From Diplonema papillatum (Eukaryota > Euglenozoa > Diplonemea > Diplonemida > Diplonemidae), in the NCBI GenBank assembly GCA_030068145.1, contig JAPJBO010000798.1:1-64000 (forward strand): a DNA stretch of 64,000 bases, read 5' to 3'. The stretch's first letter is position 1; each line of letters begins with the position of its first letter. The notes beneath the pieces are model-generated. The model searched no databases, was not told where the DNA came from, and worked only from the letters and a program-made list of their open reading frames with translations. Positions 1-64,000 of this stretch are shown here, piece after piece. The translations under genes and the position numbers were made by a program.

Positions 1-1145
1 TTGTACGCGTGGCCCTGGGTGTACTTCGGGACAAAATCATGGATGGCACGGCGGAAGCAGGAGGCAATGCGTTTGGCGAACTGGGTGTTGGTGGCCGGTC
101 TTTTGGCGAGAAGGGTCGCGCTCTCCTCATCCAACCGAAGCATCATCTCTTCCCAGTCTGCCCGTTTCCAGGAGAACCATGTAAGCCTGGGGGGCCGAGG
201 CTGCCTGTACCCCCTCGGAACCTCGAAGGCGACAGGGTAGTGGTCGGACTCCCAGGAGTCCAGTCTCCTCCAGTTGCGTATGAAGCCGGGGATGCGGGAG
301 GAGATGGCTACATCCGGGGATGAGTTTCTGATACCCGGCCTCGGCGGCATGGTGTGGACTGCGGGGTTGTTGCTAACCACTGCCGACACCTCGACGAGCC
401 AGTCCTTCAGGTTCCGTCCGCATGCGTTAATAGCCCCGTGGGACCAGTCCGGGTGGTGGGCGTTTAGGTCACCGGCGATGACGACGGTGTCGTCCATCGG
501 AAAGGGCTCCATGTCGAGGTTTGTGTGGGAGGATTTCGACGGTGGGTGGTATACGTTGTAGACCTGCAGTGCTGGGAGACCGATGCGGGTGATCTCGATT
601 GCCACGCATTCCGTCGTAGAATTACATAATCCCGCGGGGACAGGGATCTCTTTTACGTGCAGGTTGGACCTCACAAACGTGGCGACCCCACCGCCTAGGC
701 CACCTCGGTCCCGCCGAAACACCCTGTAACCGTTGAGAACTGGAGGAGGAGACTTGCTCGACAGCTTTGTCTCCTGCAGGAGGAGAATGTCCGGCATGTA
801 GGCGGCGATTCCTCGGCTGATGCTATCTAGCCCCCGAGACAACTTCTCGCGAGCGAAGAAGGAGTTGCAGTTGAACGAGATGAACTTCAGGGTAGAGAGC
901 TCGCCCCAACCGCGCTCGGGACGTCTGCGATTGGCCGCTGGGGGGAGTGCGGCGCTACGCGGTGGTTGAACGCCGGCCTGCTGGGCTCGGCGAGGAGCCG
1001 AGGGTTGTCCCGGGGGAGCCTGTCTCCGGGTGTTGGTGACTGGTGCAGGTGCCGGATTTTGGAGGGTTTGGGCGCCGCTCTCTGGGGTTGAGCTGGCGAG
1101 GAGGGGGGCGCCGAGGGGGGGATCTCCCGGGCGCGGGGGTAACCC
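1..1145 (-). CDS. LINE element 1 ORF2, 5' part: AP-like (EEP) endonuclease, truncated by window edge
   Basis: After the ORF1 stop (TGA, 1146-1148) the same minus-strand frame stays open to base 3. The first ~80 codons are Pro/Ala/Arg-rich. From about 896 downward an exonuclease-endonuclease-phosphatase (EEP) domain is readable: LKFISFNCNSF (first Asn motif), DILLLQETKL (catalytic Glu), a VYNVYHPP strand, VVIAGDLNAHHPDW (Asp/Asn), SSPDVAIS and WESDHYPVAFE (terminal Asp-His). In LINEs this enzyme nicks target DNA to prime reverse transcription. The RT would lie left of base 1. There is no Met codon between the TGA and the endonuclease core, so translation must come from readthrough, reinitiation at a non-AUG codon, or a frameshift. 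A full-length element is likely because every catalytic motif seen is intact. Confidence 0.85.
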
Positions 1146-4100
1146 TCAATGCTGTGAAAGAAGCGGAGGGCTTCCTTCTGAGGGAGACCCGTCGAAGCCC
1201 AGGTGGTCTGGTATCGACGGTCCCGTGGGCAGAGGCGTAGCCCCTGGTCTTGAGAGAGTGTCAGGGGGGAGGGGACCATTTGGTGGGGGTTGACCGGCTC
1301 CCCTGGCACGTGGAAGGTCCGCGCTGTGGGAGCGGGGTGGGGGGTACACCATCCGCGTGGCTCCGCGTCCTCCCCCTACGGCCCGCGGGGCGGGAGCGGT
1401 ATGGGCCGGTGCCGCAGTTGCTTGGTTCCCACATTGCGGTGCTGCAGCGTGAGGGGGCTCGGCCTGAGGCAACGGGGTGTCTTGTGCCTCGGAGGTCGGC
1501 TTTGTCTGGGGTTCGGCAAGGGGGCGACGACGAGGCTTGGCGCGGCGGTCCTTGTCGGGTTGGCCCTGCGAGCACGGAGGTTGCTGATCGGGGGGCGGAG
1601 GAGTGGTAGAAGGTGGCGTTGACGGCGCATGTTGCTCCTGCAGAAGCGGTTCGGGACGTCCGGCCGAAGGCGGTGCACTGGCATCCAGCTGGTGAGGGCA
1701 GTCGGGCTCGGCCACTCGGTCCGGGGTAGTGTCCCTCGCTCTCTCGCGCGTTGAGGCTGTCTTGGCGCGGCGGTCCTTGTCGTGCTGGCCCTGCGTAGGC
1801 TCCAGGGCGTCGGCTGCTCCCCCGTTGCCCGTTCTCACTGCGGATGTGTCGGACGTAGGTGGCAGCGAGGTAGGAGGGCAAGGGGGTTGCTGGGCGAGGG
1901 ACGGAGGGGCAGGTGGCGCAGGCGTCGCGTCCCCCTGCTGTCGGGGCGGTTCGGCACGTCCGACGGAAGGCGAGGCGCTGGCATCTGGTTGATGGGGGTG
2001 GCAGGGCACGTCCACGTGGTCCGGTGTCGTGTCCCTAGCTCTCCTGCGCGTTACAATCTTGGTACGGCGGTCCTTGTCGTGAACGCGGGTGCTGACTGTA
2101 GCCAGTTGGTCCTGCGTGGCCTCCAGGGAGACGCTCTGTTGCCTCACCGCCTCAGATAGCCGCTGGTGGGAGCTTTCCAAGTTGGTCCCGTGCCTGTGAA
2201 GGCCAGCGGCAAGCTCTGAGCGGGTGTTGGCAAGTGCCTCACTCTGTGCACGAATGTCCGCAGTAAGGTGGGCGAACTTCGCATTCATCCCCTCTGTAAT
2301 GGAGCGGAAGCCAGAGACGAGATCCTCCTGCGTTCTCTCCACCGCCTCCCGATAGCTGGACCGCAGCTGCTCCGAAATGGTCACAACGTGACTGACGGCC
2401 GCAACAAGGGCTTCCGGCTGTTCAGCGTCGGACCTCGGCGGGCGCGTAGGATGAGGGGTGTCGCCCTCAGGGAGAGCGTCACTTGGCTCGCTTACGACCT
2501 CCTCCGTGCTGTCGGCGTCAACGTCCATGACAGACGCATCTTCGGGGTGGTCGACAGCGGTAATGGTGAGTCCCCCGGCTAGTGCCTTACGACCCGAGCC
2601 CGAACGGTCGCCGAGAAGGTGTAGACCCGCAAGGATCTTCTCGGCCATGGCGGACCCGTGCTGTCTGCTGAGGACGGCAAGAGACGGGAGCTGGGGGGTC
2701 TCGCTTCCGGCGGAGGCGGCGGGGGCAGGGTCGCGGAAGGAGTCGGAGAGAGGCGGGGTCCCACTAGTCTGGAACGGCTCAAGGGGGCAGCGGGGGACTC
2801 GCTTGAACTTGAGCGTCAAGCCCTGGGCAGTCCGGAGGACTTCTCTCCCGGGAAGCGTCTCGGCCTTGACGATCCAAGTGAGGAAACGTCCCCCTTTGTT
2901 CGTCCGGAAAAGTGGGGTGGTTTCCCAGCCGAGGTCGCGGAGGTTGCTCTGGAGCGAGGTTCCGTTGGAGCGGCAGGGCACCCCCTGGACTTCGAAGTAG
3001 CCGACAGGTGGGGGCTGGGGGGGGAGTAGGGCCTTGGCGCGTTTGAAATCCTCCACCTTGACACGGATGCCAAGATCGCCTCGGCAGTAAGAGAGACCCA
3101 CGTGAAGGTCCGGGATGTGCGACGCGACCCTCATGGCCCCGGGGATTGTGCCGGTTCCAATGTAGATGATGCGATATTTGGCATCATGTCCGAGGGGTTC
3201 AAAGAAAGCGGTGTCAAAGCCGCTCGACTTGAGGACGCTCTCCGCCCGATCTTCTGGGACTGCGAAAACAGCACGTACGAATGTGATTGTGCGGCTCTTC
3301 GTCAGCTCCCGCTCCGCTGTCACGTCCCAGATCCCGTTGATGTGCTGGCGGCCGACGCTCTGGTGCAGGTGGTAGCGGGCTGTCGCGTGCCTGTGTTCTT
3401 GCACGTCGCTCCAGGGGACATCTTGGATCGGGATCGTGACCCGGAAGCGGGCCTCCGGAGTCTCCCAACCGGGGTATAGCCCGTCGCGAGCATCCTCCCC
3501 GTCGCTCCAAATTAACCCGCGCTTTCCACTATCCTTGCCCCCCTTCTCCCCCTTGCGGCCCTTAGTATCCCCTTTCTCGCCCGTGCGACCCTCCATGCCC
3601 CCCGGAAATGCGCGCGTTTCGCTGCTAGAGGTGCTTGAAGGCACAGCCGTCTTACTCCCCTTGGACCCCCGGAATCTGCTGTGTCCTCCGCCTCGGCCGC
3701 CCCCGCCGAGCACCCTGACCATTACCGTCAGCGTGTTGTCACGGGAGATCCCGTTCGCCGCGAAGGAGCTAGACAGGTCAATTCGCCTGTTCTCCAGCGC
3801 CACCCAGCACACCTCGGGGTCAAACCACGCCATCAGGGCGAAGAACTCCCCTACAACCTCGGCGCTACAGACGGTGTGGTGGCGGTGTTTCCCGGTTGGG
3901 TCCCGAACCCAGAAAGTGAGCGTATGGCTCGGCGGCACCAGTCCCTTGTCGTCACAGTCGGGCCCTTCTGGAAGCTGCTCGCATGGCGCGGGCGTTGTCG
4001 CGTGAGGCGTTGGTGTGGGGATGAGAGTTATAACAGGAGCAAGGGCAGGCGCCGGTTGGGAGACGGAGGTAGGAGGCAGCAGAGACAAGGAGGGGCCCGG

Positions 4101-5921
4101 CGGTGCAGGCGGAGCTGATGGCGGCCGCGACGCTGGAGTTGGAATGGGAGCGGCCAACGTCGGCGCAATCGCTGACCGTTGCGAACCCTGTACTACGGTC
4201 GGCGTGCTGGCAGTATCCGGGGAGTCGAGCCACATCAAGAAGATCGCCAGTGCACGGGCGCCCCTACGCCGGTCCGCTGCCCTCTGTAGCCTGCGCTGTC
4301 TCGCGGTCTGGCTCCGGAGTACGGAGCGAGGGGGCTGCGGAAGGCAAGGGAGGTGGGGCGTGTCGACGGCGTTGACCAAACAGTGTTGGTCTTGAGGTGA
4401 CCAAACAGTGTCGGCGGCTGTAATCGTGGATGGCCGAGTGCGAGGTCGGTCTTCTCGGCAACCGACTGCGGGGAACGAGCCGCGATGTCCGTGCTCGTAT
4501 CTGCCGTTAGCACCAGGAGGCGAGGGGTGGGCGGTTTCTGGCGGGTGTGCCATGACGGAGGCCTGCTCGGCGTGGACGCTCAACTTCGACACCGAGTCAG
4601 CTGGTGTTGGCAGGTTCGGCGGTTGCGGCGGCCCGTCGGAAAGGGTGAACAGAGGCGGGCGCGGGTGTGCTTGCCATACAACAGGGTCACAGACGACGAG
4701 CGCCCGTGCACGTAAGCACTGCGAGTACTGCGGGACGGCGGTCGACGGCGCATCTGTCGTCGGCACAACGGCGGGGCCTGCTGCCACTCGCACGACGACC
4801 GAGCACGTTGCAACCGGGACGTCGGAGACCGTGGCGGCGAAGCTGGTGGAGAAGGAGAACGTCTTCGCGCTATCGGGGCTGTCTGCAATCGAGGTTGGAT
4901 TGTTCATGAGATCGGGCACGCCCCGGGCCTCGGGCACGTGAACGACAGGGACGAGCACGTGAGCTACGTGGGGGAGCGGGTTGTCGTCGAGCCGCGGGCG
5001 TCCCTCGCAGCGGAACTCGACGATTCCGTCTTCTCCGCCTCGGAAGATGTTGACCTCGCTGACGCCGCCGAAGGTTCCGAGAGGCGCGTCGCACCGGCTG
5101 GCGTCGTAGTCGCCACCGTCGGGAGGTGTTGTGCACAACCACCAGCCGGTTAAGGCTAACGTCGTTACCGCCCAAGGGTTCTGCTCGCGGCAGTGCACGC
5201 CGGCGGCACAGCCGGCCGGCGCGTAGGCCGGCGTGTGGTAGCAGTTCCCGAACTCTTGGATACCACCAGATGTGCACGGTGCGGGAGCTGCTGTCTGAGG
5301 GACGGCGGACGGCGGCGCATCTGTCGTCGGCACGACGGCGGGGCCTGCTGCCACTCGCACGACGACCGAGCACGTTGCAACAGGGACGTCGGAGACCGTG
5401 GCGGCGAAGCTGGTGGAGAAGGAGAACGTCTTCGCGCTATCGGGGCTGTCTGCAATCGAGGTTGGGTTGCTCATGAGATCGGGCACGCCCCGGGCCTCGG
5501 GCACGTGAACGACAGGGACGAGCACGTGAGCTACGTGGATGAGCGGGTTGTCGACGAGCCGCGGGCGCCCCTCGCAGCGGAACTCGACGATTCCGTCTTC
5601 TTCGCCACGTCCATGCCGGAAGATGCTGACCTCGCTGACGCCGCCGAAGGTTCCGAGAGGCGCGTCGCACCGGCTGGCGTCGTAGTCGCCGCCGTCGGGA
5701 GGTGTTGTGCACAACCACCAGCCGGTTAAGGCTAACGTCGTTACCGCCCAAGGGTTCTGCTCGCGGCAGTGCCCGCCGGCGGCACACTTCGACAGGCCGG
5801 CGCAGCTGTCGAGCCTGCCAACGTCAGGCATGGCGCGGCGGTCTTCCCACATGAACGCGCTGCCGTCGGGTGGTGTTGTGCACAGCCACCAGCCGATTAA
5901 GGCTAACGTCGTTATCGCCAT
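1146..5921 (-). CDS. LINE element 1 ORF1: large nucleic-acid-binding protein with ubiquitin-like domain
   Basis: 1591 codons from ATG (5919-5921) to TGA. Approximate order: residues 1-395 hold two copies of a ~192-residue Cys-containing unit (WWLCTTPPDG ... EFRCEGRPR ... Thr/Pro-rich tail) that I do not recognise. Residues ~400-660 are Pro-rich linker. Residues 666-742 form a ubiquitin-like domain ending LGGGG. A collagen-like Gly/Lys stretch (TGEKGDTKGRKGEKGGK) follows. Residues ~820-1030 resemble the RRM-like ORF1 domain of LINEs and match the element 2 ORF1 around GYFEVQGVP / RFFLVKGVP. Residues ~1180-1290 look like a helical coiled coil. The tail is low-complexity with three repeats of DKDRRxK...RARDTTPD. 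ORF1 proteins bind element RNA. The N-terminal Cys units could instead be captured host coding sequence or translated promoter monomers. Confidence 0.75.
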   Translation of the reverse strand: MAITTLALIGWWLCTTPPDGSAFMWEDRRAMPDVGRLDSCAGLSKCAAGGHCREQNPWAVTTLALTGWWLCTTPPDGGDYDASRCDAPLGTFGGVSEVSIFRHGRGEEDGIVEFRCEGRPRLVDNPLIHVAHVLVPVVHVPEARGVPDLMSNPTSIADSPDSAKTFSFSTSFAATVSDVPVATCSVVVRVAAGPAVVPTTDAPPSAVPQTAAPAPCTSGGIQEFGNCYHTPAYAPAGCAAGVHCREQNPWAVTTLALTGWWLCTTPPDGGDYDASRCDAPLGTFGGVSEVNIFRGGEDGIVEFRCEGRPRLDDNPLPHVAHVLVPVVHVPEARGVPDLMNNPTSIADSPDSAKTFSFSTSFAATVSDVPVATCSVVVRVAAGPAVVPTTDAPSTAVPQYSQCLRARALVVCDPVVWQAHPRPPLFTLSDGPPQPPNLPTPADSVSKLSVHAEQASVMAHPPETAHPSPPGANGRYEHGHRGSFPAVGCREDRPRTRPSTITAADTVWSPQDQHCLVNAVDTPHLPCLPQPPRSVLRSQTARQRRLQRAADRRRGARALAIFLMWLDSPDTASTPTVVQGSQRSAIAPTLAAPIPTPASRPPSAPPAPPGPSLSLLPPTSVSQPAPALAPVITLIPTPTPHATTPAPCEQLPEGPDCDDKGLVPPSHTLTFWVRDPTGKHRHHTVCSAEVVGEFFALMAWFDPEVCWVALENRRIDLSSSFAANGISRDNTLTVMVRVLGGGGRGGGHSRFRGSKGSKTAVPSSTSSSETRAFPGGMEGRTGEKGDTKGRKGEKGGKDSGKRGLIWSDGEDARDGLYPGWETPEARFRVTIPIQDVPWSDVQEHRHATARYHLHQSVGRQHINGIWDVTAERELTKSRTITFVRAVFAVPEDRAESVLKSSGFDTAFFEPLGHDAKYRIIYIGTGTIPGAMRVASHIPDLHVGLSYCRGDLGIRVKVEDFKRAKALLPPQPPPVGYFEVQGVPCRSNGTSLQSNLRDLGWETTPLFRTNKGGRFLTWIVKAETLPGREVLRTAQGLTLKFKRVPRCPLEPFQTSGTPPLSDSFRDPAPAASAGSETPQLPSLAVLSRQHGSAMAEKILAGLHLLGDRSGSGRKALAGGLTITAVDHPEDASVMDVDADSTEEVVSEPSDALPEGDTPHPTRPPRSDAEQPEALVAAVSHVVTISEQLRSSYREAVERTQEDLVSGFRSITEGMNAKFAHLTADIRAQSEALANTRSELAAGLHRHGTNLESSHQRLSEAVRQQSVSLEATQDQLATVSTRVHDKDRRTKIVTRRRARDTTPDHVDVPCHPHQPDASASPSVGRAEPPRQQGDATPAPPAPPSLAQQPPCPPTSLPPTSDTSAVRTGNGGAADALEPTQGQHDKDRRAKTASTRERARDTTPDRVAEPDCPHQLDASAPPSAGRPEPLLQEQHAPSTPPSTTPPPPDQQPPCSQGQPDKDRRAKPRRRPLAEPQTKPTSEAQDTPLPQAEPPHAAAPQCGNQATAAPAHTAPAPRAVGGGRGATRMVYPPPRSHSADLPRARGAGQPPPNGPLPPDTLSRPGATPLPTGPSIPDHLGFDGSPSEGSPPLLSQH
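3696..3926 (-). other. Ubiquitin-like domain inside LINE element 1 ORF1
   Basis: 77 codons encode a ubiquitin-like fold. The first strand LTFWVRDPTGK lines up with the start of ubiquitin (hydrophobic strand, turn, T-G-K). The end, DNTLTVMVRVLGGGG, lines up with ubiquitin's final strand and its di-Gly tail, and VALENRRIDL matches the strand before it. From Leu668 to the second Gly it is about 73 residues, against 76 in ubiquitin. The GGGG is followed by RGGG and more protein, so any free form would need cleavage. The assignment rests on spacing and motif pattern. Confidence 0.65.
4740..5770 (-). repeat. Tandem duplication, ~576-bp unit, at the 5' end of element 1 ORF1
   Basis: The block containing TTACCGCCCAAGGGTTCTGC recurs at 5741 and 5165, an offset of 576 bp, and a third partial copy of the flank is at about 5885-5921. 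Both main copies keep the reading frame. Differences include a 9-bp in-frame indel (RHGRGEEDG versus RGGEDG) and single substitutions, as expected for coding repeats. Mouse-L1-style promoter monomers are the alternative. Confidence 0.8.
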
Positions 5922-6027
5922 GTGGAGGTTTGTTGTCTTTATTGTGTAAGTTCTTTTGGGAGGATACCAATAAAGTACCTACCCCCTACAAAATTGTACC
6001 CCCTACAAAATTGAATTTAACGGGAAA
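5922..6027. promoter_or_regulatory. Short divergent spacer between element 1 and element 2
   Basis: Only 106 bp separate the two divergent ORF1 start codons. The spacer is AT-rich and contains a direct repeat of TACCCCCTACAAAATTG (5980-6013 region) just before the element 2 ATG. A bidirectional 5' control region is possible. No defined promoter motif is visible. Confidence 0.4.
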
Positions 6028-7296
6028 ATGGCAAGAACCACAACGGGTGTCTGGGAAGCGTCGACAGGAGTGGTGGTTGAGATCCACCGGGCGGTAGAAA
6101 CGGTGCTTTTCGGAGATCAAGACGACTTGATCAAGGAAGTCAAGTTGCGACTGGTGAAATTGTTTGGTACAACGGCCCAGTTCAGGCTTGCAAGACCAGA
6201 AATCCGGAACGTCGGCTCGGGGGAAGTGTTTTCGATGCTCTGCTTTTCGGGGGCAGGTCTCGCTGAGAAGCTGCTACGGGGGTCCGGCCGCGAGAAGCTG
6301 TTCGTGAAAAGTCTAGTCTCTAAGGAGACATTCGAGGCCCGGAAGAAGTTCGACGTGGTGTGGATGAGTGGACTGGACGTGGGTGAAGCTGATGAAGCTG
6401 TCAGAAGGATGGGCCGCGTGGACGTGACACAGCACTGGGGACTGGTGGTCTCCAGGAGAGGTTTTGGGATACGTGTGGAAGAAGGGGCAGCGCACTTGGA
6501 AGCAGTGGTGGCTCTTGTTGGCGGTCAGACGGACAAGGGTCGCTTCTTCTTGGTGAAGGGGGTTCCGGCCACCGCCCGAAAAGAGCAGATCGCCCGAGCC
6601 TTGGAGAAGATGGGCTGGTCTGCCTTAGTTGCTAGACCCGTGGAAGCCGATGAAGGACGCCACTGGGTAGTCAAGAGTGTTGACGACCCCCCCAACGCCG
6701 AAGTCTACGTCGATGGCGCCCAACTCACTGTTGAACGCACCGACAGACCCCGCAACCAACCCCCAGTCGCCAATGATAGAACAAGCAACACCCCCACCGC
6801 CAAACCCACCGGTCCGACAATTCTGACGAACAACAAGTTCGTAACGCAGACTGAGCTCGAAAAGCTCAAACAATCAATCAACGCCCAAAACGACTCCTTG
6901 AGAAAGGAGCTCGCAAACTCCTTGGAGGAATCGGCGAAGACGCAGTCGTGCAAGATCGACGACGCGACCAAGACGCTGCGCAGCGACCTCAATCAACAGA
7001 TTGAGAAGGCGATGTCGAGGACGACGGCTGAGCTGGCATCGACGTTCGGCGTTATGCTGCGGCAGCAGCAGGATGACACTCGAGAAATGCTCCAATCTTG
7101 GAGGGAGGAAGATCAAAAGAAAAAAGGAAAAGGTTGTCCTTCGAAAAAAAAGTCACAAGTTGCGGATGACAGCACTGATGAAGACTCCACAGAGGAGCCA
7201 CCACCTTCCCGCCGCAAGAGGGAGGCAACCCCCCCAGAAGGAGAAAAAGTCAGACCAGTGGCTAAGGCCGGCAAGAAAGGAGGTAGCAAGCATTGA
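6028..7296 (+). CDS. LINE element 2 ORF1: RNA-binding protein
   Basis: 422 codons from ATG (AAAATGG context) to TGA. The N-terminal ~120 residues are an alpha/beta domain. Residues ~165-230 include RFFLVKGVPATARKEQ and an MGWSALVARP segment, matching the RRM-like region of element 1 ORF1. A linker rich in Pro/Thr/Asn follows. Residues ~270-365 form a predicted coiled coil (LEKLKQSINAQNDSLRKEL...), typical of trimerising ORF1 proteins, then a basic Lys/Arg tail. The stop TGA is preceded by CAT and followed in the same frame by ORF2. Expected role: coating element RNA and forming the retrotransposition particle. Confidence 0.8.
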   Translation: MARTTTGVWEASTGVVVEIHRAVETVLFGDQDDLIKEVKLRLVKLFGTTAQFRLARPEIRNVGSGEVFSMLCFSGAGLAEKLLRGSGREKLFVKSLVSKETFEARKKFDVVWMSGLDVGEADEAVRRMGRVDVTQHWGLVVSRRGFGIRVEEGAAHLEAVVALVGGQTDKGRFFLVKGVPATARKEQIARALEKMGWSALVARPVEADEGRHWVVKSVDDPPNAEVYVDGAQLTVERTDRPRNQPPVANDRTSNTPTAKPTGPTILTNNKFVTQTELEKLKQSINAQNDSLRKELANSLEESAKTQSCKIDDATKTLRSDLNQQIEKAMSRTTAELASTFGVMLRQQQDDTREMLQSWREEDQKKKGKGCPSKKKSQVADDSTDEDSTEEPPPSRRKREATPPEGEKVRPVAKAGKKGGSKH

Positions 7297-10200
7297 GTCA
7301 TCACATCAACGCTAGCCAACGCTTCTCTTCCTTCCTGCCGGACTGCACACCGCAAAAAACACGCATCCTCACACGGTGTTCCTTTAGCACGGTGTGGAGA
7401 CATACACCCAAACCCGGGTCCAAAAACGGTAGAAAACAGCTGGCTTCGAGTCCTCTGTTTTAATTGTCACAGCTGGAGGGTGAGGAAAGAGTTTGTTCTC
7501 GAACTCATCCAACGGTACAAACTGGACATCCTCCTGCTGCAGGAAGTGTTGATACCACCCGAAGAGGTCGTAATCGTTCCAGGTTTCAAGGTTGAACGCC
7601 GTGACCGGACAATCAGGAGAAACGGAACTGCAAAACCGACGGTAGCAGGTGGGTTACTCACGCTCGTCCGTGATAATATAAAATTTGAGAGAAAACATGA
7701 TTTTCAGCTGGCAAATGTAAATGACCCAACAGAAAGATTGGATGTGGAAGTATTCTTACCTGATGGCTCGTCTCTCAGGGTTGTCAACTTGTACAAACCA
7801 CCCATAGTACGGTCCAACCCGGGAGAGGAGCGTATTGACTACTTTGATCCGACTCTATTGCCTTCCTCCTCAGCCATCATTGGGGGCGATGTGAACCTCC
7901 ATCATCCCTTGTGGGAAAACAGGGCTACCACCAACCATCCTAGTAATCGACTTGCACCAATTCTGTTTGAATGGATACTTCAATCTGAGTTGGCCGTCTT
8001 GAACGATCCCTCAATCTCTACGCGACCACAATCAAATACGTCACCCGACATTTTTCTTGCACCTATCGAGTGGGAGTCAGCCAACTGGAGGGTACTGAAG
8101 CGGTCCGGTGGCTCAGATCATCTTCCAATGCTTGTATCTCTTCCTTGTTTGTTTCCAAATGAACCTAAACACGTGAATGACTTTGCCTGGGGCAAAGCCG
8201 ACTGGGGACAGTACATGGCGGATGTTGACTGTCAGCAGCGGCGCCTCAAATCAATAAATGACACTACAACGCTGGCGAAACGGTTTACGAAGTCATTGAT
8301 CTCGACGAGAGATAAGTGCGTGCCACGTTGTGGTAAAAGACGGGGTAATACCTGGTTTACTGAGGCAGTCAAGGAGGCTATGCAAGAAAGAGACTTGCTA
8401 CGTGCTGAGATTATTCGCAACAAAGTAGTTGGAATTTCGTGTAATGACCATGAGAACTCTCTTCAAGCAACCCAAAGTAGAATTAATGGACTGATCGCTG
8501 AAGAAAAAACCAAAACACTGGCATCGAATACCTCGCGACTCTCTCGGATCTCCACCATCAGACAGGCCTATAAAGCGATACAGGTGAGCTCGGAGGTGAG
8601 GCCTGACTGTGTGATTCCGCCACTTATCGTACAAGGAGAGACTGTCTTTGATGACAGGAAGAAGGCTGACTTAATGGGGCAATACCTAGCGAACGTCAGT
8701 GAAGGGGAAGAACTGCCGAGTTATGACAGAGCTTGTCACACAACAACGCAGGATACCCCACTCACAATGTCGGAGCTAGAATGGGGCCTCGCAGACCTGA
8801 AACCAACGACAAGTAGCGGACCTGATGGCGTCAACAACCTAATGCTGTTGAACCTGGGTCTTGAAGCCAAAGAAACATTACTGCGCTTGTTCAACATGTC
8901 ATGGTGTAAGGCCGTGGTTCCACGAGACTGGAAACTGGCCCAAATGATGATGTTGAATAAACCAGGAAAGCCCCCGGAGGATATTGACTCATATAGGCCG
9001 ATCTCCCTAACCAGTTGCCTGGCGAAGCTCTTCGAACGAGTAATTCACGTGAGACTACGGCACGTCTTGCATGACAAATTACATGTTTCCCAGGCTGGCT
9101 TTCAAAAGGGTAGATCAGCCGAGGAGCAAATCGCAGCAGTCCACCTAGAATTAGAGCAAGCATTCAATAACAATGAACACTCTGTGCTCCTTCTCTTTGA
9201 CATAACCAAAGCTTTCGATACAATCAACAAAGCAAAACTCATGGACAAGCTGAGCAGCTTGGGTGTGAAGGGCAAGCTACATTCCTGGCTCCATGCATTC
9301 CTACGAGGCAGAAAAGCATTTGTAAATGTCAACGGTACGCATGGAAAACGGTTCAAGTTAAACAAAGGGGTACCACAGGGTACAGTACTTGCCCCGCCAC
9401 TTTTTTTGGTGTACATAGAGTCACTTGCAAGAGAACTTGAAGAAAAATTTCCAGGGCTGTTCTTCGCGTTATTTGCTGATGATCTTGCGGTCGTTTGCAG
9501 ACATAAGGATGTTGCACAGCTCAAAGAAATGGTCCAGATAGTCACTGACACCATTGAATCCTGGGCCACCAGGTTCGATCTTACTCTCTCAGCAACCAAG
9601 TCTCAATTAATCCACGTGCCGCCCACGTCGGAAAGTACAATCGAACACTTCCCAATTAGCCTGAAGTCAACCCTGAAATTGACCACCCTGGACAAATCAA
9701 TTTTGCGGGCCATTGGTCTCCTCCCGGCAGACCTCTTTGACGAAGAAACGCTGACCTTCAAACTATCACAAAAAGCACTCGAGCACCAACAACTTCACTC
9801 CTTGGATGGGTTGTTGATAACAGAATGCAACGGGTTCGAGGTTCATGATTATGATACCCTTGCACAGGTTATGCGAACCCAAGAAAGAATTCTATTAGTT
9901 GTGTCCAAATGCATTCCCAACGTCACTAGTGCAAGATACCTCGGTGTTATCATGGACAACTCTCTTTCTTTTGACCCCCATGTACAGACAATTAGAAAAC
10001 GCTTTTACTCTCGCTTAGCTGTTCTAAATGAGTTGAAGCCCCGGCTAGCAATGAATCATCAAGAAATCCTTAGAACTCTGTATCTCACGTATTCCCTCCC
10101 CGTCCTGACATATGGCCTGGCGATTTACGGACACTCGATCAGCGATAGTAACATGAGCCTGCTCAAGGCTGATCACAATAGAGCACTCAGGATCGTGTCC

Positions 10201-11541
10201 GGACTTCCCCAATCCACCCCTCTCCATGCACTGCACCTAGAGACACGGGTCCTTCCGTTCAATCTCATTGCTGACGTCAAGTGCGTTACCCTGGTAGAAA
10301 ACTTAAGGCGACAGAAAGATTCGCTGGCCAAACGACAGTGCGCCGCGCAACAATGGAACAAAGGAAAATTGCTGGCAAGAGCTCAATTGGTGCTGGAACA
10401 AGCAGGCCTCAACGGTGTGGCCCGACAAAGTCACATCACCGAACCGCTCACCCCTGAACAAATAGCGGCACCGTTAGCCAAGTTTACAACCAACATCCCA
10501 GGTGTTAAAAAATCAAATACACCGCTAGTCAACCGACAGATAACCGAATTATTCCTCCATCGGAATGGCCCGTATGACTTGTTGATATACACTGATGGTT
10601 CAAAAGCCCCCCTTGACTTGCACACTGGCTCAGCGTGTGTCATACATATCACCGGATTCGACCATACAAGGTCCATCAAACTCCCCACAACAATACTTAA
10701 AGGTCGTTTCACGTTACGACTATTTCGCCTCTCGGGGTCAACTTTTGCTGTAGGATGTAGCGGCGGTGCACATGCCTCGGTTTTTCGCACGGAAATGGTA
10801 GCCCAACTGCTGGCGACTGAGTTGCTCCCGTATTTCCTAGCACAGCTACCAAATCTAACCCACCCCAGGATAGCTATCTGTTCGGACTCGCAGTCAGTAC
10901 TACGGATTCTTGAAAAGGGTCTAAAAAGACAGTACGACAAAGCGTCCGAAATGATCTGGAAAAGGTGGCACTGCCTGCTCTCTAGAAACGCAACATTACA
11001 TATCGTGCACGTTCCCTCCCACTGCGGGATACAAGGCAACGAAGACGCCGACAAGATTGCTAAATTTGTACAAAAGAAGCCCCCTCACCCAGGGAACATC
11101 AAATTGGTGCCCATAGACCTCAACTCAGTCAAAGCACGGACCATCGAATCAGTTAGACGAACTTGGTACAGTAAAAGGCCGCAAGGCCATCACTACCGAG
11201 CCACCAACCAAAGCCTACCTGCCAAACTGCCCGGCAACCTCTCTCTCAAACAACGTACTTTTCTACTACAAATACGATGTGGGCATTCGAGCCTGAACAA
11301 AGAACACCTGTGCAGCAATGAAAACAGAAAACGGCATATCCGAGGCAGTACCTGCTGGCACTGCAAGGAAAAGCCAGAAAACCTACTAGAACACGTACTA
11401 ATTAACTGTACAGCAACAAAACCTACCCGTTCGATGTTCTTTCCCGAGAAACTGGGACTACCAGAACTATTTAAACCGGAAAACTGCGCAAAAACCATAC
11501 AAATGCTGCAGGAAACGGGAGACTTTGAATCTGAAGTGTAA
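7297..11541 (+). CDS. LINE element 2 ORF2: endonuclease-RT-RNase H polyprotein
   Basis: The frame continues directly from the ORF1 TGA to TAA at 11539-11541, 1414 codons, with no Met before the endonuclease. Order: a 2A-like motif (7393-7422); EEP endonuclease (LRVLCFNCHSW, DILLLQE, GGDVNLHHPLW, SPDIFLAP, SGGSDHLPMLV); RT with YRPISLTSCLAKLFERVI, LLLFDITKAFDTINK, GVPQGTVLAPPLFLVYIE and FALFADDLAVV (YxDD-type Asp pair near 9475); a thumb region ending in SARYLGVIMD; RNase H with IYTDGSK, RTEMVAQLLA, CSDSQSVLRI and HVPSHCGIQGNEDADK; and a C-terminal CWHC...HVLINC zinc knuckle. This is the layout of I/ingi-like LINEs with RNase H. All catalytic motifs are intact, so it may be recently active. 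Confidence 0.92.
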   Translation, partial: VITSTLANASLPSCRTAHRKKHASSHGVPLARCGDIHPNPGPKTVENSWLRVLCFNCHSWRVRKEFVLELIQRYKLDILLLQEVLIPPEEVVIVPGFKVERRDRTIRRNGTAKPTVAGGLLTLVRDNIKFERKHDFQLANVNDPTERLDVEVFLPDGSSLRVVNLYKPPIVRSNPGEERIDYFDPTLLPSSSAIIGGDVNLHHPLWENRATTNHPSNRLAPILFEWILQSELAVLNDPSISTRPQSNTSPDIFLAPIEWESANWRVLKRSGGSDHLPMLVSLPCLFPNEPKHVNDFAWGKADWGQYMADVDCQQRRLKSINDTTTLAKRFTKSLISTRDKCVPRCGKRRGNTWFTEAVKEAMQERDLLRAEIIRNKVVGISCNDHENSLQATQSRINGLIAEEKTKTLASNTSRLSRISTIRQAYKAIQVSSEVRPDCVIPPLIVQGETVFDDRKKADLMGQYLANVSEGEELPSYDRACHTTTQDTPLTMSELEWGLADLKPTTSSGPDGVNNLMLLNLGLEAKETLLRLFNMSWCKAVVPRDWKLAQMMMLNKPGKPPEDIDSYRPISLTSCLAKLFERVIHVRLRHVLHDKLHVSQAGFQKGRSAEEQIAAVHLELEQAFNNNEHSVLLLFDITKAFDTINKAKLMDKLSSLGVKGKLHSWLHAFLRGRKAFVNVNGTHGKRFKLNKGVPQGTVLAPPLFLVYIESLARELEEKFPGLFFALFADDLAVVCRHKDVAQLKEMVQIVTDTIESWATRFDLTLSATKSQLIHVPPTSESTIEHFPISLKSTLKLTTLDKSILRAIGLLPADLFDEETLTFKLSQKALEHQQLHSLDGLLITECNGFEVHDYDTLAQVMRTQERILLVVSKCIPNVTSARYLGVIMDNSLSFDPHVQTIRKRFYSRLAVLNELKPRLAMNHQEILRTLYLTYSLPVLTYGLAIYGHSISDSNMSLLKADHNRALRIVSGLPQSTPLHALHLETRVLPFNLIADVKCVTLVENLRRQKDSLAKRQCAAQQWNKGKLLARAQLVLEQAGLNGVARQSHITEPLTPEQIAAPLAKFTTNIPGVKKSNTPLVNRQITELFLHRNGPYDLLIYTDGSKAPLDLHTGSACVIHITGFDHTRSIKLPTTILKGRFTLRLFRLSGSTFAVGCSGGAHASVFRTEMVAQLLATELLPYFLAQLPNLTHPRIAICSDSQSVLRILEKGLKRQYDKASEMIWKRWHCLLSRNATLHIVHVPSHCGIQGNEDADKIAKFVQKKPPHPGNIKLVPIDLNSVKARTIESVRRTWYSKRPQGHHYRATNQSLPAKLPGNLSLKQRTFLLQIRCGHSSLNKEHLCSNENRKRHIRGSTCWHCKEKPENLLEHVLINCTATKPTRSMFFPEKLGLPELFKPENCAKTIQMLQETGDFESEV
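7393..7422 (+). other. 2A-like (ribosome-skipping) motif at start of element 2 ORF2
   Basis: The codons read C-GDIHPNPGP, in frame with ORF2 and 33 codons after the ORF1 TGA. 2A-like sequences end in NPGP, with peptide bond skipping between G and P. The classic DxExNPGP pattern has Glu where this has His. I recall GDIHPNPGP-type motifs in LINEs of other eukaryotes. If active it would free the endonuclease-RT from an ORF1-readthrough product. Confidence 0.7.
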
Positions 11542-12057
11542 ATGCTGTACAGAAGAGTAGACTGCTTGTAGACGACCAATACAACCAATAGATGTAAACT
11601 CCTCATTTGACGCCAAGACCCACGCTCTAAACCCCGCACTTCCTCCCTTATTTCAACTGTCAGCATGCAGGAAATGCCCTGCGACAGGCCAGTTTCCGGT
11701 CTTACCGTTTAATCGTGTAGATTGGTTTCCCCCCTGGCCGCCAGTTTTCTAGCTTAGGCCCCGTTCGTTCGTTGCTTCTGCTTCCAAACTGGTCCCTGAG
11801 TTCAAAAAAAGGGCCTTTTTTTTTTTTTTTTCCCGACGACAACTAGTGTCAGACTAGCCTACCCGAAGGCAGTTGATTTCTTTAGGCGAGGTTTCTCTAC
11901 CGGCGGAAGTTGTTTGGGTTAGCGTTTTTTTTTTTTTTTTTTTTCTCCTTCCGTTGATATTGTTAGTCATTCACTCTCCCTTTTCCCTACCGCTCCGATC
12001 CCTTCTCTTTCCACTTCTTCCTCTTCCGTTGCCCCCCACACAAGACGCAGTGCTGAT
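11542..12057. other. Convergent 3' ends of elements 2 and 3, with two T-tracts
   Basis: Plus-strand 3'UTR of element 2 runs from 11542. A7 at 11804-11810 is the only A-run that could mark its end. T18 at 11816-11833 and T20 at 11925-11944 read as poly(A) on the minus strand. The second is about 113 bp past the element 3 stop and is the likely end of element 3. The first may end another minus-strand fragment (11834-11924). No ORF. Confidence 0.6.
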
Positions 12058-15000
12058 TTACTCGAGATATCTCAAAACTAGCGAGGACCACCGTGCCGCT
12101 AACGGGTCGTCGCACAGGACCTTCACGCGTTTCGCCACGTGCCGGATCGTGTCTCTTCGTTTCTTTGCAAAGTCCGCGAGCAGTCCCTTCAGTTGTGGCG
12201 GGTCGGTGGGGTATGCGTGACGGATGTCGGACACTTCGTTGTGCGTCGCATCATCTGCGAGCAGGACGTGTTGCGCGTTGGCCAGCGCCGCGCACCGCTT
12301 GCAGGCGATCCGGGTGGCTCGCGGCATCACCGCTCGCCGGATAATCGCTTGCAAGAGGTCCACGGCGCCGGGCAGTGCTTCGAGGGAGCGGAGCGTACTC
12401 CCCTTCGTTGTCTCCGCCGACGCAAGTTCCCGTATGCTCCTCGTCGCCGTCTTTGTCCGGCTGTACTGCCACACGCGCTTCACGTACCGAATGGGGCTCT
12501 CCAGCTGCGGGAAGTCCTCTGCGGCGTAACAGCAAACAGCTCCTACCCCGTTCTTCCGATACAGGAGCTCAACGTCCAGAACCGGAAGTCTCTCCTGGAG
12601 GGCCCGCGTCGCCGCCTCATCTGCGCCGTTGATGTCGGTGTTGTCGGCGTGTCCCTTACCCCATCGGAGGCACTGCACATACTCGCCGACCACGCCTGCC
12701 ACGGGGTCACCGGGCTCCTTTCGGCGGATTCGCAGGATGGCCGCTTCGCTGTCGCTGTACCACGAAACCCTCTCGGGGGCGACATCCCACCGTCTCAGCA
12801 CGGTTGCCAACAGCATCATTGCCGCCAGTTCGGTCTCCGTGCTCGAGGTCACGGTTCCGCTTAGCAGGCAGCCGAAGGACATCGTTCCGAAATTGACTCC
12901 GGCGGACCCGCGCGATTCGTCCTCGAGAAAACCCCCATCGCTCGCCACCACAACATCATGCGTCAACAAGAATTCCCGGCCCAGCATCACGTCGATCTGC
13001 GAGAGTATGTCCTCTCCCACGGCTGTTTGTCGGGGGGGCCTTCGACGGAAGCCTGCTACAGGGAGGGCGTCCCTTTCTTCGTTGGGTCGGTGAGCCAGGT
13101 ACGCCCGCGTTCGTTGAAGTGCCGCGTAATGTTCCACGTTCGGGCACGCGAAGCCGTCCTTGCACCATGCAAATTCCTTTATCCCTCTACTGTGGCGATG
13201 CTTCGGGAAGAGACTTGCGTGAGAAGCTACCAGCTTGGGTGCTCTTGGGTCGAAGCAGGAGGATAGGCAGTGCATGGACAGGGTGGGCAGTACGTGGCTG
13301 CGGAAGAAGGCACACTTACGTCTTGTCGAGCGGTAGACGTGGGAGTTGGTGAAGTCTACCAGGCGTGCCAGCCTTTCCAAGTTCTTCGCGTCATTCTCGC
13401 ACCCACTCGTTCGTCTGTCCGCGTGCAGGCAGGCACCCAGCAGTTTTGCGCGGTTCACGGTCTCGCGGTGAGGTTCAGTGCTCCACACGAAGGGAGTCTT
13501 CGCCACTACAAGGATCTTGTCTTCAGCCAGCTCCAACCCTTTCGACGCCGACCACGATTGGAGCGCCCCAAAAGTAGCTGGGAGGCGTGACCTTGTTGTT
13601 CGGGCCACCAGATCATCGACGTACGCCCGGGTCTCTTCCCTCGGGGGGGGCTCGCAGGTGTACAGTACGAAGAGGAGTACGCTGAGGGGTGAGCCTTGGA
13701 GTACGCCTCGCCCCAAGCCGACCGGCGGGGTAAACCCGTCGTAGTGAACAATCGTCACCTCCTGGCCCTCGATTACCCTTGCTACTGTCTTCGCCCATTC
13801 GGGGCCAAGCAGCCTCTCTACTGTCTGTATCAGCCTTCCGTGCGGAATCGAGTCGAAGGCGGCCCGGACGTCTACCAGGAGCAGCAAGCGCTCGTCGTCT
13901 TCCTCAGAACCCATCTCTGATTCCAGCCACTCCCGTGCATGGAGGACCACCTGCGCCGCCCCGCTTTGCCTACCGCATCCGAACTGGAACTCGTGCATCA
14001 GGACCAATGACTGTACCAACGGTTTCATTTTCAGATACAATGCCGAGTGCTGCAGTTTTGCAAAGAGAGGCATTATTGCAATTGGCCGGTACCCCCTCGG
14101 ATCCGACGTTCGCATCGCCTTCCCCTTCCAGAATAAGAAAATCCAAGACACTCGCTGTCGCGCCGGTACGCCCTCACGAGTCCATCTGTTGAGCTCAGCT
14201 GTCGTTGACTCAAGAGTTCTCTCTGACATTGTTTTTAAAAACTTCGGTGAGAAGTCAGCTGTTCGAGCAGTGGACCGGATGACAGCTATCGCCGCGCTGA
14301 CGTCTTCGGCCGACAACGCAATCGGTACGGCGTCGCGGGGCAGGATTATCGGTGGGTGTAGGGCGTCAGATTGGTATTTGTTCCGGAGGAACGCCGTAAA
14401 GACGGCGGGATTCTCCAGCATCGGTGGCTGATAAGGTGATGACAGGTTTGGAGACTTGTGGTGTTGCCCGGCCGCGTCCAATTTCTTTCGGATCGACCGA
14501 ATCTCTGCATTTAGGGTCGACTTCAGTTGTGCGCCGGCGCTGCTTCGGAGTATAATTCGACGATATAGGGCATCCTGCAGCCTCGCCACCTTCGTGCTTC
14601 TGGGTCGAGGGGGTGGGCGAGCACCCGTTTCATCGAGGGCGTCGAGCATCTGGGAAAAGGTCGCTTGGTCGAGGGTTTGGCGCTTTGTGGGGTACACCAT
14701 GGCCGGAGGCCTCTTCAGGCTCTTGTCGAAGCGTAGGGACAGAACAGCATGGTCGCTTCCTCCGGTGAATCGAATGCTGCTCAAGCTCCATCGAGACCTT
14801 CTCGGCACGAAAGCTCTGTCCAGCGACGACGTGGCGTTCGACCTCGAAAAAGTTGTTCGCGACCGCACCAATTCCTGCAGATTCTCCCTCCGCATGCGGC
14901 GCTCCACCTGGGGCGTAGTTCGTGGGTTAAAGTCGCCGACAACCGCGAAGTCGGTCATGCAGTCCCGCGCCCGCTGCGCTATCCAGTCTCCGAGTCGGTC

Positions 15001-16569
15001 GGTCAGGGAATCGCGTTTGTGGCAAGGGACGTACACACTCACTACCCTTAGTGTCTCGCCCGCCACCTGCAGGTCTGCGCTGCACGCACCGTAACCGGTG
15101 TAGCACTGAGATACTGTAATCAGGGATTGCTTCTTGATGAGTATCGCCGTCCGGGCCAGGGGGTGCCCGTCCGCGTAGGGGCAAGTGCCCACCACCACGA
15201 CAGTCCATCCGGCACGGGTTGCGTATTCGCGGAAGATCGTGGGCTCGCGGCCAATCTCGTTCACCGCCAGGACATCGGCAGCCGGCAAGCGTGAGAAAAA
15301 TCTCTCTAAACACATCTTACAGGAGGCATTACACGACAGGAGGATCAAGTGCCTGTCGAGAGGGAGGAAACGGCGGGCTCTCAGGGGCGGAATGACTAGC
15401 GGCGGGTGCGCTTCTTGCGGTCGGAAGGAGTTGGTTGAAGCTGATATCGGGTGTGTTTGGGAGGAACTGACTGATGATTCGGGAGGTATGGAAAGGGAGG
15501 GATTGACTGATGCGGCTGATAAGCAGTTGTTGGGGTTGCTTGTCACTGACTCGTTCACCTTGCCCATCTTTCCAGCTCCACGCCCTTTCGAAGCCGCTTT
15601 GTCGTTGCTCTTTCCATTCACTTCCAGGGGCCTGCTTTCCTGTCCCTTCCCGCCCAGGAGTCCCTCGTCGGCTTCTTCCCCCGCTGAGCTGGCCTCGCTG
15701 CGACTTGCTGCTTGGGCATACGTTCCGGGGGACTGCACGGACTCGGCTCCAGCACCCACCATCACCCCGAGCCTTTCAAAACGTATGTCCCTGCCACCGA
15801 TCTTGATCTGCAGACTTTGTAAAAGCGCCTCCTCCTCGTCGTCCAATCCCTCCACCACAAATGTCGTTGTCGTCCTCGTCAGCCCGTACGCGGGAACCAG
15901 TTCGACGTCAGCTGTCACCCCTGCGTGGTTCAGAGCCAACTGCACCTCGTAGTCCGCCAGCGTCCTGCTGAGGCCAACAACCCCGTACTCCTCCCTTTGC
16001 CGTTCCCTGTAGGCCTCCCTGTCCCTTGCCGCCTGCTCTTTCGACTTCACGAACACTCCATCCCTTTTGACCGCAATGCCAGCGGCGTCCAACCTCTCAG
16101 CGAAGGCGCCAATCAGCCCCTCCGACTCCCGGTCGGCGTATACACGATACCCCGTGGCCGAGTAGCGCAGTATCGACGCCTTCATGCCGACCTTCTCCAT
16201 TGCCTCTATTAAGTCAGAAGGGGGGTTGGAAAAGGGGTCGTCTCTGGCGGTGCGCCTCTGAAAAGCTTCGAGTTCAATCCCCTGAGGGGGGGTGATGATC
16301 CACGCCGCTGGGTTGATCGAGAATCGGTGCTCCGCGGCGGCTCTCGTCAGCTGGAGCAAGTCACATTCGCCCTCCATCTCCAGCAGCTTGACTACATTAC
16401 CCTTGTAGTACCCGCCCGCACTGCGCACCTTCGACACCCGCGCAACCTGCCCGATGCTCACCATGACCTTCTTCACTTCGCTAACCTCGCCGCACAGTGA
16501 GTAAACTTTCTCCAACGCTGCATGCAGTTCGTCGTCCCCAATTAACAGCACTTCGCCGTCGCTTGGCAT
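12058..16569 (-). CDS. LINE element 3: single-ORF endonuclease-RT-RNase H retrotransposon protein
   Basis: 1503 codons from the first well-placed ATG (16567-16569, MPSDGEVLLIG) to TAA. The frame is open 40 codons further upstream, but that part is the A-tract and 3' end of element 4. Residues 1-300 are an ORF1-like region with a charged helix (REAYRERQREEYG). An EEP endonuclease follows: LILLSCNASC, LAVNEIG, VVGDFNPR, SSLDRAFVP, GGSDHAVLS. RT: YRPIAIMPLFAKL, LLLVDVRAAFDSIPH, GVLQGSPLSVLLFVLY, AYVDDLVART. RNase H: VVASDGGF, TETELAAMML, WYSDSEAAI, KGHADNTDINGADEA. Fusion of ORF1 and ORF2 functions in one frame contrasts with elements 1 and 2. No internal stop, so potentially intact. Confidence 0.9.
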   Translation of the reverse strand: MPSDGEVLLIGDDELHAALEKVYSLCGEVSEVKKVMVSIGQVARVSKVRSAGGYYKGNVVKLLEMEGECDLLQLTRAAAEHRFSINPAAWIITPPQGIELEAFQRRTARDDPFSNPPSDLIEAMEKVGMKASILRYSATGYRVYADRESEGLIGAFAERLDAAGIAVKRDGVFVKSKEQAARDREAYRERQREEYGVVGLSRTLADYEVQLALNHAGVTADVELVPAYGLTRTTTTFVVEGLDDEEEALLQSLQIKIGGRDIRFERLGVMVGAGAESVQSPGTYAQAASRSEASSAGEEADEGLLGGKGQESRPLEVNGKSNDKAASKGRGAGKMGKVNESVTSNPNNCLSAASVNPSLSIPPESSVSSSQTHPISASTNSFRPQEAHPPLVIPPLRARRFLPLDRHLILLSCNASCKMCLERFFSRLPAADVLAVNEIGREPTIFREYATRAGWTVVVVGTCPYADGHPLARTAILIKKQSLITVSQCYTGYGACSADLQVAGETLRVVSVYVPCHKRDSLTDRLGDWIAQRARDCMTDFAVVGDFNPRTTPQVERRMRRENLQELVRSRTTFSRSNATSSLDRAFVPRRSRWSLSSIRFTGGSDHAVLSLRFDKSLKRPPAMVYPTKRQTLDQATFSQMLDALDETGARPPPRPRSTKVARLQDALYRRIILRSSAGAQLKSTLNAEIRSIRKKLDAAGQHHKSPNLSSPYQPPMLENPAVFTAFLRNKYQSDALHPPIILPRDAVPIALSAEDVSAAIAVIRSTARTADFSPKFLKTMSERTLESTTAELNRWTREGVPARQRVSWIFLFWKGKAMRTSDPRGYRPIAIMPLFAKLQHSALYLKMKPLVQSLVLMHEFQFGCGRQSGAAQVVLHAREWLESEMGSEEDDERLLLLVDVRAAFDSIPHGRLIQTVERLLGPEWAKTVARVIEGQEVTIVHYDGFTPPVGLGRGVLQGSPLSVLLFVLYTCEPPPREETRAYVDDLVARTTRSRLPATFGALQSWSASKGLELAEDKILVVAKTPFVWSTEPHRETVNRAKLLGACLHADRRTSGCENDAKNLERLARLVDFTNSHVYRSTRRKCAFFRSHVLPTLSMHCLSSCFDPRAPKLVASHASLFPKHRHSRGIKEFAWCKDGFACPNVEHYAALQRTRAYLAHRPNEERDALPVAGFRRRPPRQTAVGEDILSQIDVMLGREFLLTHDVVVASDGGFLEDESRGSAGVNFGTMSFGCLLSGTVTSSTETELAAMMLLATVLRRWDVAPERVSWYSDSEAAILRIRRKEPGDPVAGVVGEYVQCLRWGKGHADNTDINGADEAATRALQERLPVLDVELLYRKNGVGAVCCYAAEDFPQLESPIRYVKRVWQYSRTKTATRSIRELASAETTKGSTLRSLEALPGAVDLLQAIIRRAVMPRATRIACKRCAALANAQHVLLADDATHNEVSDIRHAYPTDPPQLKGLLADFAKKRRDTIRHVAKRVKVLCDDPLAARWSSLVLRYLE

Positions 16570-16705
16570 TGTCTTTTTTTTATTTTTTTTTTGGAGCGCG
16601 GGACACTGTACAAGCCATGTTGGTACAGCGGGGCTGCCGGTATCCGGTTGCTTCCGGAGCGGGAGCCCAAAAAAATGCTTCTTCAGCACACAGTGAACGC
16701 CAGTC
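16570..16705 (-). other. Junction: element 4 3'UTR and A-tract directly abutting element 3
   Basis: On the minus strand the element 4 stop (TGA, 16706-16708) is followed by about 113 bp of UTR, then an A-rich tract (plus-strand T at 16573-16592 with one interruption), then GACATGCC-like sequence and the element 3 ATG within a few bases. Element 3 therefore has almost no 5'UTR of its own, or shares the junction with the tail of element 4. Confidence 0.65.
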
Positions 16706-19700
16706 TCACTGCGACCTGGGCTGGCCTGCTAGCGAGCAGGTCCGACCAGGTAAAAAAACCCGCGATGCAGTGACACTACCCCCTGCAACAGGGTGGACCG
16801 CTTCGTCCGGTCGCGCCCCGCCAGATGAAATGACTATTCTTGCCACCCCTTGGGCTACCTGAAAGCTCAATTGGTGGAAGAAGTCCTGGCAGGCGGCCGA
16901 AGCGGTCCGGTCTTCACGGAGGGCGCTTTTGCGGGCTATTTGCCGCAACTCCGTGAGTGCTCCAGGACACCACGCTCCGAAGGTGTCCACGACTAGCGGG
17001 ACAGCGAGCCATTCCCGGGGGTTTGGCTCGTTGTCGATGATGCCGCGGTACTTCCCTTCTTTGACAGCTGTTGCGTAGGCTGTCGCCGCCCCCCCTGGCT
17101 TCTCCGCTGCCCTTTTAGCGTACTGGGGATTCGATGGCTGCAGGGGGAAGGTGACGGCGACATCTAACACAACGGTGGTGCCGTCCCGGACATAGCTGAT
17201 GTCCGGGCGCTTCCGCTCCGTGTTCGAAAACACGGGGCGCTCGACCGCCGGGGCCAGCAGCCCGCGGCGGGCGAAGTCAGCGATGACGTCGCGGAGTGCA
17301 TTGTGCATTCTCGTCCGGCGGCCGCCGGAGAAGCAACTACGCGCGTGCACTCCGTCGACGTCTGCCGAGCCTGTCCCGCAGAGGCGACAGATGCTCGGCG
17401 TGGGGGCGATGGGCAACCCGAGCCGAAGCCGGATGGCCACCGCGAGCTCCGCGGGGGATAGCCACAGCCTGGGGTCTGCTTCAGCGTTGCCGTAAAGCCA
17501 CGCGGACGCATGTTGGCCGGAGCAGCTTTGGATCCGCGCCCGGATTTGGACCTGCTTCAGGGCCAGCGCCGACCCTTGGAGCTGGCCTGACCTGCCTAGC
17601 TCCTCAGTCATCGAGATGATGAGGGCCTTGCGCCGCTCGTCATGAACCGTCGCGGACCACACTTTCTGTCCACGCCCCCCGTAGTTATCCCGTGCCTGCA
17701 GAACGTTCTGGATCTTCTCCAGGACGGAATCATAGGGTGCAAGGCGCGGGTCTTCAAGGGACGCTAGAAAGGTGTCGTCCTCGTCGAGAAGCATGGCGTG
17801 CGGCAGGACGTAGGGGGTCACCAGGGACGACAGGCAAGCCTCGCCGTCAAAGGTGGCCGCGATGTGCGCGATCGCCGCTGTGTCTGCACAGGAGTGCAGG
17901 CCCAGGCCGCCCAGCCTGACGGGAAGGGAAGCCAGGGCCCAGGCGGATGCGTCCGTCTCGATGCCCGTGATCGTCGCCAGGCAAGACTGCGTGGCCTGAT
18001 CGATGCCAGCGAAGTCGAAGACGGCCCCCACTGCGCGCATGAGGTGAACGACGCTGACGAAGCCGGCGCAGAACTTCAGCAGTGTCAACGCCACATGCGC
18101 ATCCGGGAGGGAGGCGATCATCCGCATCTTCCTCTCGGCGCCTTTGGCCGCTTCTTCGACGAAGACGCGCATCTTCTCGGGGGACCCGCAGGGGACGCCA
18201 AGGTGCTGAATCTCGTCCAGCGGACAAGTCTCGATGCCTTGCAGGGCCTCGGGGATTGTGGCGCCGGGGCCGACGGACAGCCTGCATTTTCCCCGGTTCA
18301 GGCTGAGCCCGACCGCTGTTGCTCTGTCCTCGAAGTCCCGCAGCCAGCGGCCGAGGGAGTCGAGCTCCCCCCCGGCCGCCCCGTCGTCGAGGAAGAACGT
18401 CAGGAGGTCAAGCTCCGCCTGACCCAGCGCCCCCTCAGGGGCGCCCCGGGTTGCCGAGGACCCTGCCGGTGGCGGCGACGCTGCTGGGTCCCCCGAGCCT
18501 GGGGCCTGTGCCGGCACTGAAGGGGTGGGCTGCCCCCCGATGGCGTCGGGAGGCTCCGGCTGACCGGAGTCCCGTGCGGGCGTCGCGAGGGCAGAATCGG
18601 TGGGCGCCTGCGACGAAGCCAGGGCCGCGGGGACGGGCGGCTGTTCCTCGGGGCTCGGCGGAACAACGACATCGTGCAAGGCGAGGCTGAAAAGCAGCGG
18701 TCCCAAGGGGTCTCCTTGTTGGACTCCGCACTCGGAGGAGATCCCCCGGTCGCCCACCACTAGCGCGGAGTGTTTCTCGTACGCTGCCAATGCGTACCCC
18801 AACAGCTGGGGGGCGTGACGGTTGACACTGCGGATGATCGCTTCCCGCCGAAGCATGTTGAAGGCGTTCGCGAAGTCGATCTGCAGTATCCCCCGGTCCG
18901 TCACGTCTCTGTCGCGGTACAGGGCCGCGACCCTGCGAATGGCGTGCACGCCTGCGTCGGCCCCCGCCTTGACACTGACGCCGACTTGCCCACTCCGCAG
19001 GAGGACGTTCGCCCCCAGGTCCTTGATTGCCCGGTCGGATGCGAGGACCTTGCCGGCCACCCGGCGCAGAATCTCCCCACATGCAATGGGCCTGATGCCG
19101 CCGGACTTCTTAACCAACGGGACGAGCCTCGCCCCGAACAGGTACGGCCGGGCGGCTGCAGCCACTCTACCGGAAGAGAGGGCCCAGACCGCGTCTGCCA
19201 CTGCCTCTTTAAACGACCCGGAAACGTCCCACAGGTCGAGGAGGTGCTGCGCAGACAGGCCGGACGGGCCGGCGGCGGTGCCTTTCGGCATCTTCTTCAG
19301 CACCCGGCGGATGACGCCCGGGGAAGGTCTCGCAACGGCCACGGGCCGCAGGCTGCGGTCGTCAGGCAGCTCGGGGGCTGGGGGGTGCAGTTCCATAAGG
19401 GCCGCCAGCGTGGCGTCGTCCGCCGGAGCAGTCTGCGCCGCGGAAAGCGCAGAGACGGCCCGCGAGTAACATCGGTCGCGGGCCCGCCGGAGGACCTGCC
19501 TCACAGTGGCCCCGTCCAGGTCGTCCACGGACTCGACATCCGTTTGCAGCTCGAGCCTGTTGTCGGCGTCGTCTGCAACCGGGTAGGTTCGCCGGCGCGC
19601 GCGGCGATCGGCCTTCCCGGCTGAGACGGCCCGGGCCTCATCCCACAGGGTGTCCAGCTGCCCGGCCCTCCAAAGGCGGACGCGGCGGCGGAGGGCCTCC

Positions 19701-22700
19701 GTCACCGCTTTCCGCCCCCCCCGGTGGGTGGCCGCGAGGACGAGGGGGGCGAAGGCGTACGCCCGCAACCACCCGGCATCATCGGTGGCTGCCCTGAGGA
19801 CGGTCTCGAAGAGAGCGGAGACCTGCGGCTTTGCGGCTGCCGGCACCCGTTCCAGAGTGCGAATGCCGGCAGTCGCAACCTCTTCGAACGTGAAGGGGAT
19901 TGCTCCCCCCCGATGGCCGTCTTGGCCCGCGGCCCTGGGAGCGCCCCCGGATGGCTCCACGGGAGTCCGAGGCGGGATCGCCGCCGGCTCCCTCCCGCCA
20001 GCCACGGCTTCCCGGTAGGCCTTGGAGCAGGGGCACCACATCCGGTGTCTGCCTCTCCGTTCCCCGGTCGTGCGGCAGATGCAGACGGGCGCCGGTGCCC
20101 TCTGCGACCCCGCTGCGCTCTGCAGACTGGCCGGTGCCGGTTCAGCGACCGTGGGGGCCGGGTCCTGAGCGTCGCTGGCTGCCGGCCCTGGGTTGGGGTG
20201 GATGTCCCCATCCACGCAGAGGTCGTCGCCGCCCCGTCCTCGCGAGAGGACGCGGACGGCCTCGGGGCCGCACCCTCCAGAGGGGCCCCCCGGCAGCGGC
20301 CCCGGGTGGCGCTGGACGTCCCCGTCATCGCAGGGGTCGTCCCCCCCCCTTCCCAGGGAGACGTGCACGTGGGGGGGCGCTGGGGCGTGGGCGGCCCGGA
20401 CGCTGTCCGGGAAGAGGACAGGCGTCAAGGACGCGGAGGACGAAGCCGGGGGACTTCGCCTCGCCGCCGTGCCTCTCCCCCGGCCGGCCGAAGCAGGGGC
20501 CGGTCCCGAAGGGCTGCGCCGCCCAGCCGCCAGCCGAGCGGCCAAGGCCCGGGCCGCCGCCGCTATACCGGCGCCCCGGCCCCGCCCCATACCCGCGAAC
20601 GACTTCCGCCTGACGGAGGCTGGAGTCCCCACTGGCGACCGGGACGCGGGGCGCTTAGCAGGGGTACCCGGTGTTCCGCAAACAGCGTTCAGCAAGTTCT
20701 GACAAGCTTGGCTGACGGGTGGGCGCGGGTCTGGCGAGCAGGCTGCCCCCGCCGGGGTGTGAGCGTTGCCGCCCGGCCCGGCCGCCGTCTCTGACGGCCC
20801 TCCCGGCCCCGGCGCGGGGGGACTGGGGCACGGGAGGTGCGCCCCCTCCCAAGCACTGCCCCCTGTCGGGAACGACGCTTCCGACGGTGTGCCCCACGTT
20901 AGGCCGGAAGGGGGCGTCTCCCATCCGGCGAGGGGGTCTTCGGCGCTGTGGGGCTGCTTGCGGCGCCTGGCCGCCGGCGTGTCGACCGGCGAGCGCGACG
21001 CCGGGCGTTTGTCGCCGGGGACCAAGCCAGCCCCCGAAGTGCCGGGCTCGACCCCCGGGGACGGGCCGTTCCGGGCAGGCCCGGCCCCCGCGACCGGCGG
21101 CAAGCCGGCTCCGGAGCCCCCCTCTCCGGGGCTGGCTTCCGCTGGGGCCGCGGCCAGGCCGGACCTGTCGTTCGCGGCCGACCCGTTCCCGAGGCCGGCC
21201 TCCGAGGGTGCCTCCGGTTGACCGGGTTCGGCGCTCGCGTCCGGCGCGTCGCTCGCCGGCTGGCCCGCCTGCGACGAGCCGCCCCCGGGCCCCCCGTTGC
21301 CGGAGCCGCCCCCGTCGCGGCGTTCGTCGCCTCCGCCGTGGCCCCCCCCGTCGCCCGACGTGCCCGACTCCGAATCGACATCAGAGTCCGACTCGTCGGA
21401 GTCCGGGAAGGGCTCAGCCGTCGAGGACCCGCCGGGCGCAGTCGGGTCCGCGGCGTGACGGAACCGACGACGCTCCCGCCGGAGCTTACGCTCCGCGGTC
21501 TGGGCGTCGGCTGCCCCGACGCCAGCCCGCCCCGCCGGCGCTCCGGCGGGTTCGACCTGGTCGGCCACCCCGATAGCGTCGGGGGAACCAGCCTGGTCTG
21601 CCACGTCGCGAGCTGCGCCGGCTGCGACCGGGGCGGCCTCCCTGTGGGGCGCGGCGAGACCCACCGGGTCGCCCTCGCCACACGCGGCGGCGGGGACCAC
21701 CTGGTCAGCCCCGCCTAGCCCGGCAGGGACCGCCTCACCCCCCACGTCCCCGGGCAGCGACAGTGCCCTGGGCCGGGACGCAGGCGGAGGCAGGCTCACG
21801 TCCCGAGGGGAAGCAGGGGACGACGCCGTCCTGTTCGACGCGCTGACGAACAGGACACGGTCGCAAGCGGGGGCCATGGATGCCTCGCGCTCGAAACCGG
21901 CCCCCTCTCCCTGCTCCGCCCCCCTCGGAGCAGGGTGAGGGGCGGCGGGGCCCGCCTGCAGGACGGGCTGGAGCGGGGCCCCGAAAGGGCCCGGTGCCGC
22001 GAACGGGAAGCCCTGTTGGGGGCCACCCTGAGCCGGCTGGGCCTGGGGCCTCTCCGCCTGCCACCGCAGGCAGAGCTCGCGCATGTGGCGGAGGCCCCCG
22101 TCTCCCACCGCCACATGGGCCACGACGAGCGAGTCGCGGCCCTGGGTCACGGCATCCTTGCGATGCCGGGCCCGGTGCTGGGCTTCCTCCCCGGCGGTGG
22201 TGCTGAGCCTACCGCACACGAGGCAAAGAGCCTCCACCGGGGTAGGGGCCCAGCTGTTGAACTCGCGGAGGAGCTGGGCTTCCAGCTCCTCCGCGCGTTC
22301 TTGCGCCCGGCGGACCTCCCGCCGGGCGGCCAGCACCTGCGGGAGCAGCGGGCCCTCCGGCAGGTCGTCGTCCGCGTACGGGCCCGCGGCCTGTACGCCC
22401 TGGCTGCGCCGAGCTGGCGCAGCCGTCGACCGCGTTGCCTGTTGTGTTGGTTGATTGCGAGGGGGGTGGAAGGAACGGTTGGGGTATTGGGGGTGAACAG
22501 GAAAGCGTACCTGCCCCGGGCGCGGGTGCCGATTCGGGCACCTGGCGTCCCTGCATCTGCCCCGCTGGAAGGCCGGGCAGACCGGGAGAAGCCGGTGCAC
22601 GTACCGGCACTGCACCCGACGGCAGCCCGCGCGTCGGAAGTTGAAGTCCCTGCAGACTTCACCTTCCCGCGCGGATTGCGCCGGGTGCACCCGGGCCCGG

Positions 22701-22954
22701 GGGACGGCTGCGGCGTCATCGGCGGCGGCGGCGGCGGCGTCGTCAGCGTCGGCGGCGGCGGCGTCGTCAGCGGCGGCGGCGTCGACAGCGGCAGCGGGAG
22801 AGCTCCGCCTGAGCGCCTCCGCAAACGAGCGGGGCAGCGGAACCGGGCCAGCGGACGCGGCGGCGTCCGCACTCCTACCGGCGGCAGGGGCCGCCTGCCC
22901 CTGACCACCCGGTGGCGTCCGGGGGGGCCGATCCCCCCCCGGCGACGGCGGCAT
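16706..22954 (-). CDS. LINE element 4: zinc-finger / RT / restriction-like endonuclease protein (R2/NeSL/HERO type)
   Basis: 2082 codons from ATG 22952-22954. The frame also opens 72 codons upstream through a poly-Lys run that is just an A-tract. N-terminal: Ala/Asp-rich stretch, two CCCH fingers (CRDFNFRRAGCRRVQCRYVH and CPAFQRGRCRDARCPNRH), and a C2H2-like finger (CLVCGRLS...HRARH). A long Pro/Gly/Ser-rich acidic linker and two 2A-like motifs follow. RT: GTAAGPSGLSAQHLL, LVPLVKKSGGIRPIACGE, ILQIDFANAFNMLRR, GVQQGDPLGPLLFSLAL, FFLDDG. C-terminal: CRLCGTGS...HARSC knuckle and a PD-(D/E)xK-type nuclease (KRPDISYV ... VVLDVAVTFP). Such elements are often site-specific. About 90 Pro/Ala-rich residues are inserted between RT motifs B and C. 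Confidence 0.9.
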   Translation of the reverse strand: MPPSPGGDRPPRTPPGGQGQAAPAAGRSADAAASAGPVPLPRSFAEALRRSSPAAAVDAAAADDAAAADADDAAAAAADDAAAVPRARVHPAQSAREGEVCRDFNFRRAGCRRVQCRYVHRLLPVCPAFQRGRCRDARCPNRHPRPGQVRFPVHPQYPNRSFHPPRNQPTQQATRSTAAPARRSQGVQAAGPYADDDLPEGPLLPQVLAARREVRRAQERAEELEAQLLREFNSWAPTPVEALCLVCGRLSTTAGEEAQHRARHRKDAVTQGRDSLVVAHVAVGDGGLRHMRELCLRWQAERPQAQPAQGGPQQGFPFAAPGPFGAPLQPVLQAGPAAPHPAPRGAEQGEGAGFEREASMAPACDRVLFVSASNRTASSPASPRDVSLPPPASRPRALSLPGDVGGEAVPAGLGGADQVVPAAACGEGDPVGLAAPHREAAPVAAGAARDVADQAGSPDAIGVADQVEPAGAPAGRAGVGAADAQTAERKLRRERRRFRHAADPTAPGGSSTAEPFPDSDESDSDVDSESGTSGDGGGHGGGDERRDGGGSGNGGPGGGSSQAGQPASDAPDASAEPGQPEAPSEAGLGNGSAANDRSGLAAAPAEASPGEGGSGAGLPPVAGAGPARNGPSPGVEPGTSGAGLVPGDKRPASRSPVDTPAARRRKQPHSAEDPLAGWETPPSGLTWGTPSEASFPTGGSAWEGAHLPCPSPPAPGPGGPSETAAGPGGNAHTPAGAACSPDPRPPVSQACQNLLNAVCGTPGTPAKRPASRSPVGTPASVRRKSFAGMGRGRGAGIAAAARALAARLAAGRRSPSGPAPASAGRGRGTAARRSPPASSSASLTPVLFPDSVRAAHAPAPPHVHVSLGRGGDDPCDDGDVQRHPGPLPGGPSGGCGPEAVRVLSRGRGGDDLCVDGDIHPNPGPAASDAQDPAPTVAEPAPASLQSAAGSQRAPAPVCICRTTGERRGRHRMWCPCSKAYREAVAGGREPAAIPPRTPVEPSGGAPRAAGQDGHRGGAIPFTFEEVATAGIRTLERVPAAAKPQVSALFETVLRAATDDAGWLRAYAFAPLVLAATHRGGRKAVTEALRRRVRLWRAGQLDTLWDEARAVSAGKADRRARRRTYPVADDADNRLELQTDVESVDDLDGATVRQVLRRARDRCYSRAVSALSAAQTAPADDATLAALMELHPPAPELPDDRSLRPVAVARPSPGVIRRVLKKMPKGTAAGPSGLSAQHLLDLWDVSGSFKEAVADAVWALSSGRVAAAARPYLFGARLVPLVKKSGGIRPIACGEILRRVAGKVLASDRAIKDLGANVLLRSGQVGVSVKAGADAGVHAIRRVAALYRDRDVTDRGILQIDFANAFNMLRREAIIRSVNRHAPQLLGYALAAYEKHSALVVGDRGISSECGVQQGDPLGPLLFSLALHDVVVPPSPEEQPPVPAALASSQAPTDSALATPARDSGQPEPPDAIGGQPTPSVPAQAPGSGDPAASPPPAGSSATRGAPEGALGQAELDLLTFFLDDGAAGGELDSLGRWLRDFEDRATAVGLSLNRGKCRLSVGPGATIPEALQGIETCPLDEIQHLGVPCGSPEKMRVFVEEAAKGAERKMRMIASLPDAHVALTLLKFCAGFVSVVHLMRAVGAVFDFAGIDQATQSCLATITGIETDASAWALASLPVRLGGLGLHSCADTAAIAHIAATFDGEACLSSLVTPYVLPHAMLLDEDDTFLASLEDPRLAPYDSVLEKIQNVLQARDNYGGRGQKVWSATVHDERRKALIISMTEELGRSGQLQGSALALKQVQIRARIQSCSGQHASAWLYGNAEADPRLWLSPAELAVAIRLRLGLPIAPTPSICRLCGTGSADVDGVHARSCFSGGRRTRMHNALRDVIADFARRGLLAPAVERPVFSNTERKRPDISYVRDGTTVVLDVAVTFPLQPSNPQYAKRAAEKPGGAATAYATAVKEGKYRGIIDNEPNPREWLAVPLVVDTFGAWCPGALTELRQIARKSALREDRTASAACQDFFHQLSFQVAQGVARIVISSGGARPDEAVHPVAGGSVTASRVFLPGRTCSLAGQPRSQ
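20183..20343 (-). other. Tandem pair of 2A-like motifs in element 4
   Basis: Two related segments lie about 37 residues apart: GRGGDDPCDDGDVQRHPGP and GRGGDDLCVDGDIHPNPGP. The second carries a full NPGP end and the same GDIHPNPGP core as element 2. The first has RHPGP, losing the Asn normally required, so it is probably an inactive duplicate. Position between the linker and the RT suggests separation of a zinc-finger protein from the RT-nuclease protein. Confidence 0.65.
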
Positions 22955-22964
22955 TTTCTCAACG

Positions 22965-23001
<37 letters not shown>

Positions 23002-23105
23002 CATCAGCGCCCCATGGTTTTATCGGGGGTAGGTGTACTGTTCCTACATTACTCGCGGTCGGCCGAGCCGTCGGAGCTACCGGTTTCTTCGGGGAGCTCA
23101 TATAA
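22955..23105 (-). promoter_or_regulatory. 5' leader of element 4 with long A-tract
   Basis: On the minus strand an A-run of about 34 (plus-strand T at 22967-23000) precedes the chosen ATG by 12 bases. Upstream, an alternative ATG (MSSPKKPVAPTARP...) is in frame through the A-tract, with TATATGAG just before it. Either this is the true N-terminus, or the A-tract is the tail of another insertion. Confidence 0.4.
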
Positions 23106-23304
23106 GGGCCAAAATTCGCTTTTAGCGCCTGCTCAGTTGGAATTCTTATCGGAAAGTGCGAGATCGTCATTTACTCGTTTCCAGTGTCCCAGGACGGTAT
23201 TTCTGCTCTCAGAGCTTATTTCGCCCGGTTTGCGAAGAACTCAAAATGAGTCCAAAAATTCTCACTCGGTAGTGAACAAAAAAATTTTCCGCCGTTTTTT
23301 TAGC

Positions 23305-23372
23305 CCATGGTCCAGAGGTTACCACACCCACACAGGGGTTTGAGGGTCGGTGGTTCGATTCCCGCCGGAAAT
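23305..23372 (+). repeat. tRNA-derived sequence (SINE head or tRNA pseudogene)
   Basis: TGGTCCAGAGGTTACC resembles a tRNA A box / D arm, and GGTTCGATTCCC 45 bases later is a perfect B box. The T stem is imperfect and no paired acceptor stem is visible. A T-run (GTTTTTTTG) follows as for Pol III termination. Confidence 0.5.
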
Positions 23373-23570
23373 CGTTTTTTTGGGTTTTTGAAACAGCCCC
23401 AAAACCGACCTTTTGTCCATCTGCACGCCAGATTTTGGTCGCCACGCGAGCTGATTGCTTGCCCATAATCGCCAGGGATAGCTCTTACCATCCCAAAAAA
23501 AAATTTCCCAAAAACTCCAAAATTTTGACCCAAAACGGGCTGCTTTTCAGACGGAAAATCTGTGACACTT

Positions 23571-23850
23571 TTTCAGAGTTATAGTTCGCTTGAGAATCCG
23601 GGATTTTAGAGTCTCCGGGGTGACTTTCGTCGAATGGGTTCTTTTAAAGCTATTACGGGTGGGTTTGGGGGGGCATGCATGGCTTCTTTCGTGTACACCT
23701 TACTTGGTCGCTTTGGCGAGTCAGGTTCGAAACAATTTGTGACCGACACCAAGTTCTCGCCAGGTTAGGTGAGTGTTCTTGGGCTCCCCACGTCTTACAA
23801 GTTGAGCAGGAGTTGCCCTGTAAACCGTATCGGTCCATTGTTCGCACCAT
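23571..23850 (+). repeat. Dispersed repeat family R1, copy 1
   Basis: Shared blocks with copies at 30205, 32685 and 42838: AGAGTTATAGTTCGCTTGA, GGGTCTCCG-like, GACCGACACCAAG, and GGGCTCCCCACGTCTTACAAG followed by TTGAGCAGGAGTTGCC. Length ~280 bp. Read on the minus strand the family runs from GTGGGG(A/G)G. No coding potential. Confidence 0.7.
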
Positions 23851-24191
23851 GGCTCTAAGTAGAGTAGAGTGTAGAATAGCTCAGAGAGGTTTGCTGGTAG
23901 CAGCGAACGTTGCGCTTTTCGTGGAATGGGTGTTATACACAACACGGCTACAACACGAGGATGCAGTCCTGCTTAGGTGTGCACTCAGCCATCACAGGGC
24001 CTCAGATCTCGCTACCTGCCACCCAGAAGGCCGCAGCAGTAACCTTCGCAATGAAGGCACGCGCGGCTGAGTGTATGTAGGCGATCCATACAACAGCTGC
24101 ATCAGACGCAGCTTGATCCGAGAGCTCGCTAGGAGGTGACGCTGCTCACCTGCCAGTCTCACTACTGACTGCTGCCCCAAACACATGGGCC

Positions 24192-24413
24192 AAAATACTC
24201 GAGGGACTGCCTTGTGCTCATTTCGAAGGAGGCTAGAGGGGGAGAAAACAATACAACTGCAAAGTGGGTCTTTTTTGTTGAACGCTTACGCCCGCCACTA
24301 AACCCAGATTCACCTGTGTTTCGTGTGGGCTACAGCACATTTACCTCCTTTGATTTTTTGCAACTGGCAGTCTCCTCAAGCATTTCCTACAAAGCAGGTG
24401 CGTATACAAACCC
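24192..24413 (-). repeat. Dispersed repeat family R2, copy next to exon at 24436
   Basis: Nearly identical to 55722-55938 (both contain GCTAGAGGGGGAGAAAACAA and CTCAAGCATTTCCTACAAAG). On the minus strand it begins about 22 bases after the proposed 5' splice site of the 24436-24920 exon, the same relative place as the other copy. No ORF, no clear tRNA promoter. Confidence 0.8.
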
Positions 24414-24435
24414 CCCCGCCTACCCTAATGGGAAC

Positions 24436-24920
24436 TGTTCCGCGGCTCGAAAAAGAGCATACGGTAGTCTTGCATGGTCTGCTGGAACTCCTGTGCCGCA
24501 GCTGCCGCCTTGCGAGAGAAGAAGGCGTTGAACTGGACCTGCACCTCGACCAGTGTTTCGTCAGCCTCCAGGAGCGCCACACTTCTCGCCGTCGAGACGT
24601 CGGTCGCGTTGTCGTCAGTCGTGTCGCACATAGCTCTGCGGGATGGGTCCCACGACATAATCGCGCTATCGCAGCTCTTCGTGGCGCAAACTGAGGTGGG
24701 GCACACGTACGCGATGAAGGTCTGGTCGCTCATGTAGCCGATGGCTGTGTCGAGGTTATCGCCGAGAAGCGACAGCTGGGCACCGACTGAGGAGGGCGAC
24801 GTGCTGAGCAGCAAGTGCGCGAAAATGTACTGCGGCTCAGCTCCATTCGCCTCGTTCCACTCGCACGTCGGGTAGTGCACGTACCCGGTCGCACAGCTAC
24901 CGCAGTCCGTACCTGTGAAC
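24436..24920 (-). CDS. Mosaic gene exon: EGF-like tail plus unknown extracellular region
   Basis: The 3' splice site is CACAACGCAG|G at 24920/24921. The first base completes a Gly codon left by the exon at 30539, giving ...CTCLQG-FTGTDCGSCATGY, a continuous EGF-like Cys pattern. The rest (TCEWNEANG..., CPTSVCATKSCD, a helical LVEVQVQFNAFF segment) is not recognised. A likely 5' splice site is A|GTTCCC (24435); if it is not used, a TAG at 24425-24427 ends the protein. Exon length 485 with phases 2 to 1. This is the most downstream piece of the gene I can support. Confidence 0.6.
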
Positions 24921-25434
24921 CTGCGTTGTGAAAAGTGGAATTCATGCAACTCGCAACTCCGATTTTTGAATGAAGACCGCAGGTGGGCCCCTTGTACTCA
25001 GTCTAAGTAGCTACAAAAAAGCTATAGCTTGCGGGCTGATGAACGGTAGACAAATCTAAGTTTTTGCCGGTCGACAAGAGCCTGCAGCCACTGATTGAAG
25101 AGGCTCGGTCACTCACCCGGCTAGTCACCGCGGCTACCGCGATGTTCGCCGAGAAGCGTCTGACTCTGACGCAGAGAACGCAAGACCGAACTGATGCTGA
25201 TAGAATGTCGGGCAAAAAGCGACTCTTCTTGGTGAAAGACTCCTGTGTGCAGCCACGGTCCGACTGTCTTACTGTCCTGCCCGTACACAAAGCTAAGGAT
25301 ACGCACGTGATTTTGTATTGGTTTTGGTCCAAGTTTGGAAGTCCCACACAGGCCGGTGCCGGGGCTCAACCCCGCGCGGAGAGCCCCGCTGAGGCACTGG
25401 GAACGGATCTACTGGTGAAACGTTGAACCAGTAA
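24921..25434. other. Intronic sequence, nothing recognised
   Basis: Part of the intron between exons 30539-30664 and 24436-24920. A 120-codon plus frame at 25064-25426 has no recognisable motif and I do not call it. Confidence 0.4.
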
Positions 25435-25580
25435 CACCCCAAATAGGGTAAAACGGCGATTTTCTGGCGATTTTCTTGCAATGTAGTACTTCCCGTGAAC
25501 TTCCCAAGTACTTCCCATACACACCCCAAAATAGGGTAAAACGGCGATTTCTGGCGATTTTCTTGCAAGGTAGTACCTAT
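25435..25580. repeat. Tandem/dispersed repeat R3, two units
   Basis: About 85-bp units with AAATAGGGTAAAACGGCGAT, CTGGCGATTTTCTTGCAA and CTTCCCGTGAACTTCCCAAG. The same units recur three times at 29620-29868. Confidence 0.85.
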
Positions 25581-25856
25581 GCAAGTAGAAAGTGCCCCCC
25601 TGTTGTTCTAGTAGGCCATTCTCAGCCCCGGAGACGCCCCGGGAGAGCCCCGGCACCGGCCAGCCCCCGGGGCCCCCACACTGCACGACTGACTGGGGCG
25701 GCCGATTTTCTTGGTTGTTTTCAAAGTGCGCACCCGAAGAACAACCAATTCTTGGGCCAGAATCCCCGGGCCAGCCTCCACACTGCTGGGCTCGCTATTG
25801 TACTAGTGTGCGATTTAGCTATAGCTAGCCGATAGCTAGCTTGATGTCTAGCTGAT

Positions 25857-25972
25857 AATACCGTCTTCGGAAAAATATTGGATAGGAAAAATATCCAAAT
25901 TTTTCTGGGATGGCCATTTTATCCAAAATATTTCCTATCCAAACATTTTTCCTATCCAAATATTTTTCCGGT
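25857..25972. mobile_element. MITE-like palindromic element, copy 1
   Basis: About 115 bp, AT-rich, with ends related as inverted repeats: CCGTCTTCGGAAAAATATTG... and ...CAAATATTTTTCCGG, internal GGATAGGAAAAATATCC. A second copy in the same family lies at 27731-27846 in largely reversed arrangement. No coding capacity. Confidence 0.6.
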
Positions 25973-26065
25973 CCGATCAAAGTTCAAGACGATTTTCCGT
26001 TGTTAAGTCCAGAACGTATTCCCCCGCCCCCCTAACTATGGTATTTCCCCGAGCCAGCCACGAAA

Positions 26066-26618
26066 TTAGGCTGAGAGCGCTTTGGACGCTCCGACCCAGC
26101 GACTAGGAAGCAACGGTGACACTGATGGTTCGATTCGCAGACGGGAAAAGCACTTGCTGATGGAACCGTTTCTTGCGCCCTCACCATTTTTCACCCTCCA
26201 GTCGATGTACTGCTTTGCTGTCACGGTGTTGACCCATTCGGGGTCTAGGTCAAGTGGAACCCCTTCGCGTCTGCGACCTGGGGAATGACCCGGCTCGTTT
26301 TTCCCACAAGGATCACTTGGTAGGGGATGGGAGTCCCGTCCGCAGCCCCACCAGTCACAACAGTAACGCTTCGCTTGTCGCCCATAGCCAATGCGCACAT
26401 CACGAGTACCTTTCGGGGCGTGTTGCAGTCGGGCTGGGCATGAAAAGCGCCGCAGCATGGTCGCAGTTCAAGACGCAGCTTTGTGGGATATCGTGTTGCT
26501 CCATTAATCTCTTCTTTCTTACAAGTTGTCGACAACTAACAAGTAAAAGAATAAAACTACGCATTTCTTTTGAATAAAACAAAACTACGCATATATTTTT
26601 GTGCCGACTGGGTTTCAT
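26066..26618 (-). pseudogene. Relic of a pogo/Tigger-like DDE transposase
   Basis: Pieces of a DDE_1-type transposase appear in different minus frames. HDIPQSCVLNCDHAAALFMP resembles the first catalytic Asp motif (LNxDxTxxxxVP). GDKRSVTVVTGGAADGTPIP then YQVILVGKT is the conserved strand pair, and KGFHLT, a stop, then EWVNTVTAKQYIDW resembles the region before the second Asp. At least two frame changes and one TAG break it. It lies within an intron of the mosaic gene. A further open stretch at 26636-26836 could be its 5' part but shows no motif. Confidence 0.6.
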
Positions 26619-26639
26619 TCAGTACTCTGCTTGTCTCAG

Positions 26640-27200
26640 CTCGTCTGGGCGTGGTTGTGCTTCCGACCCCACTTCAGCCCAGTCTGTGCAAGTTCTGATT
26701 CGATGACTGCCAACCCAGTAGTTCGGGCGACGGTCGCGCGTGCAAGCAGCTCACGAGCGAGTAAGTGATAGCGGCCCAATTCGTTCGTTTTCGCTCGATC
26801 AGTTCTAAAAGGATCGCGGTCTCCTTTTGTCTTCATGACAATGGACGGCCTCTCTTGGCCTTTGGTTCGTTAACGTCGATCCGTTCACTCCGACTTCCGC
26901 CCAGAGCGTGCGCAATGGTAGTTGCTTTTTTTCTTACAGCGTACGAGCGCGAGTGGCCGTTCGCACGAGACCTTCTTTTGCCTGGCATGCTGTTCCACCT
27001 CTGCATCCCTCCTGTGAGTCCTGGACAGCAACAAGCTCACCCATTTCAAGGTCTCTTTCCTCCGAGTTGTACTTCCCGCCCTTTTTTGCGGAGCGTTCTG
27101 CGGTGTTCCTCGTGCGGTATATCTGATTGATATCTCTGGTTCGTTTGTTGCTGCATGGCACTGATACGTAGCCTTATTTGACCATTTCTTTCATAAACTA
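26640..27200. other. Intronic sequence, nothing firm
   Basis: Short open frames on both strands without motifs, possibly the eroded 5' part of the transposase relic. Confidence 0.3.
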
Positions 27201-27204
27201 AGTC

Positions 27205-27290
27205 AATGAGGAGTGAAAAAGTGCGGGAGTGCCACTCCCGCATTGCGCATTCCCCCTCAATGGGGGTCCCACTCCCGCATTGAAGGAGTT
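27205..27290. repeat. Cluster of short hairpins
   Basis: GCGGGAGTGCCACTCCCGC is a perfect stem with a CCA-centred loop. CCCCCTCAATGGGGG follows, then CACTCCCGCATTG again. This looks like a small foldback repeat. Confidence 0.6.
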
Positions 27291-27615
27291 AGGCCGACCG
27301 CACAAATGACCGCAACCACCATCGCAATCCGGAGTGGGTGTCCGGGGTGTACATCAAGAGAGCCGAACAGAAAGTCCCGTCCGGGTAAAGCAGCTACTGC
27401 TGTGCGGGCATTCAGAGGAGACATAAATTCGAAAAATACTCGACGTAGCTGCTTCGACTCCGCATGGAAGGGAGGAAATATAGAGGTAAGGGGCAAATAC
27501 AATACAAACACAATCTGATTTGTTCTTCGCTTACACCACCGTGTGTTGTTTTCTCACTCAGGACTTTTGACCTGTTGTGTTTGTGTGATTTGTCGTGTAG
27601 GGGTAGACCCGCATG

Positions 27616-27727
27616 ACCTCACGTCCGTTCAACACGTGGTTCGGTAGTTACAGCACTTGGGATCCCTTCTGTTCTTTGACGGCAGCATCGTCGAGCATTT
27701 CCTTTCAAGCTGGCGCTTATGTAAAAG
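27616..27727 (-). repeat. Diverged R2 copy
   Basis: Blocks GAGCATTTCCTTTCAAGCTGG and CGCTTATGTAAAAG correspond to R2 at 24380 and 55910, with many substitutions. No exon is seen beside this copy. Confidence 0.55.
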
Positions 27728-27730
27728 AAG

Positions 27731-27846
27731 AATTCCGGAAAAATATCCAAATGTGCCGCGGAAGGCCGTTTTATCCAAAATATTTCCTATCCAAATATTT
27801 TTCCTATCCAAATATTTTCGTATCCAATATTTTTCCGAAGACGGTA
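27731..27846. mobile_element. MITE-like palindromic element, copy 2
   Basis: Shares TTTTATCCAAAATATTTCC and TATCCAAATATTTTTCCTATCC with 25857-25972 and ends in ATATTTTTCCGAAGACGGT, the reverse complement of the start of copy 1. It lies immediately next to the diverged R2 copy. Confidence 0.6.
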
Positions 27847-27849
27847 GCT

Positions 27850-28900
27850 AAAATAGCTAAAATAGCTGACTGAGCATTTTCAACCGTCACTATTCCGAGG
27901 AGTTTCTCGGATTTTGTTCCGTTTAGTTTTCCGGGATTTTGCAGGCAGATGATGAGCATAAGGTTCAAAGGGTCCCATGTCGTGAGACAAAGTTTTTTCG
28001 GCCAGCTGTGAGGAACTGTCTCCAGGAGTTGCCCAAAGCATGAACGTCAAGGACGCCCAACAAAGCCTATGGAGGGGCTCTCTTCTGATCCAAAATGCTG
28101 GCACAGTGGCACAGGTTGATCTGGCTCGTCAGGTACTCCCGCGTTGCAAAGTGCAGCTTCCTTTCAACCCACCGTGCTACCACCCCCCTTCATCGGGCTT
28201 CCTCACAGTAGGACTGGACCTGGGCCTGGCTTGCTGTACTCTGGCCTCCGGGTCTCTGGCAGACTCTGCTAACAATGCTGGTAGACTTGTATCGTAGGGC
28301 CTGGGGGAAACCCCGACGCACCACAACAATCCTTTTCATTTCCGGGTCTTTTTCTCGCATCGGGGCTGACCGCGAGCAAGAATTCGCCGAAAAAGTCTGC
28401 CACGTGGAGTCACGGTGGACCAGCCAAGCGAAGAACGTTTTCACCCGCCACCCCGACCTTTCTGCACTCTCGTTTGCTACGTTTCCGCACTCCTGACCTT
28501 TTGGGGGTTCTCGTGGCCCGACTGAAGCACGAGGAGCTGCTGCGGGGCAGCATGGGACACGAGGCGAAGAGCCTCCTTCTAGTAAGCTGTTCCACGGTCT
28601 TCATCGTTCCCAGAGCCAAGACATCCACCGATAAGTGCAATCGATGTCACCCTCGATCAACCGCAGTCGAGCCGAGGAGAACAGTTGTTTCGCCTTTCCG
28701 ATTGCTCGGGATTTTCAATTTCCTTCTGAATCCTCGGTTTCCAATCTGTTTGAAAGTCGTTTCCTCAGTCCATGTAGAATTGAAATCTTTGGTATTGATC
28801 CTGACACCCACAGCAACCTTGGTACGACTGTTACTTCCTCTTGCTGAGAAGTACGTGCGCTCGGCTAAAGACAGGCGCGGGGCGAGACTGGAGGCAGCAG
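27850..28900. other. Intronic sequence, nothing recognised
   Basis: Mixed-composition DNA. Open frames up to 154 codons exist (28474-28938 plus) but show no motif, no partner splice sites and no repeat relationship I can see. Confidence 0.35.
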
Positions 28901-28904
28901 TTAA

Positions 28905-29125
28905 AGTTCGGGAAACAGTAAAGTTCGGGCGAAGCTAAGTTCTGGTGATGCAAAGTTCGGGCGCAGCTGAGTTCGGGCGAAGCAAAGTTCGCACGAAGCT
29001 CACCGCCCAGCGCGCTGCTCAGTTCTGGTGAGATGATGCAAAGGCGAAGCTAAGTTCTGGTGAAGCAAAGTTCGGGTTCTGGTGATACTGAGTTCGCCGT
29101 GCAGCAAGTTCGGCGGGTGACGGCA
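28905..29125. repeat. Imperfect short tandem repeats (AAGTTCGGGCGAAGC-like)
   Basis: Roughly a dozen degenerate copies of a 13-16 bp unit such as AAGTTCGGGCGAAGC, alternating with AGTTCTGGTGATGC variants. Confidence 0.75.
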
Positions 29126-29224
29126 AGTTCGGCGCCAGTACTAGGGGGGGGACACCCCCCCGGTATCCCGGGGTGACCCAAATACCGCAAGATCCCGAAA
29201 CCCAACAAATTTCGAAAACAATCT

Positions 29225-29310
29225 TCGACCGGAAGAGTGTGATGGGCGGGGTTCGAACCCGGGCCGACCGGCCTGAAGGCCGACGCCCGCTCTGCCACCC
29301 CTATGCATTT
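29225..29310 (-). repeat. tRNA-derived sequence (SINE head or tRNA pseudogene)
   Basis: On the minus strand TGGCAGAGCGGG is an A-box-like D arm and GGGTTCGAACCCC a perfect B box about 33 bases later, with CGGCC-TTCA-GGCCG as a reduced anticodon-like hairpin. The acceptor arms do not pair, so it is not a functional tRNA. Confidence 0.5.
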
Positions 29311-29604
29311 TGGTAGGGGGGAAAAAGCTTGCTCCGCGCTATTATCTAGTCCAAAAACAATACACTTTTCGCAACTTTAAAAGCCGGGTTGGCTCGAATA
29401 GAGGCTTCACATTGCATGTTCATAGGTCGAAACATTGCTTGGACCATTTGGCATGGGATGAAGGGCAATGAAGACCGCGGCCAGACGCGATCGTCAGTTT
29501 TTGCACGAGTAGTTTTCCAGTGTGCCGCGAGTGGCCTACGTACCATATTTTCACATGATGTCCACGACTAAGCAATCGTGTGATCCACAGTGGAAAACTT
29601 AACT

Positions 29605-29868
29605 TCCCGTGCACTTACTAAGAACTTCCCAAGTAGGGTAAAACGGCGATTTTCTGGCGATTTTCTTGCAATGTAGTACTTCCCGTGAACTTCCCAAGTA
29701 CTTCCTATACACACCCCAAAATAGGATAAAACGGCGATTTCTGGCGATTTTCTTGCAAGGTAGTACCTATGCACACCCCAAAATAGGGTAAAACGGCGAT
29801 TTCTGGCGATTTTCTCGCAATGTAGTATTTCCCGTGAACTTCCCAAGTACTTCCTGAGTACACCCCTT
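29605..29868. repeat. Tandem/dispersed repeat R3, three units
   Basis: Same ~85-bp unit as at 25435-25580, here three times (AAAACGGCGATTTCTGGCGA at about 29639, 29729 and 29789). Confidence 0.85.
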
Positions 29869-30204
29869 GGTACACCTAAGTAAGGCCACCGGATGACACC
29901 AGGTAAAGGCGTCGGGTTCACAACAAAACACACAGAGTACAAAAAAATTAGTATGGCGCTTTCTTTTGTTTGTGCGCACTAGCGGAACTCACCCGCTTTG
30001 GTAAGTTTCATGTAGGTTTGGTGGTGTGACCTCCTGGGCTAGCCTGTTTCTCTCACCATTCAGCGGCTATCTCGGGGGGTTACCCCATCGTAAGTGCAAT
30101 TCGTTTAGTTTTCTTCCTTTCACGTTCAATCCATTGTCAGTCAAGATCGTCACCGAGTGAAGCGCAAAAAGCATTCCATGTAGTACGCTGCCAACTACTA
30201 ATTT

Positions 30205-30490
30205 TTAGAGTTATAGCTCGCTTGAAATTCCGGGGTTTTAGGGTCTCCGTGTGACCGTTCATGAGCGGTAGTTCTCTTACAGCAAGAAAGGGCCATGTGG
30301 TTACGGGTTGTATATTTAGTGCACGCTTTCGTTATGGGTTATGGCTAGCCATGTCCGGGACTGTTTGTGACCGACACCAAGCACATTCCTTCGTGGAGTG
30401 TAGTCTTGGCCCCCCACGTTCTACAAGTTGAGCATTGAGTTCTTTAAGGTGCAAGTGCCATCAAGTTGAGCAGGGGTTGCCTTGTAGCAG
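30205..30490 (+). repeat. Dispersed repeat family R1, copy 2
   Basis: Contains AGAGTTATAGCTCGCTTGA, TTTTAGGGTCTCCG, GTGACCGACACCAAG, CTTGGCCCCCCACGTTCTAC and TTGAGCAGGGGTTGCC in the R1 order. It lies about 50 bp downstream (minus sense) of the EGF exon at 30539. Confidence 0.75.
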
Positions 30491-30538
30491 TTTTTAGTAC
30501 CAACAATGCATTGTTAACACAAAAAAAGACAAGCATAC

Positions 30539-30664
30539 CCCTGGAGGCACGTGCACTGGCAGTGCCCGGCAAATCCGCGGACGTACCCGTTGCCGTTGCA
30601 GTCGTTGTTGGAGCACGGCGGCGATCCTTCACACGACGTTCTCGTGATGAGCGGCGGGTTCGAG
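30539..30664 (-). CDS. Mosaic gene exon: EGF-like module, first part
   Basis: 126 bp bounded by CAAAACACAG|C (3' site) and GG|GTATGC (5' site). It encodes SNPPLITRTSCEGSPPCS then NNDCNGNGYVRGFAGHCQCT and CLQ, six-Cys EGF spacing that finishes in the exon at 24436-24920. The first base completes a codon begun by two bases from 43298-43581, and the last two bases are completed by the next exon, so phases match on both sides. Too short to stand out as an open frame; the Cys pattern and phases support it. Confidence 0.65.
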
Positions 30665-30767
30665 CTGTGTTTTGAGTTTTTGTGTTTCCGACCCTGGAGA
30701 ATGACACGGGCAAAAAAGCGAACCAGCTCAGTGAACTACTGGAGGACAGGATAGAATGAGACAGATT

Positions 30768-30864
30768 TTGTAAGGGGCCTGATCTCAGAAAAGAAAGCAT
30801 ATGTGGCACCACCGAAAACGCGTGTGGTGATAAAACCGCACAACTCGCGAGGAAGGCCGAGGCT
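30768..30864. repeat. Dispersed repeat R4, copy 1
   Basis: GGGGCCTGATCTCAGAAAAG, GGCACCACCGAAA and AAAACCGCACAACTCGCGAG are shared in order with 42738-42832. Function unknown. Confidence 0.8.
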
Positions 30865-30869
30865 CGCAC

Positions 30870-31062
30870 GAGCTAGTTATATAACTAGCTCTGCTAGTTA
30901 TATGCTAGTTGCTAGTTATGTCCGAGCAAGTTATAAATTTCACTAGTCATTGAGCTAGTTAATAACTAGTGAAACCCCATAACTAGTGCGTCGTGTAAGC
31001 GGCCAGATTGCGGAGTCGTTGGCAGAATCTGACCTGACCCCCCCCCCCCCCCCCCCCCCCCT
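30870..31062. repeat. CTAGTTAT-rich stretch and poly(C) tract
   Basis: Many overlapping CTAGTTAT/ATAACTAG words, self-complementary, from 30870 to 30990. An uninterrupted run of about 22 C follows at 31040-31062. Low complexity; no gene. Confidence 0.8.
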
Positions 31063-31238
31063 ACATACAGGCTATTTTCACTGTGGAGGGGGGACGCTAC
31101 CTGTCACTCTCTAAGGTGGTCACCACGGTGGGTGGTCAGAAAAAAAAAATTTTTTTTTTGGCCCAAATACCCCAAAACCCACACTTTGAAAATTTTTTGT
31201 GGGCCAGGGAATTTTGACCATTTCACCCCCCAAAAACC

Positions 31239-31292
31239 CCTTGAGTATGTCACCCCCCAAGGCCTGAGAGGGGGGGGGTGACATACTCAAGG
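31239..31292. repeat. Perfect inverted repeat (hairpin), left of USP relic
   Basis: Arms CCTTGAGTATGTCACCCCCC and its reverse complement, loop of about 12 bases. A related hairpin sits at 32480-32532, on the other side of the USP relic. Confidence 0.85.
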
Positions 31293-31640
31293 TTTTGTCC
31301 TGTTGTCCCAGTGGGGAGTGGCCCCGCGCAGCGGATTTTTTTTTTTTTTTTGAACGGTTTTTCTTTGTGAGTTTTCCGCTTTCACCGCCGCCTTCCGCAC
31401 CAGTGAGCATGCACAGCAGCAGACTACAATCGGAGCGGTCATCCTCGCCTCTTTGGTTGCTTGCGCGACCGCCAAAGTGACACGTGGTCTTGAAGCTGCC
31501 AACAACGTTGTGAATGAGAGGTTTCGCGGGATTCAAAACTTGACGGCAACAACCAGGTTTCTTGTCACTCAAACCAGACTGGACCGAGGAAAATCTGACG
31601 AATCAAAGATTCCCCGATACCCCATCCTAGAGTTCCTTCA

Positions 31641-32180
31641 ATGCACAACATGGTCAACGGCATTGCGTCGGTTGCGAATGACGCTTGCAACGACCTCACG
31701 ACTTTTCTTCAGCAAGACGTCGAGACAGGAACACTGTCCGCCATATTGTCCCGAATCCGCAAGTGTATGCCTGAGAAATTTCAAGGAAACGCCCATCAGG
31801 ATGCATCGGAACTTCTTGAGAGTGGATTGTTCGGCTTGTTCCCGGTGGCTGCAACTGATGGAACGACCTACTTCGAAACACATCCAGACCTCGCAATGTA
31901 ATCATTTTGCCAACACGATTTGCTGAAGTACACGGACTGTGAACAGGAGCTGGAAGTTTGTAAAATTGTTGCAAGTGTCTTGCACTTGCAATCTGAGGGG
32001 CGTTCAATGCAGAAGTTTGAGCGAATGCTGAGCCGGAAGCAGCGGCCTGGACACAGCGGCCATTATGTCTGCTGTGCGCGAGAAGGAGAGCAGTGGATCA
32101 CGTATGATGACAATCACGTATCACTTACGTCATTCATGCCACTGGTCTGCTTTGCGCAACGGTTCAATCATCACTCTCTT
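31641..32180 (+). pseudogene. Degenerate ubiquitin-specific protease (USP) domain
   Basis: In one plus frame, interrupted by TAA at 31899-31901, are motifs of a USP. GNAHQDASELLESGLFGLFP corresponds to the QQDAHEF motif. Later RPGHSGHYVCC then EGEQWITYDDNHVSLTS is the His box with its following Asp. No convincing Cys box (N-x-C-F/Y) is seen upstream, so the N-terminal part is lost or frameshifted. It differs strongly from the USP of the Penelope-like element (HAGHYYTIM...), so it is not a recent copy. It could be a decayed exon of a host USP or of another retroelement. Confidence 0.55.
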
Positions 32181-32479
32181 CACGTTCGTGCCTGGTCTGC
32201 TTTGTACGCGTCCGATCGTCAATGTGGCACATTGGTTCGGCTTGCGACGCGTTATGCCCAGTCGTCCGAGCTTGTTGCTGCTTGTTGCGTTGAGGTCCAG
32301 CGCGTCGGCAGGGTCTCCCTGCCGGCAGGGGTTCCTGAGGAACTGGGGTTGGAAGTCGGGCGGGTCTTTCAGCATCTGGTACCTTGCCATGGGCCCAGCG
32401 TTCTCCCTCGGTCGTGTCCTAGAAGGGCTGCTACGGACGTTTCCCCCCAGCCGAGGCTCAGATGACCTCTGCAAACCCT

Positions 32480-32532
32480 TAAGTATGTCACCCCCCCCGC
32501 GGATTTTTGCACAAAAGGGGGGTGACATGTTC
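32480..32532. repeat. Inverted repeat (hairpin), right of USP relic
   Basis: AAGTATGTCACCCCCCC pairs with GGGGGGTGACATGTT. The arms share GTATGTCACCCCCC with the hairpin at 31239-31292. G-rich words GGGGGGAAAA...TTAGTTTA follow and recur at 33040 and 33147. Confidence 0.75.
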
Positions 32533-32684
32533 ACGGGGGGAAAATCTTAGTTTAGGAGGGGGGGGGGTCGTTGTATAATGGTCTAGCTTGAAGGGTATTG
32601 GAGAGGTTGAAAAAGGTTTTTGGCTCCTTCGTCGGTTTGTGGTTTTTTATTTTTTTCGGATTTTTTTGTTTTTTTGTTTTTTGT

Positions 32685-32945
32685 TTTTAGAGTTAAAGTT
32701 CGCTTGAAATACCGGGGTTTTTTTGTTATTATTTTTGGGGGTTCGCGTAACCCTTCTTTTCCGGAAGATAACGTTATCTTTTCTTTTCTCTCTGGCGCTC
32801 TATTTCTCTCTATCTCTCTCTTTGGCTAGCAAAACGACTGTTGCAACCGACACCACGATCACACCCGTATTGAATGTGACCAAGGGCTCCCCACGTTCTA
32901 CATGTTGAGCAGGAGTTGCCATGTAGCCCGTACCGGTCTAAGCCT
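32685..32945 (+). repeat. Dispersed repeat family R1, copy 3
   Basis: Contains AGAGTTAAAGTTCGCTTGA, CAACCGACACCACGA, GGGCTCCCCACGTTCTACATG and TTGAGCAGGAGTTGCC. The middle is replaced by T-rich low complexity. Confidence 0.65.
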
Positions 32946-33594
32946 TCATTGTAACTTCCATAAGTATCCCCGTTGGGACGGGTCCGACGGTCCGTTAGTC
33001 ATCAACGACATCGGGCGGGGGGAAAAAAAAAAAAAAAAAACAATCGTAGTTTAGGGGGGGAAAATGTTTCTTGGGTTTGAAGAGCGCGTGGTGCTTGCAC
33101 CAGCTATTTAACCGCGGATTTAGTGAAGGATTGTTCAGGAAACGGTCGCGGGGGGAAAACTTAGTTTAATGTTTAGGCAGAGTACTGCCTCGCATGCATG
33201 TTTGATGCTAGCATCAAGTCTTCGTCGAAGAAAGTGTAAAATAAAATAGGGGAAAGGGAAAAGGGTCGCAGGGAGTGTAAGACTCCGCAGGTAGGGTCTG
33301 GAACCTTGAGGGACTATTCCTCTGTATTCTTTTTTTCTTTTTTTCACCGCGGTGTTGTGAGCACCTCGTTCTTTGTCTCTGGTTTCGCTCTTGAACGCAT
33401 ACCAATCCAAAGTTAGAGCTCTTCAGTGGGTCCTTTGGACGGGGACTTTCGGTCCTGTTCCGGTGCTTTCACAACTTTCTGGTTCCAATGTTTATCGCAT
33501 CCTTCCTTCGTCAGATTAAAAAAAGGGGGTTCTGGTTTGGGTTGTGGCTCGTAACCAACCGCCACGGGGCACTGCTTCCACTGAGTGAAAGTGT

Positions 33595-36500
33595 TTATAT
33601 CTTCTCAAGGGAGACGATGTAACCGTTCGAAACGAACTTTCCGGCACATGCTTCCCATGAGAGCACTGATACTTGCTGGTCGTCATAACACACCCATTCG
33701 TCTGCTTCTTTCATAATGGTGTAATAGTGCCCAGCATGTACTTTTCCAGTGTGGATTATGAAACCCGTCACCATGTACGTGTCTTCGCCAATCCCAATGG
33801 TTGATTGGATTGGTGTGCGGGCTTTCACTTTTATCTCCTCGCCTGTCCTCTTCGACCGTTGGGCCCGTTTCAGTGCCACGTCCATCATATTTGGAAAGGC
33901 ATAGACCTCTTTCGAGGAGCCTACCGTCTTTTTTCGGCATGTTGTACAGTCGAGGTCGACATCGGCTGCTCTCTTGTTCTTTACTTTGTTTACAAGAGCT
34001 TCAACCGTCTCGGTGTAGGAGTTCTCCCTGTTTTTGAGCTCTACAAGGAGAAATGGTTCTAACACCGGCACCGCTGTCGAGGTCTCCTGACACACTTTAC
34101 AGGTGGTTCGCCGTGAGTATGTAACCATCGTTGGGTCATTGTTATCCCCCCTCACGCAGCTTCTCATCCATGTCAGCAGTTCGTGGGCATCACGGTGTTC
34201 GGAGTCGTTCTCAGTTGTGCCGAAAACGAGACTTCGAATTTCTGCCATCGAACCATGGATGTCACGGCCAGCATCAAAATCCGTGAAAAGTCGACGGATT
34301 TTCAACTGTTCTTCATCCGGACGCTCAATAGTTTCGAGTTGGTTCCGGAAGTTTCGTTTGCGTGCCAGAAATTGGACGCTGGCGGCAAAGAAGCACGTGT
34401 TGCGAACGTTGGTGATGCCGTTGCGGTTGCGTTTGGGAGAACCTGTTGGTTCGTTTGAGGGCGAGACAGTCGTTGTGGTGTTTTCGGGCTCGGGCGGGTT
34501 GGGCGTCTGATGTGGTGGGGAGGTGGGTCGGTTCGGCTGTCGGGTGTTGATGAACGGCTTCTCTTCGTTCGTTGGGCGTCCTTCGTCATAGGCTTTCCCA
34601 ACATAGTGGTAAAACTGTGTCAGCACCCGTGCGTCCAGTTCGTACTTGCCGTATGTCTGCACGACAAAAGTATCGAACGTGTGTCGCAGTTCACGTCCGG
34701 AGAACCCACGATCTCGCAACCGGTAATACACCTTCATGATCTCGACTTTGAGATCAGGCATGTTGTTGCAGATGCGGGCTGCTCGTATCAGGGCACCTTT
34801 GAATATCGAGGTTCCGGTGTTTCGCGGGACCGTCGACTCGGCATGCGTGTATTTGATGGGGTACCATGGAAACTCTTCACCCTTGTCCAGAACGGAGAGT
34901 CGGATGAAGTTGGCCTTGTTACCCCTCTCAACTCTAACGCGCATTCCCAAGAAGACTACGTCGTCAACGTCTTTCGACGTTTCCGAATATTCCATGCCGT
35001 AGATTGCTTCCGGTGGTGGTCGTGCACTCCAAGTCAGGAAGTCATCGATGAACCTGACGCTGTCGGCGTGGGCTCTGGCTTCTTCATGGCGTCCTTCCGT
35101 GATCAGGCTATCGATGTAAAGCTTTTCACACCAGTAGCAATACAGATTCGCCAGATCTGGGCTTGCGTTACCGCCCATTGGAATTCCAGTTACCTGCTGG
35201 TAACATTGACCACCGTTCGTCACAAACGTGTTGCCGACAATGAATTCGACCAATTCCCGGATCTCCTCGACGTTGTATGCTGTCGCGTCCATCGCGTCAG
35301 CATTGCTGAACTCGAACTGCTGCTTCGACCGTCGTGCCTTCAGGTCACAACCACGTTCCGCCTTCGCGTACTCGAATGCTTCCGACACAGCGAGCATGAC
35401 GTACTCTACAATTCGCTGTTGCGGAATCTTTGTGTACATTTCTTTGAAATCGAATGTACGTGGGACCTTCTGGCGTAGCCGTGCGTAGTTTGTCTTAATG
35501 TGAACGGCTACGCCGTCAATTGATTCGACGACGAAGAAGCGACGTATCCCCGTCTTTGCCCGAGACGCTTCGTCCTTGCCTTGCAGTGTGGCTAGAACCA
35601 GTTTTAGGATGCCCGATGTCTCTTGGTGGGCTGGTGTTGTTGAGGCGCGCGTCTTCGGTTGCTTCTTGTTGGGAGTTTTTTCAGCTTTTGCCTGCTGTTC
35701 GTCCGTTTTCTCCGTGTTTCCCTTCTCTGAAACGCCGGCAATGTACCGCATCCGAGGCTCGGGTTTGTGTAGCTTCGGAGTACCATATAGATATGGCAGG
35801 ATGTTGGAGTGGGTGAAGTTGTGGGACTTGTTGAAGGTTTGGTGTTGCTGGAGAATGTCTGCCATCGAGGTGTCAACATGTTTGTAGGCTGAGCTTTGGT
35901 GTAGCTCTTTTCGAATGAGTTCCTTGTACTTTTCCTTGCAGATGAAACCGAAATCGTGTGCAGTTTTGTCTACAGGAAGAATGACAAGGTGTTCTTGCAG
36001 TTTCTTCAGCGTCCGCAGGGCATCTCGGAGGTGCGGCTCGTCCGTGTGTGCGTTGAGCGTTCCAAGAACGGTGTCGAACTCTTCTGTCAGTGTTGCTGCA
36101 AAATGCGATTTCTCGCTCTCGCTTGACTTCCTAAAGTTATTGGTAACGAACTCTTCGACGTCGAACCGCATCGAATCGTAGAGTGACATAGGGCTGCTGG
36201 CTACTCGGTACTTTCGTCCCTTGCGGAAAAGTGACAAAAGGGCCTCGTCTGTCTTCAGGTCCGTTGCTAGCCCCAGAGCGTGTCCGTCGAGGTGACTAGT
36301 CTGTATGTGTTGTTTGCACGGACAGGTCGCCTCGGTGTTTGTCGGGTGGTGCGTCTCGTAGCTGACCTCGGTGAAGTTGCACAGGAGTGTCGCCAACGGT
36401 GGTTTCAGGCGGTTGCTCACCATGAGATTATCGAGAACCGCCGGGTTGGGGCATGCCTCGCGAATCCTTGTTCGAGAAAGGACACCAGCGATTGCCGTGC

Positions 36501-38019
36501 GGTCTTGTGCCGGGTGTTGGTGGGTCAGCTTGAAGTATCGGCGGGGAGGTGCTGCTTTCTTCTCGGTCCGGTTCCTGATGCGTTGACTGAGAAGTCGTTC
36601 GAGAGTTCTCACGTTGTCTGTTACGCTCTCGCCCTGTATGAAGGTTCTCAGCCAGGTGCGGAGGCGTAGGGCGCGGTTCGGGTGCCAAGTGGACAAGTCA
36701 TACATCCCCAACTGGTCAGGGGGAAGCCTGATGAGGTGGTCCAGTTGTTTCCGCAACCCAGAACAAAAGCCTGGCGAGGTGTCGATTTCGAGCTTGCCGT
36801 CCCGCATGCGGTGCCAGGTGTTGCCATCGCTGCGCCGTTTTCGGAGACGCTGTGGTGGGCGCTGTCGTTTCTTCTTTTTATGCGGCTTGTGGCCAACCTT
36901 TTCCCCTTGGCGTCGATTCGTCATGTTCAGGGGAGGGTTGAGCCACTTTATCCAGAAGTCCTCAATCGGTAGCGCTACCCGCGGGAAGTCTGCTGGTTGC
37001 GTGTAGAGTCGCTCCGGGACGTTCTGGATCGGGCATGCGTACAGTTTACGGCCTCGTTTGCGAAGTTGTTGTGCAACGCGGTTGCGCTTGGAGTTACGGT
37101 TCTCCCAGTGCTTGTTGTTACGCGTCTCGGCCGTCTTCGACGTCTGCCCAACGTAGAGGGCTGTGCCCCCTTCGTTCACGAGCACGTAGATGACACCTGT
37201 TCCGTCGTCAGCGACGTTCTTTGTGTCGATCCCGCACTTCGTTCGCCCGTCTGTTACCTTCTTACCGTTGCGCTTCCAAAAAAGCTGGATCGCATTTCGT
37301 CTTCGTTCTGCATGTCCGTCGTCGTTGTATGGATTGTTGCGGGTGTTGACGAAGGCGGCGAGGAAGCGGGTGTCTGACTTGGGCCGTTTTGTTTTTTGCC
37401 GATCTTTTTTCTCTTTTTTATGGGCGCGTTGTTCGTTTTTGGTTTTTTGTTTTTTTGGTTTTTTTGCCTCAGAGTCCTGTGGTCGTTGATCCGATTTTGT
37501 GCGGCTTTTTTGTGCTCTGAGGGTTTCTTTTTTTGGCCTCTTTTGTTCGCGCTCTTTTTGTCGGTTGGTGTGACCCGGGTGCTGTGCGGCGACCCGGGTC
37601 CTTTGTTTTGGGGCTGTTTGGGGTCTGGAAAGACCTTCGTCGCAGCTTTTCTCTTCCTTTCCTTCCGTTCGTTTCATTGGGAATCGACCAACAAGTTCAG
37701 GTCCTTCCTGGGAATGGCTTTGTCGGAAAATAAGACATTCGTCATCTGTCCGAATCGGAATTCCAACGATTGTCTTACCGGTTGTTCCCTCGAGTTCGTC
37801 ATCAAAGTAGTTCACTTTCATGTTATCGGACTCGGTGGTTGCGGACGATCCACTAAGCCGTCGTAGTATGTGCTTCTTAGGCACTTTCTGTGTCGGTTTC
37901 GGAACGGGGGGGGGGGGGGGGGGGTAGGTATAGAGCAGGCTATTATGGTGTGATCCAAACCAAGTTCTGCCGGGTTCCTGCCGGGTTTCTGCCGGGTTCT
38001 TACCGGGGGGGGTGTCCAT
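33595..38019 (-). CDS. Penelope-like retroelement polyprotein: GIY-YIG nuclease, RT, ubiquitin-specific protease
   Basis: 1474 codons, ATG to TAA, no internal stop. Residues 130-225 are very basic. Residues 275-367 form a GIY-YIG endonuclease (GVIYVL, LYVGQTSKT, catalytic Glu in IEDFWIKWLNPPLN). CPC at 566-568 with following His residues is the CxC motif of N-terminal-GIY-YIG (Chlamys-type) Penelope-like elements. RT motifs: YLYGTPKLHK (743), TFDFKEMYTKIP (855), GIPMGGNASPDLANLY (945), RFIDDFLTW (989). Residues 1201-1474 are a USP: GITNVRNTCFFAASVQFL with Cys1209, RDAHELL (1276), zinc-type CKVC and CTTC (1307, 1358), HAGHYYTI with His1431, and CYDDQQVS with Asp1446/1447. The protease triad appears complete. 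The element lies in an intron of the mosaic gene, same strand. Confidence 0.88.
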   Translation of the reverse strand: MDTPPGKNPAETRQEPGRTWFGSHHNSLLYTYPPPPPPVPKPTQKVPKKHILRRLSGSSATTESDNMKVNYFDDELEGTTGKTIVGIPIRTDDECLIFRQSHSQEGPELVGRFPMKRTEGKEEKSCDEGLSRPQTAPKQRTRVAAQHPGHTNRQKEREQKRPKKETLRAQKSRTKSDQRPQDSEAKKPKKQKTKNEQRAHKKEKKDRQKTKRPKSDTRFLAAFVNTRNNPYNDDGHAERRRNAIQLFWKRNGKKVTDGRTKCGIDTKNVADDGTGVIYVLVNEGGTALYVGQTSKTAETRNNKHWENRNSKRNRVAQQLRKRGRKLYACPIQNVPERLYTQPADFPRVALPIEDFWIKWLNPPLNMTNRRQGEKVGHKPHKKKKRQRPPQRLRKRRSDGNTWHRMRDGKLEIDTSPGFCSGLRKQLDHLIRLPPDQLGMYDLSTWHPNRALRLRTWLRTFIQGESVTDNVRTLERLLSQRIRNRTEKKAAPPRRYFKLTHQHPAQDRTAIAGVLSRTRIREACPNPAVLDNLMVSNRLKPPLATLLCNFTEVSYETHHPTNTEATCPCKQHIQTSHLDGHALGLATDLKTDEALLSLFRKGRKYRVASSPMSLYDSMRFDVEEFVTNNFRKSSESEKSHFAATLTEEFDTVLGTLNAHTDEPHLRDALRTLKKLQEHLVILPVDKTAHDFGFICKEKYKELIRKELHQSSAYKHVDTSMADILQQHQTFNKSHNFTHSNILPYLYGTPKLHKPEPRMRYIAGVSEKGNTEKTDEQQAKAEKTPNKKQPKTRASTTPAHQETSGILKLVLATLQGKDEASRAKTGIRRFFVVESIDGVAVHIKTNYARLRQKVPRTFDFKEMYTKIPQQRIVEYVMLAVSEAFEYAKAERGCDLKARRSKQQFEFSNADAMDATAYNVEEIRELVEFIVGNTFVTNGGQCYQQVTGIPMGGNASPDLANLYCYWCEKLYIDSLITEGRHEEARAHADSVRFIDDFLTWSARPPPEAIYGMEYSETSKDVDDVVFLGMRVRVERGNKANFIRLSVLDKGEEFPWYPIKYTHAESTVPRNTGTSIFKGALIRAARICNNMPDLKVEIMKVYYRLRDRGFSGRELRHTFDTFVVQTYGKYELDARVLTQFYHYVGKAYDEGRPTNEEKPFINTRQPNRPTSPPHQTPNPPEPENTTTTVSPSNEPTGSPKRNRNGITNVRNTCFFAASVQFLARKRNFRNQLETIERPDEEQLKIRRLFTDFDAGRDIHGSMAEIRSLVFGTTENDSEHRDAHELLTWMRSCVRGDNNDPTMVTYSRRTTCKVCQETSTAVPVLEPFLLVELKNRENSYTETVEALVNKVKNKRAADVDLDCTTCRKKTVGSSKEVYAFPNMMDVALKRAQRSKRTGEEIKVKARTPIQSTIGIGEDTYMVTGFIIHTGKVHAGHYYTIMKEADEWVCYDDQQVSVLSWEACAGKFVSNGYIVSLEKI
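33600..34422 (-). other. USP (deubiquitinase) domain at the C-terminus of the Penelope-like polyprotein
   Basis: About 274 residues, close to the minimal USP catalytic core. Cys box, His box and a two-CxxC zinc ribbon are in the family order. It is joined to the RT by a Pro/Thr/Asn-rich linker (residues ~1150-1198). It is in frame with the RT, with no stop, intron signal or frame change between them, so it is translated as part of the retroelement protein unless cleaved. Confidence 0.85.
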
Positions 38020-38612
38020 TTTTTATTTTTGGCGGCTTGCATCTCCCACCGAGTCGCTGCTAGCTCTTTCAGGCATTTGTCGACGCTTCACGCAGTACCT
38101 GCCGCGATATGGCAACAGAATAGTCTTCAAATCCCTGGATATGCAGTGCTGAGGTCGGGTGTCAATCACCGAGAACAGGAGAGCCGTGAGGGTTAAGTAG
38201 TGTATAGAAGCCTCCATAGATGCCCCCGGGTGGGTATATTGGGTAGTATACCAGGTACCCATCCCTTAAATCCCTCATGGGGGCATTTCTTAGGCCGGCG
38301 TGCTATTCTGGAGGTATCTGCAGAACCTCAACTGAAATGTGAACCGCATCCATCCAGCAGCTACAGGCGTGACAGAGTTGGCTTCCGTTCGGACGTCGTG
38401 AGCTGTCAGGCTCGGACGACAGTGACCTGGAGAACTTTGATATGGTTGCATGGCATGCTACCTGGTGCGACTTTCAAATGCACCCGCCGGTATCCTGGTA
38501 TATCCGGGCATCTATGTGATCTGAAGGAAAGGGAAACTAAGAACGATTTTCGGGAGATTTCATGTCGGAGCTTGCAAAAATCTGTAGCATAGCGGTTCTG
38601 GCTCACGCACCT
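38020..38612. other. Upstream flank of the Penelope-like element, nothing recognised
   Basis: No domain or repeat seen, apart from short TCTGCCGGGTT direct repeats near 37965-38010 that recur at 41570-41600. A G-run of 19 at 37904-37922 lies inside the 5' part of the coding frame. Confidence 0.4.
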
Positions 38613-39848
38613 GATGCTCCGGGATGCGGGTGCATCTCATTTTTGCGCCTTCGTCGTGTTTGTGCCCACAGCTTGTGTCGGGTCGTGTCGCATCAGAATT
38701 GCCAGAGTCATCACTAATGTCTGCGGTCACGCACCTGCTGCTCCGGAATGCGGGTGCATCGCACTTTTGGCACCTTCGTCGTGTTTGTGCCCACAGCTTG
38801 TGTCGAGTCGTGTCGCATCAGAATTGCCAGAGTCATCACTAATGTCTGCGGTCACGCACCTGCTGCTCCGGAATGCGGGTGCATCGCACTTTTGGCGCCT
38901 TCGTCGTGTTTGTGCCCACAGCTTGTGTCGAGTCGTGTCGCATCAGAATTGCCAGAGTCATCACTAATGTCTGCGGTCACGCACCTGCTGCTCCGGAATG
39001 CGGGTGCATCGCACTTTTGGCGCCTTCGTCGTGTTTGTGCCCACAGCTTGTGTCGGGTCGTGTCGCATCAGATTGCCAGAGTCATCACTAATGTCTGCGG
39101 TCACGCACCTGCTGCTCCGGAATGCGGGTGCATCGCACTTTTGGCACCTTCGTCGTGTTTGTGCCCACAGCTTGTGTCGAGTCGTGTCGCATCAGAATTG
39201 CCAGAGTCATCACTAATGTCTGCGGTCACGCACCTGCTGCTCCGGAATGCGGGTGCATCGCACTTTTGGCGCCTTCGTCGTGTTTGTGCCCACAGCTTGT
39301 GTCGGGTCGTGTCGCATCAGATGCCAGAGTCATCACTAATGTCTGCGGTCACGCACCTGCTGCTCCGGAATGCGGGTGCATCGCACTTTTGGCACCTTCG
39401 TCGTGTTTGTGCCCACAGCTTGTGTCGAGTCGTGTCGCATCAGATTGCCAGAGTCATCACTAATGTCTGCGGTCACGCACCTGCTGCTCCGGAATGCGGG
39501 TGCATCGCACTTTTGGCGCCTTCGTCGTGTTTGTGCCCACAGCTTGTGTCGAGTCGTGTCGCATCAGAATTGCCAGAGTCATCACTAATGTCTGCGGTCA
39601 CGCACCTGCTGCTCCGGAATGCGGGTGCATCGCACTTTTGGCGCCTTCGTCGTGTTTGTGCCCACAGCTTGTGTCGGGTCGTGTCGCATCAGAATTGCCA
39701 GAGTCATCACTAATGTCTGCGGTCACGCACCTGCTGCTCCGGAATGCGGGTGCATCGCACTTTTGGCACCTTCGTCGTGTTTGTGCCCACAGCTTGTGTC
39801 GAGTCGTGTCGCATCAGAATTGCCAGAGTCATCACTAATGTCTGCGGC
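38613..39848. repeat. Satellite array, 124-125 bp unit, ten copies
   Basis: GGTGCATCGCACTTTTGGC recurs at about 38630, 38754, 38879, 39004, 39128, 39252, 39376, 39500, 39625 and 39750. Copies are >95% identical by eye, with 1-bp length differences that shift frame, so it is not coding. Read on the minus strand (gene sense), each unit contains AGCAG|GTGCGTG, a 5' splice-site-like word. It lies in the intron between exons 43298-43581 and 30539-30664. Confidence 0.9.
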
Positions 39849-41027
39849 AACGCTGTCGTCAACAACAGTTCAACGCAAAACCTCGCTTGGAGTGTCCGCT
39901 TTACTGTCGTGGTCTGCCAATTATTCAGAAGCCTAGTAGAAACACCTCGCACATGTTGCTTCTCGGCGTGCTGCTTCAGCTCATCCAATCAGCCTTTTGT
40001 CTGATTTTTCAGTGGTCGCCACTAACTTTGACTTCGGCCAAGATGTCAAGCCTGGCGAAAGGGCCTGCTCCGCCAGAAGCGGTTTTGCCCAAGTTGCAGT
40101 GTAATCAACCTCTGCAAGCAAGGCAGTCCGTCGTTCTAGCGTTTATTGTGTTCTTTTCGCTCTTTCGCCTTCGCTGCCCAGGGACTGCAACTTAAGCGTC
40201 AAGTCGCATTTTCCGTGCCTGCAATCCACGGTTCAGAGGTGAACTCGTATACAGAGTCTCCTCAAGAACCGGTAGATGGTAGTCGTAAGCAGAGCTTGGC
40301 CAGCAAGCATCTCTCACTCCCTGACTGACCCTTGTTCGGGTACTTGTCGCCGAATTCGAAACTACGCGTGGCTGGGACGGCCCACATTGACATCATCGGT
40401 CGTCATCTCCGTCAGCTTCTCAAACGGCGAGCACACTCCTGAAACATCGTCGCAGTCTCGGGTGTCTCGTCCTCTCGCGCCCACTGCAACCGGAGTGGAC
40501 CCAATGGGGCCCTCTTCGCAGCTTTCGGGGTCCCTTTAGAGCTGCTGGCCCGCAGGCAACAGAATCCACGTGACACGGAATGCGTTTCGTCGAAACATCG
40601 GCTGAGGCTGACAATAGAGTCAGTGCAGCCACACCTCGCCCGTTCACAGAAAGTCTGTGTCGCTGACGTCGCCGACGATCTGACCCAAAAACGTCCGAAT
40701 CCATTCTCCACAAAGTCAGAAATAGTGTCTCATTCAAACATTTCTCGACAAATACTGGGTTCGGGTATATATTCACACAAATTGTCAACGCCGCGGGATA
40801 TTGTACCCTCAGAACCCCCGTATTCTGAGGCTGAGTTGGGGCCCTCATCCCTTCTTCTGAGCATAGAACCCGGTTTCGCCTCAGAGGTCGCACACCCCAC
40901 ATGCACAGCATCGTACTTGCCAGAATATTTCTGCCCCAACCCTCCCCCCTGGCATCGTCTCAGATTCCTCTCTTTTTGTATGATCGGAGGTCCTCAAGCC
41001 CCACCTTTTTGCCTTGGGCCCGGGGAG
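39849..41027. other. Intronic sequence, nothing recognised
   Basis: No domain, repeat or splice-consistent exon found. A plus frame at 40623-41339 runs into the tandem repeat below and is not supported as a gene. Confidence 0.4.
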
Positions 41028-41300
41028 AGGGGAGCAAACACTGCGCAGGATACAAGCCACCCTGGGATGCTCCTCAAAACCCGGAGTAGTTCTGAGAGTT
41101 CCTGCAGGAAAGGTAAAAATAAAAAAGGACTAAGCTCTGGATCGGAGAGGGGAGCAAATACTGCTCAGGATACAAGCCACCCTGGGATGCTCCTCAAAAC
41201 CCGGAGTAGTTCTGAGAGTTCCTGCAGGAAAGGTAAAAATAAAAAAGGACTAAGCTCTGGATCGGAGAGGGGAGCAAACACTGCGCAGGATACCTCTCAT
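41028..41300. repeat. Tandem repeat, 120-bp unit, 2.2 copies
   Basis: GAGAGGGGAGCAAACACTGC starts units near 41028, 41148 and 41268. A further partial unit (CACCCTGGGATGCTCCTCAA) sits at 41481-41555. Confidence 0.85.
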
Positions 41301-41644
41301 CTCACCTTTAAAACACGGCTGCTTCACGCATGCCGTTGACGGCCGCTACATTGTGCGCCCGACATTGTGCACGCGTGTTGCAGTCGTTGGGTGGTATTGA
41401 CAAGGGGTTGCATTGGACACTCGGATGAGCTCTGTTACTTCACCGCCGCAGGTTCCCCCTTGCCCTGGGACTTGGCAAGCCACCCTGGGATGCTCCTCAA
41501 AACCCCGGAGTAGTTCTGAGAGTTCCTGCAGGAAAGGTAAAAATAAAGAAATGGACCCCGCCCTGAGTTCTGCCGGGTTTCTGCTGGGTTCTTGGCGACT
41601 TCTTGCCGACTTTCTACCGGGGTCTGGATCACACCATGAGGCGA

Positions 41645-41805
41645 AGTACTTTCTATTACTATCCCCAAACTTTTATACCATTCTATTACTATCCCTAAAC
41701 TTTTATACCATTCTATTGCTATCCCCTAACTACGTAATAGAATGGAATAAAAGTTTTTGGGGTAGTAATAGAATGGTATAAAAGTTTGAAATAGTAATAG
41801 AATGG
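41645..41805. repeat. Long imperfect inverted repeat (MITE- or foldback-like)
   Basis: TACCATTCTATTACTATCC is repeated on the left and AGTAATAGAATGGTATAAAA on the right, forming a foldback centred near 41735 (CTACGTAATAG). Confidence 0.7.
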
Positions 41806-42737
41806 GCAAAAAAAAGTTTCAAACGTCATATTTAGGACTTCACCTCCGCCATATTAGCTTCATTTTGCCTCAGTTTTCCAAATTCTGTCTCAATAGCCAA
41901 TTTGCTTTTCCCGCTCTGGAATCGAGAAGCTTTCTTTAGGTCACCCGAATCTTCCAAAAGGGGGGGTCCGGGGGGCACCGCCCCCCGGCAAACGGTACGG
42001 TACATTCAGGTGGAGAAAGAGTTTGCACTTCTCAGTCCGTTTGTCGCGTTAAACACATCGACCAACGTACTGGTGGCACTGTTTGCCACCTGTGTCACAC
42101 AGGCTGTGACCCTCGCCCCGGTGCACATTTCTGAAGCCAACAGCCCATTTCAAATGTGTTCGGCGGTACTGCAGAGCCACGGGCCTACGGGTCAAGTGGC
42201 TACCGATTTCCCAAACTAAAGCATCAAGGCGTGGCGCACCTTGGGGCTTGGCGCTCGCGCTGAACACAAGCTCGTCGAGACGGTCAGCCGCAGGGCAGAG
42301 CGGACGGGGTTGTGGCACTGTGCTGCCTCCGACTCAAGCTTTGCATGCTGTGGTTGACCGTCACGGTCCTGGACCAGGAGCGGCGTTTTCTTGCGTTATT
42401 TTCTTAGCGTTATTTGTGGATTAGAAGGTCGGTATTTTAAAGTCTCCAGTTGACCGTAGAGGCTTGAGTATGGCGGGGGGTTGAGAAAAGTGAGAGGGTG
42501 CAGCTCGTGTCGGGTGTTGTGTCACTCCATTGTGAAACCTTGTGAAGTCCCCTAACGCGTTTAGGGGGTGCTTGGGATTGGGTAGGGTGTGGTCGTTCTG
42601 CTACGGCGTGAAAAGCCAGGAAGTTTCGACGCTAATCTTCGACTCTTGATTAAGTTCACCGGGTTGCGTGCTCGTCAGGAAGATCCCGGTGCCTGGCTTT
42701 TCTTCTTCTTCTGAGCCGCCTAGTTGGGTGCGCAGAT

Positions 42738-42832
42738 TTGTGAGGGGCCTGATCTCAGAAAAGAAAGCGTGTGCGGCACCACCGAAAGCACGTGTAGAGA
42801 TAAAACCGCACAACTCGCGAGGAAGGCCATAC
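42738..42832. repeat. Dispersed repeat R4, copy 2
   Basis: Same ordered blocks as at 30768-30864. It directly adjoins the R1 copies that start at 42838. Confidence 0.8.
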
Positions 42833-42837
42833 ACTTT

Positions 42838-43297
42838 GTAAGCGTTGCGACCGACACGAAGAAGAAATTCGCTTTGAATTTAGTCTTGGGCCCCCCACGC
42901 ACCCGCAAGATTTTTAGCGCTTCTTGTGGTTTAGAGGTTCGGTGTTTTAGGGTCTCCGGTTGACCATTGAGGCTGTGAGGCGGGTAGTATGAGGGTAGTA
43001 GGTATGCTTATACACTTTACCTACGGCTAGTCGTGTTTGTAAGTGTTGCGACCGACACGAAGAAGAAATTCGCTTTGAATTTAGTCTTGGGCCCCACGCA
43101 CCCGCAAGATTTTTAGCGTTTATTGTGGTTTAGAGGTACGGTGTTCTAGGGTCTCCGGTTGACCATTGAGGCTGTGAGGCGGGTAGTATGAGGGTAGTAG
43201 GTATGCTTATACACTTTAACTACGGCTAGCCATGTTTGTAAGTGTTGCGACCGACACCAAGAAGAAATTCGCTTCGAAATTGGTCTTGGCCCCCCAC
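42838..43297 (-). repeat. R1 units in tandem, starting at the 5' splice site of exon 43298-43581
   Basis: Three units (~42838-42965, 43025-43165, 43230-43320) carry GTTGCGACCGACAC, GAAGAAATTCGCTT, CCCACGCACCCGCAAGATTT and TTAGGGTCTCCGGTTGACC. Read in gene sense, each unit holds AAATCTTGCGGGTGC|GTGGGG, identical to the proposed exon end and 5' splice site, so the boundary has been copied into the intron. A weaker partial copy is at 42395-42465. Confidence 0.75.
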
Positions 43298-43581
43298 GCA
43301 CCCGCAAGATTTTTAACACTGAAAACAGAGGCATACGCGGAGCACAGGCCATCGGTACACTTAATCTGCTGCATGGAGACGGATTGGTGGCAGAGCTCGG
43401 AGAGCTTCGTCGTGACCGAAGCCTGCGACAACCAAGCGGCGATGTGCATTCGCAGGAGAGCCGAAAGGGCCTCGCTGATGTACGTGTATCCAGGCAGCAC
43501 CGAAAGCACGACTGCATTCGTCGTTTGGTCGACAGCTGGGTAACGGATAGCCGTCGTCCTCCCGTTGGCGTCCGTGTACCC
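43298..43581 (-). CDS. Mosaic gene exon: lectin-like module downstream region
   Basis: The 3' splice site is ATCCACGCAG|GGG (phase 0), continuing the exon at 45509 to give ...VAQDGSSL-GYTDANGRTTAI. The exon reads through LSVLPGYTYISEALSALLRM, LCHQSVSMQQIKCTDGLC and SVFSVKNLAG. The end is chosen at GC|GTGGGG because this gives phase 2, which fits exon 30539-30664, and because the same GTGGGG start is conserved in R1. Alternatives are G|GTGCGT and A|GTGTTA. 284 bp. Function not recognised. Confidence 0.55.
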
Positions 43582-45165
43582 CTGCGTGGATTGATTACGA
43601 ATAGATAGAGAGCCCCGAGTAGTAAAGAGCTAGGGAGCGATTTAGGGTCAACGGCAAAAGGAAGATAGAGAGCCCCGAGTAGTAAAGAGCTAGAGAGCGA
43701 TTTAGGGCCAACGGCAAAAGTCGATTGATTACGACAGTTGACGGTAGAAAGAGAGCCCCGAGTAGTAAAGAGCTAGGGAGCGATTTAGGGTCAACGGCAA
43801 AAGTCGATTGATTACGACAGTTGACGGTAGATAGAGAGCCCCGAGTAGTAAAGAGCTAGGGAGCGATTTAGGGTCAACGGCAAAAGTCGATTGATTACGA
43901 ATAGATAGAGAGCCCCGAGTAGTAAAGAGCTAGAGAACGATTCAGGGCCAACGGCAAAAGTCGATTGATTACCCGAGTAGTAAAGAGCTAGAGAGCGATT
44001 TAGGGCCAACGGCAAAAGTCGATTGATTACGACAGTTGACGGTAGATAGAGAGCCCCGAGTAGTAAAGAGCTAGGGAGCGATTTAGGGTCAACGGCAAAA
44101 GTCGATTGATTACCCGAGTAGTAAAGAGCTAGGGAGCGATTTAGGGTCAAACGCAAAAGTCGATTGATTACGAATAGATAGAGAGCCCCGAGTAGTAAAG
44201 AGCTAGAGAACGATTCAGGGCCAACGGCAAAAGTCGATTGATTACGAATAGATAGAGAGCCCCGAGTAGTAAAGAGCTAGAGAACGATTCAGGGCCAACG
44301 GCAAAAGTCGATTGATTACGACAGTTGACGGTAGAAAGAGAGCCCCGAGTAGTAAAGAGCTAGGGAGCGATTTAGGGTCAACGGCAAAAGTCGATTGATT
44401 ACGACAGTTGACGGTGGATAGAGAGCCCCGAGTAGTAAAGAGCTAGGGAGCGATTTAGGGTCAACGGCAAAAGTCGATTGATTACGAATAGATAGAGAGC
44501 CCCGAGTAGTAAAGAGCTAGAGAACGATTCAGGGCCAACGGCAAAAGTCGATTGATTACGAATAGATAGAGAGCCCCGAGTAGTAAAGAGCTAGAGAACG
44601 ATTCAGGGCCAACGGCAAAAGTCGATTGATTACGAATAGATAGAGAGCCCCGAGTAGTAAAGAGCTAGAGAACGATTCAGGGCCAACGGCAAAAGTCGAT
44701 TGATTACGACAGTTGACGGTAGAAAGAGAGCCCCGAGTAGTAAAGAGCTAGGGAGCGATTTAGGGTCAACGGCAAAAGTCGATTGATTACGACAGTTGAC
44801 GGTGGATAGAGAGCCCCGAGTAGTAAAGAGCTAGGGAGCGATTTAGGGTCAACGGCAAAAGTCGATTGATTACGAATAGATAGAGAGCCCCGAGTAGTAA
44901 AGAGCTAGAGAACGATTCAGGGCCAACGGCAAAAGTCGATTGACTACGACAGTTGACGGTAGAAAGAGAGCCCCGAGTAGTAAAGAGCTAGGGAGCGATT
45001 TAGGGTCAACGGCAAAAGTCGATTGATTACGACAGTTGACGGTAGCTAAAGAGCTAGAGAGCGATTTAGGGCCCACGACAAAGTCGATTGATTACGACAG
45101 TTGACGAAGATAGAGAGCCCCGAGTAGTAAAGAGCAAGAGACCGATTTAGGGCCAACGAAAAAAG
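43582..45165 (-). repeat. Intronic tandem array, ~74/84-bp units, about 20 copies
   Basis: Core CCCGAGTAGTAAAGAGCTAG with GATTTAGGGTCAACGGCAAA or GATTCAGGGCCAACGGCAAA. Two spacer types (GAATAGATAGAGAG and GACAGTTGACGGTAGA) alternate. In gene sense the last unit's CTATTCGTAATCAATC runs directly into the 3' splice site of exon 43298-43581, so the array reaches the splice acceptor. Confidence 0.9.
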
Positions 45166-45243
45166 GGGCAAACAAGGGAAGCTACGCTATGTTGTACTTG
45201 TTTTGCACACTGGCTGAACTCACCTGCTTCGGTAAGTATCATG

Positions 45244-45430
45244 CAGTACGCTGCGCAACAAGTACTTTTTTTGGATTGTTAAGACAAATAGTATAGAAAC
45301 AGTCTAAGTACTTTTTTTGGATTGTTAAGACAAATAGTATAGAAAACAGTCTAAGTACTTTTTTCGGATTGTTAAGACAAATAGTAAAGAAAACAGTCTA
45401 AATTACTACTAGTGCATTGTTAACACGAAT
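45244..45430. repeat. Tandem repeat, ~52-bp unit, four copies
   Basis: AAGTACTTTTTTTGGATTGT and TAAGACAAATAGTATAGAAA repeat. A related GCATTGTTAACAC word follows the EGF exon 5' splice site at 30510. Confidence 0.85.
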
Positions 45431-45508
45431 AGTAGAGAAATAGTCGAAATTAAAGCACCTAAGACTCCAGAAAGAGTTTCACTTTTTTCAAAAAAAAGTG
45501 TCCCATAC

Positions 45509-48183
45509 CAGAGACGACCCGTCTTGCGCGACCATCTTCGCGTTCGGCGGGAGCGCGACGGTCGGGTGGTACATCTTCGTGGCGCCGCCGGGCAGCGTGA
45601 CGAAGGACACCGTGTGCACGTGGGGCAGGACGACAGCCACGGTCACCTTCAGGGCGCAGTCGCTGGTCGCCGCGCACAGCGCCTCCGCGTCGGGCGCCGA
45701 CAAGTACACGCACACCGGGTACGCGTCCGCCCGGTCGCACGCCACGGCAGCCAACCCCCACCGGAACTCCTCCGCGGACCACTCCAGCACCGCACACTTG
45801 GCGTCGGCCGCCAACTCGGAGAGCCCGATAGCCGCCCAGTCGACCGCGGCACCGTCTGCCCACCCCCAGTTTGCCCCCGCGTCGCAGCCGTCGTCGCAAA
45901 CCGCGGAAACCCAGTACCGCCGGGTATCCATCAGCAAGCCGCCGGCGGCTTGAACAAGCGAATCGATGTCGTCCTGCGTCTTCGTCGTCGCGAGCACTAC
46001 CGGATCGACGCTCGCGCACCAGTCGACGCCGTTCTGGTGGTTCCGGACGGGGGTGACGCGAATCAGCGGCTCGAGGTGCAGCTCTGTCGCGGCGCCGTCC
46101 GCGTCCACGCAAGCCACGACCGACCCGTCTGGCGCGTGCTGGCACAGCGTTTTCGCGGTGACGGCCGCAGGCGGGAGCCCGAGGTCGTTCGCGACGGCTT
46201 CGAGGAAGAGCTGGAGCTTGGTAGACGGGCCGGAGAGCCCGAAAAGCTCTTCCGTGTTCGTCGACTCGAACGTCACGGCCGCGACGTGCGTCGCGTTCGC
46301 GTCGATTTTCGACCGGGACACGACGACTACAGGGTCTGCCGGCGCTTCGGTCACCCCCGGCCTCACGCCTGGAACGTCGTCGTCAACTTTTTCGACCTCC
46401 TCGACCGCGACTTCTACGGCGCCGACGCCGACGCTGAGGCTCGTCGCGACCGCGTCTACGTAAAGCCCCAGCATCGCCGCCGTCCGCTCGCAGCCGTGCG
46501 CCTGCCTCGGGTCGTCGCAGCGCTCCGCGCACGAAAATCCGGGGGAGCACCCGCATTGAAACCCGCCGCTGCTTCCGTACTCGAAGCAAGAGTGCGCGGC
46601 GGTGATCCCGCAGTACCCGTCGTCGCACGGCGAAGCGGTGTGCGTCCCTTCCCGGACGCACACCGCAGACGTGTAATCCGTGTGGACTTGGAGGTCGACC
46701 GGGGAATCCGCAGGGATCAGGTGGCAGAGAGCTTTCACCGTGTCGTACGACACTGCGTGGCACGACGCGTCAGCCTCGCAGAGTGCCTTGCACTCTTTGA
46801 AGGAAGCCGTCCTCGCCGTGTCGAAGCTGCTGTTCGCCGCTCGGGCGTCGGCCCCCGGTGCGGGGGTGAAGGCACACGCGTGCTCCACCAAAGGACACGA
46901 CACAACGTAGGTTCGGTATCCCAGCCGCGCCGTCACGTCGCCGGCGACGCTGGGCGCAGCGGTCTTCAGCAGGCAGGCCCCGGCTTCGTCGGCGGCGAGC
47001 GCGAAAATCCGCGAGAACGCGACGCAGCCCGGGGCCGCGGCGCACGCGTCGACGCACTGCTGGAGGGTCTTCCCTTCGAGGTTGCCGTCGGCGGCGTCGA
47101 AGACATGCGATGCTATGCCGAAGTCCGCAGGCATCCACCCCACTTCGCACGATCTCGACAGCCCCGTGAGCGCGAGCGTGTTCGCCTGCCTGGACTGCGC
47201 GAGGACACGCCTGCCGAGGGACGCGGAACCTGCGCCGGAAGACGCGTCGCCCGCTGTCGCTTCGCACGAAACACACGAAAACGACGGGAAAGGAACCGGC
47301 GTCGTGGCGTCGCTGCACACCGGGCTGGCGGCCGCCTTGCCGCAGAACTCGGCCGTCGACGCACCGGAGGCAAGCGTGACGACGACCGATACCTTCTGCA
47401 CGGTCGATTCTCCGAAACCCGCGGCCGCTGCCGTCGCGCCGCCGGTGCCGTCCGGCGTCGCGGCTTCCCAGGCGAGCTGACACGCGTCGGCGACGCAGTG
47501 CTGGATGCTGGTGATGGATACTTGGTGAGCGGCGACGTCGAGCAAGTGACCCATCGAATTCGCGAGCACGATTCGCTCCGCGTCGGAGGTGAAATCGCGG
47601 GTTCCAGCTGGTGCTTCGAGCTCCAAAACGACCGCCGGCGCATCGCTGGTCTTCCACTCGACGCCTTCCGACACCACAGACCAGCGGCACTCCACACTAC
47701 CCGCACACAGCGTGGCGAGCCCGAGGGTTGCAAGGGAAGGGTTGAGGTTCGAAAGGAACGCGCCGTGGTGGTGGGCCATTTCGTCGTCGATTTCGCGGAG
47801 GACGGTCGCTTCGTACGCCTTCGGAGCGAGGCCGCCGGGAACACGGACCTGCGTGCGCACCCACAGGGTTGAAATCGTCGACGTGTTGTCCGGGGCTGCG
47901 AGCGTTGAGAACACGGCCGCCGTCAGCCTGTCCACGTGGATCCCGTACTTGAACTTCACCACCGCGTAGTCCTGCGTCGAAGCAGCGAGGGCGCGGACCA
48001 AGCGCGGGTGGAAATCACCCGACGACCCGTCGGTCTTCGCGCAGACGAAGTGGCCGGCGTCGGCGGCGGCCACGCGGGCGTCGCCGTCCTTGAGGGCGCA
48101 CGCGCGCCGCTCGGTGTCGTACTCGAGGGACGCACACTCGGCCATCTTGCCGCACATCGCGCGGCACTCGGAGAGTGACTGGT
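45509..48183 (-). CDS. Mosaic gene large exon: PAN/Apple, EGF-like and C-type-lectin-like modules
   Basis: 2675 bp from TGCTGTCAG|AC (48183) to CTG|GTATGG (45509). It starts by finishing a PAN domain split across the intron (SLSECRAMCGKMAECASLEY). A ~270-residue Ala/Ser/Val-rich region without known motif follows. Next are two PAN-like modules (CEVGWMPADFG...CVDACAAAPGC and ACAFTPAP...CKALCEADASCHAVSY), an EGF-like CDDGYCG...FQCGCSPGFSC, then a C-type-lectin-like segment with RYWVSAVCDDGC, WGWADG, CAVLEW and YPVCVY. No membrane segment is visible. Likely extracellular, binding protein or sugar; PAN/EGF/lectin mosaics act in adhesion. It is long for a single exon in this gene. Confidence 0.8.
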
Positions 48184-49451
48184 CTGACAGCAGACTGATT
48201 GTGCCTGTTTGTGTGCGTGGAATTCAACGATAGGCAATACCACCTGACGAGATTATACTAAGTCTTGGTCTGTAATTTTTGTTGCACGTGGAAAGAAAGA
48301 GTGTGTGTGCGTGTGGAATTCAACGATAGGTAATACCACCTGACGAGATTATACTAAGTCTTGGTCTGTAATTTTTGTTGCACGTGGAAAGAAAGAGTGT
48401 GTGTGCGTGTGGAATTCAACGATAGGCAATACCACCTGACGAGATTATACTAAGTCTTGGTCTGTAATTTTTGTTGCACGTGGAAAGAAAGAGTGTGTGT
48501 GCGTGTGGAATTCAACGATAGGTAATACCACCTGACGAGATTATACTAAGTCTTGGTCTGTAATTTTTGTTGCACGTGGAAAGAAAGAGTGTGTGTGCGT
48601 GTGGAATTCAACGATAGGTAATACCACCTGACGAGATTATACTAAGTCTTGGTCTGTAATTTTTGTTGCACGTGGAAAGAAAGAGTGTGTGTGCGTGTGG
48701 AGTTCAACGATACGTAGCACCTGACGCGGAGTGTAGCCCGGGTGGTATGTATGTGGACTAAGACTGCAATACTGTTGCACGTGGGAGAGAGAGAGAGAGT
48801 GCGTGTGCGTGTGGAATTCAACGATACGTAGCACCTGACGCGGAGTGTAGCCCAGGTGGTATGTATGTGGACTAAGACTGCAATACTGTTGCACGTGGGA
48901 GAGAGAGAGAGTGCGTGTGCGTGTGGAATTCAACGATACGTAGCACCTGACGCGGAGTGTAGCCCGGGTGGTATGTATGTGAACTAAGACTGCAATACTG
49001 TTGCACGTGGGAGAGAGAGAGAGAGTGCGTGTGCGTGTGGAATTCAACGATACGTAGCACCTGACGCGGAGTGTAGCCCAGGTGGTATGTATGTGGACTA
49101 AGACTGCAATACTGTTGCACGTGGGAGAGAGAGAGAGTGCGTGTGCGTGTGGAATTCAACGATACGTAGCACCTGACGCGGAGTGTAGCCCAGGTGGTAT
49201 GTATGTGGACTAAGACTGCAATACTGTTGCACGTGGGAGAGAGAGAGAGTGCGTGTGCGTGTGGAACTCAACGATACGTAGCACCTGACGCGGAGTGTAG
49301 CCCGGGTGGTATGTATGTGAACTAAGACTGCAATACTGTTGCACGTGGGAGAGAGAGAGAGAGTGCGTGTGCGTGTGGAATTCAACGATACGTAGCACCT
49401 GACGCGGAGTGTAGCCCAGGTGGTATGTATGTGAACTAAGACTGCAATACT

Positions 49452-49713
49452 ATCAGCCTGTCCACGTGGATCCCGCACTTGAACTTCACCACCGCGTAGT
49501 CCTGCGTCGAAGCAGCGAGGGCGCGGACCAAGCGCGGGTGGGAATCCCCCGACGACCCGTCGGTCTTCGCGCAGACGAAGTGGCCGGCGTCGGCGGCGGC
49601 CACGCGGGCGTCGCCGTCCTTGAGGGCGCACGCGCGCCGCTCGGTGTCGTACTCGAGGGACGCACACTCGGCCATCTTGCCGCACATCGCGCGGCACTCG
49701 GAGAGTGACTGGT
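49452..49713 (-). pseudogene. Partial copy of the 5' part of exon 45509-48183 inside the intron
   Basis: About 262 bp almost identical to 47922-48183, including the 3' splice site copy (offset 1530 bp). It ends at GTGGACAGGCTGATAG where the real exon continues GCTGACGGCG. It could be spliced in as an alternative acceptor, but it leads to a stop soon after. Confidence 0.8.
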
Positions 49714-50596
49714 CTGACAGCAGACTGATTGTGCCTGTTTGTGTGCGTGGAATTCAACGATAGGCAATACCACCTGACGAGATTATACTAAGTCTTGGTC
49801 TGTAATTTTTGTTGCACGTGGAAAGAAAGAGTGTGTGTGCGTGTGGAATTCAACGATAGGTAATACCACCTGACGAGATTATACTAAGTCTTGGTCTGTA
49901 ATTTTTGTTGCACGTGGAAAGAAAGAGTGTGTGTGCGTGTGGAGTTCAACGATACGTAGCACCTGACGCGGAGTGTAGCCCGGGTGGTATGTATGTGGAC
50001 TAAGACTGCAATACTGTTGCACGTGGGAGAGAGAGAGAGAGAGAGTGCGTGTGCGTGTGGAATTCAACGATACGTAGCACCTGACGCGGAGTGTAGCCCG
50101 GGTGGTATGTATGTGGACTAAGACTGCAATACTGTTGCACGTGGGAGAGAGAGAGAGAGAGAGTGCGTGTGCGTGTGGAATTCAACGATACGTAGCACCT
50201 GACGCGGAGTGTAGCCCGGGTGGTATGTATGTGAACTAAGACTGCAATACTGTTGCACGTGGGAGAGAGAGAGAGAGTGCGTGTGCGTGTGGAATTCAAC
50301 GATACGTAGCACCTGACGCGGAGTGTAGCCCGGGTGGTATGTATGTGAACTAAGACTGCAATACTGTTGCACGTGGGAGAGAGAGAGAGAGTGCGTGTGC
50401 GTGTGGAATTGAACGATACGTAGCACCTGACGCGGAGTGTAGCCCGGGTGGTATGTATGTGGACTAAGACTGCAATACTGTTGCACGTGGGAGAGAGAGA
50501 GAGAGAGTGCGTGTGCGTGTGGAATTCAACGATACGTAGCACCTGACGCGGAGTGTAGCCCAGGTGGTATGTATGTGAACTAAGACTGCAATACTA

Positions 50597-50800
50597 TCAG
50601 CCTGTCCACGTGGATCCCGCACTTGAACTTCACCACCGCGTAGTCCTGCGTCGAAGCAGCGAGGGCGCGGACCAAGCGCGGGTGGAAATCACCCGACGAC
50701 CGTCGGTCTTCGCGCAGACGAAGTGGCCGGCGTCCTTGAGGGCGCACGCGCGCCGCTCGGTGTCGTGCTCGAGGGACGCACATCGCGCGGCACTCGGAGA
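50597..50800 (-). pseudogene. Second, shorter exon copy inside the intron
   Basis: Same segment as 49452-49713 with internal deletions (around 50728 and 50780) and loss of the splice acceptor region. It shows two rounds of segmental duplication of exon start plus array. Confidence 0.75.
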
Positions 50801-51136
50801 ATGGACGACGATGGGTAACCCCGACGCGGAGTGCAGCCCAGGTAATATGTATGTGGACTAAGACTGCAATACTGTTGCACGTGAGAGAGAGAGTGTGAAA
50901 AAATCAACGATGGGTAACACCTGACGCGGTATAGAGCCCAGGTGATATGTATGTGGACTAAGACTGCAATACTGCTGCACGTGAGAGAGAGTGTGTGTGT
51001 GTGTGTGTGTGAAAAATCAACGATGGGTATCACCTGACGCGGTATGGAGCCCAGGTGATATGTATGTGGACTACGACTACGATGTTGTTGCACGTGCGAG
51101 AGAGAGCGTGTGTGCTGGGAAAGCCAAGACGCACAC

Positions 51137-52022
51137 CTGACGTCAGCGCGGCTCCTCCGACGCAGTTGAACCCCTTCGACTGGGCGACCTCGACCGCGAC
51201 GCACGAGACGACGCCGCCCTCTGTCGCCTGCACCGGGGTGGCGAGCACCGTCTTCAGGACGCAGCGCTTGTCGGCCGCGTGGAATACAGCGACGTGGCAG
51301 CCGGGCGCCGCCGTGCACTTTTCGACGCACTCCCTGGGCGACGCGATGTGCGCGAGGGACGACAGGGTGGCTCCGGCGAACGAGCCGGCTTCGCAGCGGA
51401 ACCTCGGGAAGTCGAGATCTTGCTTCTTGGTGCAAATCGCGGTTTCCGACGAGGACTGTGTGCCTTTCGGCATCCGCGTGATGGTCGGCTCGCCGGCCAC
51501 AAGCGCGCACACGCCGCGCTTCGGTTGGAAGACGACGGTTTCGCAGGCGGGCTTAGCGAGGCAGAGGCTGAAGCACTCCTCCTGGGTCGCGACGTTGTCG
51601 ACTTCACTGAGTCTGACCCCGCCGGTCAGCGACGCTCTCCCAGTGGGGGAGCACGCGAAGAGAGACCGCACGCCCGCCGCCGACGACTCATCGTCCTTCG
51701 CGGATTCGCCGGCCGCCGCCGCCGAGGCGGCGGAAGAGTCGACGGCGGTGGCGAAGCCCTGAGGCTGCTTGCTGAACATGCCCGAATACGTCGCCTTCAC
51801 GCACGCCTTGCCCTTCGACGGGGCCGTCGCCAGGCTCGGCTCGACCGTGTCGCGCTTGAGGAAGCACGCGGCGGCCTTCGCCTGCTCTTCGAAGGTGAAC
51901 GCGGCACACTCGGGAAGCGAAGCGCACAGCTTCTCGCACGACGAGAGAGACACGCCGGAGGCAATCCGCATGTTGGCTCCTGACAACTGCAGGTCTGTTC
52001 TGCACTCGAACGTCGCAGCAGC
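51137..52022 (-). CDS. Mosaic gene exon: three and a half PAN/Apple modules
   Basis: 886 bp from CGAAAACAG|GCT (phase 0) to ACGTCAG|GTG (phase 1). Modules: FECRTDLQLSGANMRI...SCEKLCASLPECAAFTF; FACSPTGRASL...ECFSLCLAKPACETVVF; FRCEAGSFAG...CVEKCTAAPGCHVAVF; then FNCVGGAALTS, which is completed as D-QSLSECRAMC by the exon at 48183. Each has the PAN Cys pattern (C-xxx-C in the helix and a later Cys). Splitting a module by a phase 1 intron, with matching phase, is strong evidence for the join. Confidence 0.8.
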
Positions 52023-52249
52023 CTGTTTTCGGTGTTGCTTGTTGCTGTCGACTGTCTATGACTTAGGACGGTTTTATGACTGATGGTAAACTGTTTTAGC
52101 TGATGCCTGTTAACTGTCACGAGACTGTTTTGAACTGACGGTTTTATGGCTGATGTTAAACCCCTAACTGTCATGAGAATGTTTTAAACTGTCTTGGGCT
52201 GCTGTTGACTGTCTTGGACTGTATTGCGACTGATGTAGACAGCTGTCGA

Positions 52250-52352
52250 TGTCTTTCACGCACGCCTTGCCCTTCGACGGGGCCGTCGCCAGGCTCGGCT
52301 CGACCGTATCGCGCTTGAGGAAGCACGCGGCGGCCTTCGCCTGCTCTTCATC
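52250..52352 (-). pseudogene. Fragment copy of the PAN exon (51797-51895) in the upstream intron
   Basis: About 100 bp nearly identical to the PAN3 part of exon 51137-52022 (AAGCACGCGGCGGCCTTCGC, one T/A change). It has no splice sites and is cut off by the (GA)n tract. Confidence 0.8.
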
Positions 52353-52369
52353 CGTTATGGGCAATAACT

Positions 52370-52486
<117 letters not shown>

Positions 52487-52766
52487 AATAGAGCATCTAT
52501 TTGGTATCGGAAAGTAGGTGCGAGATCAGGCAAACCTTGTGCGCTAGCTTCGTTTAACCGTGAATCTAATAATCAGGGCTTACCCCACATTCTCGCTTTC
52601 ATTTTATTTCCATTCTCCTCCTAATCATACACTACCCTCCGGGAAAAATGCCGGTACACACGGGTAGCACGCGCCGCCGGGCCGCACGGACCAGCCGTCG
52701 GCTGATGGATCCTGACTGGGCGGCGGCTGAGGAAGCTGCCGACAAGGCCACCCGGGAGTGGCGGGT

Positions 52767-54755
52767 ATGGAACCCTTGCGAGCCCGGGGAGTCGGCGGCC
52801 CCCCGTTCGCCGGCGGGAAAGGGGGAGAAAGCCGGTCGGAGCTGAAGACCGGCATGGAACGGTCGTCTGGGGACTGGTCCCCCCTGGCCGACTGCAGACT
52901 TGAAGGACCTGGCGGGAGTACGACGGAGGCTCTACTCCCGCCTCCGGCTGGCAACGCCGCACAACGCGAAGACCCGGGAAGCGCTTCCACGAATGCACCC
53001 GGGCACTCGGAATTAGCTCATCCTACCCTTTGCGACAGCCGTTTCCCGACACGACAGAAACAACCCTTGCCCGACGCCGGCTTCTCGCCTCGGCAGGTCA
53101 GGGGGTTGAAGTCGCGAAGGTCCAGGTTGCTCAGGGGGAGGAGGCTTTTCCTCCGGCTCCACCCCCATTTCTACGACCCTCCTACCGCAGTTCCTCTCGG
53201 GTACCTCCCACCAGAAACGAGAGGTCTCATTCCGGGCATCGGTGCCCCGAGATCTGCGAGGCCGCTAGACGTCACGGCAGTGCCGCCGATCGATCTCCGC
53301 AAGCTCCGGAGCCTCGCCGGCCCCGGGGCCCGCTTGCACGGCTTGCTTGACCTCCTAACGGACGGGCACTCCTTCCGACGGAAGTTGTTGGGCACTCCTC
53401 TCGTGCCGGGTCGGAAGAGCGACGCGTTTGCCCGCCATGCGCAGACGCTGGAAAGCGTTGGGTTTGTGGAGCGCGTCCCCCGTTCGGAGCCGCTGAAGTG
53501 CGTCCTTCCGGCTTTTGCTGTTGAAAAGGGCGAACAGCACTCGCGGGCCATCGTTGACGGCCGCCCGCTGAACGAGCTGATGGAGCCCCCGCCGAAGTTC
53601 AGCCTCTTGCGTGTCGACGAGGTCATCGCCAAGATGATGTCGAAGTCGTACGCAGTCGTCGTTGACCTGAAGTCCTACTTCTTCCAGTTCCCAGTAGGAC
53701 GGTCGACGTCAGCTTTCTTCGGGCTCCGCACAAGGAAGCTCGACGGGGGCGTGGCTCTGTATAGGTGGCGCCGGCTGACGATGGGCTGGTCTTTCTCGCC
53801 CGTGATTGCGCAGGACTCGGCGCTTGTCATCACGGAGCCTGCCGGGGACGATAAGATAGTCTGGTACGACGACTGGGCCCTCGTTGAAGACTGTCCGGAT
53901 GCGCTTCGCGCCGTGCGCGACCGAGTTTTGCGGCGTGCCCGCAAGGTGCGCATGACAGTCAACGACGAGAAGTCCGTCCTCGAGCCCAGCTCGAAACCAG
54001 TCGTCCTCGGGGTAGAATTCGACCTCGCGGCGAAGACGTACAGGCTGAAACAGGAGTGGGCGAGAAAAGCGCACCTGCTGTTTTGCTCAGCTGAGTCGGC
54101 ACAGATGACCGTGCGCGGGATCTGGAAGGTCGTCGGGACCGCCATCTGGGCGTGGACGGTGTGGGGCACGCCGCTTTGCAGAGTGAGCCCGGTGCTTGCG
54201 TGGATGGGGACACTGGCGCATCAGGTCCTAACAGGCACCCTGGGCTGGGAGTCGCTGGTTCGAGTGAGCGACGACGTCCTTCCTTTCCTTGCTGGGGTGA
54301 GGCGGCGTCTGTCGGGGAACCGGTGGGTCACGTTCGACATGCAGCAGCGGGATACCCTCGTCGAGGCATGGTCCGACGCCAGCATGCAGGGATGGGCCTG
54401 GCTAGTGGATTCCATGGCAATGTGGGGACCGTGGAGAGATATCCCGCAGCATATCTTCTTTGCCGAATTAACGGCGGCAAAGTTTGCTATTGCGTACGCG
54501 GCTTCGCGCTCTCCGCTATCGACAATAAGAATCTTTGTCGACAACTTGCCCGCCGTGAACTGTCTGAGGAATTGGAAGTCGAAGACCCAACTCGGGAACT
54601 TCATCCTCTGCCAGGTCCGCGACGTGTTGGAAGAACACCAATGTGTTCTCGAGACTGTGTGGGTTCCGACCGCTGAGCAATTAGCGGACGTATGGACACG
54701 AGACCCATACAGGCAAGGCATTCCGCCTCCTCGCGTCCCTTTCTGCATTGCGTGA
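52767..54755 (+). CDS. RT-RNase H protein of the split-direct-repeat element
   Basis: 662 codons from ATG 52767; the frame opens slightly earlier at a GTG. The first ~170 residues are basic and Pro/Arg-rich. RT: VVVDLKSYFFQFPV (motif A), FFGLRT, RRLTMGWSFSPVIAQDSAL (B), IVWYDDWALV (C), KPVVLGVEF. RNase H: VEAWSDASMQGWAW, FFAELTAAKFAI, IFVDNLPAVNCLR, TAEQLADVWTR. No protease, integrase or tyrosine recombinase is readable in or after it. A 65-codon frame (52648-52845) overlaps its start in another frame and may be a small upstream protein. Clade within RNase H-bearing RTs is not resolved. Confidence 0.85.
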   Translation: MEPLRARGVGGPPFAGGKGGESRSELKTGMERSSGDWSPLADCRLEGPGGSTTEALLPPPAGNAAQREDPGSASTNAPGHSELAHPTLCDSRFPTRQKQPLPDAGFSPRQVRGLKSRRSRLLRGRRLFLRLHPHFYDPPTAVPLGYLPPETRGLIPGIGAPRSARPLDVTAVPPIDLRKLRSLAGPGARLHGLLDLLTDGHSFRRKLLGTPLVPGRKSDAFARHAQTLESVGFVERVPRSEPLKCVLPAFAVEKGEQHSRAIVDGRPLNELMEPPPKFSLLRVDEVIAKMMSKSYAVVVDLKSYFFQFPVGRSTSAFFGLRTRKLDGGVALYRWRRLTMGWSFSPVIAQDSALVITEPAGDDKIVWYDDWALVEDCPDALRAVRDRVLRRARKVRMTVNDEKSVLEPSSKPVVLGVEFDLAAKTYRLKQEWARKAHLLFCSAESAQMTVRGIWKVVGTAIWAWTVWGTPLCRVSPVLAWMGTLAHQVLTGTLGWESLVRVSDDVLPFLAGVRRRLSGNRWVTFDMQQRDTLVEAWSDASMQGWAWLVDSMAMWGPWRDIPQHIFFAELTAAKFAIAYAASRSPLSTIRIFVDNLPAVNCLRNWKSKTQLGNFILCQVRDVLEEHQCVLETVWVPTAEQLADVWTRDPYRQGIPPPRVPFCIA

Positions 54756-54965
54756 TGTCGGCCTATTTCTATTTTCTCACGTCTGAGGACGTTGCTAGAG
54801 GATTACGGGAAGTGCGTCCAGCCACCCTGTCGTCCATCTCAGTGTTAGCGCTCCGCGCAGCACCATTGTTTTGTGAGCACGCCCGAGGGCGCTGTTTATC
54901 TGTTTTGAGCTACCCGGAGGCAGCCGGATGTCAGCTCCTTTAGTTTCACGTCCAGGGATTCTATT
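54756..54965 (+). other. 3' region of the element before B1
   Basis: A short frame (MSAYFYFLTSEDVARGL..., 54753-54943) overlaps the RT stop (ATGTCGG after GCGTGA). No recombinase motif (R...HxxR...Y) is present, so where such an enzyme would be encoded there is nothing of sufficient length. Confidence 0.5.
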
Positions 54966-55216
54966 CCACATTCTCGCTTTCATTTCACCAACCCTGTGAC
55001 AATTATCATCTTCACCGTTTCTGCCAACGCGACCTTTTCCGAGTTTGAATAGAGCATCTATTTGGTATCGGAAAGTAGGTGCGAGATCAGGCAAACCTTG
55101 TGCGCTAGCTTCGTTTAACCGTGAATCTAATAATCAGGGCTTACCCCACATTCTCGCTTTCATTTCACCAACCCTGTGACAATTATCATCTTCACCGTTT
55201 CTGCCAACGCGACCTT

Positions 55217-55374
<158 letters not shown>

Positions 55375-55721
55375 GAGTTAGAGTGCAGGGACCATCTCTC
55401 CGGGGAGTTTCCGGTCTCCTCACTTCTCTTCGCACTGCTACGGCGGGCGTAAGTCGCTCCGGAGGCGCGCTGCAGGTTGCGGCTCTGCTACAGTGAGTGG
55501 CGGCACCGGAGTTGGTGCTGCAGCGGGCGCTCTGACTTAGATTTGTGCAGGTGTTCAGATCGTTACGGGCATACCCCCAACACCCCCCTAAAATCTGCAA
55601 AACCCCTTCTGTTAGACAAAGAAATGCTGTTGCACAAACTTTGTTTGTGCGTACGTGTGTAAACACACAGCACGCTTGCCATCCGACACTTTTTGATACA
55701 TGCAAGCAAGCTTGTTACCAT
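55375..55721. other. Intronic sequence, possible Cys-rich fragment
   Basis: A minus frame contains CSTNSGAATHCSRAATCSAPP, but no acceptor/donor pair with suitable phases was found, and the flanking exons already join in phase without it. Confidence 0.3.
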
Positions 55722-55938
55722 AAAATACTCGAGGGACTGCCTTGTTCTCATTTCGAAGGAGGCTAGAGGGGGAGAAAACAAAACAACTACAAAGTGGGTC
55801 TTTTTTGTTGAACGCTTACGCCCGCCACTAAACCCAGATTTATCTGTGTTTCGTGTGGGCTACAGCACATTTACCTCCTTTGATCTATCGCAACTGGCAG
55901 TCTCCTCAAGCATTTCCTACAAAGCAGGTGCTTATACA
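55722..55938 (-). repeat. Dispersed repeat family R2, copy next to exon 55963
   Basis: About 95% identical to 24192-24413. In gene sense it starts (GTATAAGCACCTGCTTTGTA) about 24 bases after the 5' splice site of the exon, following an A/T-run. Confidence 0.85.
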
Positions 55939-55962
55939 AAAAAAAAAAAGAGAGGCCCATAC

Positions 55963-56526
55963 TGTCGTTTGGGCGCCGGAGGCCAACAACACGGCAAGCT
56001 CCGTGTTGGCGCCGTCGTCGGCCTTCATGCACGCCGCGCTGTTCTGTTTGTGCTCGAAGAGCAGCGCCAGGTCGCCGGCGGCGGCCTTACCGACGAGGAC
56101 GCAGTCGCTTCCGGTCAGCGAGAACGCCCTGCAGACGGCCAGTTCGTCGCAGAGGGCGAAGCACTCTTCGACCGATTCGATGGCGGTGAAGGACAGCAGC
56201 TCCTCTCCCGTGGCCATGTCGATGGCCGACCGCTGGATGCAGGTGTACAGAACCCCTGCCGCACTCTGGTTGTCGGCGCCCGCCGAATTTGCCGCAACCG
56301 AGCCGACCCGCAGGCAAGACTGCCCCTTGGCGCCCGCGTCGGCCAAGACGCCGGTCTGCTCGACGATTTCGCACGTGCCGTCGGGCAGGTAGTTGATCCC
56401 GCGACACACCGCCGGGAAGCTCGCGCACTGCTGCTGGCACTCCGCGAGGGACGCGACCGCTCCGATCGAGAAGACAGACGTGCCGAACACACGGTCGTCG
56501 GCGCAGTCGAAGTCGAGGGTTTCGAT
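55963..56526 (-). CDS. Mosaic gene exon: two PAN/Apple modules
   Basis: 564 bp, exactly 188 codons, from CTACTCACAG|ATC to ACGACA|GTATGG, phases 0 and 0. Modules: LDFDCADDRVFG...ECQQQCASFPAVCRGINY...CEIVEQ...CLRVG, and LYTCIQRSAID...ECFALCDELAVCRAFSL...CVLVG...ACMKAD. It joins in phase to exon 51137-52022. The upstream exons lie beyond the array and probably beyond the window. Confidence 0.75.
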
Positions 56527-59500
56527 CTGTGAGTAGATCGCGTGGTGTTGTGACGGTGCATGTTGTATCGTGAGTAGAACTCGTGACAACGGTGTGTTGT
56601 GACAGTGCACATATTGTATCGTGTCCTCAACGGTGTTGTGACAGTGCATAAATTGTATCGTGAGTAGAACTCGCGACACCGGTGTGTTGTGACAGCGCAC
56701 ATATTGTATCATGTACTCAACGGTGTTGTGACAGTGCATAAATTGTATCGTGAGTAAAACTCGTGACAACGGTGTGTTGTGACAGTGCATATTGTATCGT
56801 GAGTAGAACTCGTGACAACGGTGTGTTGTGACAGTGCACATATTGTATCATGTCCTCAACGGTGTTGTGACAGTGCATAAATTGTATCGTGAGTAGAACT
56901 CGCGACACCGGTGTGTTGTGACAGCGCACATATTGTATCATGTACTCAACGGTGTTGTGACAGTGCATAAATTGTATCGTGAGTAGAACTCGTGTCAACG
57001 GTGTGTTGTGACAGTGCACATATTGTATCATGTACTCAACGGTGTTGTGACAGTGCATAAATTGTATCGTGAGTAGAACTCGTGACAACGGTGTGTTGTG
57101 ACGGTGCATATTGTATCGTGAGTAGAACTCGTGTCAACGGTGTGTTGTGACAGTGCACATATTGTATCATGTACTCAACGGTGTTGTGACAGTGCATAAA
57201 TTGTATCGTGAGTAGAACTCGTGTCAACGGTGTGTTGTGACAGTGCACATATTGTATCATGTACTCAACGGTGTTGTGACAGTGCATAAATTGTATCGTG
57301 AGTAGAACTCGTGACAACGGTGTGTTGTGACAGTGCATAAATTGTATCGTGAGTAGAACTCGTGACAACGGTGTGTTGTGACAGTGCATAAATTGTATCG
57401 TGAGTAGAACTCGTGACAACGGTGTGTTGTGACAGTGCACATATTGTATCATGTACTCAACGGTGTTGTGACAGTGCACATATTGTATCATGTACTCAAC
57501 GGTGTTTGTGACAGTGCACATATTGTATCATGTACTCAACGGTGTTGTGACAGTGCATATTGTATCGTGAGTAGAACTCGTGACAACGGTGTGTTGTGAC
57601 GGTGCATATTGTATCGTGAGTAGAACTCGTGTCAACGGTGTGTTGTGACGGTGCACATATTGTATCATGTACTCAACGGTGTTGTGACAGTGCATAAATT
57701 GTATCGTGAGTAGAACTCGTGACAACGGTGTGTTGTGACAGTGCACATATTGTATCATGTACTCAACGGTGTTGTGACAGTGCATATTGTATCGTGAGTA
57801 GAACTCGTGTCAACGGTGTGTTGTGACAGTGCACATATTGTATCATGTACTCAACGGTGTTGTGACAGTGCATATTGTATCGTGAGTAGAACTCGTGTCA
57901 ACGGTGTGTTGTGACAGTGCACATATTGTATCATGTACTCAACGGTGTTGTGACAGTGCATAAATTGTATCGTGAGTAGAACTCGTGACAACGGTGTGTT
58001 GTGACAGTGCATATTGTATCGTGAGTAGAACTCGTGACAACGGTGTGTTGTGACGGTGCATATTGTATCGTGAGTAGAACTCGTGTCAACGGTGTGTTGT
58101 GACAGTGCACATATTGTATCATGTACTCAACGGTGTTGTGACAGTGCATAAATTGTATCGTGAGTAGAACTCGTGTCAACGGTGTGTTGTGACGGTGCAC
58201 ATATTGTATCATGTACTCAACGGTGTTGTGACAGTGCATAAATTGTATCGTGAGTAGAACTCGTGTCAACGGTGTGTTGTGACAGTGCACATATTGTATC
58301 ATGTACTCAACGGTGTTGTGACAGTGCATATTGTATCGTGAGTAGAACTCGTGTCAACGGTGTGTTGTGACAGTGCACATATTGTATCATGTACTCAACG
58401 GTGTTGTGACAGTGCATAAATTGTATCGTGAGTAGAACTCGTGACAACGGTGTGTTGTGACAGTGCATAGTGTATCGTGAGTAGAACTCGTGACAACGGT
58501 GTGTTGTGACGGTGCATATTGTATCGTGAGTAGAACTCGTGACAACGGTGTGTTGTGACAGTGCATATTGTATCGTGAGTAGAACTCGTGACAACGGTGT
58601 GTTGTGACAGTGCACATATTGTATCATGTACTCAACGGTGTTGTGACAGTGCATAAATTGTATCGTGAGTAGAACTCGTGTCAACGGTGTGTTGTGACGG
58701 TGCATATTGTATCGTGAGTAGAACTCGTGTCAACGGTGTGTTGTGACGGTGCACATATTGTATCATGTACTCAACGGTGTTGTGACAGTGCATATTGTAT
58801 CGTGAGTAGAACTCGTGTCAACGGTGTGTTGTGACAGTGCACATATTGTATCATGTACTCAACGGTGTTGTGACAGTGCATAAATTGTATCGTGAGTAGA
58901 ACTCGTGTCAACGGTGTGTTGTGACAGTGCATATTGTATCGTGAGTAGAACTCGTGTCAACGGTGTGTTGTGACGGTGCACACATTGTATCATGTCCTCT
59001 ACGGTGTTGTGACAGTGCATAAATTGTATCGTGAGTAGAACTCGTGACAACGGTGTGTTGTGACGGTGCATATTGTATCGTGAGTAGAACTCGTGACAAC
59101 GGTGTGTTGTGACAGTGCACATATTGTATCATGTCCTCAACGGTGTTGTGACAGAGCATAAATTGTATCGTGAGTAGAACTCGCGACACCGGTGTGTTGT
59201 GACAGCGCACATATTGTATCATGTACTCAACGGTGTTGTGACAGTGCATAAATTGTATCGTGAGTAGAACTCGTGTCAACGGTGTGTTGTGACAGTGCAC
59301 ATATTGTATCATGTACTCAACGGTGTTGTGACAGTGCATAAATTGTATCGTGAGTAGAACTCGTGTCAACGGTGTGTTGTGACAGTGCACATATTGTATC
59401 ATGTACTCAACGGTGTTGTGACAGTGCATAAATTGTATCGTGAGTAGAACTCGTGTCAACGGTGTGTTGTGACAGTGCACATATTGTATCATGTACTCAA

Positions 59501-62500
59501 CGGTGTTGTGACAGTGCATAAATTGTATCGTGAGTAGAACTCGTGTCAACGGTGTGTTGTGACAGTGCACATATTGTATCATGTACTCAACGGTGTTGTG
59601 ACAGTGCATATTGTATCGTGAGTAGAACTCGTGTCAACGGTGTGTTGTGACAGTGCACATATTGTATCATGTACTCAACGGTGTTGTGACAGTGCATAAA
59701 TTGTATCGTGAGTAGAACTCGTGACAACGGTGTGTTGTGACAGTGCATAGTGTATCGTGAGTAGAACTCGTGACAACGGTGTGTTGTGACGGTGCATATT
59801 GTATCGTGAGTAGAACTCGTGACAACGGTGTGTTGTGACAGTGCATATTGTATCGTGAGTAGAACTCGTGACAACGGTGTGTTGTGACAGTGCACATATT
59901 GTATCATGTACTCAACGGTGTTGTGACAGTGCATAAATTGTATCGTGAGTAGAACTCGTGTCAACGGTGTGTTGTGACAGTGCATATTGTATCGTGAGTA
60001 GAACTCGTGTCAACGGTGTGTTGTGACAGTGCACATATTGTATCATGTACTCAACGGTGTTGTGACAGTGCATAAATTGTATCGTGAGTAGAACTCGTGT
60101 CAACGGTGTGTTGTGACAGTGCACATATTGTATCATGTACTCAACGGTGTTGTGACAGTGCATATTGTATCGTGAGTAGAACTCGTGTCAACGGTGTGTT
60201 GTGACAGTGCACATATTGTATCATGTACTCAACGGTGTTGTGACAGTGCATAAATTGTATCGTGAGTAGAACTCGTGTCAACGGTGTGTTGTGACGGTGC
60301 ATATTGTATCGTGAGTAGAACTCGTGTCAACGGTGTGTTGTGACGGTGCACATATTGTATCATGTACTCAACGGTGTTGTGACAGTGCATATTGTATCGT
60401 GAGTAGAACTCGTGTCAACGGTGTGTTGTGACAGTGCACATATTGTATCATGTACTCAACGGTGTTGTGACAGTGCATATTGTATCGTGAGTAGAACTCG
60501 TGTCAACGGTGTGTTGTGACAGTGCACATATTGTATCATGTACTCAACGGTGTTGTGACAGTGCATAAATTGTATCGTGAGTAGAACTCGTGACAACGGT
60601 GTGTTGTGACAGTGCATATTGTATCGTGAGTAGAACTCGTGTCAACGGTGTGTTGTGACGGTGCACACATTGTATCATGTCCTCTACGGTGTTGTGACAG
60701 TGCATAAATTGTATCGTGAGTAGAACTCGTGACAACGGTGTGTTGTGACGGTGCATATTGTATCGTGAGTAGAACTCGTGACAACGGTGTGTTGTGACAG
60801 TGCACATATTGTATCATGTCCTCAACGGTGTTGTGACAGAGCATAAATTGTATCGTGAGTAGAACTCGCGACACCGGTGTGTTGTGACAGCGCACATATT
60901 GTATCATGTACTCAACGGTGTTGTGACAGTGCATAAATTGTATCGTGAGTAGAACTCGTGTCAACGGTGTGTTGTGACAGTGCACATATTGTATCATGTA
61001 CTCAACGGTGTTGTGACAGTGCATAAATTGTATCGTGAGTAGAACTCGTGTCAACGGTGTGTTGTGACAGTGCACATATTGTATCATGTACTCAACGGTG
61101 TTGTGACAGTGCATAAATTGTATCGTGAGTAGAACTCGTGACAACGGTGTGTTGTGACAGTGCATATTGTATCGTGAGTAGAACTCGTGTCAACGGTGTG
61201 TTGTGACGGTGCACACATTGTATCATGTCCTCTACGGTGTTGTGACAGTGCATAAATTGTATCGTGAGTAGAACTCGTGTCAACGGTGTGTTGTGACAGT
61301 GCACATATTGTATCATGTACTCAACGGTGTTGTGACAGTGCATAAATTGTATCGTGAGTAGAACTCGTGTCAACGGTGTGTTGTGACAGTGCACATATTG
61401 TATCATGTACTCAACGGTGTTGTGACAGTGCATAAATTGTATCGTGAGTAGAACTCGTGACAACGGTGTGTTGTGACAGTGCATAAATTGTATCGTGAGT
61501 AGAACTCGTGACAACGGTGTGTTGTGACGGTGCATATTGTATCATGTACTCAACGGTGTTGTGACAGTGCATAAATTGTATCGTGAGTAGAACTCGTGTC
61601 AACGGTGTGTTGTGACAGTGCACATATTGTATCATGTACTCAACGGTGTTGTGACAGTGCATAAATTGTATCGTGAGTAGAACTCGTGACAACGGTGTGT
61701 TGTGACAGTGCATATTGTATCGTGAGTAGAACTCGTGTCAACGGTGTGTTGTGACGGTGCACACATTGTATCATGTCCTCTACGGTGTTGTGACAGTGCA
61801 TAAATTGTATCGTGAGTAGAACTCGTGTCAACGGTGTGTTGTGACAGTGCACATATTGTATCATGTACTCAACGGTGTTGTGACAGTGCATAAATTGTAT
61901 CGTGAGTAGAACTCGTGACAACGGTGTGTTGTGACAGTGCATATTGTATCGTGAGTAGAACTCGTGACAACGGTGTGTTGTGACGGTGCACATATTGTAT
62001 CATGTCCTCTACGGTGTTGTGACAGTGCATAAATTGTATCGTGAGTAGAACTCGTGTCAACGGTGTGTTGTGACAGTGCACATATTGTATCATGTACTCA
62101 ACGGTGTTGTGACAGTGCATAAATTGTATCGTGAGTAGAACTCGTGTCAACGGTGTGTTGTGACAGTGCACATATTGTATCATGTACTCAACGGTGTTGT
62201 GACAGTGCATAAATTGTATCGTGAGTAGAACTCGTGACAACGGTGTGTTGTGACAGTGCATATTGTATCGTGAGTAGAACTCGTGTCAACGGTGTGTTGT
62301 GACGGTGCACACATTGTATCATGTCCTCTACGGTGTTGTGACAGTGCATAAATTGTATCGTGAGTAGAACTCGTGACAACGGTGTGTTGTGACGGTGCAT
62401 ATTGTATCGTGAGTAGAACTCGTGACAACGGTGTGTTGTGACAGTGCACATATTGTATCATGTCCTCAACGGTGTTGTGACAGAGCATAAATTGTATCGT

Positions 62501-64000
62501 GAGTAGAACTCGCGACACCGGTGTGTTGTGACAGCGCACATATTGTATCATGTACTCAACGGTGTTGTGACAGTGCATAAATTGTATCGTGAGTAGAACT
62601 CGTGTCAACGGTGTGTTGTGACAGTGCACATATTGTATCATGTACTCAACGGTGTTGTGACAGTGCATAAATTGTATCGTGAGTAGAACTCGTGTCAACG
62701 GTGTGTTGTGACAGTGCACATATTGTATCATGTACTCAACGGTGTTGTGACAGTGCATAAATTGTATCGTGAGTAGAACTCGTGTCAACGGTGTGTTGTG
62801 ACAGTGCACATATTGTATCATGTACTCAACGGTGTTGTGACAGTGCATAAATTGTATCGTGAGTAGAACTCGTGTCAACGGTGTGTTGTGACAGTGCACA
62901 TATTGTATCATGTACTCAACGGTGTTGTGACAGTGCATAAATTGTATCGTGAGTAGAACTCGTGTCAACGGTGTGTTGTGACGGTGCATATTGTATCGTG
63001 AGTAGAACTCGTGTCAACGGTGTGTTGTGACAGTGCACATATTGTATCATGTACTCAACGGTGTTGTGACAGTGCATATTGTATCGTGAGTAGAACTCGT
63101 GTCAACGGTGTGTTGTGACAGTGCACATATTGTATCATGTACTCAACGGTGTTGTGACAGTGCATAAATTGTATCGTGAGTAGAACTCGTGACAACGGTG
63201 TGTTGTGACAGTGCATATTGTATCGTGAGTAGAACTCGTGTCAACGGTGTGTTGTGACGGTGCACACATTGTATCATGTCCTCTACGGTGTTGTGACAGT
63301 GCATAAATTGTATCGTGAGTAGAACTCGTGACAACGGTGTGTTGTGACGGTGCATATTGTATCGTGAGTAGAACTCGTGACAACGGTGTGTTGTGACAGT
63401 GCACATATTGTATCATGTCCTCAACGGTGTTGTGACAGAGCATAAATTGTATCGTGAGTAGAACTCGCGACACCGGTGTGTTGTGACAGCGCACATATTG
63501 TATCATGTACTCAACGGTGTTGTGACAGTGCATAAATTGTATCGTGAGTAGAACTCGTGTCAACGGTGTGTTGTGACAGTGCACATATTGTATCATGTAC
63601 TCAACGGTGTTGTGACAGTGCATAAATTGTATCGTGAGTAGAACTCGTGTCAACGGTGTGTTGTGACAGTGCACATATTGTATCATGTACTCAACGGTGT
63701 TGTGACAGTGCATAAATTGTATCGTGAGTAGAACTCGTGACAACGGTGTGTTGTGACAGTGCACATATTGTATCATGTACTCAACGGTGTTGTGACAGTG
63801 CATAAATTGTATCGTGAGTAGAACTCGTGTCAACGGTGTGTTGTGACAGTGCACATATTGTATCATGTACTCAACGGTGTTGTGACAGTGCATAAATTGT
63901 ATCGTGAGTAGAACTCGTGACAACGGTGTGTTGTGACAGTGCATATTGTATCGTGAGTAGAACTCGTGTCAACGGTGTGTTGTGACGGTGCACACATTGT
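56527..64000 (-). repeat. Very large intronic satellite array (>7.4 kb), ~90-bp composite unit
   Basis: Two related half-units alternate: one with TTGTATCATGTACTCAACGG, the other with TTGTATCGTGAGTAGAACTC, both ending in TTGTGACAGTGCA. The composite period is about 90 bp (for example 59221, 59311, 59401). Higher-order blocks with the rarer TGTCCTCTACGG and CGCGACACCGG variants recur at about 58980, 60660, 61205, 61755, 62310 and 63260. In gene sense, TTCTACTCACGATACAA resembles the acceptor CTACTCACAG|ATC of the adjoining exon. Runs off the window. Confidence 0.9.

What the first reader, a model, noticed from the sequence alone, without database searches (positions are those of the whole stretch)
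33595..38019. Penelope-like retroelement whose polyprotein ends in a complete ubiquitin-specific protease domain
One uninterrupted 1474-codon frame holds GIY-YIG nuclease, CxC motif, RT and a USP with Cys1209, His1431, Asp1446/1447 and a two-CxxC zinc ribbon. Family knowledge: Chlamys-type Penelope-like elements have N-terminal GIY-YIG and RT; I do not know of a USP as part of one. Inference: the element may use deubiquitination to protect its protein or RNP from degradation, or to process a polyprotein.
Basis: partly seen in the sequence, partly recalled or inferred. Interest (0 to 1): 0.92.

Follow-up and report, generated by a model that had tools for sequence, protein, structure and literature searches.

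The report
Retrotransposon carrying its own ubiquitin-removing enzyme
A recently active jumping gene of the marine flagellate Diplonema ends in an enzyme of the kind that removes ubiquitin, the cell's tag for protein disposal; some relatives seem to carry unrelated enzymes of that kind in the same place, which suggests that escaping or editing the tag is part of how these elements spread.

The parts
33149..37907 (-). Element copy, 5'-truncated (86 nt upstream of the conserved ATG kept); 3' end shared with other copies
   Evidence: Alignment with 11 other copies of the subfamily; the 5' border lies inside a C-run, so it is uncertain by a few bases
33595..37821 (-). Element ORF from conserved Met67 to TAA, 1408 aa
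   Evidence: Start conserved in subfamilies A and C and in B copy L013; B copies L014 and L015 have another N-terminus
36934..37197 (-). GIY-YIG endonuclease domain, residues 275-362
   Evidence: Pfam PF01541 5.7e-6
36316..36324 (-). CPC (CxC) motif, residues 566-568
   Evidence: Sequence; CPC also in D and E
34555..36219 (-). Reverse transcriptase, residues 601-1155
   Evidence: Motifs A/B/C; homologs; telomerase fold in the model of relative P0028
34420..34554 (-). Proline/threonine-rich linker, residues 1156-1200, fast evolving
   Evidence: Omega 0.28-0.61
33598..34419 (-). Ubiquitin-specific protease domain, residues 1201-1474
   Evidence: Pfam UCH 3.9e-18; model pLDDT 84.4; the 50 Foldseek and 50 VIA rows listed are USPs
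34393..34395 (-). Catalytic Cys1209
   Evidence: Cys in 10 of 10 element USPs compared
33727..33729 (-). Catalytic His1431
   Evidence: His in 10 of 10
33679..33681 (-). Catalytic Asp1447 (Asp1446 precedes it)
   Evidence: Asp in 9 of 10
33149..33594 (-). 3' UTR; its last ~387 nt or part of them recur upstream of the ORF in other copies as a pseudo-LTR
37906..37924 (-). C19 run at the 5' junction (insertion site)
37908..38019 (-).

Best explanation
This is a copy of a recently active Penelope-like retrotransposon (N-terminal-endonuclease type) of Diplonema papillatum. Its single protein carries, after nuclease and reverse transcriptase, a complete cysteine deubiquitinase domain of the USP family. 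Shown: the USP belongs to the mobile unit, is kept in frame across subfamilies and in distant families, has been under purifying selection between subfamilies and keeps its catalytic residues. Inferred: it is active on ubiquitin, and it works in cis, removing ubiquitin from the element's own protein or RNP, and possibly from chromatin or repair factors at the target, so that the complex survives long enough to copy itself into the cut site. In relatives the same slot seems to be filled by unrelated deubiquitinase folds, which makes ubiquitin removal, not a fold-specific side role, the likely reason it is kept.
For: The 32 long matches scored in the genome all reach residue 1473-1474. 32 of 32 fetched element loci (30 plus one each of families D and E) keep Cys, His, Asp and RT FIDD boxes. 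USP omega 0.09, 0.15, 0.11, 0.13, 0.11, 0.23 and 0.14 in seven pairs against 0.28-0.61 for the adjoining linker. D and E, RT 34-35% identical, have the same domain order. USP fold confident. Transcriptome protein P0019, labelled Rhum, has it (UCH 2.5e-21). Josephin in P0028/P0029 and OTU-like in P0025 fill the same slot.
Against: No activity, expression or interaction data for this element. USP dS exceeds 1 in six of the seven pairs; only L016-L018 is unsaturated (USP dS 0.24, omega 0.23, higher than RT 0.12). Among 11 near-identical C copies the few varying USP codons are 4 nonsynonymous and 1 synonymous, RT plus linker 5 and 2, as expected of copies drifting after insertion, so recent selection is not shown. 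P0038 lacks the Asp, P0019 the oxyanion Asn, and P0030 lacks the catalytic Cys region: some lineages may use the domain for binding only. Josephin and OTU-like assignments found no support from structure or PDB sequence searches.
Confidence: 0.55

Rival explanations
1. The USP acts on host chromatin or DNA-repair proteins at the insertion site (for example ubiquitinated histones or repair clamps), helping repair or access after the nuclease cuts, rather than protecting the element's own protein.
For: Bao and colleagues propose such a role for OTU/Ulp1 domains of Ginger1 transposases (PMC2836005, passages). The SAGA module Ubp8 on nucleosomes is among the structural matches, but so are many other USPs.
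Confidence: 0.25
2. A USP exon of a host gene joined the element by chance at this locus and does nothing for it.
For: The host has its own USP genes: of 15 UCH loci fetched, 14 were taken as host genes (L045 groups with family D/E).
Against: The fusion is in all 32 long copies scored, in families D and E, in P0014, P0019, P0023, P0038; omega well below 1.
Confidence: 0.02
3. The USP cleaves the element's own polyprotein.
For: One long frame with a fast-evolving linker between RT and USP.
Against: USPs cut after ubiquitin (established knowledge); no ubiquitin-like family in the proteins. Replacement by Josephin or OTU-like folds is not expected of a sequence-specific processing protease.
Confidence: 0.05
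4. The domain works on a ubiquitin-like modifier (SUMO, NEDD8, ISG15-like) or only binds ubiquitin.
For: USP18 with ISG15 is the first Foldseek row (6.5e-18); P0038 and P0030 have damaged active sites.
Against: USP21 with ubiquitin follows at 1.1e-17, and VIA puts USP12 and USP46 first.
Confidence: 0.13

Closest known systems
Chlamys / Naiad Penelope-like elements (Craig et al. 2021, MBE; not held: features recalled)
   Same: N-terminal GIY-YIG, CxC motif, RT related to telomerase, pseudo-LTRs, tandem copies, insertions at microsatellites, no hammerhead ribozyme.
   Different: A USP (in relatives Josephin or OTU-like) follows the RT. Of the 18 elements found here that end 2-29 aa after the RT, 15 were scanned and none has a deubiquitinase family.
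Ginger1 DNA transposons with C-terminal OTU or Ulp1 (PMC2836005, passages)
   Same: A ubiquitin/SUMO cysteine protease fused C-terminally to the mobility enzyme, with alternate folds in one slot.
   Different: DDE transposase, DNA intermediate; OTU/Ulp1, not USP or Josephin.
Transposase_11 plus Peptidase C19 protein of Trichomonas vaginalis, XP_001314237.1 (named in PMC2836005)
   Same: USP-type domain on a transposase.
   Different: DNA transposase, not a retroelement; sequence not examined here.
Host and human USPs (USP12, USP46, USP21, USP18)
   Same: Fold, Cys-His-Asp, Zn ribbon.
   Different: 15-22% identity to the solved structures listed; element USPs fall on one side of a branch from 14 host USPs, support 81/84.

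Membership tests
Penelope-like elements | RT sharing ancestry with telomerase RT | tested here: met
   Model of relative P0028 (same RT branch): first 10 Foldseek rows and first 17 VIA rows are telomerase. Not run on the window's own RT; by sequence its RT profile found no telomerase in PDB, only a CART-CAPP RT at 0.057, and NCBIfam's nearest model is group II intron RT, 5.8e-4, far below cut-off
Penelope-like elements | GIY-YIG endonuclease in the same ORF | tested here: met
   PF01541 5.7e-6, above cut-off
Penelope-like elements | Pseudo-LTRs and head-to-tail copies | tested here: met
   3' UTR, whole or in part, repeated upstream of the ATG in 10 of 12 copies (not L010, not the window); tandems in C510 (3 copies) and C2819 (2)
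N-terminal-EN PLEs (Naiad/Chlamys; features recalled) | Endonuclease N-terminal to RT, linked by CxC motif | tested here: met
   GIY-YIG 275-362, CPC 566-568, RT from 601
N-terminal-EN PLEs (Naiad/Chlamys; features recalled) | No hammerhead ribozyme | tested here: met
   No Rfam match at gathering score in the window or in 5 element loci; a divergent motif could be missed
N-terminal-EN PLEs (Naiad/Chlamys; features recalled) | Insertion bias for microsatellites | tested here: inconclusive
   C-runs of 7 or more at the 5' junction in 7 of 10 copies (2 further copies lie behind another in an array), by eye; in four of the 7, five of the Cs can be the element's own; no control
Chlamys clade proper (features recalled) | EN lacks the CCHH motif | tested here: met
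   One Cys only in residues 241-274, by eye
Chlamys clade proper (features recalled) | RT groups with Chlamys in a tree | not tested
   No labelled Chlamys sequence was available
N-terminal-EN PLEs (Naiad/Chlamys; features recalled) | Insertion-in-fingers domain between RT motifs A and B | not tested
   82 residues lie between them; not compared with IFD models
Ubiquitin-specific proteases (C19) | UCH domain with Cys, His, Asp and oxyanion Asn | tested here: met
Ubiquitin-specific proteases (C19) | Ubiquitin hydrolysis | not testable with these tools
   Needs protein
Josephin (relative P0028) | Pfam Josephin over curated cut-off | tested here: met
   29.2 bits on the piece, cut-off 26, 9.9e-7, but 24.4 on the whole protein; P0029 21.4 bits, below cut-off; model of that region low confidence; no PDB match
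OTU (relative P0025) | Pfam OTU over curated cut-off | tested here: not met
   19.5 bits against 23.3, E 0.0014 over 2-128 of 128; Otubain C65 0.0048 too; called OTU-like only

The most novel reading that the evidence does not exclude
One branch of telomerase-related retroelements has a C-terminal deubiquitinase slot, filled at different times by at least three unrelated folds (USP, Josephin, OTU-like, perhaps also a Ulp1-like one). Repeated capture would mean that removing ubiquitin is a required step of their replication, aimed at a conserved host defence that ubiquitinates the retroelement RNP, and that these elements mark that defence in protists.
Probability: 0.5. Interest if true: 0.87.

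Novelty: new variant of a known kind. Interest (0 to 1): 0.78.

Why it matters
Ubiquitin control of transposons has been suggested from OTU and Ulp1 domains on DNA transposases (PMC2836005), but a retroelement that carries its own USP, in many recent intact copies and with selection between subfamilies, makes the idea testable by a single point mutation. If the slot is refilled by unrelated deubiquitinases, that is natural evidence that ubiquitin is a barrier to Penelope-like retrotransposition. It also explains why Diplonema proteins named 'ubiquitin carboxyl-terminal hydrolase 26' or 'putative ... 16' in public records (P0003, P0009, P0010) are pieces of mobile elements.

Tried and rejected
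Host-exon chance fusion: rejected. Hammerhead ribozyme: none at gathering score. Viral contigs: 13 pattern matches, none a relative; the one scan of genome contigs was not used. Josephin region of P0028: AlphaFold model too poor there (block means about 31-48), PDB sequence searches gave only chance-like matches; Josephin is not among the VIA rows, which says nothing. OTU region of P0025: no relevant PDB sequence match. P0026 looks Ulp1-like by eye (recalled motif), but Pfam gives nothing relevant, so it is not counted. The USP tree does not prove one capture: support 81/84, and 87/83 without the long row P0038. A first USP tree had two host rows read in the wrong frame and one element copy (L045) labelled host; corrected. 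Whether Diplonema also holds Penelope-like families without a USP was not settled: the searches did not complete; nor was the search for Josephin in the own genome.

Papers: Craig 2021 not held (recalled). PMC10161547, PMC11167929, PMC2836005, PMC6431247, PMC12477816, PMC10941475: passages from term searches only. That a USP in a Penelope-like element was not found in print rests on searches of an open-access library that lacks the main paper on this clade.

Full report
What was checked. The frame at 33595-38019 lies on the minus strand and is open for 1474 codons. Pfam finds UCH (3.9e-18) at 1201-1457 and GIY-YIG (5.7e-6) at 275-362, both above their curated cut-offs; RVT_1 is only marginal (0.1). 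The one correction is the N-terminus: other copies match the window only from 86 nt before Met67, inside a C19 run; residues 1-~38 are flank read in frame. Met67 is a conserved start in subfamilies A and C and in B copy L013; B copies L014 and L015 have a different N-terminus without that motif.

Host. The first protein search gave 7 hits, all Diplonema papillatum, and P0010 of that species is 100% identical to family E over the whole query. The assembly holding the window has 271 Mb in 2910 contigs; the published genome is about 280 Mb (PMC10161547, passages). 'Penelope' and 'ubiquitin' occur 0 times in that paper's main text.

Copies. A six-frame search of the own genome scored 32 of 4406 candidate places, so copy counts are lower bounds. 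It lists 48 matches: 32 long ones, all running to residue 1473 or 1474, 31 without a stop and one (L013) with one TAG; and 16 short N-terminal pieces. Twelve of the long ones are the window's subfamily A, differing by 0-3 nt over 4224 nt, which suggests very recent movement. The others are subfamilies B and C (RT 87% and 78% identical to A). A 41-base piece of the 3' end matches 709 places with up to 3 mismatches, and its backward control none; most are probably 5'-truncated copies or solo ends.

Anatomy of the mobile unit. Counted from the first base of the stop codon, 11 of the 12 copies share about 449 nt of 3' sequence and then diverge; L007 stops 16-17 nt earlier. The 5' ends vary: against L002, most matches stop near -1430 from the ATG, L007 at -1138, L010 at -804, the window at -86; L005 and L011 run on into a neighbouring copy. 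A fixed 3' and ragged 5' end is the pattern of target-primed reverse transcription (established knowledge). In 10 of 12 copies the 3' UTR, whole or in part, recurs upstream of the ATG, a pseudo-LTR; L010 and the window lack it. Head-to-tail arrays exist (C510, unit 5726 bp; C2819, 5850 bp; from the places). Of the 10 copies not lying behind another in an array, 7 have a C-run of 7 or more at the 5' junction, by eye, part of it the element's own in four; no control was run. No Rfam match at gathering score, hence no recognisable hammerhead. The 125-bp tandem array at 38603-39847 lies outside the element.

Two more families. A UCH search of the genome scored 149 of 935 candidates. By my count of its list, 43 rows share 85.3 bits, 11 share 85.9 and 41 share 76.5, which suggests multi-copy families; I read one of the 43 and one of the 41 in full. 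Both are frames of 1562 and 1585 aa with GIY-YIG (the second just under the Pfam cut-off, 22.4 against 22.6), CPC, RT and UCH, plus a C-terminal C2H2-like finger seen by eye. Call them D and E. Their RT is 35% and 34%, their USP 21% and 24% identical to A.

Selection. Nei-Gojobori omega for the USP is 0.09 (A-B), 0.15 and 0.11 (A-C), 0.13 and 0.11 (B-C), 0.23 (L016-L018, both C) and 0.14 (D-E). The RT ranges 0.05-0.12, the RT-USP linker 0.28-0.61. USP dS exceeds 1 in six pairs and is then saturated; in L016-L018 it is 0.24. Among 11 near-identical C copies (two of another length left out) the varying codons are 4 nonsynonymous and 1 synonymous in the USP, 5 and 2 in RT plus linker, 6 and 2 before it: too few to judge, and what drift after insertion would give.

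Relatives elsewhere. Three protein searches gave 7, 35 and 30 hits, 56 proteins in all. Outside records named Diplonema papillatum, RT and USP are joined in P0019 (EukProt, 'Rhum', which I read as Rhynchopus humris; a transcript), P0014, P0023 and P0038 (organism not given; P0014 could be Diplonema too). I cut the RT out of 35 rows: 5 loci and 30 of the 56 proteins; the 26 left out are 22 proteins named Diplonema papillatum and P0051, P0055, P0056, P0057. Of the 35, 17 have a long stretch after the RT and 18 stop within 2-29 aa (the envelope of P0018 ran on and was trimmed by hand, and P0039 is partial). Of the 17, nine carry a USP, two a Josephin domain (P0028, P0029), one an OTU-like domain (P0025), one (P0030) is a relative of the Josephin pair without the Cys region, and four (P0018, P0026, P0027, P0039) have no identified protease. 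Of the 18 short ones, 15 were scanned with Pfam and none has a deubiquitinase. In a quick RT tree of 33 rows (P0023 and P0039 left out as partial) the 15 long rows form one branch, SH-aLRT 99, no bootstrap; three rows are flagged as long branches and ten as odd in composition. Josephin: 9.9e-7, over cut-off on the piece but not on the whole protein; P0029 2.4e-4, below it. OTU: 0.0014, below cut-off. Attempts to confirm these two by structure or PDB sequence gave no support.

One capture or several. Ten element USPs fall on one side of a branch against 14 host USPs, support 81/84; without the long row P0038, 87/83. One USP capture is thus allowed, not shown. Josephin and OTU-like domains, if right, have other folds and need their own captures.

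What it is. RT fold: the model of P0028 places telomerases in the first 10 Foldseek rows and first 17 VIA rows, ahead of group II introns, R2 and LINE-1, as expected of Penelope-like RTs. The window's own RT was not modelled; by sequence its profile finds no telomerase in PDB, and NCBIfam's nearest model is group II intron RT at 5.8e-4. With N-terminal GIY-YIG and CxC, the element is of the Naiad/Chlamys type (features recalled from Craig et al. 2021, which is not held). I do not claim the Chlamys clade itself, since no labelled member was compared.

How it works. Reverse transcription primed at the target and tandem template use follow from the anatomy and from what is known of such elements. 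That the USP removes ubiquitin is likely (fold, residues, selection), but not shown. That its target is the element's own RNP is inference; the whole reading is held at 0.55, with host repair or chromatin factors as main rival at 0.25. The strongest argument for ubiquitin as such is the exchange of folds in the slot; its weak point is the modest support for the Josephin and OTU-like assignments.

Novelty. Ubiquitin-type proteases on DNA transposons are known, and a C19 (USP-type) domain on a Trichomonas transposase has been noted (PMC2836005, passages). A USP in a Penelope-like retroelement was not found in the searches named under Tried and rejected. I rate it a new variant of a known kind.

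Noticed in passing
P0005, P0006, P0007, P0008, P0016 (public Diplonema gene models): These models leave the element at nearly the same point inside the USP (profile position 106-122) and go on into, or in P0008 nearly end at, unrelated sequence, some of it apparently host genes: perhaps a cryptic splice donor, perhaps annotation artefacts.
   Followed up: partly
L002 against L016/L018, residues 67-240: dS at the N-terminus (0.48 and 0.42) is far lower than in the other domains (above 1), as if the 5' part had been exchanged between subfamilies.
   Followed up: no
window 7480-11541 +: Another retroelement: AP-type endonuclease, RT (1.1e-37) and RNase H in one 1353-aa frame.
   Followed up: no
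window 12058-16689 - and 52758-54755 +: Two more frames with RT domains (1.3e-13 and 1.8e-9).
   Followed up: no
window 38603-39847: Ten 125-bp tandem units just upstream of the element, not part of it.
   Followed up: no
window 56545-64000: Large satellite of ~49/90/229-bp periods to the window's end.
   Followed up: no
P0038 (unnamed ENA contig): Several C2H2-like fingers (by eye) between RT and a USP whose catalytic Asp is replaced.
   Followed up: partly
P0054: A protein with GIY-YIG and RT, found by the Penelope-like profile and labelled as a Candidatus Omnitrophica genome; contamination or a bacterial holder, not examined.
   Followed up: no
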